From IMG/VR virus record IMGVR_UViG_3300028399_000009, positions 1 to 53,572 of that record: a stretch of 53,572 bases of DNA; one strand, given 5' to 3'. The notes under the pieces were generated by a model. The model searched no databases and was not told where the DNA came from. It saw only the letters and a program-made list of their open reading frames with translations. Made by a program: the position numbers and the translations under genes. Origin of the DNA: a virus. The stretch's first letter is position 1. The number at the start of each line of letters is the position of its first letter. Positions 1 to 53,572 of the stretch are shown here, piece after piece.

Positions 1-135
1 CCTTTTTATTTTTTTTTTTGTTTTCCCACATATAAGAATATTATTATATATTAATTATTTAATAATATTGACAAGGTAATAATATGATATATACTGAAGA
101 TATGAAAAATTTTAAGGAGGTGATTATCATGAGAA
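1..135. repeat. Left copy of terminal redundancy
   Basis: This segment matches 53439-53572 base for base apart from one T in a homopolymer (11 T here, 10 T at the right end). It carries a T-rich tract, a TTGACA promoter, a ribosome binding site and the first codons of the gene at 129. Because the gene continues only at the left copy, the simplest reading is a circular or circularly permuted map whose ends overlap. A genuine short direct terminal repeat is possible. Confidence 0.9.
68..95 (+). promoter_or_regulatory. Sigma70-type promoter for gene 129
   Basis: The -35 box TTGACA lies at 68-73 and the -10 box TATACT at 90-95, with a 16-bp spacer. The upstream 28-67 is an AT-rich element starting ACATATAAGAATATTA that reappears at the same distance upstream of the promoter at 1293. 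Transcription would start near 102, ahead of the strong AAGGAGGTG ribosome binding site at 114-122. Confidence 0.75.
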
Positions 136-386
136 AAGGAAGGCTTATAATTTTCTATGATGATGCTTTCGTGATTGAGTCCTACGATGTGGAGCTGTCC
201 CCTTCTGGGGACAGCTGGAAGCCCACAAACCCTGATCAGCTTATCTCCCTTTTGTGGGAGATAAGCGATGGCTGGTATTGGGAAATAATAAAAAAAGATA
301 ATAAACATATTTGGGGGGAGGTGGAATTTTATGGGGGAAGTTTATATAGAAACATATCTTTTGATTTTATTATAGAATTTTACTAA
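129..386 (+). CDS. Small hypothetical early protein (85 aa)
   Basis: I do not recognise this 85-residue protein. The start is ATG 129 because AAGGAGGTG ends 6 nt upstream; an in-frame ATG at 84 lies at the promoter -10 region and is rejected. The product is rich in Trp and aromatic residues (SDGWYWEI) and has no membrane segment. The coding sequence contains two consecutive perfect inverted repeats, and the stop is followed by a pyrimidine tract. It is monocistronic with its own TTGACA promoter, next to the circle junction. I infer an immediate-early or host-takeover role from position only. Confidence 0.7.
   Translation: MRKGRLIIFYDDAFVIESYDVELSPSGDSWKPTNPDQLISLLWEISDGWYWEIIKKDNKHIWGEVEFYGGSLYRNISFDFIIEFY
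193..266 (+). other. Two perfect stem-loops inside gene 129
   Basis: The first inverted repeat has arms AGCTGTCCCC (193-202) and GGGGACAGCT (207-216) with a 4-nt loop. The second has arms GCTTATCTCCC (239-249) and GGGAGATAAGC (256-266) with a 6-nt loop. Both are much more GC-rich than the surroundings and lie in the reading frame of the gene. They could be RNA structures in the messenger or protein/DNA binding sites; neither is followed by a T-run. Confidence 0.8.
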
Positions 387-408
387 TCCCCCTCTCCTCT
401 TTTTTTTT
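387..408 (+). terminator. Pyrimidine/T tract after gene 129
   Basis: Immediately after the stop codon comes a run with no purines, C-rich then T-rich, ending in about ten T. The same arrangement follows the genes ending at 52105, 53422 and (minus strand) 33487. There is no hairpin directly before the T-run, so a classical intrinsic terminator is not shown. A U-tract or C-rich Rho-type terminator is an inference. Confidence 0.4.
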
Positions 409-812
409 ACCCATTTACCCTATTTTGAGATTTAGTATCATTACTATATAGTATGTTATCTCCTGTTAATATTATCATATCCATGTAAACACCTGTTTAT
501 TTTTATGACATATATCAGTAAACATATGATTACATAAACAATTGTTTACCTCATATAATCCTTGTATATCAACATATCACGGAATATAATTATATCCTTA
601 TATATTTAACACTTTAATTTTAGGATTTTAAAGGAATGTTAATAGGTTTTTCCTAAGAAAAGTATCCTATATTGATCTATAATTTTAAATTCTCTCTAAC
701 CCTTGTCCCCCAATATGTTTATGAGCTATATTCTTAGTTCTCAGAGATTATCCCTCATATGCAGGTATATAAGATTATCATTATATTATTATATTCAAAA
801 TGTATAAAAGTA
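409..812. other. Non-coding AT-rich spacer with TAAACA palindromes
   Basis: No convincing gene is seen here. The stretch holds clustered TAAACA/TGTTTA sites near 485-550: TAAACA-CC-TGTTTA, a single GTAAACA, and the 14-bp palindrome TAAACAATTGTTTA. Further down it leads into the promoter of gene 848. The clustered sites resemble binding sites for a DNA-binding protein, but I cannot name it. Confidence 0.45.
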
Positions 813-841
813 TTGACAAGATAATATAGAAGTATTATATT
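813..841 (+). promoter_or_regulatory. Promoter abutting the start codon of gene 848
   Basis: TTGACA at 813-818 is followed after 17 bp by TATATT at 836-841. Transcription starting about 7 nt downstream would fall on or next to the ATG at 848, leaving no room for a leader. A half-site TATAAGA lies at 768-774, similar in placement to other promoters of this genome. Confidence 0.6.
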
Positions 842-847
842 ATAGGC

Positions 848-1204
848 ATGGAGGTGAAAGAATTTTATCCCTCCTCCGAAATATGGGGAAGGGTGGAGGA
901 GGGAATAATAAATGAAAGCATATCCTTCGTCTGTATCATCACAGACGAAGGAAAAGAAATAAATATTTGGGGAGAGGATCTCATAGAAAAATATAAAGAT
1001 AAAGATCCCTCCCCAGAAAGTATATACCAATATATTAAGAAAACACATAATATTAAAAAAATAATATATATACAAATAATAGATAATAATCTGGGGGATA
1101 TGTATTATATAAAAGAAAAATATATCCCACAAATAGAAGAAATTTTAAAAGAAAAAATAAGAATTGTTAGGGAGGGGAAAGAAAAATATATAATATTTGA
1201 ATAA
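848..1204 (+). CDS. Hypothetical early protein with coding hairpins (118 aa)
   Basis: Unrecognised 118-residue, highly charged protein (many Lys, Glu, Ile) with no membrane segment. The only usable in-frame start is ATG 848. GGAGGTG lies just after this ATG (codons 2-3) instead of before it, and the promoter -10 ends 6 nt upstream, so translation may be leaderless. The coding region holds three successive stem-loops (868-904, 923-952, 969-1014). It is monocistronic and flanked by TTGACA promoters on both sides. Function unknown. Confidence 0.65.
   Translation: MEVKEFYPSSEIWGRVEEGIINESISFVCIITDEGKEINIWGEDLIEKYKDKDPSPESIYQYIKKTHNIKKIIYIQIIDNNLGDMYYIKEKYIPQIEEILKEKIRIVREGKEKYIIFE
868..1014 (+). 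other. Three consecutive stem-loops inside gene 848
   Basis: Stem 1 pairs TCCCTCCTCC (868-877) with GGAGGAGGGA (895-904). Stem 2 pairs TCCTTCGTCTGT (923-934) with ACAGACGAAGGA (941-952) across a 6-nt loop, a perfect 12-bp stem. Stem 3 pairs 969-981 with 1003-1014 (12 bp with one bulged A). All are unusually GC-rich for this genome and follow one another without overlap, so a structured RNA or a constrained coding region is likely. Confidence 0.75.
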
Positions 1205-1252
1205 TTTTTAAATCCCTAATAAAAAACCAATAATATTATATTATACTTGCTA

Positions 1253-1322
1253 ACATATAAGAATATTAATATATATTAAAGTATTTAAAGTATTGACAAA
1301 GTATAGACAAGATATATATATT
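1253..1322 (+). promoter_or_regulatory. Promoter of the 29-aa gene at 1343
   Basis: TTGACA at 1293-1298 pairs with TATATA at 1315-1320 (16-bp spacer) or TATATT at 1317-1322 (18 bp). The 46 bases from 1253 to 1298 align without gaps to 28-73 upstream of gene 129, with about 38 identities, so the two promoters share a duplicated upstream module beginning ACATATAAGAATATTA. A ribosome binding site GGAGGTG follows at 1330-1336. Confidence 0.7.
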
Positions 1323-1342
1323 TATGTTAGGAGGTGTTAGGC

Positions 1343-1432
1343 ATGATGTTGGAGGATCTTATTTTAGTCCTTATTGCTTTACCCTTTCTCCCCATTATCC
1401 TATACGGGCTATCTCTGCTAATCTGGAGATAG
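1343..1432 (+). CDS. 29-aa single-pass membrane peptide
   Basis: A 29-codon gene starting ATG-ATG, with TTAGGAGGTG 6 nt upstream and its own promoter. The peptide (MMLEDLILVLIALPF, then LPIILYGLSLLIWR) is almost wholly hydrophobic and would form one membrane helix with a charged LED near the N-terminus. The stop codon TAG lies within the 3' arm of the terminator hairpin, so gene and terminator overlap. A tiny toxin, holin-like or superinfection-exclusion peptide is possible; nothing in the sequence decides. Confidence 0.65.
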   Translation: MMLEDLILVLIALPFLPIILYGLSLLIWR

Positions 1433-1449
1433 CCCTTTATTTTTTTTTA
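1406..1449 (+). terminator. Intrinsic terminator overlapping the 29-aa gene
   Basis: Arms GGGCTATCTC (1406-1415) and GAGATAGCCC (1426-1435) form a perfect 10-bp stem with a 10-nt loop, followed at once by a T-rich tract to 1449. This is the clearest rho-independent terminator in the window. Confidence 0.9.
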
Positions 1450-2347
1450 CCTGTTTACCCTTATATTCTTATCATCATGCTATAGTATATCTATATTATT
1501 TTTTTTTATAAAATCTTATAATAACATACTAATATTTTATATATAAACCCTCATAAATAAATAATATATCAGTAAGTATAAATAATATCAGATAAGGATT
1601 TATAAATAATATTATCATGTAAACATTATAAAATATTCTAAACATTTTTGAGATAATATAAACATGTTATATCAGGTTATTTATTTTAACATGTTAAACA
1701 TTTTTATCATGATTTATTTTATTTTTTCTAACATGTTATTTTTATCTTTTTTAATATGTTAATTTTTATTTTTATTTAGTATATTGTTTTTAAATTATTT
1801 AATATATTTATACTTACCATCTCTCTCTAAACCTATTTAACATTATTTTATTAACCATCTCAAACATTTTATATAATTTTTCAATCATATTATTTAACAT
1901 TTCAAACATTATATAATCTTATAATCATGTTTAACATAATATTAGTATGATAATATAAGATTATATGATATAAACCTGTTAATATAATGTTAGTATGTTA
2001 TTATCATATTTTATCATGATTAACATGTTAGGGAAGTTATAAGTTCAGAGATAAGATTTGAGATTACTCCATATCTAATATTTCACATATATAATATTAT
2101 CATGTTAATTGGATCTCATAAGTAAATTTTTAACAATAATATTATCATGATCTAACATGTTAACCTGATATACATGATAATATGTCAGTCATTATTATTA
2201 TCCCTTGTCATGTAGATAAATATTAATATTATTAATTATCTATACATACCTTATAATAATATTATATATTCCATTTTTAGACTAATATCATCTAATCATT
2301 ATCTATCAATAACTTCATTACATTTTCTATAAGTATAATTTTATTAT
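1450..2347. other. 900-bp non-coding repeat region, candidate origin
   Basis: No gene is visible. The region is extremely AT-rich and dense in short repeats: AACATGTT palindromes, and TAATATTATCATG in both orientations (for example near 1611, 1990, 2095 and 2137). One well-formed inverted repeat joins ATATTATCATG at 2139-2149 to CATGATAATAT at 2173-2183, with AACATGTT (2154-2161) in the loop. Low melting stability plus iteron-like repeats upstream of a RepA-like ATPase and the terminase genes suggest a replication origin, a packaging site, or both. Confidence 0.55.
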
Positions 2348-2362
2348 TTGTCTATTTACATC

Positions 2363-3298
2363 ATGTCTTGTAGGTATATATTATTTATTATGATGATTAT
2401 TGATGATAGTTATGTTCATGAAGAGAATAACAGGTGTATAGTGGAAGATTTATTCTATACTAAATCTATATCCATGTTGTATGGTAAAGATAAGATGGGT
2501 AAAAGTTATTTAGCATTATATTTATCTGGTTGTATATCAGATGGTAAATATATATTAAACAGATTAAAAGTGTGTGATAATAATAAGGTATTGTATTTTA
2601 ATGGTGAAATGCCTGTTAATATATTAAAAAACAGGATAAATAAATTAATGGATAAATATAATTTTACTTTTAATAATCTTATTGTAGTTAATAAATTTCC
2701 TTTTAAGAGTATAGATGGTATTAAAGAATTTATAAAAATAAAGATAGAACAGTATAAACCTTCATTTGTAGTTATTGATAGTATTTCATTTTATTTCTGG
2801 GATATTAATATTGTTGATAAGATAGATGCTCAGAAATTTATGCAGTTTTTATATGAAATGGCTTTTAATTATGATATACACATATTATTTATAAATCATC
2901 AGAAAAAGACAGATGTGGAATTTATTGGTGATAGGCTAATAGGATCATTATCTACAAATGTTTTTAAAGTTGAAATTGAAAAAGGTAATGTTTATAAATG
3001 TTATCTTGAAAAATCACACATAGGATCAAAATTGTTTATATATTACTGGTTTTTAAAAGATGGAACAATAATTATTAAAGAAAATAAACCTAAATGGAAA
3101 AAGAGTAAAAAAGATGAAATATTAAACATATTAAATGATAATAGGGAAATAAGAGTGAATGATTTATATAACATGATTAAGAATAAAATGGCAAGAGCAA
3201 CATATTATAATATTCTTAAAAAACTTGAAAAAGATGGGATAATAAAAAGAGAAGGATCTACAAGAAATGCAGTTGTAAAATTAATAAAGGAGGTGTAA
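2363..3298 (+). CDS. RepA-like (RecA-fold) ATPase with C-terminal winged helix
   Basis: A P-loop ATPase of the RepA/DnaB-like RecA superfamily. Walker A is GKDKMGKS about 40 residues in, Walker B is the hydrophobic strand ending VVIDS, and a following ILFINHQ strand fits the sensor position. The C-terminal 60 residues look like a winged helix (RVNDLYNMIKN, YYNILKKLEKDGIIKREG), giving a likely DNA-binding tail. The start is uncertain: TTG 2348, ATG 2363 and ATG 2390 are all in frame and none has a good ribosome binding site; TATAAT at 2334-2339 may be a -10 box. It lies between the candidate origin and the packaging genes, so a role in replication initiation or in loading is plausible. Confidence 0.8.
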   Translation: MSCRYILFIMMIIDDSYVHEENNRCIVEDLFYTKSISMLYGKDKMGKSYLALYLSGCISDGKYILNRLKVCDNNKVLYFNGEMPVNILKNRINKLMDKYNFTFNNLIVVNKFPFKSIDGIKEFIKIKIEQYKPSFVVIDSISFYFWDINIVDKIDAQKFMQFLYEMAFNYDIHILFINHQKKTDVEFIGDRLIGSLSTNVFKVEIEKGNVYKCYLEKSHIGSKLFIYYWFLKDGTIIIKENKPKWKKSKKDEILNILNDNREIRVNDLYNMIKNKMARATYYNILKKLEKDGIIKREGSTRNAVVKLIKEV

Positions 3299-3302
3299 AT
3301 TT

Positions 3303-3578
3303 ATGATCAGGAAATATGTTAAAAAACCTATCCCTGTTGAGGCAGTATTATTAACAGACAGTAATGTTAGTTTTGTTATTGATTGGATTAGGCAACATGG
3401 TTGGGAATGTTACTATGATGAAAGACTGAATAAACTTTATATACAGACATTAGAGGGTTTTATGACTGCTATTCCTGATGCTTACTATGTTGTTAAAGGT
3501 GTAAATAATGAATTTTATCCTGTTTATAAATCTATATTTAACAAAACTTATGAGGAGATAAATAATGGAAGAGATTAA
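3303..3578 (+). CDS. Small conserved phage protein, PGDYG-like
   Basis: A 91-residue protein of the widespread phage type that reads RKYxKKPIPVEAV at the N-terminus and ends with YPVYKSIFNKTYE. The central IPDAYYVVKG occupies the place of the PGDYG signature in that family. Function is not known in any relative I can recall; such genes often sit among head and packaging genes. The start follows AAGGAGGTG closely and the end overlaps the next gene by 14 nt. Confidence 0.7.
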   Translation: MIRKYVKKPIPVEAVLLTDSNVSFVIDWIRQHGWECYYDERLNKLYIQTLEGFMTAIPDAYYVVKGVNNEFYPVYKSIFNKTYEEINNGRD

Positions 3579-4254
3579 AAAATATGATGAACCTGTAAAT
3601 TATAAACAGTTACCTGATGATGTGAAAAATAAACTTAAAGAAGAAATGTTTTTAATATTCTGTGAGTTAAAAAAAGGTAATCCTGCTATTGATGTTAAAC
3701 CTAAAGATATTGCTGATGAGGTATTAAAAAAATACAATATAGTTATATCTCCTCAAACATTAAAGGCAATATGGAGGATTAATAAATGGGATAAAAAACT
3801 TATGGTTAGTATAGGATCAGGTTTAATTGATGGTGTTAAACAGAGTATTATTGATGAGAATACTAACACTATAAGGCTTAATAATTTTGAGAAAGAATTG
3901 TTTGATAATGTTAAGGTATTTATGGGTAAAAGATTTGGGGAATTACAACATCTTGCAGATAAATTATATTCTGAATTAAACAAACATGATGTATTAAGTA
4001 AAAACTTCTGGAAAGGTTTGAATAACTATCTTGCTATACATGATAAACAGATAAAAATGTTAGAGGTTATAGGTGTTGATAAGATTATGAGTGAAATGAT
4101 AAATAAGGATAGTGGTAATGTTGATATGAATAAGATTATTGAACTGTATGAACTTGCTGAACAGAATGCTAAAATAATAAAAGAAATGATAGAGAGGGAA
4201 GAAGGTAAACTTATATCTGTGGATTATGAAGAGAAGAGGAAAGAAGAAAGTTAA
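3565..4254 (+). CDS. Probable terminase small subunit
   Basis: A 229-residue helical, charged protein. An N-terminal segment (KPKDIADEVLKKYN, SPQTLKAIWRIN) resembles a helix-turn-helix, as expected for the DNA-recognition subunit of terminase. The rest is predicted helical and could mediate oligomerisation. The call rests mainly on this and on its place just before the large subunit, with one small metal-binding gene between. It starts inside the end of the previous gene and overlaps the next by 29 nt, so translation is coupled. Confidence 0.6.
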   Translation: MEEIKKYDEPVNYKQLPDDVKNKLKEEMFLIFCELKKGNPAIDVKPKDIADEVLKKYNIVISPQTLKAIWRINKWDKKLMVSIGSGLIDGVKQSIIDENTNTIRLNNFEKELFDNVKVFMGKRFGELQHLADKLYSELNKHDVLSKNFWKGLNNYLAIHDKQIKMLEVIGVDKIMSEMINKDSGNVDMNKIIELYELAEQNAKIIKEMIEREEGKLISVDYEEKRKEES

Positions 4255-4621
4255 AATATTTTTTAGTGATCTTAAACCATTATTTAAAAAGTGTTTAATT
4301 GTTATAGCTGATTACAGTAATGTCATATTTCCTGATAAAAATAATGATGAAAAAGGTTTCATTTATCCTCACAACAGTTTTTATAATGATGATAACATGC
4401 TTGCAACAATAATTATTTATAAAAACAAAATAACTAATATTGATGATTTCTGTATAACCTTACTTCATGAATTAATACACCTGTATTTATACACAAAAAA
4501 TATACATGACCATGATGAAAAATATATTGATCATGAAGCTGAAAGGATATACAGACTTGAGAAAAACAGTATTTTAAAATTTATTAAAAAACATTATAAT
4601 ATTAATTATGCTGTTAGTTAA
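4226..4621 (+). CDS. HExxH zinc metalloprotein in terminase cassette
   Basis: A 131-residue protein with a zincin signature: LLHELIHLYLY (HExxH) followed about 20 residues later by DHEAERI, which supplies a candidate third ligand. This spacing resembles small SprT-like or ImmA-like metallopeptidases. The N-terminus is basic (MKRRGKKKVK). It overlaps the gene before by 29 nt and the terminase large subunit by 14 nt, so it is made together with the packaging proteins. Function is unknown; a protease acting during packaging or on a host target is inference. Confidence 0.65.
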   Translation: MKRRGKKKVKIFFSDLKPLFKKCLIVIADYSNVIFPDKNNDEKGFIYPHNSFYNDDNMLATIIIYKNKITNIDDFCITLLHELIHLYLYTKNIHDHDEKYIDHEAERIYRLEKNSILKFIKKHYNINYAVS

Positions 4622-6008
4622 TAATGAATTAGACAGATTTATTCTCCAGTTCAGATTATATGAAAAAATGAAAGAAAACCCCTTATTTTTTAATGAATTG
4701 ATATTTAAACATTATTTCTGGAGTAAACAGAAAGAGATTATTTTTGCAATAAAAAACAACAGGAAAGTAGCAGTATATTCATGCCATTCAATAGGTAAAA
4801 CATTCCTTACAGCTTTTATTTTTCACTGGTTCTTACAGACTCATCCTAATTCAACAGTATTAACAGTTTCACCATCATATCAACATCTTATTAATACTGT
4901 CTGGAGGGAAATACATAAACATGCTGATAATGCTGTTGGAAGGCTTGCAGGTGAAAGATATAAGGATCAGTGGGTCATAAGAAGTAAATGGTTTGGGACT
5001 GCTACATCACCTCAACACATGGAAAAACTACAAGGTATGCATAATGATTATGTTCTCATTCTTGTTGATGAGTCATCTAAGGTTGAAGAAGAGATTTTTG
5101 AGGCTATTGAGAGTTTAATGACACAGAGGAAGGCTAAAATGGTTCTTCTTGGTAATCCTATCAGAGCTGAAGGTTATTATTACAGAACACAGTTTGATCC
5201 AACCTTCTATAAAATAAGAGTGTCAGCATTTGATACTCCTAATTTTACGGGTGAAGATATACCTGAACATATAAAAGAATACCTTATATCTCCTGAATGG
5301 GTAGAGGATGCTGAGAAAAAATATGGCAGGGAAAGTAATTATTACAGATCAAGAGTATTAGCCTTATTTCCTGTATCTGATAGTGAACAGCTGTTTTCTT
5401 CAACTGATATTGAATTTTGCATGTCTGATAATGTTCTGAAGGAAAAGAAGATACCTGAAACACCAAGAATTATTACCTGTGATATTGCAACAGAGAAAGG
5501 TGATAGTAATGTTTTTATATTCTGGGAAGGTTATATACAGAAAAAAATATTTGATTTTGGTGGGGTTGATACTATGAAGGTTGTTGGTTATCTCATAAAT
5601 GCCATAAAAGAGTTTTCTCCCTCCTATGTTGTTGTTGACAGCACAGGTGTTGGACAGGGTGTATATGATAGATTAAACGAATTAAAGAGAATGGGTGAAA
5701 TTAATTGTGATGTATATGGTGTTAACTTTAGTGAAAAACCTTTTGATAGTAAGTTTGAGAATATAAAAGCTGAAATGTGGTTCAATCTTGCAACATTTAT
5801 AAGGAATCATGAGGTAAAACTTATTGAGCATGAGAGGTTAAGGATGGATCTACTTGTTCAGGAAGCAACTGTAAACTCTAAAGGACAGATAAGGATGATT
5901 GATAAAAAGAAGATAATACTTAAACTTGGTAGATCTCCTGACTATGGTGATGCTACTGCCCTGAGGTTTGTTCCGAGTTATAAAAAAGCAGGTATATCTG
6001 TTATTTAA
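4608..6008 (+). CDS. terL: Terminase large subunit
   Basis: Packages DNA into proheads using an ATPase motor and cuts it with a nuclease domain. Walker A is SCHSIGKT (residues 58-65) and Walker B is ILVDES (D154, E155), followed by the GNP coupling motif. The C-terminal RNase H-like nuclease shows CDIATEKGDS, VVVDSTGVGQG and DYGDATAL as the acidic strands. At 466 residues its length is normal. ATG 4608 lies within the end of the HExxH gene. The P-loop sequence (CHSIGKT) is of the type found in phage terminases of the Terminase_6 group. Confidence 0.92.
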   Translation: MLLVNNELDRFILQFRLYEKMKENPLFFNELIFKHYFWSKQKEIIFAIKNNRKVAVYSCHSIGKTFLTAFIFHWFLQTHPNSTVLTVSPSYQHLINTVWREIHKHADNAVGRLAGERYKDQWVIRSKWFGTATSPQHMEKLQGMHNDYVLILVDESSKVEEEIFEAIESLMTQRKAKMVLLGNPIRAEGYYYRTQFDPTFYKIRVSAFDTPNFTGEDIPEHIKEYLISPEWVEDAEKKYGRESNYYRSRVLALFPVSDSEQLFSSTDIEFCMSDNVLKEKKIPETPRIITCDIATEKGDSNVFIFWEGYIQKKIFDFGGVDTMKVVGYLINAIKEFSPSYVVVDSTGVGQGVYDRLNELKRMGEINCDVYGVNFSEKPFDSKFENIKAEMWFNLATFIRNHEVKLIEHERLRMDLLVQEATVNSKGQIRMIDKKKIILKLGRSPDYGDATALRFVPSYKKAGISVI

Positions 6009-6040
6009 AAATGTTATATTTTTAATAGAGGTAAGGGAAT

Positions 6041-7348
6041 ATGAGTGAAAAAAAGACAGGTTTCAGTAAGGTAGAGGTTAAAAACTTTTTTGGCAACATA
6101 ATCAACAGGGAAATGTCATTAACAGATATACCCTCTATATCAGCCTTATTTGCCTTATATGGTTATAAGGGTTTAGCTTCTGCCTGTATTGATGTTATTG
6201 CTAATGCTGTTGCAAGTAATGAATGGTATCTTCTTAAACCTAAAAACAAAAGGAAGAAAGGAAGTGCTGACAGTAATGGCAGAATTACAAAAAGCAGAAG
6301 ACCCCTCCCTGATGAGATTGTCAGTGAGGAAGATGATGTCTATAAACTTCTTATGAAACCTAATCCTGTTTTTAATTGGTATGAGCATATACAGTATCAT
6401 CAGGTTTTTATGGAGATTAAAGGGGAAGCATACTGGTATCTTGCAAGAGATGGTCTGAACAGAGTTAGAGAGATATGGTTAATTCCCCCATTTTTTGTTC
6501 AACCTGTAAAATCAACAAATAAAAATGCTCATCCTTATGAGATTGAGAAGTATATAGTTAACACAGTAGCAGGTGCAATAAGTGTTGATCCTGATGATAT
6601 GATTTACTTTAGAAACCCTAATCCCTATAATCCCATAAGAGGTATAGGAACATTAGAGAAGGCTGTTATTGAGAGGGATTTAAATATATTCTCCAAACTG
6701 TATGCAAGAAATTTCTTTAAAAATGGAGGTATCCCTGCAGGAATACTTATTAGTGAACAGAAAATCCCTGAAGACGAACTTGAACAATTGAAAAGGGTTT
6801 GGAGAGATACTTATGGTGGTTTTGAGAATTCATGGAAGGTTGCTTTTCTGTGGGGTGGGTGGAGGTATCAGGAAATAGCTGTTGATCCATCTGCAAGAGA
6901 ATTTATGTCTCTTGGTGAATGGTCAAGAGATGATCTGCTTGCTGTTTTTGGTGTTCCTGCTTCTAAACTTGGGATTGTGAAAGATGTCAACAGGGCTAAT
7001 GCTCTTGTTAATGATATTACATTTGCAAAAGAAACAGTTTTACCAAGGTTAAAGAAACTTGAGAGTAAGATAAATTATGATCTTTTTCCAAAAATAGGTG
7101 CAGATGGTTATTACATAATATTTAAAGATCCTACACCTCAGAATATTGAGATTAACATAAGGAAGCTGAGATATGGTGCTATGTTTGGCATACTAACCCT
7201 TAATGAGGCAAGAGAGCTGATAGGTCTTCCTCCCCTCCCTGATGGTGATAATGTATTTGTCCAACCTCTGAAATCATTTGAGGAATATGAAAATCTTGAA
7301 AGGATTGTTGGAAGACTGCTTGAGGAGGAGAAGGAGTTTGATTACTGA
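6041..7348 (+). CDS. Portal protein (HK97 type)
   Basis: Forms the dodecameric channel at the capsid vertex through which DNA passes. The 435-residue protein has the HK97-family layout: ACIDVIANAVA near the N-terminus, NWYEHIQYHQVFMEIKGEAYW, then IYFRNPNPYNPIRGIGTLE, and the C-terminal ESLGIVKDV-type segment (here SKLGIVKDVNRANA). A basic linker (KNKRKKG to KSRRPLPDE) is inserted near residues 68-88. It is preceded by AGAGGTAAGGGA and overlaps the next gene slightly at the 3' end. Confidence 0.9.
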   Translation: MSEKKTGFSKVEVKNFFGNIINREMSLTDIPSISALFALYGYKGLASACIDVIANAVASNEWYLLKPKNKRKKGSADSNGRITKSRRPLPDEIVSEEDDVYKLLMKPNPVFNWYEHIQYHQVFMEIKGEAYWYLARDGLNRVREIWLIPPFFVQPVKSTNKNAHPYEIEKYIVNTVAGAISVDPDDMIYFRNPNPYNPIRGIGTLEKAVIERDLNIFSKLYARNFFKNGGIPAGILISEQKIPEDELEQLKRVWRDTYGGFENSWKVAFLWGGWRYQEIAVDPSAREFMSLGEWSRDDLLAVFGVPASKLGIVKDVNRANALVNDITFAKETVLPRLKKLESKINYDLFPKIGADGYYIIFKDPTPQNIEINIRKLRYGAMFGILTLNEARELIGLPPLPDGDNVFVQPLKSFEEYENLERIVGRLLEEEKEFDY

Positions 7349-8069
7349 CAGTAAATCCATCACATACAAAGAGGCTTTTGTCTGGCTGTATTATCACAAC
7401 AGGATATTAAGGATAGCAAGAGGTTTTCAGAATAAACTCAGAGCATACTTTTCAAACATGTATAAATCTTTTATAAAAAACAACTATAAACTTGATAGGG
7501 AAAAATGGTTTAATGAACTTGTGAAGTTATACTCTGAAGAGGTAACAAAAGGTCTGAATCTTGGTCTGGATAGAGCATATAAGGAAATGGATGCTAAGGA
7601 AGTAGGTTTAATTAATAAAAATGAAGTAGAGATTTTATTTGCAAATTTTATAGCATCATTAGGTTATGTTGTCTGTTCATCCATAATGAAAACAACTGAA
7701 AATAAACTTGAAGAGATTATCATATCTTCTAAAGATGATGATGAATTAAAAAATAACATAAACAAATTGTTTGAGAACTGGAAAAGCTGGAGATCAAAAA
7801 CAATAGCAAAAACAGAAACATACAGAGGTTATAATTTTGCATATATAGAAGTAATGAAAATGGCAGGTTATACACATAAAAAATGGTTTACTCCTCCATC
7901 TGAGAGAAATTGTGAGGCTTGTAATAAACTAAATAACAGGATTGTAGGTATAACATCATCATTTGCAGAGCAAGATGAAAGGGAAAGGTTGTGGGATGGT
8001 TATTATCCTCCTGTTCATCCTAATGATGATTGTATGTTATTTGCATTAAAAATAAGAGAAATTTTATGA
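7338..8069 (+). CDS. Minor head protein (SPP1 gp7 / Mu F-like)
   Basis: Head morphogenesis protein that binds near the portal. The C-terminal half carries the family signature: SKTIAKTETYRGYNFAYIEVMKMAGYTHKKWF, then ERNCEACNKLNN and PPVHPNDDCM, i.e. paired Cys and the HPN(C/D)xC end. I prefer TTG 7338, because GGAGG and AAGGAG lie just upstream; an earlier in-frame ATG 7278 would overlap the portal gene by 71 nt. The order portal, gp7-like protein, protease, capsid is standard. Confidence 0.85.
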   Translation: MITDSKSITYKEAFVWLYYHNRILRIARGFQNKLRAYFSNMYKSFIKNNYKLDREKWFNELVKLYSEEVTKGLNLGLDRAYKEMDAKEVGLINKNEVEILFANFIASLGYVVCSSIMKTTENKLEEIIISSKDDDELKNNINKLFENWKSWRSKTIAKTETYRGYNFAYIEVMKMAGYTHKKWFTPPSERNCEACNKLNNRIVGITSSFAEQDERERLWDGYYPPVHPNDDCMLFALKIREIL

Positions 8070-8130
8070 TATATATTATTAAATGAATGTGGGTATTTTT
8101 GTTTATATTATTTATTAGGAGGGCTAAAGT

Positions 8131-9423
8131 ATGGATGAAAAACTTGTAAAATTTATAACTATTAACTTGAAAGATGAGGAGAAAAGTGAAAATAAGATAA
8201 GAATAATAGCAAGTGATGAAAGTGTTGACAGGGATGGTGATATTATAAGAGCTAAAGGATGGAAAATTGATAATTACATTAAAAATCCTGTTATGCTCAC
8301 TTCCCACAACTGGAGAGGAGATGTTGTTGCAAAAGTTAATAATGTTTTTATTGATAATGATAAACTTGTTATAGATGGTATTGAGTTTGCTGAAACTGAA
8401 GAGGGTAAAAAATACAAATACCTTGTTGAAAATGGATTTATAAAAACTGTTTCTGTTGGTTTTATGCCTACAAAAGTATTTTTCACAGGTGATAATGAAC
8501 AGATAGAGGAAATGAAAAATCTTGATGAGGAGTGGGTAAATAAAAATACAGAGAAACTTCTAAAAGCAAGAAGGGTGATCTGGGAAGCTGAACTGCTTGA
8601 AGTATCATTTGTTCCTATACCTGCCAATCCTAATGCTATGATTGTTATGGCTCAGAAAGGTCTGGAAACTGCATTTATCAAAAATAGTGATGATGAGCTG
8701 ATAGAAATTGATATTACCCCTTATGCTGAGGCTAAAAATCCTATACCTCCTTCAGTTCATCCCAAAGATATGAAACTTGATGATAAATCTTCATGGGATC
8801 AGGCAAAGGCAAGGCAGTCTCTTGCAAAATGGGCATCAAAAGATGGTAGTGGTGATAAAGATACTATAAACTGGACAAAGTATCGTAAAGGTTTTACGTG
8901 GTATGATGCCAATTCTCCTGAAAATTTTACATCTTATAAACTTCCTACACACTGGATAGATAGTGATGGTAATTTTGTGCTTGTGTGGAGAGGTGTTACT
9001 TCTGCTATGGCAAGTTTTATGGGTGCAAGAGGTGGTTTGAATATACCTGCTGATGATAAGAAAGGAGTATATAATCATCTTGCAAGTGAATACAGAAAGT
9101 TTGGGAAAGAACCTCCACCTTATAAGGAAAGAGGTTATACTTTTGAAGAAGCTCTGAAAACATTTGATCCTGATACCCTTGAAGACTACATTAAACTTTA
9201 TCCTGATGAAGTGATTGAATTTGCTAAAAATAAAATAAATGAGATTGAGAAATTACAGAAAGAAATTAATGATTTAAAAGAGAAACTTGAACCTCCATCC
9301 CCAGAAGAAGGGGATGTAGAAGATAACGGTTCAAGTAAAATTGTATTGACTCATGAAGATCTTAACAAAACTATTTCTCTGGCTGTTGAGCAGTTTTTAA
9401 AAACTTTTAAAGGAGGTAAGTAA
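8131..9423 (+). CDS. Prohead protease fused to extra domain and scaffold-like tail
   Basis: The first ~190 residues are an HK97-type prohead (assemblin-like) serine protease, with catalytic His in SHNW and Ser in KTVSVGF, and the C-terminal VSFVPIPANPNA strand. A second domain follows (about 200-345: SSWDQAKARQSLAKWASKD to GVYNHLASEYRKFG), a module I have seen attached to phage proteases but cannot name. The last 80 residues are a coiled coil with an acidic proline linker, resembling a scaffold. The product thus probably supplies both scaffold and maturation protease. It starts after GGAGGGCTAAAGT and ends 2 nt before the capsid gene. Confidence 0.85.
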   Translation: MDEKLVKFITINLKDEEKSENKIRIIASDESVDRDGDIIRAKGWKIDNYIKNPVMLTSHNWRGDVVAKVNNVFIDNDKLVIDGIEFAETEEGKKYKYLVENGFIKTVSVGFMPTKVFFTGDNEQIEEMKNLDEEWVNKNTEKLLKARRVIWEAELLEVSFVPIPANPNAMIVMAQKGLETAFIKNSDDELIEIDITPYAEAKNPIPPSVHPKDMKLDDKSSWDQAKARQSLAKWASKDGSGDKDTINWTKYRKGFTWYDANSPENFTSYKLPTHWIDSDGNFVLVWRGVTSAMASFMGARGGLNIPADDKKGVYNHLASEYRKFGKEPPPYKERGYTFEEALKTFDPDTLEDYIKLYPDEVIEFAKNKINEIEKLQKEINDLKEKLEPPSPEEGDVEDNGSSKIVLTHEDLNKTISLAVEQFLKTFKGGK

Positions 9424-9425
9424 AT

Positions 9426-10550
9426 ATGAGTGATACAAAAGTTGAACTTACTAATGAGCAGTTTACTGATCTTATTGCTTCTGCAATTGAAAAGGCTGTC
9501 AGCAATCTTGGTCTGGATAAGGTTGACAGGAAGTTTGGTGTATTTCCTACTGATGAAGATCCTGATGGTAAAAAGATTGAGGAAATGTCTCCCGATGAAA
9601 AAATCCTCAAGTTCTTTCAGGCTGTAATCTTTAAGGATTTTGCTACCCTTACTGAACTAAAGGCTCTTGGAGAAACTACTGCTACTGCTGGTGGTTATCT
9701 TGTTCCTCCTGAATTCAGAGCACAGCTAATTGAGGAACTTCCCAAAATAACTGTTATGAGACAGGTTGCCACTATTATACCTATTAAAGCTCCTTCAGGT
9801 AATCTTCCCAAAGTTACTGCTAAGCCTACTGTTACTATTGGTAGTGAGAATACTCTTATTACTGAAACAAGTGCTACCTTTGGTGAGCTTACTTGGCAAC
9901 TCCAGAGGTTGAATGCTCTGATACCCATGTCCAGAGAACTTGTTGCTGATGCCAAAGTTGATATTGTTTCCCTTATAAGAAGGTGGTTTGCTGAAGCTAT
10001 TGCTCAGAAAGAAGATGAACTGTTTACTAATGGAACTGGCACAGGAGAACCTGAAGGCTTCAGGGTTAATACTGTAAATATTGCCACTATTGCTCTTGGT
10101 GATGCTACTAATGGTGGTGCAACTCCTACTTATGATAATATTGTTGATCTCATAGCCTCTGTTCAACCCCAATACAGGAGAAGGTGTGTATTTATGACCT
10201 CTCCCAAAGGTGAAAGCATCCTCATGAAGATTAAGGATGGACAGGGCAGACCTCTCTTTACTCAGGCTCAGGATGGTGGAATAAGAATACTTGGCTATCC
10301 CCTTGTTGTTAATGCTAATATTCCTGAAAATCTTAATGCTACGGGTGCAGGTAATAATAATGAAACTGAGATATGGTTTGGTGATTTCTCCTATTACTGG
10401 GTATTTGATAAGCAGGAATATGCTGTTGAAACCACTACTGAGGGTTATGGGGCATTTGAGAAGCATCAGGTTGTCATGAAGGTTACCAACTATATTGATG
10501 GTAAGAGGTCTCTGGATCTTCCCTTTGCTGTTATGACAGGTGTAGTGTAA
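9426..10550 (+). CDS. Major capsid protein (HK97 fold)
   Basis: The main shell protein, 374 residues against 385 in HK97 gp5. After a ~75-residue N-terminal delta-like region comes the mature start around ALGETTATAGGYLVPPEF, then TVMRQVATIIP, the E-loop region and the spine helix (SRELVADAKVDIVSLIRRWF), and the GTGTGEPEGF motif. All fit HK97-type capsids. AAAGGAGGTAAGTAA gives a strong ribosome binding site. Codon use is richer in C and G than in the early genes, yet only two CpG are present. A terminator-like hairpin follows the gene. Confidence 0.93.
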   Translation: MSDTKVELTNEQFTDLIASAIEKAVSNLGLDKVDRKFGVFPTDEDPDGKKIEEMSPDEKILKFFQAVIFKDFATLTELKALGETTATAGGYLVPPEFRAQLIEELPKITVMRQVATIIPIKAPSGNLPKVTAKPTVTIGSENTLITETSATFGELTWQLQRLNALIPMSRELVADAKVDIVSLIRRWFAEAIAQKEDELFTNGTGTGEPEGFRVNTVNIATIALGDATNGGATPTYDNIVDLIASVQPQYRRRCVFMTSPKGESILMKIKDGQGRPLFTQAQDGGIRILGYPLVVNANIPENLNATGAGNNNETEIWFGDFSYYWVFDKQEYAVETTTEGYGAFEKHQVVMKVTNYIDGKRSLDLPFAVMTGVV

Positions 10551-10551
10551 T

Positions 10552-10656
10552 ATGTTAGATACCATATCTGCACCTCCTTTCTCCCCTCTCCTCCCATTTG
10601 AGGGAGGGGTTCTTCCCCTCCCTGCTTTTTACAAACAGGAGGTAAGTTATGCCTAA
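10552..10656 (+). CDS. Possible 34-aa proline-rich leader peptide
   Basis: A 34-codon frame starts at ATG 10552 in the TAATATG just after the capsid stop and runs to 10656, overlapping the next gene start. It is read straight through the hairpin at 10601-10623. The peptide (MLDTISAPPFSPLLPFEG and so on) is proline-rich. There is no strong ribosome binding site, so it may be only an open stretch; if translated, ribosomes on it would affect the hairpins. Confidence 0.25.
   Translation: MLDTISAPPFSPLLPFEGGVLPLPAFYKQEVSYA
10590..10630 (+). terminator. Terminator/attenuator after the capsid gene
   Basis: AGGGAGGGG (10601-10609) and CCCCTCCCT (10615-10623) form a perfect 9-bp stem with a 5-nt loop, followed by GC and five T (10626-10630). 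An alternative stem, CCTCCC (10590-10595) with GGGAGG (10602-10607), would exclude it. The pair resembles an attenuator that lets part of the transcripts stop after the highly expressed capsid gene. Confidence 0.7.
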
Positions 10657-10828
10657 AATGAAAAAAGAGAAGACTAAGGATCTTAAAAAGGCTGTTGTTG
10701 TCATTAAAAGAGCACCTGTTATTGTTGATGGTAGAAAATACAATCCTGATGATATTATAACTGATCTTCCTTTAGATGTTATGAAAAGGTTGGTAAATGA
10801 GGGTATCTGTAAATGGCAGGAAAGTTAG
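10649..10828 (+). CDS. Small basic protein after capsid (59 aa)
   Basis: A 59-codon gene with a clear ribosome binding site (CAGGAGGTAAGTT before ATG). The product starts MPKMKKEKTKDLKKAVVV and then reads VDGRKYNPDDIITDLPLDVMKRLV, which resembles the short head proteins with a KYxPGDxI-type motif found between capsid and connector genes in other phages. It overlaps the connector gene by 16 nt. Role in head completion is inferred from position. Confidence 0.7.
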   Translation: MPKMKKEKTKDLKKAVVVIKRAPVIVDGRKYNPDDIITDLPLDVMKRLVNEGICKWQES

Positions 10829-11412
10829 TGGATTTACAATCTGCAAAAGAGTTTGTGGGTATAACAACTAACAGTTATGATGTCCTTATTGATTTTCTTC
10901 TCAAATCTATATCATCAACAATAATAAGGTTTATGGGTGTTAAAAATCTTGAATATGGCAGTATAACAGACATTTTTTATCCTACTTATGGTGAGTATAA
11001 AACAGTATTTATGCTGAGTAAATATCCTGTTGATCTTTCACAGCCTTTTACAGTTTATAAAACAGGTTTTGATGAAACTGTTAAAACTGAGGTTGATAAT
11101 ACAAAATACTATGTTATTGCAGATCAGGGAACATTAATATTCTCCTCCCCTGATGACATAATAACAAGTAAAATGATAGAGGTTAATTATACAGCAGGTT
11201 ATAAACTTGATAGTAATAATGTTTATATTGATATCCCTGATGGTTTAAGATTTGCCTGTTTGTTATGGTTTTCTACAATATGGAATACAAGAGAACTGAG
11301 AGGGGTTGAAAGGGTTGATAATGCTGTAAGACAGTCCATTCAGATGACCACACAAACTATCCCTGAAGATGTGAAGCAAATTGTTTTTCAGTATCAGAGG
11401 AATAGTTTTTAA
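10813..11412 (+). CDS. Head-tail connector (HK97 gp6-like)
   Basis: A 199-residue protein of the head-tail adaptor type that sits below the portal. It begins with LQSAKEFVGITTNSYDVLIDFLLKSISSTII, the helical start typical of this family, includes the strand VNYTAGYKL and DIPDGLRFACLLWFSTIW, and ends with a helix (VRQSIQMTTQTIPEDVKQIVFQYQR). The position right after the capsid and before the gp10-like gene supports this. Confidence 0.8.
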   Translation: MAGKLVDLQSAKEFVGITTNSYDVLIDFLLKSISSTIIRFMGVKNLEYGSITDIFYPTYGEYKTVFMLSKYPVDLSQPFTVYKTGFDETVKTEVDNTKYYVIADQGTLIFSSPDDIITSKMIEVNYTAGYKLDSNNVYIDIPDGLRFACLLWFSTIWNTRELRGVERVDNAVRQSIQMTTQTIPEDVKQIVFQYQRNSF

Positions 11413-11414
11413 TC

Positions 11415-11981
11415 ATGGCTGTATTAAAACCTTTTATTTACTGGAAAGTCGGAGGGAAAATAAAAAAATTACAGGATTTTATATATTTTTACAGATGGAA
11501 ATTTCCTGAAGAGGTAAATAAAACATTTGTTCTGAAAATGTATAGTTTAACCAATTTTGCCTATAAGAATATGAGGGAATTATGGAGTGGACAGTTACTT
11601 GATATTAGAACAGGAAGAATAATAGGTAGTCTTGATTACAGAGCTAAAAGATGGCTTAGAAAAGAGGGTAAAGTATTTGAGGGAAAAATTATCAGCAGAA
11701 AAGAGGATTTCAGAAGTATGAAGAAATACAGATTTTATTATCCCCTAACCCATGAAGCATTAAACAGACCATACACTATTATCAGACCTAAAAAGGCTAA
11801 ATATCTTGCCATACCTCCATATCCTAAAAAGGGTTATATGACATGGATCAGGGTGAAAAAGGTCAGAATACCTAAAAGACCTGCATTTACAATCACAGCA
11901 GAGAGAATCAGGAGAGAAAAAATACCAAAACTGATAAAAGATTTTAGAGAAGATATTAATAAAATATTTAATAGAGGGTAA
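11415..11981 (+). CDS. Neck / head-tail joining protein (HK97 gp10-like)
   Basis: A 188-residue, strongly basic protein. SGQLLDIRTGRIIGSLDY matches the start region of gp10-type neck proteins, and the basic C-terminal part (KKAKYLAIPPYPKKGY, KRPAFTITAERI) corresponds to their conserved end. The gene sits between the connector and a tail-terminator-like gene, the usual order. It begins 2 nt after the previous stop. Confidence 0.65.
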   Translation: MAVLKPFIYWKVGGKIKKLQDFIYFYRWKFPEEVNKTFVLKMYSLTNFAYKNMRELWSGQLLDIRTGRIIGSLDYRAKRWLRKEGKVFEGKIISRKEDFRSMKKYRFYYPLTHEALNRPYTIIRPKKAKYLAIPPYPKKGYMTWIRVKKVRIPKRPAFTITAERIRREKIPKLIKDFREDINKIFNRG

Positions 11982-11983
11982 AA

Positions 11984-12439
11984 ATGGCGACAGTGAGAGA
12001 ATTGATTTTACAAGATATTAACAGCAAGCTGAAAAGTGAAAGCTGGGTTGGTGATGTGTATAGAGGAATGATCAATTTTGATGATGCTGTATCTGGGAAG
12101 TATAATTATCCTTTAATTTGTTTTTATCAGGGTGATGAGATTGTTATTGAGGGTGCTTATAAGGAGATTAAGAATGAATTAACTATTGTATTTGAGATTT
12201 TTGATAAGACCTCTGAAGATAACAGTTATGTTGATGTTAGAGCAAATACATTAATTGGTTATTTTGTTGATTTCATATACAATAATGCCAGATGGAGTGG
12301 TAATGCTTTGAATACAACAGTCAAAAAGAATGTTATAGGCTATAAGGAGGGTAGTGAGAAGTTTTTTGTTATAGTTTTTGAGGTTGTAGTGGAATACTCT
12401 TATGTCAGAGGTCAATCAGATGTTAAATATGGAGGATAA
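11984..12439 (+). CDS. Probable tail terminator / completion protein
   Basis: A 151-residue alpha/beta protein: an N-terminal helix (VRELILQDINSKLKSE), alternating strands (LICFYQGDEIVIEG, ELTIVFEIFDK), a central helix, and closing strands (FFVIVFEVVVEYSY). This pattern and length fit tail terminator proteins of siphoviruses. No single motif proves it; the place between gp10-like and tail tube genes is the main support. Confidence 0.55.
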   Translation: MATVRELILQDINSKLKSESWVGDVYRGMINFDDAVSGKYNYPLICFYQGDEIVIEGAYKEIKNELTIVFEIFDKTSEDNSYVDVRANTLIGYFVDFIYNNARWSGNALNTTVKKNVIGYKEGSEKFFVIVFEVVVEYSYVRGQSDVKYGG

Positions 12440-12668
12440 GAGCTTTTTTCAGCAGGTATTGGCAGGTGTGAAGGAATATATAGGACTTGCAATTGGATTT
12501 ATTGTTCTTATTCTTAAATGGCAACATCATAGAATAAATAAAATGGAAGATAAATTTGTCTCTAAAGATGCTTTTAATGAGTTTAAAAAAGGCTTATTTT
12601 ACAGACTGGATAAACTTGAGGAAAATCTAAAGGAAGATATAAGAGAAATAAAAAATAAATTAAAATAA
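12420..12668 (+). CDS. Single-pass membrane protein with coiled coil
   Basis: About 82 residues with one membrane helix (IGLAIGFIVLILKW) followed by a charged coiled coil (KLEENLKEDIREIKNKLK). ATG 12420 is preferred, with AGAGGT 8 nt upstream, inside the end of the previous gene; ATG 12402 is an alternative. The shape recalls small holin-like or hemolysin-XhlA-like phage proteins and also inner-membrane spanins, but it lies in the tail operon and not in the lysis cassette. Function unknown. Confidence 0.6.
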   Translation: MLNMEDKSFFQQVLAGVKEYIGLAIGFIVLILKWQHHRINKMEDKFVSKDAFNEFKKGLFYRLDKLEENLKEDIREIKNKLK

Positions 12669-12700
12669 CTTATTATATTATTAATTAAGGAGGGTGTGAA

Positions 12701-13018
12701 ATGGGATTGAGTGTTAAAAGAAGACCTCATAAAGAAAGTATTACTGTGAATGTTCCTATATCCACAACTCAGGATATCATACTGAGTTTTACTAAACCCA
12801 TGCTCATTAAAAGTTTAAATATTACCCTTGGTGCCAATACTGTATTGAATTCCCTTTCTGTTGATGGTATTCCTGTTGATCCTGCTACTTCTATTGATTT
12901 TCCTGCTGTCTATGGTGAAACAATTTATGGTAAATATGTTGTAGCTAATGTAACTAATAATAATACCACAGCAGGGGAAGATACAACAATTGAAGTAAAA
13001 GGTATTATTTTGGAATAA
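12701..13018 (+). CDS. Small virion protein (105 aa)
   Basis: A beta-rich, Thr/Asn-rich protein (NVPISTTQDIILSF, NITLGANTVLNSLSVDG, NVTNNNTTAGEDTT) with no membrane segment. The composition matches structural decoration or tail proteins. It has its own strong AAGGAGGGTGTG site and stands just before the tail tube gene. The C-terminal half resembles in style the protein at 26751. Confidence 0.5.
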   Translation: MGLSVKRRPHKESITVNVPISTTQDIILSFTKPMLIKSLNITLGANTVLNSLSVDGIPVDPATSIDFPAVYGETIYGKYVVANVTNNNTTAGEDTTIEVKGIILE

Positions 13019-13042
13019 ATTAATTAAAAGGAGGTTAGTTGA

Positions 13043-13999
13043 ATGGCAAGAGGTAGTGAAGGTAGGCTTTTAATAGGAGAAGAAACAACTTGGGGAACAC
13101 AAGCAACATCTTTTCAAATTCTATATTTTGTTAGAGAGGGTCTTCAAGGTGAAATAGAGAATATTGTTGATGAAACTATATCCTCAAGAAGAGCTATGGA
13201 GACTCCAAGGGGAGGAAGAATTACTGCTGGTGGTGGTATTGATGTAAACCTCTCTAATGTTGGTGCACACTGCACTCTTATTAAACATGCTCTTGGTAAT
13301 GTAACAACTACTCAGGAACTTGATGCAGGTGGTAATCCTACGGGATTCTATATACATGAGATAACAGGTGCAGATAGTCTTCCAGCAGGTTTAACTATTG
13401 AGAAGGGTTTTACTGATACGGGTATTTATTTTGTTTACACAGGTGGAAAAATTAACAGTATGACTATTGAATGCACAAATGATGGACTTGTTACAGGAAG
13501 TTTTGATGTAATGGCTAAAGATGAACAATCTTCTAATACTTCTGTTTCTGCTACTCCCACTGATAATGGTCATAGAGCTTTTGTCTATTGGGAAGGTGAA
13601 ATACAGATTGATGGTGCTGTTGCAGGTAAAATATCATCTTATTCTATAACTGTTGATAACCAATTGTCTGATGAATTCTTTATTGGGGATAGATATAGGG
13701 GAATTATAGTTGAGGGTAGAAGGCAGGTAACAGGTTCACTTCAGGCATACTTTGAAGATCTGACTCTTTATAATAAGTTCAGGAATGAAACTGCTTTATC
13801 TCTGCTTCTGAGAATAACCTATGATGCTGATAATTATATAGAGATTTATACCCCTAATGTTAAACTGACAGGTAGGGGTTCTCCTGTTATTGATAGTGCA
13901 GGTGTTGTTTATCAAAATTTTGACTGGCAGGCTTTTTATGATACAACTCTTGGTAGTGATGTTAAAATAACCATTAAGAATACTCTTTCTGCTGTATAA
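13043..13999 (+). CDS. Major tail tube protein
   Basis: A 318-residue protein that should polymerise as the tail tube. The N-terminus (GSEGRLLIGEETTWGTQAT, then ISSRRAMETPRGGRITAGGGIDVNL) is the recognisable pattern of long phage tail tube proteins, followed by a beta-rich body and the closing strand VYQNFDWQAFYD. The next genes are the tail chaperone pair and the tape measure, the order seen in siphoviruses. AAGGAGGTTAGTTG provides the ribosome binding site. Confidence 0.85.
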   Translation: MARGSEGRLLIGEETTWGTQATSFQILYFVREGLQGEIENIVDETISSRRAMETPRGGRITAGGGIDVNLSNVGAHCTLIKHALGNVTTTQELDAGGNPTGFYIHEITGADSLPAGLTIEKGFTDTGIYFVYTGGKINSMTIECTNDGLVTGSFDVMAKDEQSSNTSVSATPTDNGHRAFVYWEGEIQIDGAVAGKISSYSITVDNQLSDEFFIGDRYRGIIVEGRRQVTGSLQAYFEDLTLYNKFRNETALSLLLRITYDADNYIEIYTPNVKLTGRGSPVIDSAGVVYQNFDWQAFYDTTLGSDVKITIKNTLSAV

Positions 14000-14018
14000 T
14001 ATTATCTGGAGGTGCATA

Positions 14019-14498
14019 ATGAGGTTATCAGAACTGAGCTTCAGACCAAAGTATGAAAAGATTAATGTCTATGGTGAATTCCATATTGAGATGGAAAGGA
14101 TCACAAAGCCTGAACTTGAGGAAATTATGAGGAAAAACACCATAACCAAGGGTAATGAAGTGGAACAAAGGGTAAAACAGTTAAGGATAAAGGTGGGTGG
14201 AAGAGATACTGTTATAAAAATTAGTGGTATTGCTGTTGATCTTGCTAAAAAGGTTAAGGGATGGGAAGGTCTAACGGGTGAAGTTCTTAAAAATATTATG
14301 CCTGATCTTGATTTTGGAGATATAAAAGATGATGAGGAAATAGAGTATAATCCTGATGATGTAATTCTTTTACTTGCCTTTGGTGTTGTTCCCAGAGAGG
14401 ATGGACAGGTTATACCCTTTGATGCCTTTTTACTTAATAAAGCCAATACCCTTGCAGAAAAACTTGAGGAGGAAGTGATAGATTTTGAAAAAAAGTAA
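14019..14498 (+). CDS. Tail assembly chaperone (gpG-like)
   Basis: A 159-residue protein between tail tube and tape measure. It ends GAT-TTT-GAA-AAA-AAG-TAA, and the last codons form the heptamer A-AAA-AAG in the correct phase for -1 slippage. As with lambda G and GT, the unshifted product would be the short chaperone and the shifted product a longer form with the downstream frame. The identification rests on gene order and the frameshift signal; sequence similarity is not obvious. Confidence 0.82.
   Translation: MRLSELSFRPKYEKINVYGEFHIEMERITKPELEEIMRKNTITKGNEVEQRVKQLRIKVGGRDTVIKISGIAVDLAKKVKGWEGLTGEVLKNIMPDLDFGDIKDDEEIEYNPDDVILLLAFGVVPREDGQVIPFDAFLLNKANTLAEKLEEEVIDFEKK
14489..14495 (+). promoter_or_regulatory. 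-1 ribosomal frameshift site A-AAA-AAG
   Basis: The zero-frame codons are AAA (14490-14492) and AAG (14493-14495), preceded by A, so the site has the X-XXY-YYZ form known to slip efficiently. The zero-frame stop TAA follows at once. After a -1 shift reading continues GTA-AAG-GAA-TGG-TTT-AAA-AAA-TAT-TTG and stays open to 14881. Confidence 0.88.
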
Positions 14499-14518
14499 AG
14501 GAATGGTTTAAAAAATAT

Positions 14519-14881
14519 TTGGAGTTAATAGAGTATATTAGTGCAATAAGACAACAAGCTGAAAAGGAAGGAAAGAGTGTTAACAGGGTTTTAACTGAAA
14601 GAATTGGTATAGACCTGCCTTATAATGTATTCTTTTATGTTGATATATTTAATCAGGTTATAACTCAGGTTAATGCTGTTGAGGGTGGAATATGGGGAAT
14701 AAATTATAATGCTTTGAATTATGTTTTTAATTTATATAAACTTGATGATTACCATAAGTATATAACCTTCAGGATAATAAGGGTTATGGAAGAGGTTTAT
14801 ATAAATTATGTAAATAATAAAATTCAGGATAAAATAAATAAAGAGAGGATTAAATTTAATAATAGATATGGCAGAAGCTAA
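14519..14881 (+). CDS. Frameshift extension of tail chaperone (gpT part of gpGT)
   Basis: This frame has no ribosome binding site and starts only at a TTG, so it is best read as the -1 extension of the gene at 14019. Entered at 14495, it adds about 128 residues (VKEWFKKYLELIEYISAIRQ and onward). It is predicted helical and overlaps the tape measure start by 14 nt. The extended form should bring the tape measure and tail tube together during assembly, then leave the virion. Confidence 0.8.
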   Translation: MELIEYISAIRQQAEKEGKSVNRVLTERIGIDLPYNVFFYVDIFNQVITQVNAVEGGIWGINYNALNYVFNLYKLDDYHKYITFRIIRVMEEVYINYVNNKIQDKINKERIKFNNRYGRS

Positions 14882-17800
14882 ACAAACTTTAGGAATCATA
14901 ATAAGAGGTGAAGTAAAAGGTATAAGACAGGCATCACAGCAGATATCAGCATTAGGAAGACAGATAGTAGATCTTGGTAAAAAAATAAACATACTTGCAA
15001 GATCCAGCAGTAGAATTAATGAACTAACAAAAAATATACAGAGAACAACATCATCAATTGAGGGTTTAAGAAGAAGGTTAAACTTACTTGCAAGAACAAA
15101 CAGAAGAGTTGTAAGAAGAATGCAGACATTAGAAAGGTCTTTTATTAGTCTTGAAAATAGAATGAATAAATTTGTTTCATCTTCAAAAAATTTAAAAATT
15201 TTTGCAAATAATATCAATAATGTTAACAGAAAATTAAATAATATGAGTAATGTAACGGAGAGAGCAGTAAGATCTAATAATAAACTGAAAGACAGTCAGA
15301 ATAAAACAACTAACAAACTGAGAGAATTTATAAGAGAACAAGAGAAAATGGAACTATCATTTGGCAGATTGTTCAGGATTGTATTCTTATATGTTCTTGC
15401 ATTTGAGGCTTTACATAAAGTAATAACATTAACAACAAGTGCAATTGAGACTATGATAGGTTATAACAAACAGATGGAAGATCTTACACTTGGCATTGCA
15501 ACCGTTCTCACCATGATAGGAGAAATCAGAGTAGGTGGAGAGGTTTTACAGGGTGTAGAAAAATTTAATACAGCATTAAAAATATCAGCTAATCTTATGG
15601 AGGATATCAGAGAAAAGAGTTTACAGGCATTTGTTCCTATGGAAACAGTTGCTCAAGTATTTCAGGCTATTGTTGGATTTGGTTTACAGGCAGGAGCATC
15701 ATTAAAGGATATGGTTGATCTCTCTATTAAATTTGCTATGGCTGTTCAGGCTTTACAACTACCTATGAATCAGGTTGTTCAGGAAGCAAGGGATTTACTT
15801 CAGGGTGGTATTCAACCTGCATCTTCAACTCTTGCTGTTATACTCGGTATAAATGATAGTTTAATTAAGAAGTGGAAAGAACAGGGTATATTAGTAGATG
15901 AATTAAAAAAGAGATTAAAAGATCTTGAAGGTGTTATGTCTGCCAAATTTGAAACTCTAAGTGGTAAAATATTTGCATTATCATATACACTAAGAAGAGC
16001 TTTTGGGGAGGGAGGATCAGCATTCTTTCTCACAGTTAAACTTATACTTGATGATATAATCCAGCAGTTATTTAATGTAGAAGAAATAGTAGATAGACTT
16101 GGAAATAAATTCTACAAAATAACACCTAAAAAAGAAACTGTTAATACCATAAAGAAAATGGGTGATTATCTTGCTGATGCTGTTATTAGTGCATATTCCT
16201 TTATAAAAACTCTTATAATTTGGTCTCGTCAAAATGAAGAATTTGTTAATTTAATGATAAAAATAATTACCATGTGGATAAAATTCAAAGTTATTTTATT
16301 TGTTGTAAAAACTATTCTGTTTAAAATTTATGATACAGGAAAAAAGATTGCTCTTCTTTATGCAATTATAAAATCACCTATGGGCAAACTCTTTATTTTT
16401 ATGAGAAAAGAACTTTTAAAACTATTTATTCTTTTACAATTTCTATTCCCAAAAATGTTTGATCGCTTAATTGCTGTTATGAAAATTGTTGCTGTGAATT
16501 GGGAAAAATTATTTAAGTTTCTGGGTAGGAGAGGTTTTGTTCTTCTTGCCATTATGGTAGGTTTATCAGGTGCTATTATAGGTGTATTCAGATGGATGGT
16601 TGATAAGCTAAAAACTATATTCTCTGACTTCTTTGAAGGGTGGTTAACAAATAAACTTAAGGCATGGAGAGATAAAATACAACAATCAGGTATTGTTGGT
16701 AAAGATAAACTTGTTGGCATACTTGATTGGTTAATTGGAAGTGTTAGTGAACCTCCTCCCAAACAAAAAACTTTTCTTGATTACATAATTGAGGGATATG
16801 AAGACAGCATAGGTAAAATAGGTAATCTTATAGATATGTTAGAAGAAAAAGCTAAAAAATTATTAAAAATATCATTTTCTCAGTTTAAAGGTGATTTTGG
16901 TAAAATGTGGGAAGATATAGAAAAGGAAATAAGAGAAAAACTACAAATAACTAAAGGAAAGGATGAAGATGTTGATGCTATTGTTGAATATAAAAATCAG
17001 GTTAAAGATCTTGATGAGGAAATTAACAATCTGAAAAAAGATCTTGTTGAAGTTCCAGAATTAATGTTAAAGTTTGCAAGTGGTAATATCTATATAGAAG
17101 AACAGATAGCACTGTGGGAGGATTATAAGCAGGCATTACAGAGCTGGCTGGAGACAGGACAATATACTGAGGATCAGTTAATTACAATAATAAGGGAAAT
17201 TGTTAATGCTAATGATAAGATAAGACAGCTTAATCAGGATTTAATAAGGAGGGATACATCATTTTTTATAAAACAAACAAGAGCAAGGGTTACTGATGTT
17301 CAGATACAGGAAAGAAGAGGACAGATTACACCTTTTGAAAGTTTGAGACAGCAGATAAACCTTTATTCTCAACTAAGAGATAGATTAATACAAATGCAGT
17401 CAACTGTTAAATCAGGATCAACTGAATGGATACTGTTAGAACAGAGGATAGCAGAAGTTAATGAAAAACTTGCTGAGGCTGAACAAAACATGATTAAGTT
17501 TACTGGCACTTTCTCTGAAGGATTTATCCAAGGTATGAAAAATCAAGTATGGGAAGTTATAAGTCTGTATAATCTTGGTGCTCAGTTTGCTCAACAATTA
17601 CTACAGGGTTTATATTCATTCTATTCTCAATTAATAGATGGAATATTAATGAGAAAAATCAGGAAATTTAAAGATGTGCTGGAAATTCTAAGAAATGTTA
17701 TAGCAAGAGTGGTAACAAGCATACTTGCTCAATTACTGACAATTATGACCATAAGAGCTGTTGCAGGTGCTATGGGTTATCCTTTACCTGTTTTCACTCT

Positions 17801-18083
17801 TGCTAAAGGTGGTATAGTAAAAGGTGGTCTGCAAACATTCCAGACAGGTGGAGTAGTAACAGAACCAACATTAGCATTAATAGGAGAAGGTAGAGATAAT
17901 GAGGCTGTTGTTCCTCTGCCTGATGGAAGACATATACCTGTTATGTTTACTAATGCTCAGGGTCAACAGGGTGAACAGGAAATAAATATTATTAATGTTC
18001 TGGATGAGAGTCTTATTGAACAATATTTGACAAGCAGGAAAGGTAGAAAGATAATAAGAAATGTAGTTGGTAGAGGAGGTTAA
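14868..18083 (+). CDS. Tail tape measure protein
   Basis: A 1071-residue protein that sets tail length and is ejected with DNA. The first ~160 residues are coiled-coil and Arg/Asn-rich; hydrophobic segments follow near residues 170-195, 465-490 and 550-580 (VLLAIMVGLSGAIIGVFRW). The C-terminus has the classic tape measure end: KGGIVKGGLQTFQTGGV, then TEPTLALIGEGRDNEAVVPL. At about 1.5 Angstrom per residue this suggests a tail around 150-160 nm. It is the longest gene of the window. Confidence 0.93.
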   Translation: MAEAKQTLGIIIRGEVKGIRQASQQISALGRQIVDLGKKINILARSSSRINELTKNIQRTTSSIEGLRRRLNLLARTNRRVVRRMQTLERSFISLENRMNKFVSSSKNLKIFANNINNVNRKLNNMSNVTERAVRSNNKLKDSQNKTTNKLREFIREQEKMELSFGRLFRIVFLYVLAFEALHKVITLTTSAIETMIGYNKQMEDLTLGIATVLTMIGEIRVGGEVLQGVEKFNTALKISANLMEDIREKSLQAFVPMETVAQVFQAIVGFGLQAGASLKDMVDLSIKFAMAVQALQLPMNQVVQEARDLLQGGIQPASSTLAVILGINDSLIKKWKEQGILVDELKKRLKDLEGVMSAKFETLSGKIFALSYTLRRAFGEGGSAFFLTVKLILDDIIQQLFNVEEIVDRLGNKFYKITPKKETVNTIKKMGDYLADAVISAYSFIKTLIIWSRQNEEFVNLMIKIITMWIKFKVILFVVKTILFKIYDTGKKIALLYAIIKSPMGKLFIFMRKELLKLFILLQFLFPKMFDRLIAVMKIVAVNWEKLFKFLGRRGFVLLAIMVGLSGAIIGVFRWMVDKLKTIFSDFFEGWLTNKLKAWRDKIQQSGIVGKDKLVGILDWLIGSVSEPPPKQKTFLDYIIEGYEDSIGKIGNLIDMLEEKAKKLLKISFSQFKGDFGKMWEDIEKEIREKLQITKGKDEDVDAIVEYKNQVKDLDEEINNLKKDLVEVPELMLKFASGNIYIEEQIALWEDYKQALQSWLETGQYTEDQLITIIREIVNANDKIRQLNQDLIRRDTSFFIKQTRARVTDVQIQERRGQITPFESLRQQINLYSQLRDRLIQMQSTVKSGSTEWILLEQRIAEVNEKLAEAEQNMIKFTGTFSEGFIQGMKNQVWEVISLYNLGAQFAQQLLQGLYSFYSQLIDGILMRKIRKFKDVLEILRNVIARVVTSILAQLLTIMTIRAVAGAMGYPLPVFTLAKGGIVKGGLQTFQTGGVVTEPTLALIGEGRDNEAVVPLPDGRHIPVMFTNAQGQQGEQEINIINVLDESLIEQYLTSRKGRKIIRNVVGRGG

Positions 18084-18085
18084 TA

Positions 18086-19189
18086 ATGGCATTTGAGAAA
18101 AGCACTGCTAATGGTTATCTTGATTTACTTGAAAGATTGAGGAAACATCTGACAAATACAAGCGATGGAGTATGGACAGCAAGCACAGCATACAACCTTG
18201 GTGATATTATTGAACCTACAACTGCAAATGGTTACAGGTATGAATGTGTAACAGCAGGGACATCAGGAACAACTGAACCAACTTGGACAACTAATATAGG
18301 TGATCAGATTGTTGATGGTGGGGTAACATGGCAGTGTATATCTTCCAAATTACCATCTGCACAGGTTTATATAGAGAAACTTAAAACTTATGATGATGTT
18401 AATAATGTTGATGGTGATCTTGTTCTGGAAGGTAAAGGTCTGGATGGAACTAAATCTTTTCATATAGCATTCAGAACTTTTAATGATAGTGTGAATAATA
18501 TATGGAACTGGAAACTGTATATGTTCAAAACCTATGATAGTAATGTAGATATAACAGGACAGATAGGTGTTAATTATTCTGCTCCTGTTTTCAGTTTATA
18601 TGATCAACAAATACCATACTGGATATTTTCATCTGGAGAAAGAGTTGTTTTAATAGCTAATGTTTCAACTTATTATATGAGCATGTATATAGGCAGATTT
18701 TATCCTTATTTACCTAATTATGATGAATGCTATCTCATAGGAGGTTCTTATTATCAGGATATAGCTTATAGTGATACCAATAATGCAGGATTTTTTACTT
18801 TTATGAGAAATAGTAATCTATCAAATACTTACTGTAAATTACCCAATGGTTCATGGGCTTATGGTTATGTTGATACTAATTATTCATGGCTTTTGGGTTC
18901 AGCTTATAATAAAGAAATTGCTTTTTATCCATATATGGATACAACTTATAATTTAACATTTAATAATAACCAATTTTTACATCCATTAATAATAATTGCT
19001 AAAACATATAACGGAAACATTAACCCAAATCACAGAGCACAATTAATTGGTGAATTAATAGATTGTTTTTATATTACTAATAGAAATGTTACATCTGAAG
19101 ATATAATTGTTATAGGAACTGATAACTATCATGTTTTTCAAGATGCTGATTATTCAGGTAAATATATAGCTGTTAAGGAGGTGTTATAA
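18086..19189 (+). CDS. Tail protein with carbohydrate-binding-type repeat
   Basis: A 367-residue protein directly after the tape measure. Residues ~30-90 form a small module (WTASTAYNLGDIIEPTTANG, YECVTAGTSGTTEPTW, DGGVTWQC) like the chitin-binding-type modules common in phage tail proteins. The C-terminal part (HRAQLIGELIDCFYIT, IIVIGTDNYHVF) is shared in pattern with the next gene. Both begin MAFE, so they are likely paralogues forming the distal tail. Confidence 0.65.
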   Translation: MAFEKSTANGYLDLLERLRKHLTNTSDGVWTASTAYNLGDIIEPTTANGYRYECVTAGTSGTTEPTWTTNIGDQIVDGGVTWQCISSKLPSAQVYIEKLKTYDDVNNVDGDLVLEGKGLDGTKSFHIAFRTFNDSVNNIWNWKLYMFKTYDSNVDITGQIGVNYSAPVFSLYDQQIPYWIFSSGERVVLIANVSTYYMSMYIGRFYPYLPNYDECYLIGGSYYQDIAYSDTNNAGFFTFMRNSNLSNTYCKLPNGSWAYGYVDTNYSWLLGSAYNKEIAFYPYMDTTYNLTFNNNQFLHPLIIIAKTYNGNINPNHRAQLIGELIDCFYITNRNVTSEDIIVIGTDNYHVFQDADYSGKYIAVKEVL

Positions 19190-19190
19190 G

Positions 19191-20213
19191 ATGGCATTTG
19201 AGAATGGTTTAGCTGTATCTAAAAGTGATTTTATGAATAAATTTATGAATTTTATAACCAATCTTGGAACAGGATCTCCCTTTCAAACTGTTTATAATAG
19301 TGCTGATGGTGTTAACAAAATGATAATATTCTCCTATACTGATCCTTCTAACAATCAAACAGTTTATTTTAGCTGGCAGATTTTTGAAGATAATACTGAT
19401 CCTGAATTGCAAACATTTCTGGCTCATAATGTTGGTTATGGTTATGATACAACTTTGGATATTTTCAATCAACCTAATTCAGCTTATCAATATGGTGGAA
19501 TATATACAGATAATATAGGAGACACATATGTAGCAAAAATAAGTTTACCTGTTAATCAGCAATTTGAATACTGGTTTTTTAGTGATAATGCTAATTATAT
19601 TTATGCTGTCTGTAAAATTGATGGTTTGTATTATCAACATCTTGGATTAGGAAAATTAATTAGTATTGATAGTTATAATCCCATTTATTTTACATGTGGT
19701 AATATACATCCTGCGTATAAGTATGATACCTCTTATACAACGAATTATGATTTTAATGGTAATCTAATTGTAACAATTGGAAATATGAATTCAGGATGGT
19801 TTATGGAATATGATGGTATTAACTATAATTTTGGAACTATGAATTGTGAAAGAAATTTAGGAACAAATCCTTATGACTCTGATATATTAAATACTCATTT
19901 TGGTCTGTATTTTGAAGATACAACTGTTCAAATTGATACCAATATACCATTTAAATTCTGGATTGATATGGTTTTTTATCCTTTTGGTGTATATGTGCCT
20001 GTTTTTATTTCACCTGTTTTTTATAGAGTAAAAGATAATTTCCCTCCTGTTGGATATGCTAAAGATATTTATGCAACCTCAATAGATGGAATACAACCTG
20101 ATACTCAAATAACAATTGGTGCTGATACATATATTTTATTTCCTCATTATTCTGCCAATCTTGATAATTATTATTTAACAAATGTTGGGATTGCAATAAA
20201 AAAGATTATTTAG
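19191..20213 (+). CDS. Distal tail protein, paralogue of preceding gene
   Basis: 340 residues, Tyr/Asn-rich and beta-rich. The N-terminus (MAFENGLAVSKSDFMNKFMNF) and C-terminus (IQPDTQITIGADTYILFPHY) match the layout of the 18086 protein, without the small binding module. The pair looks like a duplication that diverged. Start is fixed by AAGGAGGTGTTATAAG upstream of ATG. Structural role is inferred. Confidence 0.6.
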   Translation: MAFENGLAVSKSDFMNKFMNFITNLGTGSPFQTVYNSADGVNKMIIFSYTDPSNNQTVYFSWQIFEDNTDPELQTFLAHNVGYGYDTTLDIFNQPNSAYQYGGIYTDNIGDTYVAKISLPVNQQFEYWFFSDNANYIYAVCKIDGLYYQHLGLGKLISIDSYNPIYFTCGNIHPAYKYDTSYTTNYDFNGNLIVTIGNMNSGWFMEYDGINYNFGTMNCERNLGTNPYDSDILNTHFGLYFEDTTVQIDTNIPFKFWIDMVFYPFGVYVPVFISPVFYRVKDNFPPVGYAKDIYATSIDGIQPDTQITIGADTYILFPHYSANLDNYYLTNVGIAIKKII

Positions 20214-20226
20214 TTAAATTAATAAT

Positions 20227-21288
20227 ATGGCTACAATTGGTGGTTATTACTATGATTATGTATTTGAGACTATTAACTTAACATCTTATCAAACAGGTTA
20301 TTATCTAAATGATAGTAAAATACAATCTCAACATTTATCAGGCAGTATCCAGAATATATCACCTCCTTATTCAACATCTTCAGCCTATAAAACTATTAAT
20401 GGGGTAAAACTAAATTATCAAACTTCAAATATAATTTTTAATAAACTACTTTTACAACCATCAAAAATAAATGCTGATCTGATAGTTTCTACACAACAGC
20501 ACACAATAACATTCTGGAATACACATTTTGATGACAGCAGATTAGACAGTGAAAGCCTGTTAGATATTGATAATGTTTATACAAATATAACCTATCCTTA
20601 CACTCTTAAATATTTTGACAGTCTGAATGCAACACTATACATATCTGAAGAAGGTAATCCTAATCTAAGTGGCTATATAGTTTTTAATGGTTTACACATA
20701 TCTTCAAATACAATATACACATTAAAAACATATATAACAGGTCAGAGAGCAATACCATTTACATTTAATAATAAACTTCTACAACCATTAACAGGCTATA
20801 AAGAAAAATATTTGTTTATGACACAGGTTTTCACTTCTGTATCAGGTTTGGAGAAGAGACAGATAACACTACAAACACCCAGAATGGAATGGGAATATGA
20901 ACTGAAAGAAAGTAAGGATAAAGCTAAAAAATTACTGATTTATTTGAATTATTTACAAACAAAAATAATCCTGCACCCTATATGGTCTTCAAAATCAACA
21001 TTAACTCAACCAACCTCAACAACATCAAATATAATCTATCTTGATACTACAAACAGAGATTTTTATGTTAATGGTTATGTAATTATCTGTGATAATGTGA
21101 ATGTTGATGCCCTGAAGATAACAGCTGTTTATTCTGATAGTATTGAACTTGATAGAGCACCTCTGTATGTTTTCTCTGAAGGAACTCCTGTTATACCATC
21201 AAAAGTTGCAATACTTGAAAAAGAGGTAGATATTGATGAAGAGCCTGACAGTATAATAACAATTAAATTAAATGTTAGGGAGTATTAA
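20227..21288 (+). CDS. Tail tip/baseplate protein
   Basis: 353 residues. The middle (KYLFMTQVFTSVSGLEKRQ, then LQTPRMEWEYEL) carries the pattern of phage proteins that start with a shared tail module ending SGLExRxxL...PR; these occur just upstream of BR0599-like tail tip genes. The next gene seems to share the same theme (RYLFDRSKQILEFEY). The ATG has only a weak ribosome binding site. Likely part of the tail tip complex that contacts the tape measure. Confidence 0.6.
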   Translation: MATIGGYYYDYVFETINLTSYQTGYYLNDSKIQSQHLSGSIQNISPPYSTSSAYKTINGVKLNYQTSNIIFNKLLLQPSKINADLIVSTQQHTITFWNTHFDDSRLDSESLLDIDNVYTNITYPYTLKYFDSLNATLYISEEGNPNLSGYIVFNGLHISSNTIYTLKTYITGQRAIPFTFNNKLLQPLTGYKEKYLFMTQVFTSVSGLEKRQITLQTPRMEWEYELKESKDKAKKLLIYLNYLQTKIILHPIWSSKSTLTQPTSTTSNIIYLDTTNRDFYVNGYVIICDNVNVDALKITAVYSDSIELDRAPLYVFSEGTPVIPSKVAILEKEVDIDEEPDSIITIKLNVREY

Positions 21289-21291
21289 GAA

Positions 21292-21879
21292 ATGGCATTA
21301 TATAAGAATTATTATGTTTTTCCTTATGAGCTGAAACCTATTTATCCAGCAACATATAATCTTTCAACAAATTATGTTTTACTTGGTAGAGACTGGCAGA
21401 AAAGAAGAAGATATTTGTTTGACAGATCTAAACAAATTCTGGAGTTTGAGTATGTATTTACAAATCTGCAGGATATCTGGGGATTAAAACAGTTTTTCTA
21501 TGATAGGAAAGGAAGATATGAACCCTTCTGGCTGAGAGGATATAAAACTCAAACACAGACAACAACCTCAGCAACAGCAACATCTACAAACATAACAGTT
21601 GTTTATAATTATGAAGATTATTATGTTGATAATTATGTTCTTCATATATACATACCATCAATTGATTTTTATGCAAAGGTTATAAGCTATACTAAAGGTG
21701 TGAATGATATAACATTAGGTCTGGATACTGCTTTGCCTGTTGATCTACCTGCTAATAGTGATATTGAGTATGTATATTTTGTTAGATTTGAAAGTGATAC
21801 CCTTGAGCTGGAATTCAGAAGATTGTGGGTTGCAGAAGGAAAGCTGTCATTTAAGTGGTTAGTGGAGGAAAGTCCATGA
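21292..21879 (+). CDS. Tail tip protein with FYDRKGRYEPFW motif
   Basis: A 195-residue protein with FEYVFTNLQDIWGLKQFFYDRKGRYEPFWLRGY, the hallmark of a family of small minor tail proteins found just upstream of BR0599/gpL-like genes. The rest is beta-rich. It ends 4 nt into the next gene (ATGA overlap), so the two are coupled. Confidence 0.65.
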   Translation: MALYKNYYVFPYELKPIYPATYNLSTNYVLLGRDWQKRRRYLFDRSKQILEFEYVFTNLQDIWGLKQFFYDRKGRYEPFWLRGYKTQTQTTTSATATSTNITVVYNYEDYYVDNYVLHIYIPSIDFYAKVISYTKGVNDITLGLDTALPVDLPANSDIEYVYFVRFESDTLELEFRRLWVAEGKLSFKWLVEESP

Positions 21880-22619
21880 GAGTGGAATTGTTTAAATTTA
21901 CAAGCAACTTGAATAACTGGCTGTATAATAATGGGACAACAAATATAACATTTGGAGGAGAAGTTTATGAAGGTATAGCTATTGAGAGAAGTGAAATAGA
22001 GGTGCAGGTTGATAAAGCAGAACTGACTATAAAAATGCCTTATGATAAACCACCTGCAAACCTTTTTAAATCCATTTACCCTTTTAACCTGAATATACAG
22101 ATTATTGACTATGAAAGTGGTATAACAATCTGGGTTGGTAAAGTTCTATCATGTTCTATTAATCTTGACAAAGGTGAAGCAGAGTTAAAATGTATAACAT
22201 CACAAATCCTGTTTGAGAATAATATTCCCAACAGAACTTACTCTATACCCTGTTCATGGGATCTCTATTCTCCTGAATGTGGTGTATTATCATCAAATTA
22301 TGTATTAACCCTGAATGTTGATGAACTTACAGTATCAGGAACACAAATATCTCATCCCTCAATAGGTAATTATGCTGATGGATGGTTCACTATGGGTTAT
22401 GTTGAATTACAATTTGAATACAATTTTATAACCAAACATGTAGGAGATACCATAACCATACTTTATCCCTTACAAACCCTTGATGAGAATAACATTATAA
22501 AAATCTATGCTGGCTGTGATAAAAAATTATCAACATGTAAAAATAAATTCAATAATTCTCCCAATTTTGGTGGTTTTCCTTTTATACCCAAAACTAATTT
22601 TTATACGGAGGGTTGGTAA
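21876..22619 (+). CDS. BR0599/gpL-like tail tip protein
   Basis: A 247-residue protein. The family marks are IPCSWDLYSPECGV, later IKIYAGCDKKLSTC, and the close NNSPNFGGFPFIP: four Cys in the arrangement used by lambda gpL-like proteins to bind an Fe-S cluster, plus the NFGGFPxIP end. ATG 21876 is chosen because GGAGG lies 7 nt upstream. The protein should sit at the tail tip between the tube and the J-like protein that follows. Confidence 0.82.
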   Translation: MRVELFKFTSNLNNWLYNNGTTNITFGGEVYEGIAIERSEIEVQVDKAELTIKMPYDKPPANLFKSIYPFNLNIQIIDYESGITIWVGKVLSCSINLDKGEAELKCITSQILFENNIPNRTYSIPCSWDLYSPECGVLSSNYVLTLNVDELTVSGTQISHPSIGNYADGWFTMGYVELQFEYNFITKHVGDTITILYPLQTLDENNIIKIYAGCDKKLSTCKNKFNNSPNFGGFPFIPKTNFYTEGW

Positions 22620-22621
22620 AT

Positions 22622-24949
22622 ATGGCATGGGGATGGATAGCACTTGCAGTTCTAACAATAGCAACATTAGTTATAACATATCTTTTATTACCCAAACCTG
22701 AAGATGAAGGCATGCAGAGACCCTCCACAAGAGAATTTGATTTTCCAAGTAATGATAGTGCAAGAGTAATAGGAGAAGTGTTTGGAAGTGTTCTGGTTTA
22801 TGGAAATTATATTTATGGTGGGAATGTCAGAAATGAACCCATAGAATATGATCCCGGTAAAAATCAGGATGAACAAATAGTTGGATGGAGCTGGCATGCT
22901 ACATTTGCAATAGCTCTGGCACACAAGATAGATAGATATGTTTACTACTATTTTGATGATAAAATTCTTGTAGATCTCAACATAACAACAAGTGGAACTA
23001 TGAAAAGTGTAATAACAGGCAGACAGGCTGATACATATGGTTCAGGAAAGAGAAATGGATGGTTAACATTCTACCTTGGTGATCAAACTTCTCCTGATCC
23101 TGTATTACAGAATAGAACAGGTGAAGATATTATTTATAAAAATATTGCCTATGTTGTTTTTGATGATGTCTTTGTAGGTGATAATGTCAGATCTACTCCC
23201 AAATATGGTTTTGTAGTGGAAAAAACAAGTCATGTTTCCTCAACCTATTTAAATCCTACTTATGCAAAAATATTTAATGGTATCTCTTATGATATAAACC
23301 CTGCTCATGCCATCTTTTATATCCTTTATGATATGTTGAAAATACCTATTAATATGATTGATGTTAACAGTTTTGATAGTGCATCTCAAACACTTTATAA
23401 TGAAGGTTTAGGTATTTCATTCATCATGGAAGGATCAAAATCTGCTAAGGAATGGATAAAAGAGATACTCAGACATATAGATGGTCTGCTGTTTTTTGAT
23501 GTTGAGACAGGTAAATATACATTAAAACTGATCAGAGATGGTGATCCTGTTGTCAGCACTTTTACTGATGATGATGTTAAAGATGTTCAGTTCTCAAGAC
23601 AGTCAGTTGAAGATTTATATTCCCAGATCATAGTTGAATATACAGATCTTGAAGGTAAAACTTTTGGTAGATCAGCAATAAAAACATGGATACCTTCTGT
23701 CAGGAAAATACTTGGTTTTGAAAGGTCTAATTCATTTTCATTCATGATGATAACCAATAAAAGTAATGCTAATAAAATACTGAAAAGATTAGTTAGAAAA
23801 ATGGCTTATCCTCTTGCAACATTAAAAATGAAAATACCCATAACAACCTCTCTTAAACTTGGTGATCTTATACAATTCTCATCAAATAGACTTGGTATAA
23901 ACAACATGGTCTTTAGGGTTATGAATATTGGTTATGATGAAGAGTATAAAAATTATATTGAGATTGAATGTGTTGAGGATATTTTCTCTATTGCTGATAT
24001 AGATGTAGTTGTTGAGGATACAGGTTTGGCATTACCACCTTCAACTGATACAGGTGTTATTAATAATGTTAAAATAATTGACAGCTATCAGGAGGTTAAT
24101 AAAAACCCATCATTTATAGCTTTATATACTGATCCTACTGGATATGCTTATGGTGTAAAAGTTTATGTTAATGGAGATTTAAAGAAGATATTACCTGTGA
24201 ATATTTATGCTCTGGGAACATTAGTTAATGATATTCCTTCTTATAATAGACCCGTTGACAGACAGACACAGATAATTGTCCAAAATGTGCAGGATATAAG
24301 AGGTGTAGCATTAACAGAACAAGCATGGCAGAAACTTGCTAACTCCATGCTGATAGATAATGAGATTATTGTTTTTAAAAATTGTCAGGATAATAATGAT
24401 GGAACATTTACAATAAGCAATCTTATAAGGGGAATACATGATACACAGATAACTTCTCATACTGCCAATACTGATGTGTGGTTTCTGTATATAAATTTAT
24501 CAGATCTTTACACAATCCAGATAACACCTACTAATACAACCTTAACTGTTGATCTTATACCTTTTAATGATTTTACAGATGGAACAGCAACAACAGTAAA
24601 TTATACTTATCAGTATAGACCTCAGAAGCCTTATCCTCCTTCAAATATAAAAGCAAGTGTAAGTGGTAGTGATACAACATTCACAATAGTTCCCTGTGTG
24701 AGACAGAAAGGTGCTGTTTACAGGAATGCTGATAGTATTGTTGCAGGTGAAGATGAGGGGGTTATGGAAGGAGTTATACAGGCTTCACCTGATAACTGGC
24801 AGACTGTTTTCACCCTTGACAGCAGTTATATACAATCTAACACAGGAAGACTTGTCTGGACAGCTTTGGGATATGGTGCTAATACTACATGGAGATTCAG
24901 AACATTAGCTAATGGTATGTATTCAGATGAGGTGATAGTGAATGTCTGA
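22622..24949 (+). CDS. J-like tail tip / host specificity protein
   Basis: A 775-residue central tail tip protein. The N-terminal hydrophobic segment (WIALAVLTIATLVITYLLL) is followed by a domain like the phage tail tip J core (SARVIGEVFGSVLVYGNYIYGG, HATFAIALAHKIDRYVYYYF, then AKEWIKEILRHIDGLLFFD and LKLGDLIQFSS). Fibronectin-like repeats may form the end. ATG 22622 is chosen, with GGAGGG 10 nt upstream. The last 8 nt overlap the acyl carrier protein gene, linking their translation. Confidence 0.82.
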   Translation: MAWGWIALAVLTIATLVITYLLLPKPEDEGMQRPSTREFDFPSNDSARVIGEVFGSVLVYGNYIYGGNVRNEPIEYDPGKNQDEQIVGWSWHATFAIALAHKIDRYVYYYFDDKILVDLNITTSGTMKSVITGRQADTYGSGKRNGWLTFYLGDQTSPDPVLQNRTGEDIIYKNIAYVVFDDVFVGDNVRSTPKYGFVVEKTSHVSSTYLNPTYAKIFNGISYDINPAHAIFYILYDMLKIPINMIDVNSFDSASQTLYNEGLGISFIMEGSKSAKEWIKEILRHIDGLLFFDVETGKYTLKLIRDGDPVVSTFTDDDVKDVQFSRQSVEDLYSQIIVEYTDLEGKTFGRSAIKTWIPSVRKILGFERSNSFSFMMITNKSNANKILKRLVRKMAYPLATLKMKIPITTSLKLGDLIQFSSNRLGINNMVFRVMNIGYDEEYKNYIEIECVEDIFSIADIDVVVEDTGLALPPSTDTGVINNVKIIDSYQEVNKNPSFIALYTDPTGYAYGVKVYVNGDLKKILPVNIYALGTLVNDIPSYNRPVDRQTQIIVQNVQDIRGVALTEQAWQKLANSMLIDNEIIVFKNCQDNNDGTFTISNLIRGIHDTQITSHTANTDVWFLYINLSDLYTIQITPTNTTLTVDLIPFNDFTDGTATTVNYTYQYRPQKPYPPSNIKASVSGSDTTFTIVPCVRQKGAVYRNADSIVAGEDEGVMEGVIQASPDNWQTVFTLDSSYIQSNTGRLVWTALGYGANTTWRFRTLANGMYSDEVIVNV

Positions 24950-25196
24950 TGTTATTAGAGAAGAGTTAATAAACCTGTTAGCTAACTACTGTGGTGTAAA
25001 TAAAAATGCTATAACATCATCAATAATATTAAAAAGTTTGGGTATAGATAGTCTGGCAGGTATTGAACTTGTTATGCTTATTGAGGATATTTTTAACATA
25101 AAATTAAATAATTATTATCTGAAACTTGATATGACCTTTGAAGATTTATATTTATTAATAAGTGAGGAGGTAAAGAAGAATGGCACTATTACCTAA
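24942..25196 (+). CDS. Acyl carrier protein
   Basis: An 84-residue protein with the full acyl carrier signature: LGIDSLAGIELVMLIEDIFNI. Ser37 in DSL is the expected phosphopantetheine attachment site, and the helical length and acidic helix II match AcpP (Ser36 in E. coli). It has a GAGGTGA ribosome binding site, overlaps the J-like gene by 8 nt and the next fibre gene by 17 nt, so it is a fixed part of the late operon. No acyltransferase or phosphopantetheinyl transferase is evident nearby; it would need host AcpS. Possible roles are acylation of a tail protein or interference with host lipid synthesis; both are inference. Confidence 0.9.
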   Translation: MSDVIREELINLLANYCGVNKNAITSSIILKSLGIDSLAGIELVMLIEDIFNIKLNNYYLKLDMTFEDLYLLISEEVKKNGTIT

Positions 25197-25605
25197 TGGT
25201 CTGGAAACTATTGAGATAGGAGCAACAGCATGGAGGGATATATGTAATAACAATTTTATCTTACTTGATGGTTATCTGAGTGGTCATGGTTCAGGTCTGA
25301 GTGCTGATATGTTAGATGGTTATCATATAAGTTATCTTCCCATAACAACAGTAACAGCTGATACAACTTTAACAGATTTACAGCATACCATACTTGTTGA
25401 TGCTTCAGGAGGTAATATAACAATAACTTTGCCTGCACCTACATCAGGGAAAGTTTATGTTATAAAAAAGATTGACAGTTCTACAAATACTGTAACTGTA
25501 GATGCTGGAACACAAACAATAGATGGAGTAAATACTAAAACATTATCCGCTCAATATGAAGTTTTAAGGATACAGTCAGATGGTAGTAATTGGTATGTTA
25601 TTTAA
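25180..25605 (+). CDS. Tail fibre protein, short
   Basis: 141 residues. The C-terminal 90 follow a motif common at phage fibre ends: TTLTDLQHTILVDASGG, NITITLPAPTSGKVYVIKKID, VTVDAGTQTIDG, QSDGSNWYVI. These beta segments form trimeric fibre tips in relatives. The N-terminus (IEIGATAWRDICNNNFILLD) resembles fibre attachment segments. It starts inside the acyl carrier protein gene with AGGAGG upstream. Confidence 0.75.
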   Translation: MALLPNGLETIEIGATAWRDICNNNFILLDGYLSGHGSGLSADMLDGYHISYLPITTVTADTTLTDLQHTILVDASGGNITITLPAPTSGKVYVIKKIDSSTNTVTVDAGTQTIDGVNTKTLSAQYEVLRIQSDGSNWYVI

Positions 25606-25617
25606 AAGGAGGTTAGA

Positions 25618-25968
25618 ATGGCTGATGTAACAAAAGAGGAAATGCTTTTCTGGCTAACAGAAACTTATTCTGATATTGAAGTTTTATTTAATGGTTATGA
25701 AAATTTTTTAACATTTTTATTTATAATTAAAAAATATATTAAAAATGAGTTATCTCAGGCTGATAAAATTTTATTAGAAAATTTGTTAAATAATTTATTT
25801 CAGGTATTGGACAATATAGAGATTAATTATGAGAATGATAAAAATAATATTTTGAATAATAATATTTATGCTGTTAGTATGAGAGGATCAGATAGGAAAC
25901 CTAATATTAATTGGCAGGAGATAAGAAATATGAACAGAAGAAGAATTAATATATTAGGAGGTATATAA
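25618..25968 (+). CDS. Helical hypothetical protein (116 aa)
   Basis: Not recognised. Predicted helical and Asn-rich (LLENLLNNLFQVLDNIEINYEND), with a basic C-terminus (NMNRRRINILGGI). It lies among fibre genes and ends on the first base of the next ATG. It could be a fibre chaperone or a connector; nothing decides. Confidence 0.5.
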   Translation: MADVTKEEMLFWLTETYSDIEVLFNGYENFLTFLFIIKKYIKNELSQADKILLENLLNNLFQVLDNIEINYENDKNNILNNNIYAVSMRGSDRKPNINWQEIRNMNRRRINILGGI

Positions 25969-26738
25969 TGGAAATATTTAGTTTACAAACAAAAATTCAT
26001 CTTGAAAAAAGATTATATCAAGCATTATATATAAGTGATACTGCTAATGTAGATGGTGCTTGGACAGAATTTAGTCCAACAGGAACAGTCATTAATTATG
26101 ATGTTTGTGGTTTCTATTTGTTTATTGGTAATGCATCTATTAATGCAGATTTTTGGATTGATATTGGTATATCTACTGATGGAACAAATATAACTGAAAT
26201 TTTATCTGATTTTAGGGTGCATAAGGATTCTGAATATCAAATTTTTAAAACTTATATTCCTTTAGAAATACCAAGAGGATATAAATTATATGGAAGAGTA
26301 AAAGCAAATATAGGAGATTCAACAAGGCGTATTTTATGTTATATATATCCAATATTTAAACCTTTTTCATCTATAAGTTATTCTGCATATAGAAGATATG
26401 ATATTCAAGTAAATACTGATGGATATGCAACTATATATGAAGTTGTTAATCCTGTTCCTTTTAATGTAAAACATATAATAATTTCAACATCTCTTGCTCA
26501 AATTAATACAGCACCCTCTCTTCAAAGTGTTTATTTTAATTTATATTTAGGTCAAAGTGGATCAGAGCAAATAATTTATAATTTTAGAAATGTAGTGCAT
26601 TCAACAACAGATGAAATTACTCCTAACTTATTATCTTTTCCTGTTTATATACCAAAAGGTGAAAGATTAGCAATTAGCCATGATCCTTTATCAACAACAG
26701 AAACAGTTTTTGATTATTCAATATATTTATTTGGTTAA
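25968..26738 (+). CDS. Virion/fibre protein (256 aa)
   Basis: Beta-rich 256-residue protein with no clear motif (FWIDIGISTDGTNITEI, KLYGRVKANIGDSTRR). The composition and location between fibre genes suggest a receptor-binding or appendage component. TTAGGAGGTATATA gives its ribosome binding site. Codon use is more AT-rich than in neighbouring tail genes (TTA, ATA, AGA). Confidence 0.55.
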   Translation: MEIFSLQTKIHLEKRLYQALYISDTANVDGAWTEFSPTGTVINYDVCGFYLFIGNASINADFWIDIGISTDGTNITEILSDFRVHKDSEYQIFKTYIPLEIPRGYKLYGRVKANIGDSTRRILCYIYPIFKPFSSISYSAYRRYDIQVNTDGYATIYEVVNPVPFNVKHIIISTSLAQINTAPSLQSVYFNLYLGQSGSEQIIYNFRNVVHSTTDEITPNLLSFPVYIPKGERLAISHDPLSTTETVFDYSIYLFG

Positions 26739-26750
26739 GGAGGTAATATT

Positions 26751-27077
26751 ATGCAGGTATTAGCAAGTGGAACATTAACACCAACAGTAGGAACAACAGC
26801 AACAGTTTTTAATGATATTGGAACAGGTAGTAATATTTATGTTGTTATGATAGACCTCTCTAATCTTGATTTAGCAGATATTGTAGTTATAGAAATAAAG
26901 ACAAGGGTGTTATCAACAGGAACAGTAAATATAGTAAGCACAGGATCTTATAGAGGAAAACTTATAGAACCTATCCTCCTTTCTCCCCCTATACCTTCTG
27001 ATCAGGGACTTCAGGTGGATATAACTCAAACTGAAGGAACAGCAAAAAATATTGACTGGAAGGTGTTAGCTGTATGA
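26751..27077 (+). CDS. Small beta-rich virion protein (108 aa)
   Basis: Thr-rich at the start (TLTPTVGTTATVF), then a beta-sandwich-like pattern (NIYVVMIDLSNLDLADIVVIEIKTRV). Similar small proteins sit next to fibre genes in many phages. Its last 4 nt overlap the repeat-fibre gene, so the two are likely co-translated and may assemble together. Confidence 0.5.
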   Translation: MQVLASGTLTPTVGTTATVFNDIGTGSNIYVVMIDLSNLDLADIVVIEIKTRVLSTGTVNIVSTGSYRGKLIEPILLSPPIPSDQGLQVDITQTEGTAKNIDWKVLAV

Positions 27078-28303
27078 GATTAAGACATTTATTATACTTT
27101 AGACAAACACAGGTTCAATCTCTTATAAAAATAACAGCTGAAAATCTTGATTTGAATGAAAACATAGTTAAAATACAGTTAACACAGATAACCCAAGTTC
27201 TGGATGAAACTCTTAATATTAATGAAAATATTTTATTCCTATTATTTTTAAACAGAATTATTGATGAAACTGTAAACATTAATGAAAATGCTAATAAATA
27301 TTTAACCTTAAGGAGATTAAATGGAGAAACAGTAAATATAAACGAAGAAAGTATTAAAAAATTAATAATGACAAGACTGTATAATGAAACTGTAAATATA
27401 AATGAGAATAATATTTACAGAAAATTTATAAAACAGCTATTAAGTGAAGTTGAAGAAATAGGAACAAATGTTTTATATAAGTTATTTATCTTACAAATTG
27501 TAAATAATACTGTAAATCTTACAACAAATATAATAAACAGATTAACATTAAAAAGATTAATAAATGAAAGTGTAAATATAACAACAGGGGTATTAGGTAA
27601 ATTAGGATTAAAGAGGGTAATTAATGAAACTGTAAACCTAACAACAAATATTATATACAGACTGAACTTAAATAAAATTATTAATGAAACAGTTAACATA
27701 GTTGATGATGTTATTTATAGAAAATTTATAAAACAATTTATAAATGAAGGTGTAGATTTGGTTGAAAATATTATTCATCTTGTAACAGCAGGTATAACAG
27801 CTTTAATAAAATTAATAAATGAAAATGAGAACATAAATACAGGTGTAAATTATTTAAAAAATATTAAAAAAATATTAGCTGAAACAATAAATATTAGTGA
27901 AAATAATAAAAAAGTTTTAAATCTTGTAAGGAGAATTGCAAGTAATGTGGAAATTTCTGAAGATAACAACAAGTTTTTAACATTAAAAAGATTAATTAGT
28001 AATACAGTTAATATTAATTATGCTATACAGAGAAATATAAACTTCATGAGGTTAATATCTGATAATGTTAATATACTTGAAAGCAGTAATTTTATAAGAG
28101 GTTTCTATAAGATTGTTAATGAAAGTGTAAATATTGTTAGTGGTATAATTAGAAAACTAATACAGTTTATAAAACCTAAACAGAAAATAATAATATTGGA
28201 ATTTAATATTAAAAAAGTTGAAGTTTTGAGTATGAGTGTATATAATATTGAGGTGATCAGTTTTAATAAAAAAGATTTTGATGTGGAGGTAAATGTTATA
28301 TGA
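27074..28303 (+). CDS. 20-residue-repeat fibre protein
   Basis: A 409-residue protein made almost wholly of one 20-residue repeat with core (N/D)ETVNI(N/T)xN followed by a hydrophobic/basic half (for example LTLKRLIN). Seventeen units cover residues 23-369; one (unit 11) is 25 long. The remaining 40 residues form a different end (KKVEVLSMSVYNIEVIS). Such regularity suggests a beta-solenoid or a repeated helix-strand shaft of a tail fibre. It is coupled to the gene before (ATGA) and to the small gene after. Confidence 0.75.
   Translation: MRLRHLLYFRQTQVQSLIKITAENLDLNENIVKIQLTQITQVLDETLNINENILFLLFLNRIIDETVNINENANKYLTLRRLNGETVNINEESIKKLIMTRLYNETVNINENNIYRKFIKQLLSEVEEIGTNVLYKLFILQIVNNTVNLTTNIINRLTLKRLINESVNITTGVLGKLGLKRVINETVNLTTNIIYRLNLNKIINETVNIVDDVIYRKFIKQFINEGVDLVENIIHLVTAGITALIKLINENENINTGVNYLKNIKKILAETINISENNKKVLNLVRRIASNVEISEDNNKFLTLKRLISNTVNINYAIQRNINFMRLISDNVNILESSNFIRGFYKIVNESVNIVSGIIRKLIQFIKPKQKIIILEFNIKKVEVLSMSVYNIEVISFNKKDFDVEVNVI
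27140..28180 (+). repeat. Seventeen tandem 60-nt repeats
   Basis: The coding repeats have an exact period of 60 nt except units 1 and 11. The best conserved stretch encodes ETVNINEN or ETVNLTTN. The DNA copies differ, so protein function rather than recent expansion seems to maintain them. Copy number might vary between relatives. Confidence 0.8.
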
Positions 28304-28449
28304 GTAATGAAAAAGTCAGGCATAGTGAAGATGTTATTGTGGTATTAAATAAAAAACAGATAAATAAAAAGGGTATTAAATTTAATATTGTAAGAAAAAT
28401 TATGGAGGTTAAGAAATGGTTTGGGAAACAACTTCAAAGAAGAAATTAA
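28300..28449 (+). CDS. Small basic protein (49 aa)
   Basis: A 49-codon gene whose ATG overlaps the stop of the repeat-fibre gene (ATGA), with GGAGGT 9 nt upstream, and which overlaps the next gene by 34 nt. The product is very basic (VVLNKKQINKKGIKFNIVRK, ending FGKQLQRRN). It is not recognised. The ribosome binding site of the next gene lies inside it. Confidence 0.55.
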   Translation: MSNEKVRHSEDVIVVLNKKQINKKGIKFNIVRKIMEVKKWFGKQLQRRN

Positions 28450-28946
28450 GAGAACTTATAAAAGGTCATCAGGAGGAAGGCTGGAATGTTCATGCTGTAT
28501 TAAAGTGTAAAGATACTTATATTTACATAGCAGGTAAAAATCTTGTTACTGATGCTGGAGACCAGTATTATGCTGAAAGTGTAGTAGGATCACCCTCTTG
28601 GACTGTTGGAGGAATGAGACTTGGGACAGGAACTACTGCACCCACCAAAACTGATACTGATGTAACAACTGTTCTGGCAGGTTCAGAAAAAGCTATTGAT
28701 ACAGGTTATCCTGTTACTAATGATAGTGATCCTGATAATACAGGTGCAGGTGTTGATGTTGTTACTTGGAGAGTCAGTTATGGAACAGCAGAAGCAAATG
28801 GAACAGGTATTGCTGAAGGTGCAATTGTAGATAATATAACTACACCCACCAAAGCACTCACACATTTCCTATTTGCAACAGCTTTTGATAAAACAAGTAA
28901 TGATACCCTGAAGGTTATAGTTAATCACACCTTTAATGGTGTTTAA
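28416..28946 (+). CDS. Tail fibre/appendage protein (176 aa)
   Basis: The start (MVWETTSKKKLRELIKGH) is helical, followed by a Gly/Thr/Asp-rich beta region (LVTDAGDQYYAESVVG, GGMRLGTGTTAPTKTDTDV) that matches a module frequent in phage fibre proteins. It ends with VIVNHTFNGV. TATGGAGGTTAAG is the ribosome binding site. Likely a virion surface component. Confidence 0.6.
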   Translation: MVWETTSKKKLRELIKGHQEEGWNVHAVLKCKDTYIYIAGKNLVTDAGDQYYAESVVGSPSWTVGGMRLGTGTTAPTKTDTDVTTVLAGSEKAIDTGYPVTNDSDPDNTGAGVDVVTWRVSYGTAEANGTGIAEGAIVDNITTPTKALTHFLFATAFDKTSNDTLKVIVNHTFNGV

Positions 28947-28948
28947 TA

Positions 28949-29293
28949 ATGTCAGCAGTTAAACCTATAACATCTGTTAAAGGAGATAGTCTATTTATTG
29001 ATGTAAAGGTTAATACTGACTTAACAAACTGGAAGATTAGAGCTGAACTTTATGATAGTAATAATAATGTTAAAAAGGGAAGCAGTAATGTATTGAATGG
29101 AGATATAACACAGATAGATATTACAGATCCTCCTAATGGCATGTTTACTATAAAATTCTATCCATCAGAGACAGTGTTGTTTGATAATGCATACCTTGAG
29201 GTTGAACTTGAAGATCCAGATGGAAATAAATATACTGTTATTCAAACCAAAGTTTATTTCAGAGCAGAGAAGATTACTTGGGATGCTGTTTAA
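28949..29293 (+). CDS. Ig-like appendage protein (BppU N-terminal-like)
   Basis: A 114-residue beta-sandwich-like protein (GDSLFIDVKVNTDLTNWKIRAELYD, then MFTIKFYPSETVLFDNAYLEVELEDPDGN) resembling the immunoglobulin-like domain at the start of BppU-type baseplate proteins. It is the last gene of the rightward late operon, and its 3' end overlaps the convergent o-spanin gene by 20 nt. Confidence 0.65.
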   Translation: MSAVKPITSVKGDSLFIDVKVNTDLTNWKIRAELYDSNNNVKKGSSNVLNGDITQIDITDPPNGMFTIKFYPSETVLFDNAYLEVELEDPDGNKYTVIQTKVYFRAEKITWDAV

Positions 29294-29630
29294 TAATTAT
29301 TTCTAATTCTCTTGCATAATTATCCAGTTTATATAAATTTTTCAATAAAATTTTTGCATTATTTTTATCTACACAATAATACTTATTTATTTTTATCCAT
29401 TTTACTTCCTCTAATACAGGTCTTTCAGGTATATTTTCTATTTTATGCTTAATATATACAGGTTCTTTAATTACAACAGGTTTATTATTTTCTTTTTTAG
29501 CTGAACAACCAAATATTGTGGAAAAAAGTATAATAAGTATAAAAATAAAATAACCTATAATGACAGATAAAGCTACAACCCTGATGATTTCAAGTATCTT
29601 ATAACCTATCAATTTCATCAAGTTTCTCAT
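29274..29630 (-). CDS. Probable outer-membrane spanin (Rz1-like)
   Basis: A 118-residue protein with an N-terminal hydrophobic segment ending in FSTIFGCSAKKEN, a lipobox-like cysteine, then a Pro-rich stretch (KPVVIKEPVYIKHKIENIPERPVLEE). This is the layout of Rz1-type lipoprotein spanins, although the hydrophobic segment is long (a signal-anchor is also possible). It overlaps the preceding coiled-coil membrane gene by 32 nt in another frame, as Rz/Rz1 pairs do. AGGAGGAAAAAGTTAG precedes ATG 29630. Confidence 0.6.
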   Translation of the reverse strand: MRNLMKLIGYKILEIIRVVALSVIIGYFIFILIILFSTIFGCSAKKENNKPVVIKEPVYIKHKIENIPERPVLEEVKWIKINKYYCVDKNNAKILLKNLYKLDNYARELEIIIKQHPK

Positions 29631-29907
29631 CTAACTTTTTCCTCCTTTCTAACAGTTTTTTACATATATTATCTTTATTTTCAATTTCTTTTTTAAGCTG
29701 TTTAATAATGTTCAAATATTTGTCTTCCAAAGATTTCATATTCTCAATTAAAATTTTATTTTCTTTTTTAATATTTTCATTCATTATATTTAATTTTTCA
29801 ATCTGTTGATCCTGATAAACAATATAAAATGCTAATAAAACAATAATGATTATATTACTTGCGATTAGTAACATTTTTAATGACCTCACCAATTTTATTA
29901 ATCCCAT
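29599..29907 (-). CDS. Probable inner-membrane spanin (Rz-like)
   Basis: A 102-residue protein with one N-terminal membrane helix (ASNIIIIVLLAFYIVYQ) and a long periplasmic coiled coil (IKKENKILIENMKSLEDKY, KKEIENKDNICKKLLERRKK). This is the form of the inner-membrane partner of a two-component spanin. AGGAGGTTTGT lies before ATG 29907. It is part of the distal lysis block (lysozyme, holin, Rz, Rz1) on the minus strand. Confidence 0.65.
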   Translation of the reverse strand: MGLIKLVRSLKMLLIASNIIIIVLLAFYIVYQDQQIEKLNIMNENIKKENKILIENMKSLEDKYLNIIKQLKKEIENKDNICKKLLERRKKLDEKLDEIDRL

Positions 29908-30085
29908 ACAAACCTCCTGCTAAACCTGCTATTACTGTGGGAAGATCTATAAATCTATTGTTTTTTATAGACAGATAGGTAATTATACACATAGACCACA
30001 TGAGGAGAATAAAACCTGTTATTCTTGAAAAAGAAAGTTTACCATTATCTTCTTTGAACATGCTACCCTTTTTACCATCCTTCAT
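29855..30085 (-). CDS. Probable holin, two membrane helices
   Basis: A 76-residue protein with two hydrophobic segments (FILLMWSMCIITYLSI and TVIAGLAGGLYGINKIG) and basic ends. The first segment with RITGFILLMWS and the PTVIAGLAGG turn resemble a group of small phage membrane proteins encoded beside endolysins. An internal in-frame ATG at MFKE has its own AAAAGGG, so two forms may be made, as in dual-start holins. It overlaps the lysozyme gene and the Rz-like gene. Confidence 0.6.
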   Translation of the reverse strand: MKDGKKGSMFKEDNGKLSFSRITGFILLMWSMCIITYLSIKNNRFIDLPTVIAGLAGGLYGINKIGEVIKNVTNRK

Positions 30086-30572
30086 TCAGTTCTCTCCATA
30101 CCCTATTATTAAGATAATCTAACAATTTATCCTCTTCAACATCATTATCTACATCAAAAGGATATTTACCATATCTCATAGCATAAGCCAGTTCATCTGC
30201 TCTTCTGCCAACCTGCTTAGCCCACAGGGAGTTTAACATTTCCTCACTTGCTTTCTCATAATCTTTTTTCCTGATATTAAATAAAAAATTTTTAAAAGTT
30301 TTTAATTTATAACCAAGATTAAATGCCATATTTATCATAACCTCCTGTCTAACATCATCCAGTTCCACCCATTCAGGTATGATCTCATCCAGAACATTAA
30401 TAGCTCTATCTATATCATTCTGCAACATATACAGAGCCTCATCTTTGCTAATACCAACATCATCAAGGTTTCTTCCTACTCCTATTGTAAATTTCCCTTT
30501 TGTATCCCTATAAGGCTTTAGCTTAAGCCCTTCATATTTTATGAGTATCTTTTTTAATCTGTTAATATTCAT
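30072..30572 (-). CDS. Endolysin, T4-type lysozyme (GH24)
   Basis: Cuts peptidoglycan for host lysis. The 166-residue protein has KYEGLKLKPYRDTKGKFTIGVGRN, giving the catalytic Glu-8-Asp/5-Thr triad spacing of T4 lysozyme, and the C-terminal Trp/Arg motif (LWAKQVGRRADELAYAMRYG). No signal peptide is seen, so it needs the holin. ATG 30572 overlaps the resolvase stop (ATGA) with GGAGGTGCAGAC upstream. Confidence 0.9.
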   Translation of the reverse strand: MNINRLKKILIKYEGLKLKPYRDTKGKFTIGVGRNLDDVGISKDEALYMLQNDIDRAINVLDEIIPEWVELDDVRQEVMINMAFNLGYKLKTFKNFLFNIRKKDYEKASEEMLNSLWAKQVGRRADELAYAMRYGKYPFDVDNDVEEDKLLDYLNNRVWRELNEGW

Positions 30573-31021
30573 GTCTGCACCTCCATGTAGTATTTAATTA
30601 ATAATAATGCTTCTGCCTGACCATCATCTTTAACTTTAAAATCTGTATTAAAAATTTTATTACATAAATTAACAGATTGTTTTTTATTTCTTTTCAGATT
30701 AAAATATTTTTTCCATTTTTGAGGTGAAACATAAACAACTTCTTTTATCATACTTTCACATAAAGCAGATATTACACCAAACCCATAACCAAATGTAAAT
30801 GCTCCAACATTACCATCTGAGGGGATAGACCACACCCTTTCAATAACAGCAATATCAGGTTTATTATTTTTAATTATTTTATAAATTTTTTTAATATCAT
30901 AAGTTTTTTTATTTTTATTTATAATTACTGGCATTCTATATGTTTTAATTTCTTTATCTTTATTATACACAGCTATTCCTCCATTCAAACCAACATCAAA
31001 ACCAATTATAGTTTTTCTCAT
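30569..31021 (-). CDS. RuvC-like Holliday junction resolvase
   Basis: A 150-residue RNase H-fold nuclease. IIGFDVGLNGGIAV supplies the first Asp, IAVIERV the Glu, and VKDDGQAEALLL the last two Asp, the standard RuvC active site. It would resolve branched DNA before packaging. It overlaps its neighbours by 26 nt upstream and 4 nt downstream. Placing it just ahead of the lysis genes on one transcript is unusual. Confidence 0.85.
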   Translation of the reverse strand: MRKTIIGFDVGLNGGIAVYNKDKEIKTYRMPVIINKNKKTYDIKKIYKIIKNNKPDIAVIERVWSIPSDGNVGAFTFGYGFGVISALCESMIKEVVYVSPQKWKKYFNLKRNKKQSVNLCNKIFNTDFKVKDDGQAEALLLIKYYMEVQT

Positions 31022-31337
31022 CTTTCATTATTTCCTTTGGCAGTCTTCCAATAATATTAATATACTTAATAACATCAGGGTTTTGCTTTCTGAGAAAACC
31101 ATATACAATTCTTGAAGCTGAAATTAACTTATCAATATTTACATCAGGTTTATAATCAAGTATCAGTTCAATATAATTCCTGTTGTGTGAATATCTATAC
31201 CTACAGTCTGTAATATAAGCATAATCAAGGGAAACAATAATACCACATAAACTTTTAACAACAACCTTTAATTCAGCAAGTATATCATCTTTTATCCTTC
31301 CCTCAAGTTGATTAAATACATATTCCAATTTTGTCAT
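30996..31337 (-). CDS. Hypothetical protein (113 aa)
   Basis: Unrecognised. Helix-rich N-terminus (EYVFNQLEGRIKDDILAELKVVVKSLC) then strands (NYIELILDYKPDV) and a helix with FLRKQNPDVIKYI. ATG 31337 is chosen, with AGGAGG 7 nt upstream; an earlier in-frame ATG 31352 overlaps the primase gene. It lies between primase-helicase and resolvase, so a replication or recombination accessory role is likely. Confidence 0.6.
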   Translation of the reverse strand: MTKLEYVFNQLEGRIKDDILAELKVVVKSLCGIIVSLDYAYITDCRYRYSHNRNYIELILDYKPDVNIDKLISASRIVYGFLRKQNPDVIKYINIIGRLPKEIMKDEKNYNWF

Positions 31338-31348
31338 GTTAAACCTCC

Positions 31349-33202
31349 TCATATATAAATTTTAGTCTTCAAATATAGATTATTAGCATCATATTCATCT
31401 ATATCCAGATAATTCATTAAACCATTAATAATATAGTTTTTATCTTCATGTCCAAACTTATTAATACTCTCTGTTATCAGGAATTCTGTAAAATAATAAG
31501 GATTTATGTTTTTATCTACTTCCATAAATTGTAATAGCATTTTCCCACTTTCATTCCTCTTTTTAAACCTGACATATTTTATAACATCAAACCATGAACC
31601 AAGATCAAATAAACCTGTATCATAAGCAGTTTGTTTTTTATATTTTTTCATACCATAAATAAATCCAGCAAATCTTGTAAAAACGTTAGATCCTGCAATA
31701 TCATCAAGGGTTATATCACTATCATCATCCTGTTTATATGTCTTTTTTCTGAAGTGATGTATAACAATAACAGCTTTATTTTTTTCACCCGCCATGTAGT
31801 TCAGGAATTGTATAACAGGTTTAACCTCACTTGATTTTTCTTCTGATATACTGTGGAATGCTGATATGCTGTCTATAATAATTACATCAGGGTTAACATA
31901 ATCAACAGTAGAAAGAAATAAATCCTGACCTTCTTTTTTGGATATATCTGCTATATAACCCACCCTTTCTATATCATGTTTATTTACAATCACAATATTA
32001 TCATTCAAAATATTAATATCATCAAAATCTGTGATCATCATGTTAAATCTATGCTTAATGGAATTTTTATTCATATCACCTTCAAATATGAGAATTTTAC
32101 TTCTGGAGGAGGGATAAACATTAAACACCTCTTTACCCTGAGCAAGTTTAATAGCAAGATAAATTAATAACCATGTTTTACCCACTTTAGGCTGTCCAGA
32201 AATAATTGTGAGATAGCCCTTAGCCAGAAATGAAGGAATTACCCATTTTACCTCCTCCCTTTCAGACATCAGATCTTTGAAGGTTTTAACAAGATTAGAC
32301 ATTTTTATTTCTTCTACACTTATATACCTTTCACTATCATCAACAACAACATTCTGTTTTAATAAAAGATCTTCAAACCTGTTAATTAATTTTAAAAGGT
32401 AATCATCTCCAACTTCTTTTATTTTTGTGATAAATGATCCTGATCCTCTCTTATGTTCAAGTTTTACTGCTCTTTCATATACAGATTTTGTTAAATATTC
32501 ATCATATTCATCTTGATAAATTATTTTGAAACATTCCAGACATTCTTCCTTATGTAATTTGTGATCAACAAGATAACCCATGAAGGAAAGATCTATATCC
32601 TCATACCCAGCAAAAACCTCATTCAGATATAACCATCTCAATCTCCAGCAGATAGCTTCTTTAACCTCTTCATAATTATTCATATCAACAGGTTCAAGAA
32701 ATGTAGGTAAAACATCTATACTGTTAAAATCAATCTCATCATTAACCCATCTCCTATTATTACTTGGGGAAACAACAATATAACTTTCTTCACCTTTTCT
32801 ATATGCTGATAAAATAATACCAATTTTTGTGATTATATTTGATCTATTTGTTATTTTATTATTATTTAATTTAAAAATTATATGACCACCAAAATTACTG
32901 ATATGTTCAAGCCTGTTAAAATCATATAAATTAAAAAAGTCATGAATATATGTCCATTCTTCACCCTCAATATCAAGAGCAACATAACTATCAGGTATAA
33001 CTAAACCTATCCATCCATTATTATTTAACCAATTTTCAAATTCATATAATTTATCTTCAGTTAATATTTCAGCTTCTTTCCATTTACCAACAGGTTCTTT
33101 AGCTTTTCTGTAATTTTTTTCAGGATTATAGTCAGGATGATAACCCTTACATTTAATAATTTTTAAACCTATATATTTTTGTAATATTGTTGTATCTATC
33201 AT
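31349..33202 (-). CDS. Primase-polymerase / RepA-like helicase fusion
   Basis: A 617-residue replication protein. The N-terminal ~190 residues look like a Prim-Pol domain (LVIPDSYVALDIEGEEW with the metal-binding acidic pair; NFGGHIIFKL with the conserved His; YIVVSPSN). The C-terminal half is a RepA/DnaB-like ATPase: Walker A ISGQPKVGKT, Walker B VIIIDSISAF, then VIVIHHFRK. It should lay primers and unwind DNA at the fork with the PolB encoded at 45795. ATG 33202 (GGGAGG upstream) is preferred over the TTG at 33217. Confidence 0.85.
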   Translation of the reverse strand: MIDTTILQKYIGLKIIKCKGYHPDYNPEKNYRKAKEPVGKWKEAEILTEDKLYEFENWLNNNGWIGLVIPDSYVALDIEGEEWTYIHDFFNLYDFNRLEHISNFGGHIIFKLNNNKITNRSNIITKIGIILSAYRKGEESYIVVSPSNNRRWVNDEIDFNSIDVLPTFLEPVDMNNYEEVKEAICWRLRWLYLNEVFAGYEDIDLSFMGYLVDHKLHKEECLECFKIIYQDEYDEYLTKSVYERAVKLEHKRGSGSFITKIKEVGDDYLLKLINRFEDLLLKQNVVVDDSERYISVEEIKMSNLVKTFKDLMSEREEVKWVIPSFLAKGYLTIISGQPKVGKTWLLIYLAIKLAQGKEVFNVYPSSRSKILIFEGDMNKNSIKHRFNMMITDFDDINILNDNIVIVNKHDIERVGYIADISKKEGQDLFLSTVDYVNPDVIIIDSISAFHSISEEKSSEVKPVIQFLNYMAGEKNKAVIVIHHFRKKTYKQDDDSDITLDDIAGSNVFTRFAGFIYGMKKYKKQTAYDTGLFDLGSWFDVIKYVRFKKRNESGKMLLQFMEVDKNINPYYFTEFLITESINKFGHEDKNYIINGLMNYLDIDEYDANNLYLKTKIYI

Positions 33203-33432
33203 CCATTTTCCTCCCAAATAATGACTATTTCATCAAAAATGAAATTTTTTATTTTTTTATATGCATTAATTACTTTTTCTTCACTTTTTTCATGGAATTC
33301 TATACTATTTCCTCCAATAAAATAAATAGCAAGAACATGACAACTATGACCATCTTCATAATGAACATACTTTTTTATTGCTGTAATAGTATCAACATTT
33401 ATTATATATCGTCCAACTTGTAAACCTTTCAT
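33199..33432 (-). CDS. Small protein, member of three-gene family (77 aa)
   Basis: 77 residues: LQVGRYIINVDTITAIKKYV, then AIYFIGGNSIEFHEKSEEKV and a helical end. The pattern (strand-turn-strand, then helix of 20) is shared by the proteins at 33487 and 38483, suggesting a small paralogous family. Strong AAGGAGGTAGGAAC site. It ends in ATGA overlap with the primase-helicase gene. Function unknown. Confidence 0.65.
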   Translation of the reverse strand: MKGLQVGRYIINVDTITAIKKYVHYEDGHSCHVLAIYFIGGNSIEFHEKSEEKVINAYKKIKNFIFDEIVIIWEENG

Positions 33433-33446
33433 GTTCCTACCTCCTT

Positions 33447-33477
33447 AAAAAAAAAGAAAAAGGGAGGGAAGAGGAAG
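33447..33477 (-). terminator. Pyrimidine/T tract within the minus-strand operon
   Basis: Read on the minus strand, a C/T-only run (CTTCCTCTTCCCTCCC) leads into T5-C-T9 just downstream of the gene ending at 33487. It closely resembles the tracts after the genes ending at 386, 52105 and 53422. It may cause partial termination, lowering expression of primase and lysis genes relative to the promoter-proximal part. Confidence 0.45.
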
Positions 33478-33486
33478 CTATGGGAT

Positions 33487-33729
33487 TTAATATTTACTGA
33501 GTTCATGGATAAGCTCATTATACTTTTTTCTGGCTGTAATATAAGTTTTAAACTCCATGGCACAAACCCAGTTATTATAACTTTTTAGCTTTACAAATAT
33601 ACAGTATGTTATCATGTTGTCATCTTCATAAGTCTTTTTAACAAACTTGGCACCTGCAAAGTCATCAATACTGCAAACAACATCACCTACCTGTAAAAAC
33701 CTGTTGTTAACCATATTAATCTCACCCAT
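33487..33729 (-). CDS. Small protein, member of three-gene family (80 aa)
   Basis: 80 residues with FLQVGDVVCSIDDFAGAKFVKK, a strand pair (TYCIFVKLKS, VCAMEFKT) and a final helix (ARKKYNELIHELSKY). The layout matches the 33199 protein and the 38483 protein. AGGAGGTTATAGAT precedes ATG 33729. Unknown function. Confidence 0.65.
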   Translation of the reverse strand: MGEINMVNNRFLQVGDVVCSIDDFAGAKFVKKTYEDDNMITYCIFVKLKSYNNWVCAMEFKTYITARKKYNELIHELSKY

Positions 33730-33731
33730 AT

Positions 33732-33959
33732 CTATAACCTCCTGTTGATTTCAGAAACAGCCCTTAAAATAACTTCAGTTTCATATTTATTTATCCCCTT
33801 CTTATCTTTCAAAAATCTTCTTGCAATTATAAAAGCATCAAGATTATCAAATATATATTTCATATCATCTTCTCCAAAATAATCAATAATAGCATTCAGA
33901 AACATATCAATTGTATTCATACTTTCCCTCTTTGTTTTTGCCTGATGTGTTATACCCAT
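33732..33959 (-). CDS. Small helical protein, tandem duplicate B (75 aa)
   Basis: 75 residues containing MFLNAIIDYFGEDDMKYIFDNLDAF, which lines up with EFISTMIEYFGEDDFNFIMRNLDVF in the next gene upstream, so the two arose by tandem duplication. ATG 33959 is favoured, since the start regions also align (HQAKTK versus NWLKTK) and GGAGGTAAAG lies upstream. It overlaps its duplicate by 53 nt in another frame. Unknown function. Confidence 0.65.
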   Translation of the reverse strand: MGITHQAKTKRESMNTIDMFLNAIIDYFGEDDMKYIFDNLDAFIIARRFLKDKKGINKYETEVILRAVSEINRRL

Positions 33960-34167
33960 TCTTTACCTCCTCTATTACTCTATATATCTGCTCTATATCC
34001 TCATCACTTAACATTCTCGTTTTGAAGAATAAATAAATATAAACAGTATTAAAAACATCAAGATTCCTCATAATGAAATTAAAATCATCTTCACCAAAAT
34101 ACTCTATCATAGTGCTTATAAATTCATTTATTGCCATTTTAGTTTTTAACCAGTTGTTTAAACTCAT
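33907..34167 (-). CDS. Small helical protein, tandem duplicate A (86 aa)
   Basis: 86 residues; shares the YFGEDD core and helical arrangement with the gene at 33732. The C-terminal 17 residues (GYNTSGKNKEGKYEYN) run into the start of the duplicate in another frame and look like readthrough past the ancestral end. Strong AAGGAGGATGGTAT site. Function unknown. Confidence 0.65.
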   Translation of the reverse strand: MSLNNWLKTKMAINEFISTMIEYFGEDDFNFIMRNLDVFNTVYIYLFFKTRMLSDEDIEQIYRVIEEVKNGYNTSGKNKEGKYEYN

Positions 34168-34397
34168 ATACCATCCTCCTTATTTTTAGCCATAGATGAT
34201 ACTATAAAATCCCTGATGACTGTTAGCAGTATTGGTAGTGTTTTTATACCTTCATTCTCAAATTCAGAATTAACATGAATTAAGTATTTAGGTTCTCCCT
34301 CATTACCAACATGAATAATCTCAGCCTTATAAAAACCTTCTGGGGTCTTAATTGACAGCTCTATAATCTCCTCATTAAGTAGTTTTAACATCTTCAT
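34164..34397 (-). CDS. Hypothetical protein (77 aa)
   Basis: Not recognised. Begins KMLKLLNEEIIELSIKTPEG and continues with strands (YKAEIIHVGNEG, KYLIHVNSEF) and a hydrophobic helix (LPILLTVIRDFIVSSM). GGAGGTAATAAATA lies upstream, within the preceding gene's end. Ends with ATGA overlap onto the next gene. Confidence 0.6.
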   Translation of the reverse strand: MKMLKLLNEEIIELSIKTPEGFYKAEIIHVGNEGEPKYLIHVNSEFENEGIKTLPILLTVIRDFIVSSMAKNKEDGI

Positions 34398-34638
34398 TAT
34401 TTATTACCTCCATATTTATAGTTCTACATGGGGTTATAAATACATAATCATCTTCAATATTAACTCTGGCATTTATACATTTTCTAACATGATTGTAATT
34501 TGTCAAATAAATATAGCTAACATATTCCCTGCTGTTAATTTTTATAACTACATTATCCCTATCAATAGTAATATTTACAGACTGCTTAATATCAGTAATA
34601 TTAATTTCATAAGTTAAATTACCATAGAATATTCGCAT
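34375..34638 (-). CDS. Hypothetical beta-rich protein (87 aa)
   Basis: Not recognised. Mostly strand-forming (MRIFYGNLTYEINITDIKQ, VNITIDRDNVVIKINS, RVNIEDDYVFITP). GGGGGTGATAA precedes the ATG, inside the end of the YopX-like gene. Overlaps the next gene by 23 nt. Confidence 0.6.
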   Translation of the reverse strand: MRIFYGNLTYEINITDIKQSVNITIDRDNVVIKINSREYVSYIYLTNYNHVRKCINARVNIEDDYVFITPCRTINMEVINNEDVKTT

Positions 34639-34984
34639 TTATCACCCCCTTTATTAATTCTGGAGTTTCATAAACATTACCTACAACTTCACAAAGCACA
34701 GGTAAAACGGTATGTATCTCACAACATCCACAACCATCCCCTTTTGAGAATGGATAGAAACCAACTCTTTCAAAATCATAATAGACTATGTAGTGATAAC
34801 CATAATCAGTTTTAACAATATCATACTCATAAATCTCCCTTTTGTTTTTGTCAAGTATCCCTGTTGAGATCATAAATTCCACATCTCCATGATCATACCA
34901 AGGCAGTCTCACAACTCCAAAGTTTTCAGGATAAACCATCATCCTCCTTTTCTTATCATAAATTCTGAACTTGTAAATCTTCAT
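34619..34984 (-). CDS. YopX-family protein
   Basis: A 121-residue member of the YopX family, which is frequent in phages and of unknown function. The marks are KFRIYDKKRRMM at the start, MISTGILDKNKREIYEYDIVKT in the middle and VVGNVYETPEL at the end. A second YopX gene lies at 43166. ATG 34984 is set by GGGAGG 7 nt upstream and by ATGA overlap with the RecA-like gene. Confidence 0.85.
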   Translation of the reverse strand: MKIYKFRIYDKKRRMMVYPENFGVVRLPWYDHGDVEFMISTGILDKNKREIYEYDIVKTDYGYHYIVYYDFERVGFYPFSKGDGCGCCEIHTVLPVLCEVVGNVYETPELIKGVINANILW

Positions 34985-35679
34985 ATGTAAACCTCCCATT
35001 TATATTCATCATTTTGTCTTATTAATCTTGCTAATGTTGTATATTTAGGAAATTTTCTGCTTCTATAAACAAAAATATCAGTTATGGTTTTTTGATTATT
35101 TTGAAAGATATTAAAAGTCATAATGCATTCTTTAAAAAAATACAACATTTTATCTCCCATAGGAGGACAATCAAGAAATTTATATTGTCTATTCCAGCCT
35201 TTAGGTTGATATACAATATAATCTGTTTTTCCTAATTCAGATGTTGGTTGATTTATTATAAAGAAGTAAATCTTTTTCTTAGCTGATAAAATTTTAAATT
35301 TATAAGCTAAAGATTGCATATTCAAAAGTATATTTCCTCTACCTTGTAAATTCATAGTTGCAAATTCTCCGAGCACAGGTAAACCTATACTATCAAGTAT
35401 AACCCAATTATAATCATTAGTTTCTAAATCATCAATTAAATAAAAAAGTTCTTCAAATATAGGAGTATAAATATATTTAACACCAATTTTATTAAATTCA
35501 TCAATTATTTCATTAGTAAGATTTTTTTCTGTGTCTATATATAAAACTTTTTTTTCTTCTTTTGTAAGTTCTTTTGCTATTTGTGTTGCAATATAACTTT
35601 TTTGAGTTCCACTTCCTCCAAATAATTCAATAAGATCAGGAGACCCTAATAAATTTGTAAACAATTGATATAATCTCAT
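34981..35679 (-). CDS. RecA/RadB-like recombinase
   Basis: A 232-residue ATPase of the RecA/RadA superfamily. Walker A is ELFGGSGTQKS, the next strand VLYIDTEKN is typical of RecA-like cores, Walker B is WVILDSIGLP, and FFIINQPTSE corresponds to the DNA-contact/sensor strand. It lacks extra N- or C-terminal domains, like archaeal RadB and short phage UvsX-like proteins. It lies downstream of a homing endonuclease gene with ATGA coupling. It should pair DNA during recombination-dependent replication. Confidence 0.82.
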   Translation of the reverse strand: MRLYQLFTNLLGSPDLIELFGGSGTQKSYIATQIAKELTKEEKKVLYIDTEKNLTNEIIDEFNKIGVKYIYTPIFEELFYLIDDLETNDYNWVILDSIGLPVLGEFATMNLQGRGNILLNMQSLAYKFKILSAKKKIYFFIINQPTSELGKTDYIVYQPKGWNRQYKFLDCPPMGDKMLYFFKECIMTFNIFQNNQKTITDIFVYRSRKFPKYTTLARLIRQNDEYKWEVYI

Positions 35680-36515
35680 ACTTTCACCTCCTTTTCTTTT
35701 CTATATAAATGTTTTAATAGTTTTTCAAAATTATTTTTCTTTCTTTCAATAAATAAAAATGAAGGTGAAGAATAAATCCACTTATAAAATTTTAATATAT
35801 TTTCTCTATTTGTAAAAGAAATTTTATAACATTCTTTTTTCACTTTATATATATTAGGATATAAATTATTATTAATAAAAATATTATAAATATCATCTAC
35901 AAAAGATTTTGAACAATTAAAAATACTACAATCAAAAGAATATTTCCATGTTTTTTCTTTCAAATAAATTCCAACACATCCATCGCCATCAAACACTCCT
36001 CTTATAAAATCAGCTTGATATTCTTTTGGTATTGGTTTTTTAAGTTTTAAAATTCTTGATTTATTAGGTATTATACCATAATCAATTAACCAATCTCTAA
36101 AATATAAATTATTTATAATTAATTTCCATGATTCTAAATCATTCCTTTTTTTAGAAAAATAGCATTTCCCCTGAAAAACAATATCAATTTTATTTAAAAT
36201 CTTAATTTCTTTTTGAACTATACTTACTGTTTTTCTTTTCTTATGAACACAACCATCTGTTGCAATAAAACCAACAATATACCAAAAATCATGGGGGTTT
36301 TTTCTTATTATATTATTTAATTCTTCTTTTGATTCTTCATATCCTAAATAACATTTTTTATATTTTAAACCTAATTTTCTCAAATTTGTTCTTATGCTAT
36401 GTTGTGTTCTATTTAATATTAATGCTAATTCACTAATAGTAAATTTATATGAATTTTCCTTTAACCACATTATTTCATCCAAAGTCCATTTTTTCCATGT
36501 TTTCTTCTTTTTCAT
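35676..36515 (-). CDS. LAGLIDADG homing endonuclease
   Basis: A 279-residue free-standing endonuclease. Two LAGLIDADG-type helices are visible: WYIVGFIATDGCV (about residue 78) and DFIRGVFDGDGCV (about 188). An N-terminal helix-turn-helix-like segment (TLDEIMWLKENSYKFTISELALILNRTQHSIRTNLRKLG) probably adds DNA contact. The gene fits exactly between its neighbours with ATGA overlaps on both sides, so it uses the operon without breaking it. The target is likely in or near the adjoining RecA-like or SSB-like gene of a relative. Confidence 0.88.
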   Translation of the reverse strand: MKKKKTWKKWTLDEIMWLKENSYKFTISELALILNRTQHSIRTNLRKLGLKYKKCYLGYEESKEELNNIIRKNPHDFWYIVGFIATDGCVHKKRKTVSIVQKEIKILNKIDIVFQGKCYFSKKRNDLESWKLIINNLYFRDWLIDYGIIPNKSRILKLKKPIPKEYQADFIRGVFDGDGCVGIYLKEKTWKYSFDCSIFNCSKSFVDDIYNIFINNNLYPNIYKVKKECYKISFTNRENILKFYKWIYSSPSFLFIERKKNNFEKLLKHLYRKEKEVKV

Positions 36516-36982
36516 ATAACACTACCTCCTGTTAGCTTCTCAGGTGTAAATGATAAATACTGCATAATAACATCTTCATCTATTCTTAACTCTGGAGAGT
36601 TCTGAACTTTAAAAACATATTTCCTCCTATTATCATCAAGCTGTATAACATTTGTGAGTATTATTCTTACCCCATGTAGTATTTTACCTCTCCTTTCTAA
36701 TGCTTCCAGTTTAATCCTCAAATCAGCAGGTATTGAGAAGGCTAAACATGGTGGTTCGTCTTCATTATAAGGAGGTTGTTTAAGCAGTAATCCCAGAATT
36801 TTACCATTTTTAGTTTTTCTTATCCCAATATAATAACCTTCAATCTCTTTATCTTTTTCCCAGTTAACATATTCCCACTCTTTTCTATACTGTTGTTGAC
36901 TATTATTTTCTTCTTCAACTGTTATTTCTTCCCACTTAGCATTATCCCACACATGATTTTTCCTTATTCTCTTTTTAGCCAT
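36512..36982 (-). CDS. Possible single-stranded DNA-binding protein
   Basis: A 156-residue protein. After a basic, low-complexity start (MAKKRIRKNHVWDN) comes EGYYIGIRKTKNGKILGLLLKQP, AFSIPADLRIKLEAL and LHGVRIILTNVIQLDDNRRKYVFKVQ, a strand order compatible with an OB fold. The place at the head of the recombination genes supports an SSB role, but no motif proves it. ATG 36982 is chosen because AGGAGGTGTTTCATA precedes it. Confidence 0.5.
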   Translation of the reverse strand: MAKKRIRKNHVWDNAKWEEITVEEENNSQQQYRKEWEYVNWEKDKEIEGYYIGIRKTKNGKILGLLLKQPPYNEDEPPCLAFSIPADLRIKLEALERRGKILHGVRIILTNVIQLDDNRRKYVFKVQNSPELRIDEDVIMQYLSFTPEKLTGGSVI

Positions 36983-37409
36983 TATGAAACACCTCCTTTT
37001 CAAGTTTTTCTACAATATTTAAATACCAATCAAAATCTATAACATAATCATTATTTTCATATTCATAATCAATAATTTTTCTTTCAACTTTTTTATAGTA
37101 TTCTGAATATATATAAAAACATTCTTTATTATCCCTGTTCTTTTTATATTCACATCCATCACAAAATTCTTCTCTGGGATATTTCTGCTTTAAACAAAAA
37201 GGAGAAACTTCTGGAGGAATATTTGCAATTATAAACATAAAAAGATTTCTATTTATTTTATCCCAAATTCTCTTACAATCATCTTCAGACCAATTTATAA
37301 TACAATTTTTATCTTTTTCATTAAAATAATCTTCCTTTTTTACACCTGCTTTTTCCAATTCTTTTGCCTGCTCTTCCATAAACCTTATTAACAGAGTTTT
37401 ATACATCAT
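36975..37409 (-). CDS. Cys-cluster protein, first gene of minus operon
   Basis: About 144 residues. The middle holds FCLKQKYPREEFCDGCEYKKNRDNKEC, i.e. C-x8-C-x2-C-x9-C, which could bind zinc or an iron-sulfur cluster. It is preceded by WSEDDCKRIWDKINRNLFMFIIANIPP. The start is doubtful: the -10 box is at 37420-37425, so ATG 37409 or 37406 would be almost leaderless; ATG 37418 would lie upstream of the likely RNA start. A later ATG (MEEQAKELEK) with AAGG is possible. Function unknown. Confidence 0.6.
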   Translation of the reverse strand: MMYKTLLIRFMEEQAKELEKAGVKKEDYFNEKDKNCIINWSEDDCKRIWDKINRNLFMFIIANIPPEVSPFCLKQKYPREEFCDGCEYKKNRDNKECFYIYSEYYKKVERKIIDYEYENNDYVIDFDWYLNIVEKLEKEVFHNG

Positions 37410-37419
37410 GGTGATCATA

Positions 37420-37474
37420 ACTATAATACCTGCTTCCAGAATTGTCAATAAGACTTTCTTATACTTGTTATAAG
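37420..37474 (-). promoter_or_regulatory. Minus-operon promoter with palindromic operator
   Basis: On the minus strand TTGACA (37448-37443) and TATAGT (37425-37420) are 17 bp apart. Nine bp upstream of the -35 box lies CTTATA-N5-TATAAG (37458-37474), the same palindrome at the same distance as at 38396 and 42033. It should drive the whole leftward operon. Confidence 0.8.
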
Positions 37475-37479
37475 TATGG

Positions 37480-37497
37480 CTTATATTAGCTTATAAG
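37480..37497 (+). promoter_or_regulatory. Second operator-like palindrome in divergent region
   Basis: CTTATA-N6-TATAAG, one base wider than the four other copies, in the intergenic region between the divergent operons. No TTGACA is found 9 bp downstream, so the promoter for the exonuclease gene at 37532 is not clear. The site may act with the neighbouring operator at 37458. Confidence 0.5.
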
Positions 37498-37531
37498 TAT
37501 ATGCTAAAATGTGTAAAGGAGGTTAACAGTT

Positions 37532-38389
37532 ATGATACTTATTGATGGTAATACCCTACTATTCAAAAACTTTCATCTTCACACAACTAAAAACATCTAT
37601 AATGTTAATAATCCTACATTAGTGGGTTTTCTAAGATCTATAAACAAATATAAAAAACTTTATAATGTTAAAAATGAAAATATTATAATAACATTTGATA
37701 AAGGTAAATCTAAATACAGGAAAAGATTATTAAAAACTTATAAACAACAAAGGGTAAAAGATAGGAAAAAGAATAATTTTAATTGGGATTTATATGTTAA
37801 ACATTTTAATGATATTATTAATGTTATTAAATATTTATATAAGATTATAATTATTAATAACTATGAAGGTGATGATATTATAGCATATTATACTATTAAT
37901 AATAATAATAATCATGATATTATAATTATTAGTAATGATAAAGATTTATTACAATTATTATATAATGATAATATTATATTTCATAATATATATAATAATA
38001 ATATTATAACATGTTATAATTATAAATATTATACAAATTATGATAATTATAATCATTATTTAATGTTTAAAATATTAAATGGTGATAAATCTGATAATAT
38101 TAATAAGATTAATAATAATAATGATATAAATATTATAATCAGAAAATATGATAATATAGATAATTATTTAAAATTTTTAAAAGATGTTAACATTAATGAA
38201 TATTATAAGGTTAAACTTAATAGAATGCTAATGGATTTATATTATTTTCAGAATAAATTTGGTAAATATTTAAGACAGAAAATCACAAAAGAAGAAAATA
38301 AATTTAAATATAACCCCCATGAGGCTATAAAAAATTATATGCAGGTAAATGGTGTAAAACATATTAACACTCTTGAGGAACTATTATAA
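37532..38389 (+). CDS. 5'-3' exonuclease (FEN/PolI N-terminal type)
   Basis: A 285-residue nuclease that removes RNA primers and flaps. Motifs: MILIDGNTLLF (first Asp), IITFDKGKSKYRKRLLKTYK, NYEGDDIIAYY (acidic cluster), IIIISNDKDLLQLL, and LNGDKSDNI (H2TH region). The middle is remarkably Asn-rich (NNNNNHDIII, YNNNIITCYNYKYY), a result of very AT-rich codons. AAGGAGGTTAACAGTT precedes the ATG. First gene of the rightward replication operon. Confidence 0.88.
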   Translation: MILIDGNTLLFKNFHLHTTKNIYNVNNPTLVGFLRSINKYKKLYNVKNENIIITFDKGKSKYRKRLLKTYKQQRVKDRKKNNFNWDLYVKHFNDIINVIKYLYKIIIINNYEGDDIIAYYTINNNNNHDIIIISNDKDLLQLLYNDNIIFHNIYNNNIITCYNYKYYTNYDNYNHYLMFKILNGDKSDNINKINNNNDINIIIRKYDNIDNYLKFLKDVNINEYYKVKLNRMLMDLYYFQNKFGKYLRQKITKEENKFKYNPHEAIKNYMQVNGVKHINTLEELL

Positions 38390-38395
38390 GCTGTG

Positions 38396-38449
38396 CTTAT
38401 ACCTGCTATAAGAAAAACTTATTGACAAATTTGAACATGGTATTATAGT
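38396..38449 (+). promoter_or_regulatory. Operator plus promoter for 38483 operon
   Basis: CTTATA-N5-TATAAG at 38396-38412, a 9-bp gap, TTGACA at 38422-38427, a 16-bp spacer and TATAGT at 38444-38449. The -10 context (GGTATTATAGT) is identical to that of the minus-strand promoter at 37420. Confidence 0.82.
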
Positions 38450-38482
38450 GTTATGTAATGCTGTGGAGAAAGGAGGTGTGTG

Positions 38483-38683
38483 ATGTTTGTAAAAATTGAT
38501 AAGTTAATTCTAAACCTTAATAATATTGTCAGTATGAAAATTGATCATGATAAAATTTATGTTAGAACAGTTAACTCTCCATATGAAGATTATGATTTGA
38601 TTGTAAAATTTAAAGATGAAGATGAACTGAAAAGTTTTGTAAATAGGCTTTTAAATGATTTTAACATCTATGTCTTTAAATAA
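38483..38683 (+). CDS. Small protein, member of three-gene family (66 aa)
   Basis: 66 residues: FVKIDKLILNLNNIVSMKIDHDKIYV, DLIVKFKDEDELKSFVNRLLND. The strand-turn-strand-helix layout is that of the minus-strand proteins at 33199 and 33487. ATG 38483 follows AAAGGAGGTGTGTG. It heads an operon led by the palindromic operator. Confidence 0.65.
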   Translation: MFVKIDKLILNLNNIVSMKIDHDKIYVRTVNSPYEDYDLIVKFKDEDELKSFVNRLLNDFNIYVFK

Positions 38684-38700
38684 TTTGAGGAGGTATGATT

Positions 38701-39327
38701 ATGAAAGATATTAAAGAAAGATTAGTGGAACATTTTTATATTCAGGATAATCTTAATAGGTTTTTAGTAGGTGAGAATTGGAAAGAAGAAATACCATCAT
38801 ATAAAATTCTATCAGCTATTTTATCTGAAATAGGTGAACTTATAGATTCAACAGGATTTAAATGGTGGACTAAACAGGAAATAAATATGGATAACATAAA
38901 AGTTGAAATTGTTGATATATGGCATTTTCTCTTATCATGGTTTCTAAAGCATAATAAGGATGAGAAATGGGTTATAGAGGGTATAGTAGATAATATGATC
39001 AAAATGCATGAGGATACACTAATTTATAATGCTTACCTTGGTGTTAATAAGTTTGAGGTTCTTATAGATGATCTGATTGAGTTTATTTACTGGCTGAAAA
39101 AGGAAGATAAAAACTATATGTTTGAAGCCTTTGATTCTTTTTCCACAATAATAGCAGATATGGATATACCCCTTGATGAGTTTGATGAATTATATAGGAA
39201 AAAAGTTGAAATTAATAAACAGAGAAAAAAGAGAGGTTATGATAAAGACAGTAGTAAAAAATATGTTAATGGTAAGGAAGATAATGAACTTCTATTTAAA
39301 CAATTGAAACTTTTTAAGGAGGTGTAA
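38701..39327 (+). CDS. Dimeric dUTPase (MazG-like fold)
   Basis: Converts dUTP to dUMP, keeping uracil out of phage DNA and supplying the ThyX substrate. The 208-residue protein shows the all-alpha dUTPase signature: ILSEIGELIDSTGFKWW, then IKVEIVDIWHFLLSWFL, with the ExxE and ExxD metal-binding residues and the KWW motif. The C-terminal half (EVLIDDLIEFIYWLKKED onward) completes the fold. ATG 38701 is favoured over 38695 by distance from GAGGAGGT. Confidence 0.82.
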   Translation: MKDIKERLVEHFYIQDNLNRFLVGENWKEEIPSYKILSAILSEIGELIDSTGFKWWTKQEINMDNIKVEIVDIWHFLLSWFLKHNKDEKWVIEGIVDNMIKMHEDTLIYNAYLGVNKFEVLIDDLIEFIYWLKKEDKNYMFEAFDSFSTIIADMDIPLDEFDELYRKKVEINKQRKKRGYDKDSSKKYVNGKEDNELLFKQLKLFKEV

Positions 39328-39328
39328 G

Positions 39329-39727
39329 ATGTCAAACAAGATTTACATGGTGTATTTTACAAGAGGAGAAATTGAGAGGATACTTACAAAGGCTAATATT
39401 GTATTGAACCCCAAAGGTGTTAAACTTAAGAAGGCTAATCTTATTAAACTGCTGATGGATTATGTTATTAATCACAACAAAGATGTTTTGCTCAGTTATG
39501 AGGAACTTAATGTTATACTTTCACAAGGTAGAGATGATAGACTTATTCTTCCCAGAATTGAACCATATAAATCACTAATAAGCAAACTTATTGAGATATA
39601 CAGACAGAAATATGGTGAATACTTTTTGATAGCCAACAGGAAGATTGGTTATACTAATGCTTTGAGAATTGCTGTTTATGAATTTCTGAAGCTTATAGGT
39701 GAGGAGGTAATAGATCATGGGGATTAA
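39329..39727 (+). CDS. Hypothetical protein (132 aa)
   Basis: Unrecognised basic helical protein (LNPKGVKLKKANLIKLLMDYVINHN; SLISKLIEIYRQKYGEYFLI; TNALRIAVYEFLKLIGEEV). It might bind nucleic acid, but no motif is clear. Strong AAGGAGGTGTAAG site. Overlaps the next gene by 11 nt. Confidence 0.6.
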   Translation: MSNKIYMVYFTRGEIERILTKANIVLNPKGVKLKKANLIKLLMDYVINHNKDVLLSYEELNVILSQGRDDRLILPRIEPYKSLISKLIEIYRQKYGEYFLIANRKIGYTNALRIAVYEFLKLIGEEVIDHGD

Positions 39728-39938
39728 GGAAGATGAGCTTCTTTGTTTATCATGTGCAAGATGGAGAGATTGTGAATTCCATAAAACAAATTTGGGAGAG
39801 GTAGTAAGTAAAGATGATCTCAGGATATTCATAAGGTTAGTAGAGCAAGAATATAAATATGTTAAAAATTTTGTTTTATTTTCTGTTCATGATAATATAC
39901 ATTTATCTGCTGTTGAATGTGAAAGATGGAGATGGTAG
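39717..39938 (+). CDS. Small Cys-rich protein, family A (73 aa)
   Basis: Four Cys in CLSCARWRDCE near the start and VECERWRW at the end: C-x2-C-x5-C ... C, a likely zinc site. The protein at 43577 has the same frame (CCNCKKFNNCE ... ADCDRFEE), so they are paralogues. GAGGAGGTAATAGATC precedes the ATG. Function unknown. Confidence 0.65.
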   Translation: MGIKEDELLCLSCARWRDCEFHKTNLGEVVSKDDLRIFIRLVEQEYKYVKNFVLFSVHDNIHLSAVECERWRW

Positions 39939-39953
39939 TAAAGGAGGTTAATT

Positions 39954-40163
39954 ATGCTGGAAAATAATGCTAAAAATATTCTAATGGATATTCTTATAAT
40001 TATTTTGTTTATACTTTTTATATTTCTTACACCATTTGCCTTTTTCTGGAGTATAAATGTTCTGTTTGATTATCATATTGATTACAACATAAAAACAGGT
40101 TTAGCATTCTGGCTTTTATATTTAGTTATAAAGGGCATGATGAAGATGGAGGTTAAAATTTGA
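39954..40163 (+). CDS. Small membrane protein, two helices (69 aa)
   Basis: Two hydrophobic segments (ILIIILFILFIFLTPFAFFW and GLAFWLLYLVIKGMM) separated by DYHIDYN. It overlaps the exported transglycosylase gene by 4 nt, so the two probably act together at the envelope. It could be a second holin-like protein or an exclusion factor. Confidence 0.65.
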   Translation: MLENNAKNILMDILIIILFILFIFLTPFAFFWSINVLFDYHIDYNIKTGLAFWLLYLVIKGMMKMEVKI

Positions 40164-40702
40164 TTACAGCAATATTGTTAAGTTTATTTCTGGCAGGTGT
40201 AATTAATGTTGAACAATTTAAAACAGGACAAAAAATTGTTAATGCTATAAATAGTGTTAATTATGATGAAGCTGTTAATGATATTTGTTATGCCAATAAT
40301 GATCTGTGCAATATTGTAAGGGGTTATAAAAATGATTTTAGGAAATGGTATAAACAGATGCTCTTCAGTATTGCTTATGCTGAAAGTAAATTCAAATATA
40401 ATGAAGGTTTATATGATAAAGATGATATAGGTTATTTTCAAATTAATACTAAAATATGGACAAAAGAAAAAGCTAAAAAATATTTAAATTTTGATTATTA
40501 TGATGAAACTATACTTAAGTATGATATAAATTTACAGGCTAATATGGCTTTGAGGATACTGTTATATAATATTGCAGTTAAAATTAGACAACATGGCAGG
40601 CAAAAATCAATATATAAATATACCCTGTTGTATCATAAGCTAAACCATCATGTTATACCTGAAAGCTATAAAAATGATATTAAGAAAATATTGTGGAGGT
40701 AA
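40160..40702 (+). CDS. Exported lytic transglycosylase
   Basis: A 180-residue protein with a short signal-like start (ITAILLSLFLAGVINV) at TTG 40160, GGAGG 8 nt upstream. The enzyme core has FSIAYAESKFKYNEG with the catalytic Glu and IGYFQINTKIW, the soluble lytic transglycosylase pattern. Unlike the lysozyme at 30072 it lies in the replication region, so it is unlikely to be the main lysin. A role in local wall opening or superinfection control is inference. Confidence 0.75.
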   Translation: MITAILLSLFLAGVINVEQFKTGQKIVNAINSVNYDEAVNDICYANNDLCNIVRGYKNDFRKWYKQMLFSIAYAESKFKYNEGLYDKDDIGYFQINTKIWTKEKAKKYLNFDYYDETILKYDINLQANMALRILLYNIAVKIRQHGRQKSIYKYTLLYHKLNHHVIPESYKNDIKKILWR

Positions 40703-40707
40703 TAAGT

Positions 40708-40935
40708 ATGGCAATAACATTTCAGAAAGGTGAATATGAGTATAATATTGAAAAAAGAAAGGAAAATTGGTATCAAATATCTATTATAAAAAATCATTAT
40801 GTTTTATGTGTTTTTGATTATTTTATTAAAAATAATAAACCTAAAATAAAATGTTATCCACAGCAAGCAAAATTAATAAGTGAACATATAAGTTCTATAC
40901 AGAAATATATAGAATTTTTAGATGGAGGTAAATAA
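40708..40935 (+). CDS. Hypothetical protein (75 aa)
   Basis: Unrecognised: MAITFQKGEYEYNIEKRKEN, WYQISIIKNHYVLCVFDYF, and a C-terminal helix. ATG 40708 follows GTGGAGGTAATAAGT inside the previous gene's end. Function unknown. Confidence 0.55.
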   Translation: MAITFQKGEYEYNIEKRKENWYQISIIKNHYVLCVFDYFIKNNKPKIKCYPQQAKLISEHISSIQKYIEFLDGGK

Positions 40936-40936
40936 A

Positions 40937-41188
40937 ATGGATGATAAAATAATTATGACCTGCATGGGTTGTAAGTATTTTGTAATTATAAGAAATAATA
41001 GGGAGAAGTATATGTATTGTAAAAATGATAAAAGATGGCAAGATTTATATGGTTATTATAAGGATGGAGGTTTAATCTATCTTGTTGAATATAATTTCTT
41101 AGGTGCTAAAGAATATGAAAAAATAAAAGATAAGAAATTTGATGAAAATTGTAAGTATAAGGAGGTTATTAATAATGGGAGAAAGTAA
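40937..41188 (+). CDS. Small Cys-rich protein (83 aa)
   Basis: CMGCKYFVIIRNNREKYMYC gives C-x2-C-x15-C, with a fourth Cys near the end (ENCKYKEV). Likely a small zinc-binding protein. ATG 40937 is fixed by GATGGAGGTAAATAAA. It overlaps the kinase gene by 14 nt. Confidence 0.6.
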   Translation: MDDKIIMTCMGCKYFVIIRNNREKYMYCKNDKRWQDLYGYYKDGGLIYLVEYNFLGAKEYEKIKDKKFDENCKYKEVINNGRK

Positions 41189-41825
41189 TATTATAGTTTT
41201 GACAGGTTTTCTTTGTAATGGTAAAACATCTATGTTATATGCACTAAAAACAATATTATCATCAAGATTCCAGAATAAAAAGATAATTGTTGTTGATGAA
41301 CCTGTTAGATTTTTACTTGAGGATATAGAAGAATTTATGGATGATGTTATTATACCTAAAAGAGATTTTGATTTTTATCACAGACAGGCTTCATTTATGG
41401 CAACATCATTAGCACAATTTGAGATAATCAGAAGTTTTTTATTTAATAATAATTACATAGTTATTTGTGATAGATGTTTCATAGATCCTTTTGTATATAC
41501 TTATCTTAATTACCCTGATGATATATTTACTGAAAAGAGAGATAAACTGTTAAACTTGTTAGGCTTATATAATATTGAGCTGTCATTTGATTTCCAATTT
41601 TATTATCTGAAATTACCTGAAAATGATAATGTTTTACAGAAATGTTTTAATGATGACACAAGAAGAGCAACTGTAAATTTTGATGATGTTAGATCTAAAG
41701 AAGGGGAATTTTATAATAAATACTGTAAATTTGTGGAGAAGAAACTTGATAAATATACTCATCCTGCTGATAATAGTTATGTTGTTTATGAAATTGCTGA
41801 TGAAATTATAGAGAGGTTAAGCTAA
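41175..41825 (+). CDS. Nucleotide kinase-like protein
   Basis: A 216-residue P-loop protein. Walker A is IVLTGFLCNGKTSML, a later VICDRCFIDPFVYTYL matches the DRxxxDxxxY motif of thymidylate and deoxynucleoside monophosphate kinases, and VVDEPVRFLL fits the DEP strand. Given ThyX, dUTPase and dCMP deaminase nearby, phosphorylating dTMP or another dNMP is likely. ATG 41175 has AAGGAGGTTATTAAT upstream. Confidence 0.72.
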   Translation: MGESNIIVLTGFLCNGKTSMLYALKTILSSRFQNKKIIVVDEPVRFLLEDIEEFMDDVIIPKRDFDFYHRQASFMATSLAQFEIIRSFLFNNNYIVICDRCFIDPFVYTYLNYPDDIFTEKRDKLLNLLGLYNIELSFDFQFYYLKLPENDNVLQKCFNDDTRRATVNFDDVRSKEGEFYNKYCKFVEKKLDKYTHPADNSYVVYEIADEIIERLS

Positions 41826-41826
41826 T

Positions 41827-42039
41827 ATGGTTAATATTCTGGGTTATTTTGCTTTATTTTTACTTGTTATTGCTTATATATTACTACAATTTGATTATAT
41901 TATGTTTTTAATAATTAATATTTATGCCACATGTTGTTTTATAGTTTATTCATATTTGATAAAAAGCTATCCATTTTTATATGCTAATATTCTAATATTA
42001 CTAATCCTTATATTACAGCTATATAAGGTGAGCTTATAA
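41827..42039 (+). CDS. Small membrane protein, three hydrophobic segments
   Basis: 70 residues, nearly all hydrophobic: LGYFALFLLVIAYILLQFDY, MFLIINIYATCCFIVYSYLI, YANILILLILILQLY. This recalls small integral membrane proteins of the CBU_0592-like type, but similarity is weak. The 3' end overlaps the operator at 42033. Confidence 0.6.
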   Translation: MVNILGYFALFLLVIAYILLQFDYIMFLIINIYATCCFIVYSYLIKSYPFLYANILILLILILQLYKVSL

Positions 42040-42086
42040 TGGGTATAAGAAAGATTTATTGACATTTGAGAATTAAGGATTATACT
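42033..42086 (+). promoter_or_regulatory. Operator plus promoter for ParB-like gene
   Basis: CTTATA-N5-TATAAG at 42033-42049, a 9-bp gap, TTGACA at 42059-42064, a 16-bp spacer and TATACT at 42081-42086. The leader ends in AGGAGGTGCAGGT before ATG 42118. Confidence 0.85.
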
Positions 42087-42117
42087 ATTGCAATAACATC
42101 AGGTAGGAGGTGCAGGT

Positions 42118-42897
42118 ATGAAGTATAAGGAGGAGAAGAAAGAGTATGAAATTAACATTAAACTTTTAAATGTTCATGATATTGTAATCCCACATATCCA
42201 GAGGGCACTTAGTAATAACCTTGTAAGTAAGCTCATGATGTCAATAGAAAAGGTAGGATTCATAACTCCAGTAGTGGTAGTAGAAAGTGATAATAAGGGT
42301 GAATATGAGGTAATAGATGGACAGCACAGACTTGAAGCATGTAAGCTGTTAGGATATACAAAAATACCTGCTGTAATAGTTCCAAGAGAGATAAAGCAGT
42401 ATATAATAACCCTTAATACAGAAAAGGCAAGTAATCTCAAAGATAAGGCTCATCAGGCATATGAGATTTATATGCAGGCTTATAACTTATTTGGTGATGA
42501 ATGGACAGAGGGAGATCTTGAACTGATGGTTGAACAGCCTTACTATCTCACAATAGGTTTCATAATAGAAAGATTTGAGGAAAGAAGGTTTAGTGGATTT
42601 GCATGGGAAAATGTATTAAAGAAAATTGATAATTTTTATGTTGTTAATCCTATAAAACAAACAGATAAACAGAGAGAAGAGAGAGCTAAATTACTGATAG
42701 AGGCTAATAAAGTTCTGAATGAGAAATTTAGTGAACTTGCAGTAGATAATCATTTCCTTAAGAATGAGATTGTTAATAAAGTCTGGCAGAGTATATATGG
42801 TAAAAGAGTTAGAACAATAGAAGATAATTATGAAATAGCACTAAGTAAGATAACCGAAGGCATTAGGAGTTTTAGTTTTGAGGAGGTAAGAGTGTGA
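42118..42897 (+). CDS. ParB-like nuclease-domain protein
   Basis: A 259-residue protein with a ParB/Srx N-terminal domain: IEKVGFITPVVVVESDNKG, then YEVIDGQHRLEACKLLGYTKIPAV, with the IDGQHR motif. The C-terminal region is helical, without an evident helix-turn-helix. It leads an operon behind the palindromic operator, so it could be the DNA-binding regulator itself; this is inference. Related phage proteins act in DNA binding or nuclease functions. Confidence 0.8.
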   Translation: MKYKEEKKEYEINIKLLNVHDIVIPHIQRALSNNLVSKLMMSIEKVGFITPVVVVESDNKGEYEVIDGQHRLEACKLLGYTKIPAVIVPREIKQYIITLNTEKASNLKDKAHQAYEIYMQAYNLFGDEWTEGDLELMVEQPYYLTIGFIIERFEERRFSGFAWENVLKKIDNFYVVNPIKQTDKQREERAKLLIEANKVLNEKFSELAVDNHFLKNEIVNKVWQSIYGKRVRTIEDNYEIALSKITEGIRSFSFEEVRV

Positions 42898-43166
42898 AGT
42901 GTAGATGTGGTAATACATTTTTTGAAAAATATGAAAATGTAAAAATAAAAAGGGAATTTGTGAAAATTATTAATTTGGCTGATGTAAAAGAGGGTGAACA
43001 CTATGAAATGGATGCTTCCTTAATAGAAGAAGTATATACTGAAGAAATTTTTAGATGTATGAAGTGTAAAAATGAATATTTATATAAAAGTTATAAAAAA
43101 TATTTTGAACCTGATCCTTCAGGAAAAACTCTTTTTCAATTACCTGAATTAAAGGAGGATAAATGA
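42894..43166 (+). CDS. Zinc-ribbon protein (90 aa)
   Basis: MKCRCGNTFFEKYEN at the start and FRCMKCKNEYLYK later give two CxC/CxxC knuckles of a zinc ribbon with about 48 residues between. GTG start at 42894, preceded by GAGGAGGTAAGAGT. Ends DP-rich and acidic. Could bind nucleic acid or act as a transcription factor, not shown. Confidence 0.65.
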   Translation: MKCRCGNTFFEKYENVKIKREFVKIINLADVKEGEHYEMDASLIEEVYTEEIFRCMKCKNEYLYKSYKKYFEPDPSGKTLFQLPELKEDK

Positions 43167-43573
43167 TGAAGGAAATTAAGTTTAGAATATGGAATGGAAA
43201 AGAATGGTTACAAGATGATCATGAATTAGCTAAATATGTAATAGATAGGGAAGGAAAAGTATTTTTTATAACAAAATATAAATTTGAAGATGTTGTTTTA
43301 CCTTATGAAGATAAAGTTGAAATTAATCTTTATACAGGGATGAAAGACAATAAGGGACAAGACATTTATGAAGGAGACATTATAAAATTTGTTCCTGCAT
43401 TTTCTATAAGGGAAAAATATAACCTTTCTCATAAAGACATAATTGGTAAAGTGTATTGGTCTGCTGGAGCATTTAGAGTAAAAGCAGGGGATCTGGTTAT
43501 AGAATTGGCAGATTGTTTACATAAAAAAGTTATAGGGAATATTTATGAAAATCCTGAATTACTGGAGGTATAA
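43166..43573 (+). CDS. YopX-family protein, second copy
   Basis: About 135 residues: KEIKFRIWNGKEWLQDD, then INLYTGMKDNKGQDIYEGDIIKF and KKVIGNIYENPELLEV, clear YopX family marks. It is more typical than the copy at 34619. ATG 43166 is 7 nt from AAGGAGG; ATG 43163 is also possible. Function unknown in the family. Confidence 0.88.
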   Translation: MKEIKFRIWNGKEWLQDDHELAKYVIDREGKVFFITKYKFEDVVLPYEDKVEINLYTGMKDNKGQDIYEGDIIKFVPAFSIREKYNLSHKDIIGKVYWSAGAFRVKAGDLVIELADCLHKKVIGNIYENPELLEV

Positions 43574-43576
43574 ATA

Positions 43577-43798
43577 ATGTTTCATATATGTTGTAATTGT
43601 AAGAAATTTAATAATTGTGAAATAAATAATATCCAACTTATATTTTTTGAAGATGAGTATAATTTAATAAACATAAATATGGAAAAAATAAATAAATTGA
43701 AGTTTATAAAAGATTATATTATTTTTGATTTTGGTGGGGGTATAAGTTTAGATATTGCTGATTGTGATAGATTTGAGGAGGTAAATAATGAAAATTAA
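43577..43798 (+). CDS. Small Cys-rich protein, family A (73 aa)
   Basis: ICCNCKKFNNCEINN and IADCDRFEEV match the layout of the protein at 39717 (C-x2-C-x5-C, and a final C before DR/ER-F/W). Probably zinc-binding. Ends by overlapping the ThyX start by 11 nt. Function unknown. Confidence 0.6.
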   Translation: MFHICCNCKKFNNCEINNIQLIFFEDEYNLININMEKINKLKFIKDYIIFDFGGGISLDIADCDRFEEVNNEN

Positions 43799-44522
43799 AC
43801 TTCTTCAATATTCTCCAATATCTATGGCTATAATTGGAGCAAGAGTTTGTTATGATAGTTTTGAAAATAGCGATAGTAAAGTAATAACAGAAAATAATGT
43901 TAATTATTATGAAAATATTGCTTTAAAAGAAATATATTCAAAAAATCTAAATAATTTTAAAGAAGAAAATGAATTTACAATTTTATATGATGAAATAATA
44001 GGTGAAAATGATAAAAAACTTATAGGAAGGTTAATTAATAGTGGGCATCATAGTATATTGGAACATATTTATTATACATTTTATATATCAGGCATATCAA
44101 GATTAAGCCATGTTCAACTTATTCGTCATAGAATAGCAAGTTATTCAGTTCAATCTACAAGGTATGTATTGAAAAAGATATTAAAAAATATAAAAACAAT
44201 AAAAGATGTTGATAAGTATTTTGTTTTTTCTCCTAATATACCTGTTGAATTCCAGAGGGAAGAAGCATATAAAAGGGTAATGGTTTTAAAACAGCTGAAG
44301 GATAATTATGGTAATGATGATCTAAAATATTTACTGCCTGAAAATCTTAAAACTGAACTTGTGATGAGTATGAATTGCAGGGAACTTAGACATTTTCTTA
44401 AACTTAGACTTGATAGGAGAGCACATTTTGAGATAAGAGAACTGGCTAAAAATATTTATAGTGTTTTACCTGATGATCATAAAAGGATTTTATTTTTTGA
44501 TATAAATGTAGAGGAGGTATAA
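43788..44522 (+). CDS. thyX: Flavin-dependent thymidylate synthase ThyX
   Basis: Makes dTMP from dUMP using FAD, NADPH and methylene-tetrahydrofolate. The 244-residue protein has the ThyX signature RHRIASYSVQSTR, together with NSGHHSILEH upstream and LRHFLKLRLDRRAHFEIRELA downstream (substrate-binding Arg). Strong GAGGAGGTAAATA site. Forms a thymidylate pathway with the dUTPase (38701) and dCMP deaminase (44981). Confidence 0.95.
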   Translation: MKIKLLQYSPISMAIIGARVCYDSFENSDSKVITENNVNYYENIALKEIYSKNLNNFKEENEFTILYDEIIGENDKKLIGRLINSGHHSILEHIYYTFYISGISRLSHVQLIRHRIASYSVQSTRYVLKKILKNIKTIKDVDKYFVFSPNIPVEFQREEAYKRVMVLKQLKDNYGNDDLKYLLPENLKTELVMSMNCRELRHFLKLRLDRRAHFEIRELAKNIYSVLPDDHKRILFFDINVEEV

Positions 44523-44525
44523 ATT

Positions 44526-44747
44526 ATGAATTGGAAACAAAAAATAAAATGTAAATTGGGGTTTCATTTTTGGTATAAATATAAAAAAGAAAAAGCTAAA
44601 ACAAATTTATTTTTTCCTAAATATTTTTATAGAGCTGTATATAAATGTTGGTATTGTGAAAAAATTAAGTATGATTATAGTATAACTTTATTTGTTCCTA
44701 AAAATCCTGATAAATTTAATTGGGAGGCTGATGAAGATGAAAATTGA
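44526..44747 (+). CDS. Small basic CxxC protein (73 aa)
   Basis: Very basic start (KQKIKCKLGFHFWYKYKKEKAK), then YKCWYCEKIK with a CxxC. Resembles small phage zinc proteins with a C-x-LGFHxW start. The other possible ligands are C9 and H13. Strong GAGGAGGTATAAATT site. Function unknown. Confidence 0.55.
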   Translation: MNWKQKIKCKLGFHFWYKYKKEKAKTNLFFPKYFYRAVYKCWYCEKIKYDYSITLFVPKNPDKFNWEADEDEN

Positions 44748-44988
44748 TTGGATTAAAGAATATGAAGAATATTTAAATATTGGTAAAAAATTAAATAAAA
44801 GGTATTTATATATACTTTTTAATCAACATGAAGGTGAATTTATAATATCATATAATCCTTTTTTAACATTTAAATATATTGTAGCAGGTATTATCAATCT
44901 AAAAAATGATAAGGAAATAATGTTTTATAATTTTAGTTTTGATAATGCTGATATTGTTTTTGATTATGAAGGAATAAATAATGAGTAG
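44737..44988 (+). CDS. Hypothetical protein (83 aa)
   Basis: MKIDWIKEYEEYLNIGKKLN, followed by strands (LYILFNQHEGEFIISY, YIVAGIINLK). Unrecognised. ATG 44737 is preferred with GGGAGG 9 nt upstream; ATG 44731 is also in frame. Overlaps the dCMP deaminase by 8 nt. Confidence 0.55.
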   Translation: MKIDWIKEYEEYLNIGKKLNKRYLYILFNQHEGEFIISYNPFLTFKYIVAGIINLKNDKEIMFYNFSFDNADIVFDYEGINNE

Positions 44989-45409
44989 TAAATGGGATAA
45001 ATTTTTTATTGATACTGTTATTAATGTTGCTAAACTATCCACATGTTATAAATATCAGGTTGGCTGTCTGATTGTTAAGGATAAGAGGATTATTTCAATT
45101 GGTTATAATGGGACACCTTCAGGATGGGAGCACTGTATTAATAATAAAGATCTACATTCTAAATATGAGATACATGCTGAAATGAATGCTATTGGTTTTG
45201 CTGTTAGAAATGGTATATCAACAATAGGATCAGAAATGTATTTAACCCATTTACCATGTTTTAGCTGTGCAAAATTAATAGTAGCTTCAGGTATAACAAA
45301 AGTTATTTATATAGATGATTATGAAGATTGGACTGTAAAAGATAATACAATTAGCTTTTTAAATGTAAATAATGTGGAGGTGATTAAATATGAAAAAGTT
45401 GTATTTTAA
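44981..45409 (+). CDS. dCMP deaminase
   Basis: Converts dCMP to dUMP for ThyX. The 142-residue protein has the zinc site HAEMNAIGFAV and LPCFSCAKLIVASGI (HAE, PCxxC), and SIGYNGTPSGWEHC, the substrate loop of dCMP deaminases of ComEB/T4 type. Clear and of normal length. Confidence 0.92.
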   Translation: MSSKWDKFFIDTVINVAKLSTCYKYQVGCLIVKDKRIISIGYNGTPSGWEHCINNKDLHSKYEIHAEMNAIGFAVRNGISTIGSEMYLTHLPCFSCAKLIVASGITKVIYIDDYEDWTVKDNTISFLNVNNVEVIKYEKVVF

Positions 45410-45773
45410 AGGGAAAAAGGATAATAAAAATAATGAAATAAGTAAATTTATACAAGATGTAAGATACTCTATAATGTATAAAACAATATATGATATACAT
45501 ATTCTAAGAGCAATACAGTTGTTAGTAACAGTTGAAATAAAAAAATATTATAATACATCATTAAATAAATCTGTTTTTGTAAGTATTCTTAATAACTATT
45601 TATTTAAATTTTTTGATAATGTTTATGTTTGTTTTGAAAAAGAAAAACATAGTGGAGAAATACATGTAGTAGTAAAATTTGAAGATACTTATATATGGGA
45701 AAATCCAAAAGAATATATTTTATTTACTTTTCCTGAAAATGATATTTCAAAATGGGAGCCTTATCCGATATGA
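45390..45773 (+). CDS. Hypothetical protein (127 aa)
   Basis: Not recognised. Basic N-terminus (MKKLYFKGKKDNKNNE), helical middle (IYDIHILRAIQLLVTVEIKKYY), strand end (GEIHVVVKFEDTYIW). GTGGAGGTGATTAAAT precedes the ATG inside the deaminase gene. Stands just before DNA polymerase, so a replication accessory role is possible. Confidence 0.55.
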   Translation: MKKLYFKGKKDNKNNEISKFIQDVRYSIMYKTIYDIHILRAIQLLVTVEIKKYYNTSLNKSVFVSILNNYLFKFFDNVYVCFEKEKHSGEIHVVVKFEDTYIWENPKEYILFTFPENDISKWEPYPI

Positions 45774-45794
45774 AGGAAAGGAGAAATTTAGGAA

Positions 45795-47678
45795 ATGGAA
45801 ACATGGAAACCTAAAAGGAATGTAATTAGCTGGAATAAGATCAGAAAGCTATATATGGATATTGAAACATCAGGGTTGAATGTTGATAAGGATAGGATTT
45901 ATTTTATAGGTCTATTTGATGGTTATAACTATATGTTTATTTATGATGAAAATGAGAAAAAGATTTTATTGAGATTTTTGAATATACTGGGGAATATACA
46001 ACCTGATTTTCTAATAGGTCATAACATATTTTCATTTGATTTACCATTTATTATTAAAAAATGTGAAAAATATAACATAAATATACAGGATTATTTCTGG
46101 ATAAAAAAGGAAGAAAAGAGAGTGCCTTCAACAGATATGGGAGGTAAACCTTTAACTATTACAGATATAAGGAGTAAATATTATCAGATATTAGACACTA
46201 TGGTAGCAGTAGCAAGGTGGGATTTTATAAACAGGAAATTACCATCATATAACCTTAAGGATAGTGTGATAGAGTTAGGTTTAAGGGAAAAGGAAAGGGT
46301 TGAACTTAGTAATCCTCAAATTGTAGAAGCATGGAAAAACAGGAATTATGATCTGATAATGGAATATCTGAGATATGACCTTGTTGATACATATAAGCTG
46401 TCTGAATATTTACATCCATTAGATTACTATCAGCTTAATTATTTACCATCATGGGTTACTCCTCAAATGATATGTCTGATGGGTAATGCAAGTAAATGGG
46501 AAGCTATACTTGAAGATTATTATCTGAATGAGAAGGGATGGAAAAATCTACCTGAGCCTGATGAGAAAGTCAGATTTGAAGGCGCTATTGTAGAGGCTTA
46601 TGAGGGGTTGTATAAAAATGTTGGCAAGGTTGATGTTGCCTCCCTATATCCTAACATTATGCTCAGATACAATATACACTCAGAGAAGGATGAAGATAGG
46701 TATCAGCTAAGAGTTTTAAGATATTTGACATCTGAAAGGTTGAAATTAAAAACATTAGCTAAGCAGGGAAATAAACAGGCAGATCTTAAACAGAATGCTA
46801 TGAAGGTGCTGATTAATAGTGCTTATGGTTTTCTTGGAACTGCTAATATACCCTTTAATGATATGCAGTCTGCTCAGATGGTTACTAAAAAAGGTCAGGA
46901 GATATTAACTATAATGAAGGAAAGTATAGTTGAAAAAGGTGGAATTTTATGTGAACTTGATACTGATGGTCTTATATTTGCTGGAAATGATGAAGAACAT
47001 ATAAAAAGTATTTACAGTTATGTTCAATTCAGAATGCCTGAAGGTTTTGAGGTTGAACTTGAGTTTACTGCTGATGCCTGCTATGTTGCCAATAAAAAGA
47101 ATTATGTTGTTTTCATTAATATTAATGATGAAAAAACTTGGATATATAAGGGGACAAAATTTAGAGGTAGAGATAAGAGTATGATTGAAAAAGATTTTCC
47201 TATAAAATATGTATGGTATTATGCTAAATATGGTATTGATGAAGCTGAAAAATTTTATAAAAATATTTTTAATAAGATAAAAAATAAGGAAATAGATATT
47301 AATTATTTGATAAAGGAAAGAAGGATAAGAAAGGGAGAGAAACAGTTAAGATCAATAGGTAATGAGGGTGATAAGGTTAAATATCTGAAACTACAGGGGG
47401 GTAATTATGGTATTGACAGTAATTATGATGTTGATTATTATTTAGGAATGCTAAGGAAAATGAAAGCTGAAATAAATAAAAACCTTGGAATAGAACAGTA
47501 TATACCCAGTCATTTTTATAAATTTCTGGAATACTGTAAAAATCACAACAAAGATGTGGAATATAGAATATATGCCAATTTTTGCAGGAAGTTTAATATA
47601 GACAGTAGTGAAAAACTGTTAAAGGAAGAATTTGAGAACATCATGAGGAGATTAAGGGATGAGAGGCAGAAGGTTTGA
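45795..47678 (+). CDS. polB: Family B DNA polymerase with 3'-5' exonuclease
   Basis: A 627-residue replicative polymerase. Exonuclease: LYMDIETSGLN (Exo I, D22/E24), LIGHNIFSFDLPF (Exo II), YLRYDLVDTYKLSEY (Exo III). Polymerase: motif A VDVASLYPNIML, motif B QNAMKVLINSAYGFLG, motif C CELDTDGLIF. At 627 residues it is shorter than cellular PolB (~780), with a reduced N-terminal domain. It works with the primase-helicase on the minus strand. The 3' end overlaps the flavoprotein-like gene by 20 nt. Confidence 0.95.
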   Translation: METWKPKRNVISWNKIRKLYMDIETSGLNVDKDRIYFIGLFDGYNYMFIYDENEKKILLRFLNILGNIQPDFLIGHNIFSFDLPFIIKKCEKYNINIQDYFWIKKEEKRVPSTDMGGKPLTITDIRSKYYQILDTMVAVARWDFINRKLPSYNLKDSVIELGLREKERVELSNPQIVEAWKNRNYDLIMEYLRYDLVDTYKLSEYLHPLDYYQLNYLPSWVTPQMICLMGNASKWEAILEDYYLNEKGWKNLPEPDEKVRFEGAIVEAYEGLYKNVGKVDVASLYPNIMLRYNIHSEKDEDRYQLRVLRYLTSERLKLKTLAKQGNKQADLKQNAMKVLINSAYGFLGTANIPFNDMQSAQMVTKKGQEILTIMKESIVEKGGILCELDTDGLIFAGNDEEHIKSIYSYVQFRMPEGFEVELEFTADACYVANKKNYVVFININDEKTWIYKGTKFRGRDKSMIEKDFPIKYVWYYAKYGIDEAEKFYKNIFNKIKNKEIDINYLIKERRIRKGEKQLRSIGNEGDKVKYLKLQGGNYGIDSNYDVDYYLGMLRKMKAEINKNLGIEQYIPSHFYKFLEYCKNHNKDVEYRIYANFCRKFNIDSSEKLLKEEFENIMRRLRDERQKV

Positions 47679-48594
47679 GATAGAAGTTAAGTATGCTGTC
47701 ATAGGTAGAAATATATATTCCTATCTGCTTTACAAGATGTTAGGTAAAAATTGTATAGTTATTAATAATAAACAGCCTGTATATGCCTATTCTTATGATT
47801 ACATAATATACCCAACATACCACGTAAGTAAGTTTTTTGATTACTATATGATTGATTACAGAGAGTATAAGCTAACAATAGGATCTGTTAACAGGTTTCC
47901 AAATAAAGAGTATTTACAACATAAGCTTAAAGACTGTAATATACATATACCTGATATACCCTCTGATCCTTTTACTGTTAACTGTATATTACCTTATGAT
48001 ATTTTTAGTAAATACTATATTGATGATGAGATTGAGAAGATAAAAATTCTAACTAATCATTTTCATGTTTATTTAAAAAATAATAAAAATGTTATAAGAT
48101 GTGAGAAGATTTTAAATACATTACCATTAATAGAATTTCTCAAATTAATACCTGAATTAAAACATTTATTAAGGGGTATAAGATATTCAACAACAAGTAA
48201 GCTGACATTTATAGCTATGGATCTGAGGGAGATTGTGCAGAAAACTAAATATGATCTGAACTTTGATTTTAACAGCTATAATTATGATTGTTATAGGAAA
48301 GCAGGTAATATTGTTCTGGGTGAATGTATAGCTCGTCATATTAAACAGATGGATAAAAGATTTAATGAGAATGAAATAATTGAACATGAAAAATATTTCC
48401 TTTTTAATCCTGAACTGAATAAAAAAACTGTTATTAAAAATATTTATAATATTGGCAGATATGCTCAAGTAGTTAATAATTATTCCCTTGATGATTTTAT
48501 TATTGATGTCAGTAAGTTTGAAGATGATGATGTTTATTCCACAGGGTTATTTGATGATAATGAAGGAGATGACAGCTATGACAAAATTAATTAA
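47659..48594 (+). CDS. FAD oxidoreductase-like protein beside polB
   Basis: A 311-residue protein with the frame of an FAD-dependent amine-oxidase-like or UDP-galactopyranose-mutase-like fold. The N-terminal strand-helix-strand is YAVIGRNIYSYLLYKMLGKNCIVIN, but the usual GxGxxG is altered to GRNIYS. IRCEKILNTLPLIEFLKLIP matches the inner dinucleotide-fold strand, and IYNIGRYAQVVNNYSLDDFI the C-terminal GRYxxW motif contacting FAD. Whether it still binds FAD is unclear. It overlaps polB by 20 nt and the exonuclease by 17 nt. Unusual in a replication cassette; function unknown. Confidence 0.55.
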   Translation: MRGRRFEIEVKYAVIGRNIYSYLLYKMLGKNCIVINNKQPVYAYSYDYIIYPTYHVSKFFDYYMIDYREYKLTIGSVNRFPNKEYLQHKLKDCNIHIPDIPSDPFTVNCILPYDIFSKYYIDDEIEKIKILTNHFHVYLKNNKNVIRCEKILNTLPLIEFLKLIPELKHLLRGIRYSTTSKLTFIAMDLREIVQKTKYDLNFDFNSYNYDCYRKAGNIVLGECIARHIKQMDKRFNENEIIEHEKYFLFNPELNKKTVIKNIYNIGRYAQVVNNYSLDDFIIDVSKFEDDDVYSTGLFDDNEGDDSYDKIN

Positions 48595-49297
48595 AGTCCA
48601 GATTAAAAAAGTTAAAGGTAATGTTGTTATAACTGATAAAAATGTTTATACCATTTCAAAATTTGCAAGACATATTCCTGAACTTAGAGAAGGATATGAA
48701 TATGAAGTTGAAGTAGATGATAAAAACTTTCTTTATACTGCAAAATTATTGAATGGTGATAAAAAAATAGATGGTTTAATAATAATAGATTTTGAGACAT
48801 CAGGAGTAGATGTAAATAAGCATTATCCCCTATCATTAGGTATGATCATAACAGATAATAATTTGCAGATTGAGAATGTTTACTATACCAAAATTTATGC
48901 TCCTCAACATGATTATGAAAGTGAGGCTTTAAATATTAATAACCTTAAAATAGAAGATGGTAAAAAGGTGGATACTGTTGTGGCTGAACTTAACAGTATT
49001 ATTGGAGATTGGAGAAAATACAGATTAGCAGGATGGAATATTTGTTTTGATTTTATGTTTCTAAAAAAAATGTTTAAAATGGCTGATAAGAAAATAAATG
49101 TTAATTATAATCTTGTTGACATTCAAACCCTTTTCAGTTTTTATTATTATAAACAGACAGGTATATGGAGTATTAAGAGTATGAGAGATGCTTATAAATT
49201 CTTATTTAAATCTGAACTTCCTCAATCTCATAATGCTATTGAAGATTGTTTATTTGAACTGAAAATTTTGAGATATATAATGCTGAACTTTAGCTGA
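48578..49297 (+). CDS. DnaQ-like 3'-5' exonuclease (DEDDh)
   Basis: A 239-residue protein. LIIIDFETSGVD is Exo I, LAGWNICFDFMFL is Exo II, and PQSHNAIEDC is Exo III with the DEDDh His. An N-terminal ~60-residue beta region precedes it (IKVQIKKVKGNVVITDKNVY). The polymerase already has an exonuclease domain, so this may act in repair, RNA removal or host DNA degradation. ATG 48578 is preferred, with GAAGGAG 11 nt upstream; the longer frame from 48488 lies inside the preceding gene. Confidence 0.85.
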   Translation: MTKLIKVQIKKVKGNVVITDKNVYTISKFARHIPELREGYEYEVEVDDKNFLYTAKLLNGDKKIDGLIIIDFETSGVDVNKHYPLSLGMIITDNNLQIENVYYTKIYAPQHDYESEALNINNLKIEDGKKVDTVVAELNSIIGDWRKYRLAGWNICFDFMFLKKMFKMADKKINVNYNLVDIQTLFSFYYYKQTGIWSIKSMRDAYKFLFKSELPQSHNAIEDCLFELKILRYIMLNFS

Positions 49298-49398
49298 ACT
49301 TAGAGAAAATTATTAATATTTCCATTTGGGATCATTTTATAAAACTTCTTATCACAAAATTGTTTTTTATCAGGTATTATAAATAATGAGATTGAAAT

Positions 49399-49413
49399 TG
49401 ATAATCATTATCA
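49399..49413. promoter_or_regulatory. Perfect 7-1-7 palindrome resembling a Fur box
   Basis: TGATAAT-C-ATTATCA exactly matches the 7-1-7 consensus described for Fur-type regulators. It lies 18 bp upstream of the operator at 49431 in the leader of the last early operon. In so AT-rich a genome such a match may arise by chance or serve another protein. Confidence 0.4.
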
Positions 49414-49430
49414 TTTAATTATAAGTTCAG

Positions 49431-49484
49431 CTTATACACACTATAAGAAAAAATATCTTGACAAAATATTGACAGAGATATAAG
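49431..49484 (+). promoter_or_regulatory. Operator plus promoter for 49521 operon
   Basis: CTTATA-N5-TATAAG at 49431-49447, a 10-bp gap, TTGACA at 49458-49463 and TATAAG at 49479-49484 (15-bp spacer). A second TTGACA at 49469 has no good partner. The leader ends with AAGGAGGTGCAGGC. Confidence 0.72.
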
Positions 49485-49520
49485 CTCAAGATGTGAAAAT
49501 TCTGATAAGGAGGTGCAGGC

Positions 49521-49715
49521 ATGCTGAAAAGAAGAGAAAACCTGAAGCGGTTACAGCAGTTGGAAAGACAGAGTAAGATAATATTTTTACAGGATGGGGA
49601 GGGGAGAGAGTTTGTATTTGATAAAGATAATAAAGATTTATATAGAATATACAAAATAAAAATAGAGAATAAGGGAGGGGAGCAAGTATATGTAGATCTA
49701 AGAAAAGTTAATTAG
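49521..49715 (+). CDS. Hypothetical basic protein (64 aa)
   Basis: LKRRENLKRLQQLERQSKIIFLQDGEGREF then a short strand region. Basic helix at the start, perhaps nucleic-acid binding. First gene of the last early operon, right after the palindromic operator. Function unknown. Confidence 0.6.
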   Translation: MLKRRENLKRLQQLERQSKIIFLQDGEGREFVFDKDNKDLYRIYKIKIENKGGEQVYVDLRKVN

Positions 49716-49727
49716 GAGGTGTGTGAT

Positions 49728-50006
49728 ATGGTAAAGGTTGATCTAAGAAGAAAGATACATAAAGAGATAATAAGACTGTTCTTTTTCTCTGGATTGACTC
49801 CAGAGGAGCTTTTTTATTTTATAAGAGATAATAGTATAGAAGATATAAAAAGATTTTTAGATATTTCAGACATTACAATAGATTATATAAAAAGCCTTAA
49901 TCTATCTTCATTTATGAGTTATTTTTACAAATTTATAACAAATAAACATAAGTATTATAAGCGAAGCAAATTTGCTAAAAATCTTATAAAGGAGGTAAGG
50001 ATATGA
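49728..50006 (+). CDS. Hypothetical protein (92 aa)
   Basis: Helical (RKIHKEIIRLFFFSGLTPEELFYFIRDN), ending with a basic stretch (YYKRSKFAKNLIKEVRI). A small inverted repeat CTCTGGA-N5-TCCAGAG is inside the gene. ATG 49728 follows AGGAGGTGTGAT. Unknown function. Confidence 0.6.
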   Translation: MVKVDLRRKIHKEIIRLFFFSGLTPEELFYFIRDNSIEDIKRFLDISDITIDYIKSLNLSSFMSYFYKFITNKHKYYKRSKFAKNLIKEVRI

Positions 50007-50206
50007 GGGTAAAGCTTTCTGGTTATGTGGATGGACATATAGACTATGTGAATTTTGAGAAGGAAATAAATAATATAGAAGATCTTATAGGAGGGATAAA
50101 AGAATTTGAGGAAATACAAAAAGATCTAATAGTTGAATTTTGGGATTTGAAATTAGTTGTTTTTAATGAGCAGGGTAAAATAGTTTATTCTTTCAGGTTG
50201 CAATAA
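50003..50206 (+). CDS. Hypothetical acidic protein (67 aa)
   Basis: MRVKLSGYVDGHIDYVNFEKEINNIEDL and FWDLKLVVFNEQGKIVYSF. Two strand regions around an acidic helix. ATGA overlap with the gene before. Unknown function. Confidence 0.55.
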   Translation: MRVKLSGYVDGHIDYVNFEKEINNIEDLIGGIKEFEEIQKDLIVEFWDLKLVVFNEQGKIVYSFRLQ

Positions 50207-50228
50207 AACTTTTAAAGGAGGTGAAGGT

Positions 50229-50597
50229 ATGATTACAAAGGCTATTGTTCTTTCAGAAGCGGAGTTTAATATGTTGGTTAATGATATTTTTGAGAATTTT
50301 ATTGAAGAACATATTAATGATTATATTGTAGATGATGAGATAATATTCTCCCCTCCTGATGAATTAAAAGATTTTTATAAAAAATTTGAGGATTATATTT
50401 ATGCTGAATATGATTTTATACTTGAAAATGAAGGAGTAGATATGATAATGGTGTATTATAATGATGACTGGAAAGAAATAAACAGAAATGAGGATTTTGT
50501 TTATTTAGTTATAGATAGTTTGGGTATTTTTCAAATTGAAAAATTTATTCAGGATATTGAGGATTACACAGGTTTGGAGGTGGGTATAGATGAGTGA
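50229..50597 (+). CDS. Very acidic protein, possible DNA mimic (122 aa)
   Basis: A 122-residue protein very rich in Asp and Glu (LVNDIFENFIEEHINDYIVDDE; YKKFEDYIYAEYDFILENEG; FIQDIEDYTGLEVGIDE). Such composition is typical of phage DNA-mimic proteins that block restriction or other host DNA-binding enzymes. No motif ties it to ArdA or Ocr, so this is inference from composition and early location. Confidence 0.55.
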   Translation: MITKAIVLSEAEFNMLVNDIFENFIEEHINDYIVDDEIIFSPPDELKDFYKKFEDYIYAEYDFILENEGVDMIMVYYNDDWKEINRNEDFVYLVIDSLGIFQIEKFIQDIEDYTGLEVGIDE

Positions 50598-50695
50598 TAT
50601 TATAGTTTATTGGTGATACTGTTTATATTTATCCTCATGATGGTAGTTCAGTTTGGTGGATAGTATTTAATTTAAATAAGGAGGTGCAGACATGA
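50590..50695 (+). pseudogene. Short gene broken by +1 frameshift
   Basis: ATG 50590 opens MSDIIVYW and stops at TGA 50614-50616. Shifted by one base at TTATTGGTGA, reading continues coherently GDTVYIYPHDGSSVWWIVF and NLNKEVQT to 50695, ending in ATGA overlap with the next gene as real genes here do. Together this would be a ~35-residue protein. Either a base was gained or lost (mutation or sequencing error) or a +1 shift is programmed. Confidence 0.45.
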
Positions 50696-50976
50696 GGTTG
50701 TTAGAGGAATTTACACAAAAATTGAAAATGTTAGAAGATCAGTTAAATAAGAATAATAAGGATTACTTTATATTTATTGAAGGTTTAGGTTGTGATTATA
50801 GACTTAGAATAAAAGTATATCAGTATAAAAATAAAAATGAATTCAAAGAAGTATATAATGAAAAACATATAATAAGTGATAAAAATGTAGAATATATAAT
50901 AAAAGCTAAAAATCTCATAGAAGCAAAGAAAATAAAAAATGAAATTGAAAATCTGATTAAGGAGGTGCTAAAATGA
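50692..50976 (+). CDS. Hypothetical charged protein (94 aa)
   Basis: LLEEFTQKLKMLEDQLNKNNKD then YFIFIEGLGCDYRLRIKVYQYKNKN and a closing helix (IEAKKIKNEIENLIKEVLK). Unrecognised. AAGGAGGTGCAGAC precedes ATG. Coupled by ATGA to the small membrane peptide that follows. Confidence 0.6.
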   Translation: MRLLEEFTQKLKMLEDQLNKNNKDYFIFIEGLGCDYRLRIKVYQYKNKNEFKEVYNEKHIISDKNVEYIIKAKNLIEAKKIKNEIENLIKEVLK

Positions 50977-51053
50977 TTATAGAGTATATTTTTGATTTAG
51001 TGTTTTTTATGGGGATAGCTGTTATTATTCTTATCTTAATAGACTTAATTTAA
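50973..51053 (+). CDS. 26-aa membrane peptide
   Basis: MIIEYIFDLVFFMGIAVIILILIDLI, a 26-codon gene with a full AAGGAGGTGCTAAA ribosome binding site and an ATGA overlap with the gene before. It would form one membrane helix bounded by acidic residues. With the 29-residue peptide at 1343 it is one of two tiny membrane peptides in early operons. Confidence 0.65.
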   Translation: MIIEYIFDLVFFMGIAVIILILIDLI

Positions 51054-51065
51054 GGAGGTGCAGTT

Positions 51066-51359
51066 ATGAGAAATATAAAAGAAATTTTAAAGGAAATGGA
51101 AGTTATAGACATATTTAAGGACAGTAAAGGCTATTTACTTGTTTTTAATGATAGTTTTTACATTAATAAAGAAAACTGGGGGTATAATATGGTATCAATA
51201 AATAAAAATGGCTGGTATCATTGTCATGGTCATTATTTTCCTGATGAAGATAATAAACATTTAGGAAAAAGAATAAATGTTAATAAAATACCCAAAGATT
51301 TGAAAAAGCTAATTATTGATTATTATGAAACTGTTTATAAGGAGGTGCAAAATGTTTAA
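51066..51359 (+). CDS. Hypothetical protein (97 aa)
   Basis: MRNIKEILKEMEVIDIFKDSKGYLLVF, then NKNGWYHCHGHYFPDEDNKH with a His/Cys cluster. Not recognised. AAGGAGGTGCAGTT precedes the ATG. Overlaps the next gene by 8 nt. Confidence 0.58.
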   Translation: MRNIKEILKEMEVIDIFKDSKGYLLVFNDSFYINKENWGYNMVSINKNGWYHCHGHYFPDEDNKHLGKRINVNKIPKDLKKLIIDYYETVYKEVQNV

Positions 51360-51636
51360 AATAGAAGTCATGAAATTTAAACCTTTAGATAAAGATTACT
51401 TTTTAGTTTATTTAGAATTAAACAAATATATTGAAAGTGATAAGTATAATTATGCAAGATTTATTTATATATATGATGATAATAAATTTATAAACATAAG
51501 ACCTAAATATTTTTTAAGTGAGAAATATAAAAAGATATTAGAAAAAGAATTTAGAAAGTTTAATAAAAAGATAAAAAAGGAAATAAATAATATGATAGAT
51601 TTTGTTTATTATACTCTAAAGGAGGTGCAAATATGA
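51352..51636 (+). CDS. Hypothetical protein (94 aa)
   Basis: MFKIEVMKFKPLDKDYFLVYLEL, then a basic helical end (KYKKILEKEFRKFNKKIKKEINN). ATG 51352 is fixed by AAGGAGGTGCAAA; a longer frame from 51316 overlaps the previous gene. ATGA coupling to the next gene. Unknown. Confidence 0.58.
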   Translation: MFKIEVMKFKPLDKDYFLVYLELNKYIESDKYNYARFIYIYDDNKFINIRPKYFLSEKYKKILEKEFRKFNKKIKKEINNMIDFVYYTLKEVQI

Positions 51637-51824
51637 GAATAAGACTTGTGGTTGTAGAATATGGGAGGGTAATAAAAGAACAAATAACAACAACAGACTG
51701 GTTTATAAAAAAATACACAAATATGACAAAGGAGGAGAAAAAAGAGCTTGAAAAAGAAATAAAAGAAAAAGGTTACACATATTTTGAAATTGATACTTGC
51801 CTTATATATCTTTATGAAGAATAG
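51633..51824 (+). CDS. Hypothetical protein (63 aa)
   Basis: MRIRLVVVEYGRVIKEQITTTDWF followed by a Lys/Glu helix (TKEEKKELEKEIKEKGYTYFEI). Not recognised. AAAGGAGGTGCAAAT site. Confidence 0.55.
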   Translation: MRIRLVVVEYGRVIKEQITTTDWFIKKYTNMTKEEKKELEKEIKEKGYTYFEIDTCLIYLYEE

Positions 51825-51835
51825 GAGGTGCAAGT

Positions 51836-52105
51836 ATGTTTAAAATTTTAGCAGTGGTTACAACTCCAGAAGGGGAAGACATTTTTTCTGAGAAGACAGT
51901 TGACTTTAATGAAATACCTGATGAAATAGTAGATATAATAAATACCTTGCCTGATAATGTAGAATACAGCTTTTATATGGAGGATAAGAAAGGAAATAAA
52001 ACATTTCTTATTAATTCAGATATTGCCAAACTTATTAAGAAAAATAAAATGAAAAAATATATTGATCTTCTGTTAGATGAATGGGTATTTCCTCAGATCA
52101 TATGA
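51836..52105 (+). CDS. Hypothetical protein (89 aa)
   Basis: MFKILAVVTTPEGEDIFSEKTVDF, an acidic helical middle, then NKMKKYIDLLLDEWVFPQII. Last gene of the rightward early operon; a pyrimidine tract follows at 52144. AGGAGGTGCAAGT site. Unknown function. Confidence 0.58.
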   Translation: MFKILAVVTTPEGEDIFSEKTVDFNEIPDEIVDIINTLPDNVEYSFYMEDKKGNKTFLINSDIAKLIKKNKMKKYIDLLLDEWVFPQII

Positions 52106-52404
52106 ATCCTGAACTTACTGAACTTATAGAGATTTTTTATATGTTCCCCTCCTCTCCTCTCTTCTTTTCTTATCCCTTATTTTAATATTCATATATAAGG
52201 GTATTTTTATATGATTATATAGGATTATTACTTTATCTAAATATAAGGATATTCTTATATTAAATTTTGACATATTACCATATCTGAATATCATAAATGT
52301 CTTATCCCTAAGCTTCATACGTGTGATATAAGGATAAGTATATGATCATACCTGTGGGATAGAAATATGACATAGATCATATAAACAATATAATATATAA
52401 GTAA
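52106..52404. other. Non-coding spacer with pyrimidine tract and palindrome
   Basis: Contains a purine-poor tract at 52144-52176 (TTCCCCTCCTCTCCTC and onward) that may end the early operon. It also has AATATAAG-N6-CTTATATT at 52240-52261 and a TTGACA (52267-52272) with TATCAT (52289-52294) as a possible promoter. The palindrome uses the same TATAAG half-site as the early operators but in reverse order. No gene is seen. Confidence 0.5.
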
Positions 52405-52410
52405 TATACT
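52405..52410 (+). promoter_or_regulatory. -10 box abutting start of gene 52418
   Basis: TATACT at 52405-52410 ends 7 nt before ATG 52418, so RNA would begin on or beside the start codon. No clear -35 box is found at the right distance. Confidence 0.4.
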
Positions 52411-52417
52411 GTATAGT

Positions 52418-52813
52418 ATGGGAGGAAATAAAAATATAAGGGATCTATTTCAAAAAGAGATAAATATATTTTCTGGGGAGGTAGAATACATATATAAAAA
52501 AATAATAATAACAAATCACAGTATAAAAAGATATAAAGAAAGAATACATAATAATGAAGATATATATTTAGCTCTTATAATAATTGAGCATGATAATATA
52601 ATAAATTTTATAGAAAAAAAAAACATAAATAAATTAGAGGAAGGGGAATTTATTGAATACATAATAAAATATAAAGATATAAAATTTAAGATAGTAATAA
52701 GAAAATGTAAATATAACATAGATAAATATGTGATTAAAACAGTAAAAATATATAATTACATAGATTATAAAATACATAAATATAAATCTCAATCTATTTT
52801 TAATATTAATTAA
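52418..52813 (+). CDS. Hypothetical protein with HSIKRYKER motif (131 aa)
   Basis: A very basic, Ile-rich protein (131 residues). ITNHSIKRYKERI resembles the TxHAxxRxxER motif seen in several small phage and toxin-like families, with strands after it. The ATG is followed at once by GGAGG (codons 2-3) instead of being preceded by it, as at 848, so translation may be leaderless. Function unknown. Confidence 0.55.
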   Translation: MGGNKNIRDLFQKEINIFSGEVEYIYKKIIITNHSIKRYKERIHNNEDIYLALIIIEHDNIINFIEKKNINKLEEGEFIEYIIKYKDIKFKIVIRKCKYNIDKYVIKTVKIYNYIDYKIHKYKSQSIFNIN

Positions 52814-52905
52814 TCTCTATAAATCTTCTAATCATCATGAGCAGGAGTATAATATATAAATAGTTTAGAATATAATGAATTGTTTATTATATGACAAAAA
52901 TCATA

Positions 52906-52933
52906 TTGACAAAGTATAAAAGGGTAATAAGAT
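52906..52933 (+). promoter_or_regulatory. Promoter of gene 52967
   Basis: TTGACA at 52906-52911 in the shared TATTGACAAAGTA context, with TAAGAT at 52928-52933 (16-bp spacer) as the best -10. The leader ends in TTAGGAGGTGTCAACC before ATG 52967. Confidence 0.6.
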
Positions 52934-52966
52934 ATAGGGGACAAAATCTTTTAGGAGGTGTCAACC

Positions 52967-53422
52967 ATGGAGAAAGTAAGGGAAGTTAGGAAGACAAGCC
53001 TTACGGAAGTCCTCTCTCTTAATGCGGGAGAGGAATACACATATGATTATTGTATGGGAGGGAAGGTTGACAAGTGGGAGGTAACAATAATTTTGAAAAA
53101 TGGGAGGAAGGTTGATTTACCTATTTATCATGAGTGCCATGAGTATGGGAGTAACCATGATCCTAACTGGGAAAGAGGAGAGAGGAAGTGCATCGGAGAG
53201 GTTTTAAATGAGTTTAATATTAAACCTGAAGATATTAAGGAGGTTATAGTTTATAATTATTATTATTGCAGTTGGGAAGATTATGGGGAGGAGGATAAAG
53301 AGATAATATATATAGTTGAAGATACCTTTAATATAGAAGATATAAGAAGAGAAATAATAGAAAAAATAAAAGATATGAATGAGCAGGATATATTGAATCT
53401 TTATTACAAGTTCTTTTATTAA
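52967..53422 (+). CDS. Hypothetical acidic early protein (151 aa)
   Basis: A 151-residue protein with a Cys/His-bearing middle (YHECHEYGSNHDPNWERGERKC) and an acidic helical end. No known family recognised. ATG 52967 is 7 nt after AGGAGGTG. Its coding sequence holds TCCTCTC-N11-GAGAGGA near 53010-53034. It is richer in G than most of the genome. It is monocistronic, next to the circle junction, grouped with 129 and 848 by layout. Confidence 0.65.
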   Translation: MEKVREVRKTSLTEVLSLNAGEEYTYDYCMGGKVDKWEVTIILKNGRKVDLPIYHECHEYGSNHDPNWERGERKCIGEVLNEFNIKPEDIKEVIVYNYYYCSWEDYGEEDKEIIYIVEDTFNIEDIRREIIEKIKDMNEQDILNLYYKFFY

Positions 53423-53456
53423 TCCCCTCCCTTCCCTCCCTTTTTATTTTTTTTTT
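53423..53456 (+). terminator. Pyrimidine/T tract spanning the circle junction
   Basis: A C/T-only run (CCCCTCCCTTCCCTCCC) followed by T5-A-T10 directly after the stop of gene 52967. Part of it is also the start of the left end, so on the circle it separates genes 52967 and 129. It resembles the tracts at 387, 52144 and 33477 (minus). Confidence 0.5.
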
Positions 53457-53572
53457 GTTTTCCCACATATAAGAATATTATTATATATTAATTATTTAAT
53501 AATATTGACAAGGTAATAATATGATATATACTGAAGATATGAAAAATTTTAAGGAGGTGATTATCATGAGAA
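53439..53572. repeat. Right copy of terminal redundancy
   Basis: Repeats 1-135 with one T missing in the homopolymer. It includes the promoter of gene 129 (TTGACA at 53505-53510) and the first two codons from ATG 53566, where the window ends. The true unit length is about 53438 bp if the map is circular. Confidence 0.9.

Follow-up and report, generated by a model that had tools for sequence, protein, structure and literature searches.

Phage acyl carrier proteins (ACPs) are already known and have been noted for years as products of auxiliary genes, with no demonstrated function. The ACP gene described here lies between a baseplate hub gene and a fibre gene, a position that is unusual and absent from the related tails examined. 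Together with the ACPs that unrelated phages carry in or next to their virion or packaging operons, this raises the question of whether such a protein is a part of particle assembly or a late modifier of host metabolism. If it did serve assembly, a tailed-phage particle lipid-modified by a carrier protein would mean a biochemical step that is new to phage assembly. The stretch of DNA analysed, called the window below, corresponds to one linear virus record of IMG/VR, 53,572 bases long and with a GC content of 28.7%. An ORF scan located portal, capsid, tail tube and lysozyme genes, and ThyX, a dUTPase, a deaminase and a family B polymerase are also encoded. The ends carry no repeat and the right end runs into an open frame, so the record is probably incomplete and an acyl-transfer partner could lie outside it. 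The features around the ACP gene are as follows.

21855–22619, + strand: GTA-type baseplate hub/tail assembly protein of the same late operon (Phage_BR0599; phrog_778, E = 8e-56)
22613–24949, + strand: GTA-type/J-like baseplate hub protein, upstream of the ACP gene (phrog_1101, E = 6e-99; Phage-tail_3)
24942–25196, + strand: ACP, 84 residues, pI ~4.5, ATG start (Pfam, PHROG, AlphaFold2 and PDB matches)
25041–25055, + strand: GIDSL motif, residues 34–38, with the Ser37 codon at 25050–25052 (sequence; the serine opens helix II of the model)
25180–25605, + strand: tail-fibre-like protein, downstream of the ACP gene (phrog_37034, E = 4e-8); its C-terminal region is common to tail proteins of several phages
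25618–25968, + strand: 116-residue protein, proposed ACP partner (no convincing Pfam or PHROG family)
25968–26738, + strand: 256-residue protein, proposed ACP partner (no Pfam or PHROG family)

The ACP ORF begins MSDVIREELINLLANYCGVNKNAITSSIILKSLGIDSLAGIELVMLIEDIFNIKL and its motif region is LGIDSLAGIELVMLIE; residue 37 is a serine and the GIDSL is intact, as the preliminary description of the locus had read it. The identification as an ACP made there is borne out by profile searches. The protein belongs to Pfam family PF00550 (PP-binding), which it matches with 31.7 bits (E = 1.9e-7) against a curated cut-off of 20.8, and it is the sole PP-binding match in the entire record. It also belongs to PHROG 5934, ‘acyl carrier protein’ (E = 9e-8), the match of residues 7–77 to positions 17–88 of the 93 in the profile spanning most of the protein. 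A profile HMM built on 27 further phage ACPs, with the window sequence left out, recovered the window ACP alone among all window frames (E = 7.5e-18). The AcpP equivalog family TIGR00517 was rejected, with a score of 27.5 bits against a cut-off of 70.45.

Structure prediction, suggested earlier as a check on this identification, gave an ACP fold. The AlphaFold2 model, calculated with an alignment of 26 ACPs as input, has a pLDDT of 89.7 and the helical bundle of PF00550, with helices at residues 2–17 (I), 37–51 (II) and 66–80 (IV), whilst helix III is not assigned. Helix II starts at Ser37, the attachment serine, as in PF00550. Of the PDB matches that Foldseek and VIA-align list for the model, nearly all are carrier proteins. 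The Foldseek matches to ACPs have a probability of 1.00 and TM scores of up to about 0.8, with E values of at least 0.011 for this very short chain; VIA-align gives Z scores of up to 12.3 with carrier proteins.

The Pfam score of 31 bits falls below the best ACP score in each of the 48 other viral records listed (34 to 64 bits), which places the window ACP among the most divergent phage ACPs in this comparison. Its identity to any compared ACP is at most about 40%. Four residues, D36, S37, E42 and E48, are invariant across 28 aligned phage ACPs, and L38 is so too in a second alignment; the four argue for a protein that is modified and not merely structural. Nearly all of the other aligned phage ACPs carry an Asp after the DSL, which is missing from the window ACP. 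Judged by its sequence and predicted structure, the 84-residue ORF is a genuine, highly divergent stand-alone ACP.

With the housekeeping AcpP (TIGR00517) it has in common the fold, the DSL serine and an acidic helix II, but it is one residue shorter before the motif and has Ala in place of the Asp after DSL. The phage ACPs of PHROG 5934 (moron/auxiliary metabolic category) are like it in being small, stand-alone proteins of tailed phages with a DSL motif, and they too have no acyl-transfer partner annotated alongside. One of these, gp32 of Erythrobacter phage vB_EliS-R6L, is 33% identical to the window ACP and lies in a replication/methyltransferase region, whereas the window ACP lies between hub and fibre.

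The ACP ORF overlaps the hub ORF, which ends at 24949, by 8 nt and the fibre ORF, which starts at 25180, by 17 nt, in agreement with the overlaps reported previously. The DNA reads GAGGTGA immediately 5′ of the ACP ATG and GAGGAGG immediately 5′ of the fibre ATG; with these putative ribosome-binding sites the ACP ORF looks translated and coupled. Between 22500 and 29700 the + strand has no site resembling a terminator, and sites resembling promoters are no more frequent than in shuffles. Since no promoter or terminator of its own can be recognised and it overlaps both neighbours, the ACP is most likely made late, its translation coupled to that of the hub and fibre genes. The GC content of the gene is 0.267 and its GC3 is 0.235, similar to those of this phage's genes. 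The preliminary description had called the gene fixed in the late operon. Its place in the late tail operon stands; that it is fixed there gained no support from the searches, which found no close relative covering the hub–fibre junction.

In a Pfam scan of ~85 ORFs of the window at E = 0.001, no acyltransferase, phosphopantetheinyl transferase, ketosynthase or acyl-ACP ligase was matched, consistent with the earlier statement that no acyltransferase was visible. The two proteins put forward there as acyltransferase partners, at 25618 and 25968, resemble no known enzyme. The first has no convincing Pfam or PHROG family, no phage match and no useful PDB match, and its single-sequence AlphaFold2 model is poor (pLDDT of 50). 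The second likewise has no Pfam or PHROG family, phage match or useful PDB match.

The reading that we favour, and hold to be probable though by no means strongly so, is that the protein is a late auxiliary stand-alone carrier which is activated by the host and acts with host enzymes. Given the intact attachment motif, host AcpS would most likely put phosphopantetheine on Ser37. No partner for acyl transfer was recognised among the ORFs scanned, so the holo-ACP would most likely act in trans, together with enzymes of the host or with host proteins that bind ACP, and as a late auxiliary carrier it may shift host acyl or lipid metabolism. The seat beside the tail-tip genes would then reflect operon placement and not a tail function. 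Of the three roles proposed earlier, use of the host acyl pool fits best; the sole positive evidence for the other two, acylation of a tail protein and incorporation into the tip, is position. Use of the protein by host FAS enzymes is uncertain because it is far from the AcpP of FAS and lacks the Asp after DSL. In the literature, the ACPs of Erythrobacter phage R6L (PMC5463345), roseobacter prophages (PMC8224337), Vibrio phage R16F (PMC10152775) and Alteromonas phage R22Y (PMC11705849) are treated as products of auxiliary metabolic genes or as being of unclear function.

A sequence that is very divergent and has yet kept its motif would also suit a protein with no part in carrying acyl chains along a pathway; it would instead bind partners of the host ACP, with effects on the handling of the chromosome, on the stringent response or on Fe–S assembly. 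Host ACP partners include MukB, SpoT and IscS. Other phage ACPs adjoin SMC-like gp46 genes (L023, L087) or a NifU-domain gene (L021), echoing known partners, whereas the window has no SMC-like or NifU neighbour. The divergence may abolish binding to the host, and we consider the decoy or regulator unlikely.

A role in the tail is suggested by the overlaps with the hub and fibre genes on either side: the holo-ACP might hand an acyl group, or another group held as a thioester, to a protein of the tail tip or fibre, be built into the tip, or help in assembly. When viral contigs were scanned with the ACP alignment, at least 48 loci were found, and in about five other phage groups the ACP gene is within or beside virion or packaging genes. 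It is found between gp14 and gp15, between gp15 and TerL, and one gene away from two fibre-like genes (L038, fibre–fibre–X–ACP, in which the fibre-like genes and a 307-residue gene lie 5′ of the ACP; L038 represents the group of similar large records L038–L043). In L015 the ACP is immediately 5′ of TerL, and in L046/L047 one small ORF separates it from the terminase (ACP–X–TerL). These ACPs are like that of the window in their late-gene placement, and the groups could point to a late, virion-related role. They differ in their neighbours (neck, sheath stabiliser, terminase or fibre-like genes) and in phage type, and none has close sequence kinship with the window ACP. It is recurrence in virion modules that we report and not enrichment, virion genes being a large share of any phage genome.

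The variety of these neighbours counts against a dedicated tail component, as does the best tree, on which the virion-module ACPs do not form one clade (5 changes against a shuffled mean of 5.7, with 149 of 500 shuffles as low); the tree is weak, and it neither places the window ACP nor tells one origin of the virion-module ACPs from several. Elsewhere, the Erythrobacter, Xanthomonas and Achromobacter phage ACPs adjoin methyltransferase, RusA, gyrase, tRNA or topoisomerase genes, and a further one adjoins a ParB gene. As phage ACPs also occur beside genes for gyrase, gp46-like proteins, ParB or replication, a role specific to the tail cannot be concluded. An ACP was retrieved once by virion mass spectrometry, from a Kuttervirus (PMC10892097), which would favour a place in the particle, but one such retrieval is no more than contamination would give. 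In phage SH19, related to Kuttervirus, the ACP gene is near ImpD and far from the late tail-spike genes (PMC3220722). No description of an ACP acting in tail assembly was found in the literature searched, a search that covered papers outside subscription.

The related tails weigh further against it. The profile search for ACP genes beside related hub genes, recommended in the preliminary description, found none in 25 hub loci (L057–L081), with the window recovered as positive control. The loci come from six isolated phages and nineteen viral contigs, several of the contigs being short, and they are distant relatives at 22–28% identity. Thus the ACP is no standard component of this tail type, and these 25 loci, of which several are short and none is close, give no sign of an ACP module at the tail tip that is conserved together with the hub gene. 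A search for further GIDSL-type ACPs yielded none at a tail tip. With no ACP at these loci, no acyl-transfer enzyme recognised among the ~85 ORFs and such varied contexts in other phages, the earlier proposal of tail acylation or tip incorporation has lost ground and is possible but quite improbable. An acyltransferase that uses acyl-ACP and is unrecognised, encoded by the host or located beyond the incomplete record would be compatible with HlyC-like acylation of a tail protein, which is possible. We judge it highly doubtful that the ACP is a dedicated virion-assembly part, whether as a host-activated acyl loader or a tip component, with the ACPs of neck, sheath and terminase operons in other phages acting alike; the wider idea of an ACP devoted to the tail, assembly helper included, is distinctly unlikely.

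That the gene is a neutral passenger, a host-derived ACP gene that entered the operon and has no role under selection, would fit with our having found no relative with an ACP at this position, but is very improbable, since the retention of motif and fold at an identity of at most about 40% points to long selection, and the phage-like GC and GC3, the tight overlaps and the ribosome-binding sites also stand against it.

Searches of viral contigs for close relatives of the window ACP and of the window hub found none. A capsid search matched only L082 (72%, 8 kb) and L008 (89%, 4.6 kb), neither of which extends to the ACP. L008 (1–4601) is a Micavibrio-binned contig with a GC content of 29% and a capsid 89% identical to that of this phage; it is probably a misbinned phage contig, and no hub or matching tail DNA was found in its Micavibrio bin. 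The best-covered tblastn match in phage records, L004, is a fragment with bacterial genes in which the ACP, as read from the translation, is part of a large AMP-ligase/ACP/acyltransferase-like fusion, and it was set aside for these reasons.

Several of the other phage loci have gene orders worth recording. In L033 (7234–9431) and L030, from uncultured T4-like phage, the ACP lies between the T4-type neck protein gp14 and the tail-sheath stabiliser gp15, and in L033 gp16- and gp17-like terminase genes follow the ACP–gp15 pair. The order in L021 (216–4197) is gp15, a 140-residue ORF, ACP, a NifU-domain gene (E = 1.2e-21), a 154-residue ORF and TerL; the ACP beside a NifU domain recalls the link of ACP to Fe–S assembly in mitochondria. 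In L023 (875–4116) the ACP comes right after an SMC/RecN-like gp46-type gene with a gp47-type phosphoesterase, and there are two PP-binding matches in tandem. It also comes right after an SMC/RecN-like gp46-type gene in L087 (28–565), as read from the sequence. These SMC-like neighbours recall the binding of ACP to MukB. In the window itself, two small overlapping ORFs at 29274–29907 on the − strand adjoin the phage lysozyme gene and resemble an Rz/Rz1 spanin pair, which would indicate a Gram-negative host.

Follow-up and report, generated by a model that had tools for sequence, protein, structure and literature searches.

Phages are already known to co-opt regulators of their hosts, namely Spo0A, CtrA and PhoBR. 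An LTTR (LysR-type regulator) of the host, OxyR, controls the mom promoter of phage Mu, where it acts on one late modification gene in a methylation-dependent manner. In phages of Alphaproteobacteria, sites for CtrA are associated with 'lytic deferment', as proven by EMSA and reporters, and Spo0A sites at promoters of the virulent Bacillus phage phi29 allow Spo0A to suspend the phage cycle during sporulation (PMC9437464). The nucleotide-metabolism and replication genes of Synechococcus phage S-PM2d respond to the nutrient state of the host, several of them under the host regulator PhoBR (PMC10976474). LTTRs bind as tetramers to two sites, an RBS that lies near −65 and contains T-N11-A and an ABS that lies near −35 (PMC5603801), and a switch between RBS and ABS with effector has been described (PMC11739112). 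As of 2020 there was no isolated virus of the Aquificota; Thermocrinis Octopus Spring virus and its relatives are uncultivated tailed viruses of this phylum, with a family-A polymerase and genomes of around 37 kb, and the word 'promoter' is absent from the main text of the paper that describes them (PMC7689252).

The DNA analysed here is the IMG/VR record IMGVR_UViG_3300028399_000009 at its full length of 53,572 bases (the window), which has a G+C content of 28.7% and near-identical ends (132 of 135 bases). A sequence-only reading had pointed to a palindrome, CTTATA-N5-TATAAG, upstream of four promoters, and exact copies are indeed present at 37458–37474, 38396–38412, 42033–42049 and 49431–49447. 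Every copy in the window stands at a promoter, and no further one, exact or with one mismatch, occurs elsewhere in it. Dinucleotide shuffles of the window give a mean of 0.04 exact copies and a maximum of 1; the four copies are real and beyond chance. The palindrome itself has nevertheless to be given up as the operator. When every 6-mer inverted repeat was listed, a second family, TATAAG-N5-CTTATA, emerged at the same four places and with half-sites in common, and an exact TATAAG lies 11 bp upstream (in promoter orientation) of each of the four copies. The unit is therefore TATAAG-N5-CTTATA-N5-TATAAG, which is found four times in the window and in none of 200 shuffles, and its pitch of 11 bp places all half-sites of an array on one face of the helix. 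In three of the four copies a degenerate fourth half-site (CTTATT, CTTATT and TTTATT) continues the array with unchanged spacing and extends into the TTGACA. We read the natural dyads as TATAAG-N5-CTTATA followed by TATAAG-N5-CTTATT, with CTTATA-N5-TATAAG as the junction between them.

The promoters had been described as having TTGACA 9–10 bp downstream and a −10 box at 15–17 bp, and measurement agrees, with array-to-TTGACA distances of 9, 9, 9 and 10 bp and −10 spacers of 17, 16, 16 and 15 bp. When predicted starts are set 7 nt past the −10 box, at about 37413 (minus strand), 38456, 42093 and 49491, the first dyad is centred at −63, −63, −63 and −64 and the second at −41, −41, −41 and −42. 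All four copies contain T-N11-A, the sequence TATAAG-N5-CTTATA including ATAAG-N5-CTTAT. Judged from these spacings, the dyad positions fit the layout of an LTTR tetramer on RBS and ABS, and the combination of a stronger first dyad with a weaker second one likewise agrees with the RBS/ABS scheme.

The leftward operator-promoter occupies 37420–37497 on the minus strand, with half-sites TATAAG (37480–37485), CTTATA (37469–37474), TATAAG (37458–37463) and degenerate CTTATT (37447–37452), TTGACA at 37448–37443 and a TATAGT that ends at 37420. A fifth half-site at 37492–37497, 12 bp further out, forms the wider N6 copy at 37480–37497 that had also been reported. The operon (36975–37448 onwards, minus strand) continues into the primase/helicase region; it also encodes a LAGLIDADG-like protein (35676–36515). 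The same array (37447–37485) possibly serves a rightward promoter at 37447–37510 on the plus strand, ahead of a 5'-3' exonuclease-like gene (37532–38389), with an extended −10, TGCTAAAAT, at 37502–37510, a poor −35 and, relative to the predicted start, dyads at about −62 and −40.

The other three operator-promoters lie on the plus strand. That at 38385–38449 has half-sites TATAAG (38385), CTTATA (38396), TATAAG (38407) and degenerate CTTATT (38418), TTGACA at 38422–38427 and TATAGT to 38449, and precedes an operon, from 38480 onwards, of MazG-like and nucleotide-kinase-like genes. At 42022–42086, half-sites TATAAG (42022), CTTATA (42033), TATAAG (42044) and degenerate TTTATT (42055) lead into TTGACA (42059–42064) and TATACT to 42086; the operon, from 42118 onwards, encodes a ParB-like protein, ThyX, dCMP deaminase and DNA polymerase B. 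The last, at 49420–49484, consists of TATAAG (49420), CTTATA (49431) and TATAAG (49442), TTGACA at 49458–49463 with a second TTGACA at 49469, and a −10 TATAAG at about 49479–49484, and stands ahead of small genes from 49521 onwards. The presence of the exact array at all four promoters supports the earlier proposal of a shared regulatory unit that couples divergent operons.

Several further features lie around these sites. Directly upstream of the fourth array, at 49399–49413, is a perfect 7-1-7 palindrome, TGATAATCATTATCA, which resembles the Fur-box consensus. Downstream of the same array, bases 49494–49524 are identical at 31 of 31 positions to the glnA leader (after glnB) of an Aquificota genome (L253, 707–737), ribosome-binding site included, and may represent a host leader captured by the phage. 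A TATAAG-N6-CTTATA pair at 52243–52272, 7 bp upstream of a TTGACA at 52267, is not ranked high by the host matrix described below. Near the genome ends, at 28–72 (= 53467–53510) and 1254–1298, there is a second class of promoter, which has around 40 bp in common (ATATAAGAATATTAWTATATATTAA...TATTGACAA) and no array, and which may be an earlier or a later class.

The same array is found in the chromosomes of Aquificota. One genome that matched the two-half pattern with TTGACA, an Aquificota MAG, contained further arrays; single-copy two-half matches with TTGACA at five loci (L005, L006, L009, L011 and L012) had no third half-site and were taken as chance. With the four-half core ATAAG-N5-CTTAT-N7-ATAAG-N5-CTTAT as query (at most one mismatch) and the reversed pattern as control, matches were found in 18 of 136 Aquificota genomes (control 0). 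For Bacillota the figure was 3 of 398 genomes (control 0), and for Cyanobacteriota 2 of 292 (control 1). Fisher's test on 18/136 versus 5/690 gives p of about 5e-11, a value uncorrected for relatedness that overstates the evidence because genomes within one clade are not independent. Two positions recur for these arrays, one immediately upstream of an LTTR gene and the other next to a gene for a molybdopterin oxidoreductase; weaker copies are present in the vicinity of SoxY and a di-haem peroxidase.

Both an HTH_1 and a LysR_substrate domain are present in the LTTR, one example of which is encoded at L185, 1555–2466, and its closest named NCBIfam models, none of them over cut-off, include the selenium-metabolism LysR, CidR, YeiE and CbbR families. 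An LTTR match occurs in 105 of the 136 genomes. Among the 30 LTTR genes closest to the query, 24 have an array within 160 bp upstream (at most 3 mismatches in 20), a level reached by 1 of 3000 shuffled LTTR upstream sequences. At several loci (L169/L185, L176 and L182–L184) the LTTR gene is preceded by one for a low-molecular-weight phosphatase-like protein, and the array abuts the end of this preceding gene or overlaps it.

Among the 136 Aquificota genomes, 9 contain the phage layout, CTTAT-N7-ATAAG-N8..11-TTGACA (control 0), and in seven of these nine it forms the promoter for the small-subunit gene of a [NiFe]-hydrogenase. One of them (L254) reads TATAAGttttcCTTATAtacacTATAAGacttttttacTTGACA, in which all three half-sites of TATAAG-N5-CTTATA-N5-TATAAG are exact. 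These hydrogenase promoters (L254–L260) share with the phage the half-sites, the 11-bp pitch and the 10-bp distance to TTGACA. They differ in that each is a single chromosomal promoter with an unconserved fourth half-site, whereas the phage has four operon promoters, and the array-to-(−10) distance is some 1–2 bp shorter in the phage. A weight matrix built solely from Aquificota host sites places the phage arrays at the top of the window, together with overlapping reverse registers, with scores of 29.2 for the leftward array and 32.7 (the best in the window), 27.2 and 29.0 for those at 38385, 42022 and 49420. The next independent place in the window reaches 18.5 and the best in 200 shuffles 20.3. 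This test is nearly independent of the phage, although it was the phage sites that suggested which host patterns to search for.

Hot-spring Aquificota are most likely the hosts of this phage, at the level of phylum. Pointers that do not depend on the array are the lysis cassette and the ParB-like gene. The cassette (29274–30572, minus strand) comprises lysozyme, holin-like and two spanin-like genes and has syntenic counterparts in two Aquificota genomes, with identities of 68% over 164 amino acids for the lysozyme, 42% for the holin-like and 31% and 49% for the spanin-like proteins; among the best matches listed to annotated phages, the lysozyme reaches at most 56%. The ParB-like protein (42118–42897, plus strand) has 49–52% amino-acid identity to the product of a chromosomal Aquificota gene. 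No CRISPR spacer match was found among seven short matches checked: only one locus (L247) had a repeat cluster, with the match outside it, and another of the seven was the glnA leader. There is a single weak Aquificota match to the terminase, and the host is therefore placed only to phylum. The Aquificota loci read are mostly 37–53% GC as against 28.7% for the phage. A cyanobacterial host was considered, as PolB is like that of Nostoc phages (37%) and there is a Microcystis-phage-like contig, and was rejected because the array is not enriched in the 292 cyanobacterial genomes. A Firmicute host, to which the best terminase match (phiCD27, 31%) might point, was also set aside, the array being found in just 3 of 398 Bacillota genomes.

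The regulator is most likely a LysR-type protein of the host and not a product of the phage itself. Six-frame translation of the window gave no LTTR (HTH_1) at E ≤ 1, and the phage proteins scanned contained no clear regulator or helix-turn-helix family; weak MarR/FUR-like matches probably stem from the winged-helix-like C-terminus of an AAA protein (2348–3298). Our preferred explanation, which we consider probable, is that the arrays are putative binding sites of a host Aquificota LTTR tied to energy metabolism that governs the replication-region operons. The regulator itself is most likely the LTTR whose own gene bears the array; the phylum has several LTTRs, and the site could also be shared by paralogues. 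A tetramer would occupy dyad 1 (TATAAG-N5-CTTATA, −63/−64) as the regulatory binding site and also dyad 2 (TATAAG with the degenerate partner touching the −35, −41/−42) as the activation binding site. An effector signalling the right energetic state would bring it into contact with RNA polymerase at the sigma-70 promoters, and without that signal the four promoters would be held down. If read by the host LTTR, the arrays would thereby tie the divergent replication-region operons to the hydrogen/sulfur energy programme of the host. We infer the binding, its regulatory sign, the signal and the link to energy state, and to prefer activation to pure repression is guesswork.

A tentative sub-case of the same explanation, possible if not the one we lean to, keeps the binder and reverses the sign: the host LTTR would be purely a repressor, acting on promoters that are strong in its absence, and would restrain phage replication under poor energy much as Spo0A does with phi29. 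All four −35 boxes are perfect TTGACA and the −10 boxes are near-consensus, and the promoters may therefore be active without an activator, which leaves room for repression; moreover, the degenerate fourth half-site touches the −35, and at the LTTR gene itself little distance separates the array from the core promoter. On the other hand, positions of −63 and −41 for the dyads correspond to the layout with which LTTRs activate, and the hydrogenase promoters, which also have TTGACA, are arranged alike. Considerably less probable is that the arrays are bound by a repressor or activator from another family, encoded by the phage, with the likeness to the host sites due to coincidence or convergence. 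At lambda OR1 and OR2 a CI dimer pair binds 17-bp operators 22 bp apart; the array has two 17-bp dyads with the same separation, the second at −41/−42, which would suit an XRE/CI-like pair, and many phage ORFs have no family match. Against it stand the lack of a clear helix-turn-helix regulator in the scanned proteins and the fact that the host-only matrix picks exactly the phage sites. A lambda-like CI/Cro region in particular was rejected, since no repressor gene was found beside the arrays, in the scanned phage proteins or beside the arrays of related viral contigs.

The ParB-like protein had been put forward as the candidate regulator, and its gene does lie directly behind one copy of the array. 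It has ParB_N/GmrSD_N domains and no helix-turn-helix family match, however, and its Aquificota homologue sits between ordinary genes with no array around it in the loci read, such that we regard this role as highly improbable. Harder still to credit is a passive feature, whether UP-element-like A/T tracts or chance, read by no dedicated protein. The genome is 71% A+T and A-rich tracts lie 3' of every array, yet the C and G of the half-sites are invariant throughout, no shuffle of the 200 reproduced the array, and hosts with a higher GC content carry the element as well.

Arrays also occur in other viral contigs. The three-half array is present in 19 IMG/VR stretches, with several copies in some records and very few for the reversed control, and the four-half core in 49 stretches against 4 for the reversed pattern; many of the latter 49 belong to a single lineage as near-duplicates, with TTGAC 9–11 bp beyond the array. 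No protein similarity was detectable between the window and the loci with the four-half core. Close relatives of PolB and of the ParB-like protein were not found in IMG/VR, and the array is absent from 80 loci of distant PolB relatives. One or more separate phage lineages of 40–54% GC have the four-half array 9–11 bp upstream of a TTGAC promoter (L127, L128, L132, L133, L136, L138, L141, L146, L148, L150, L153–L155, L158, L159, L161–L163 and L167), and ThyX-like genes are present in two of the contigs read; phages may here have come to use LTTR sites independently. A 32-kb viral record (L117) has four arrays on one strand, at 1494, 2536, 3557 and 12857, and those read have promoter-like sequence with a weak −35 20 bp on, one helical turn further than in the window. 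In viral contigs of around 50% GC (L134, L137, L140, L142, L164 and L166), several arrays adjoin GTTACAAAATGTTACAAAA-like direct repeats, which recall the cyanobacterial RpaB HLR1 motif. It is conceivable, although we would not put it more strongly, that Aquificota phages and, independently, other phage lineages with four-half arrays some 10 bp upstream of TTGAC promoters have repeatedly brought their core operons under the control of LysR-type metabolic regulators of the host, with the host's energy status then acting directly on the lytic programme.

If the preferred reading is correct, the switch that chemolithoautotrophic bacteria of hot springs use for hydrogenase and related energy genes is read by their virus before it commits its replication genes, which would provide a testable tie between geochemistry (hydrogen and reduced sulfur) and viral replication. 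An LTTR that is conserved in Aquificota and so far uncharacterised would also gain a likely operator, and the matching of phage promoter motifs to host regulons offers a route to host assignment for uncultivated phages. Set beside the known systems, this phage resembles the CtrA phages in having high-scoring sites for a host regulator, detected with a host-derived matrix, at its promoters; CtrA is a cell-cycle response regulator backed by EMSA and reporters, whereas here the case is built from DNA sequence and concerns an LTTR linked to energy genes at core replication-region promoters. As in S-PM2d, nucleotide-metabolism and replication genes would be linked to host state, but PhoBR is a two-component system for phosphate, and LTTR-type sites in one layout at four operon promoters are found here. 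Promoter-associated sites for a host master regulator are common to phi29 and the present proposal, with Spo0A and an LTTR as the respective families. A host LTTR acting on a phage promoter is what Mu mom and OxyR exemplify, in that instance for one gene rather than four operons. Thermocrinis Octopus Spring virus, with its family-A polymerase and smaller genome, differs from this phage, which encodes a DNA polymerase B in 53,572 bases. New here are an LTTR as the proposed regulator, its connection to chemolithotrophic energy genes, the single layout at four replication-region operons and the phylum.
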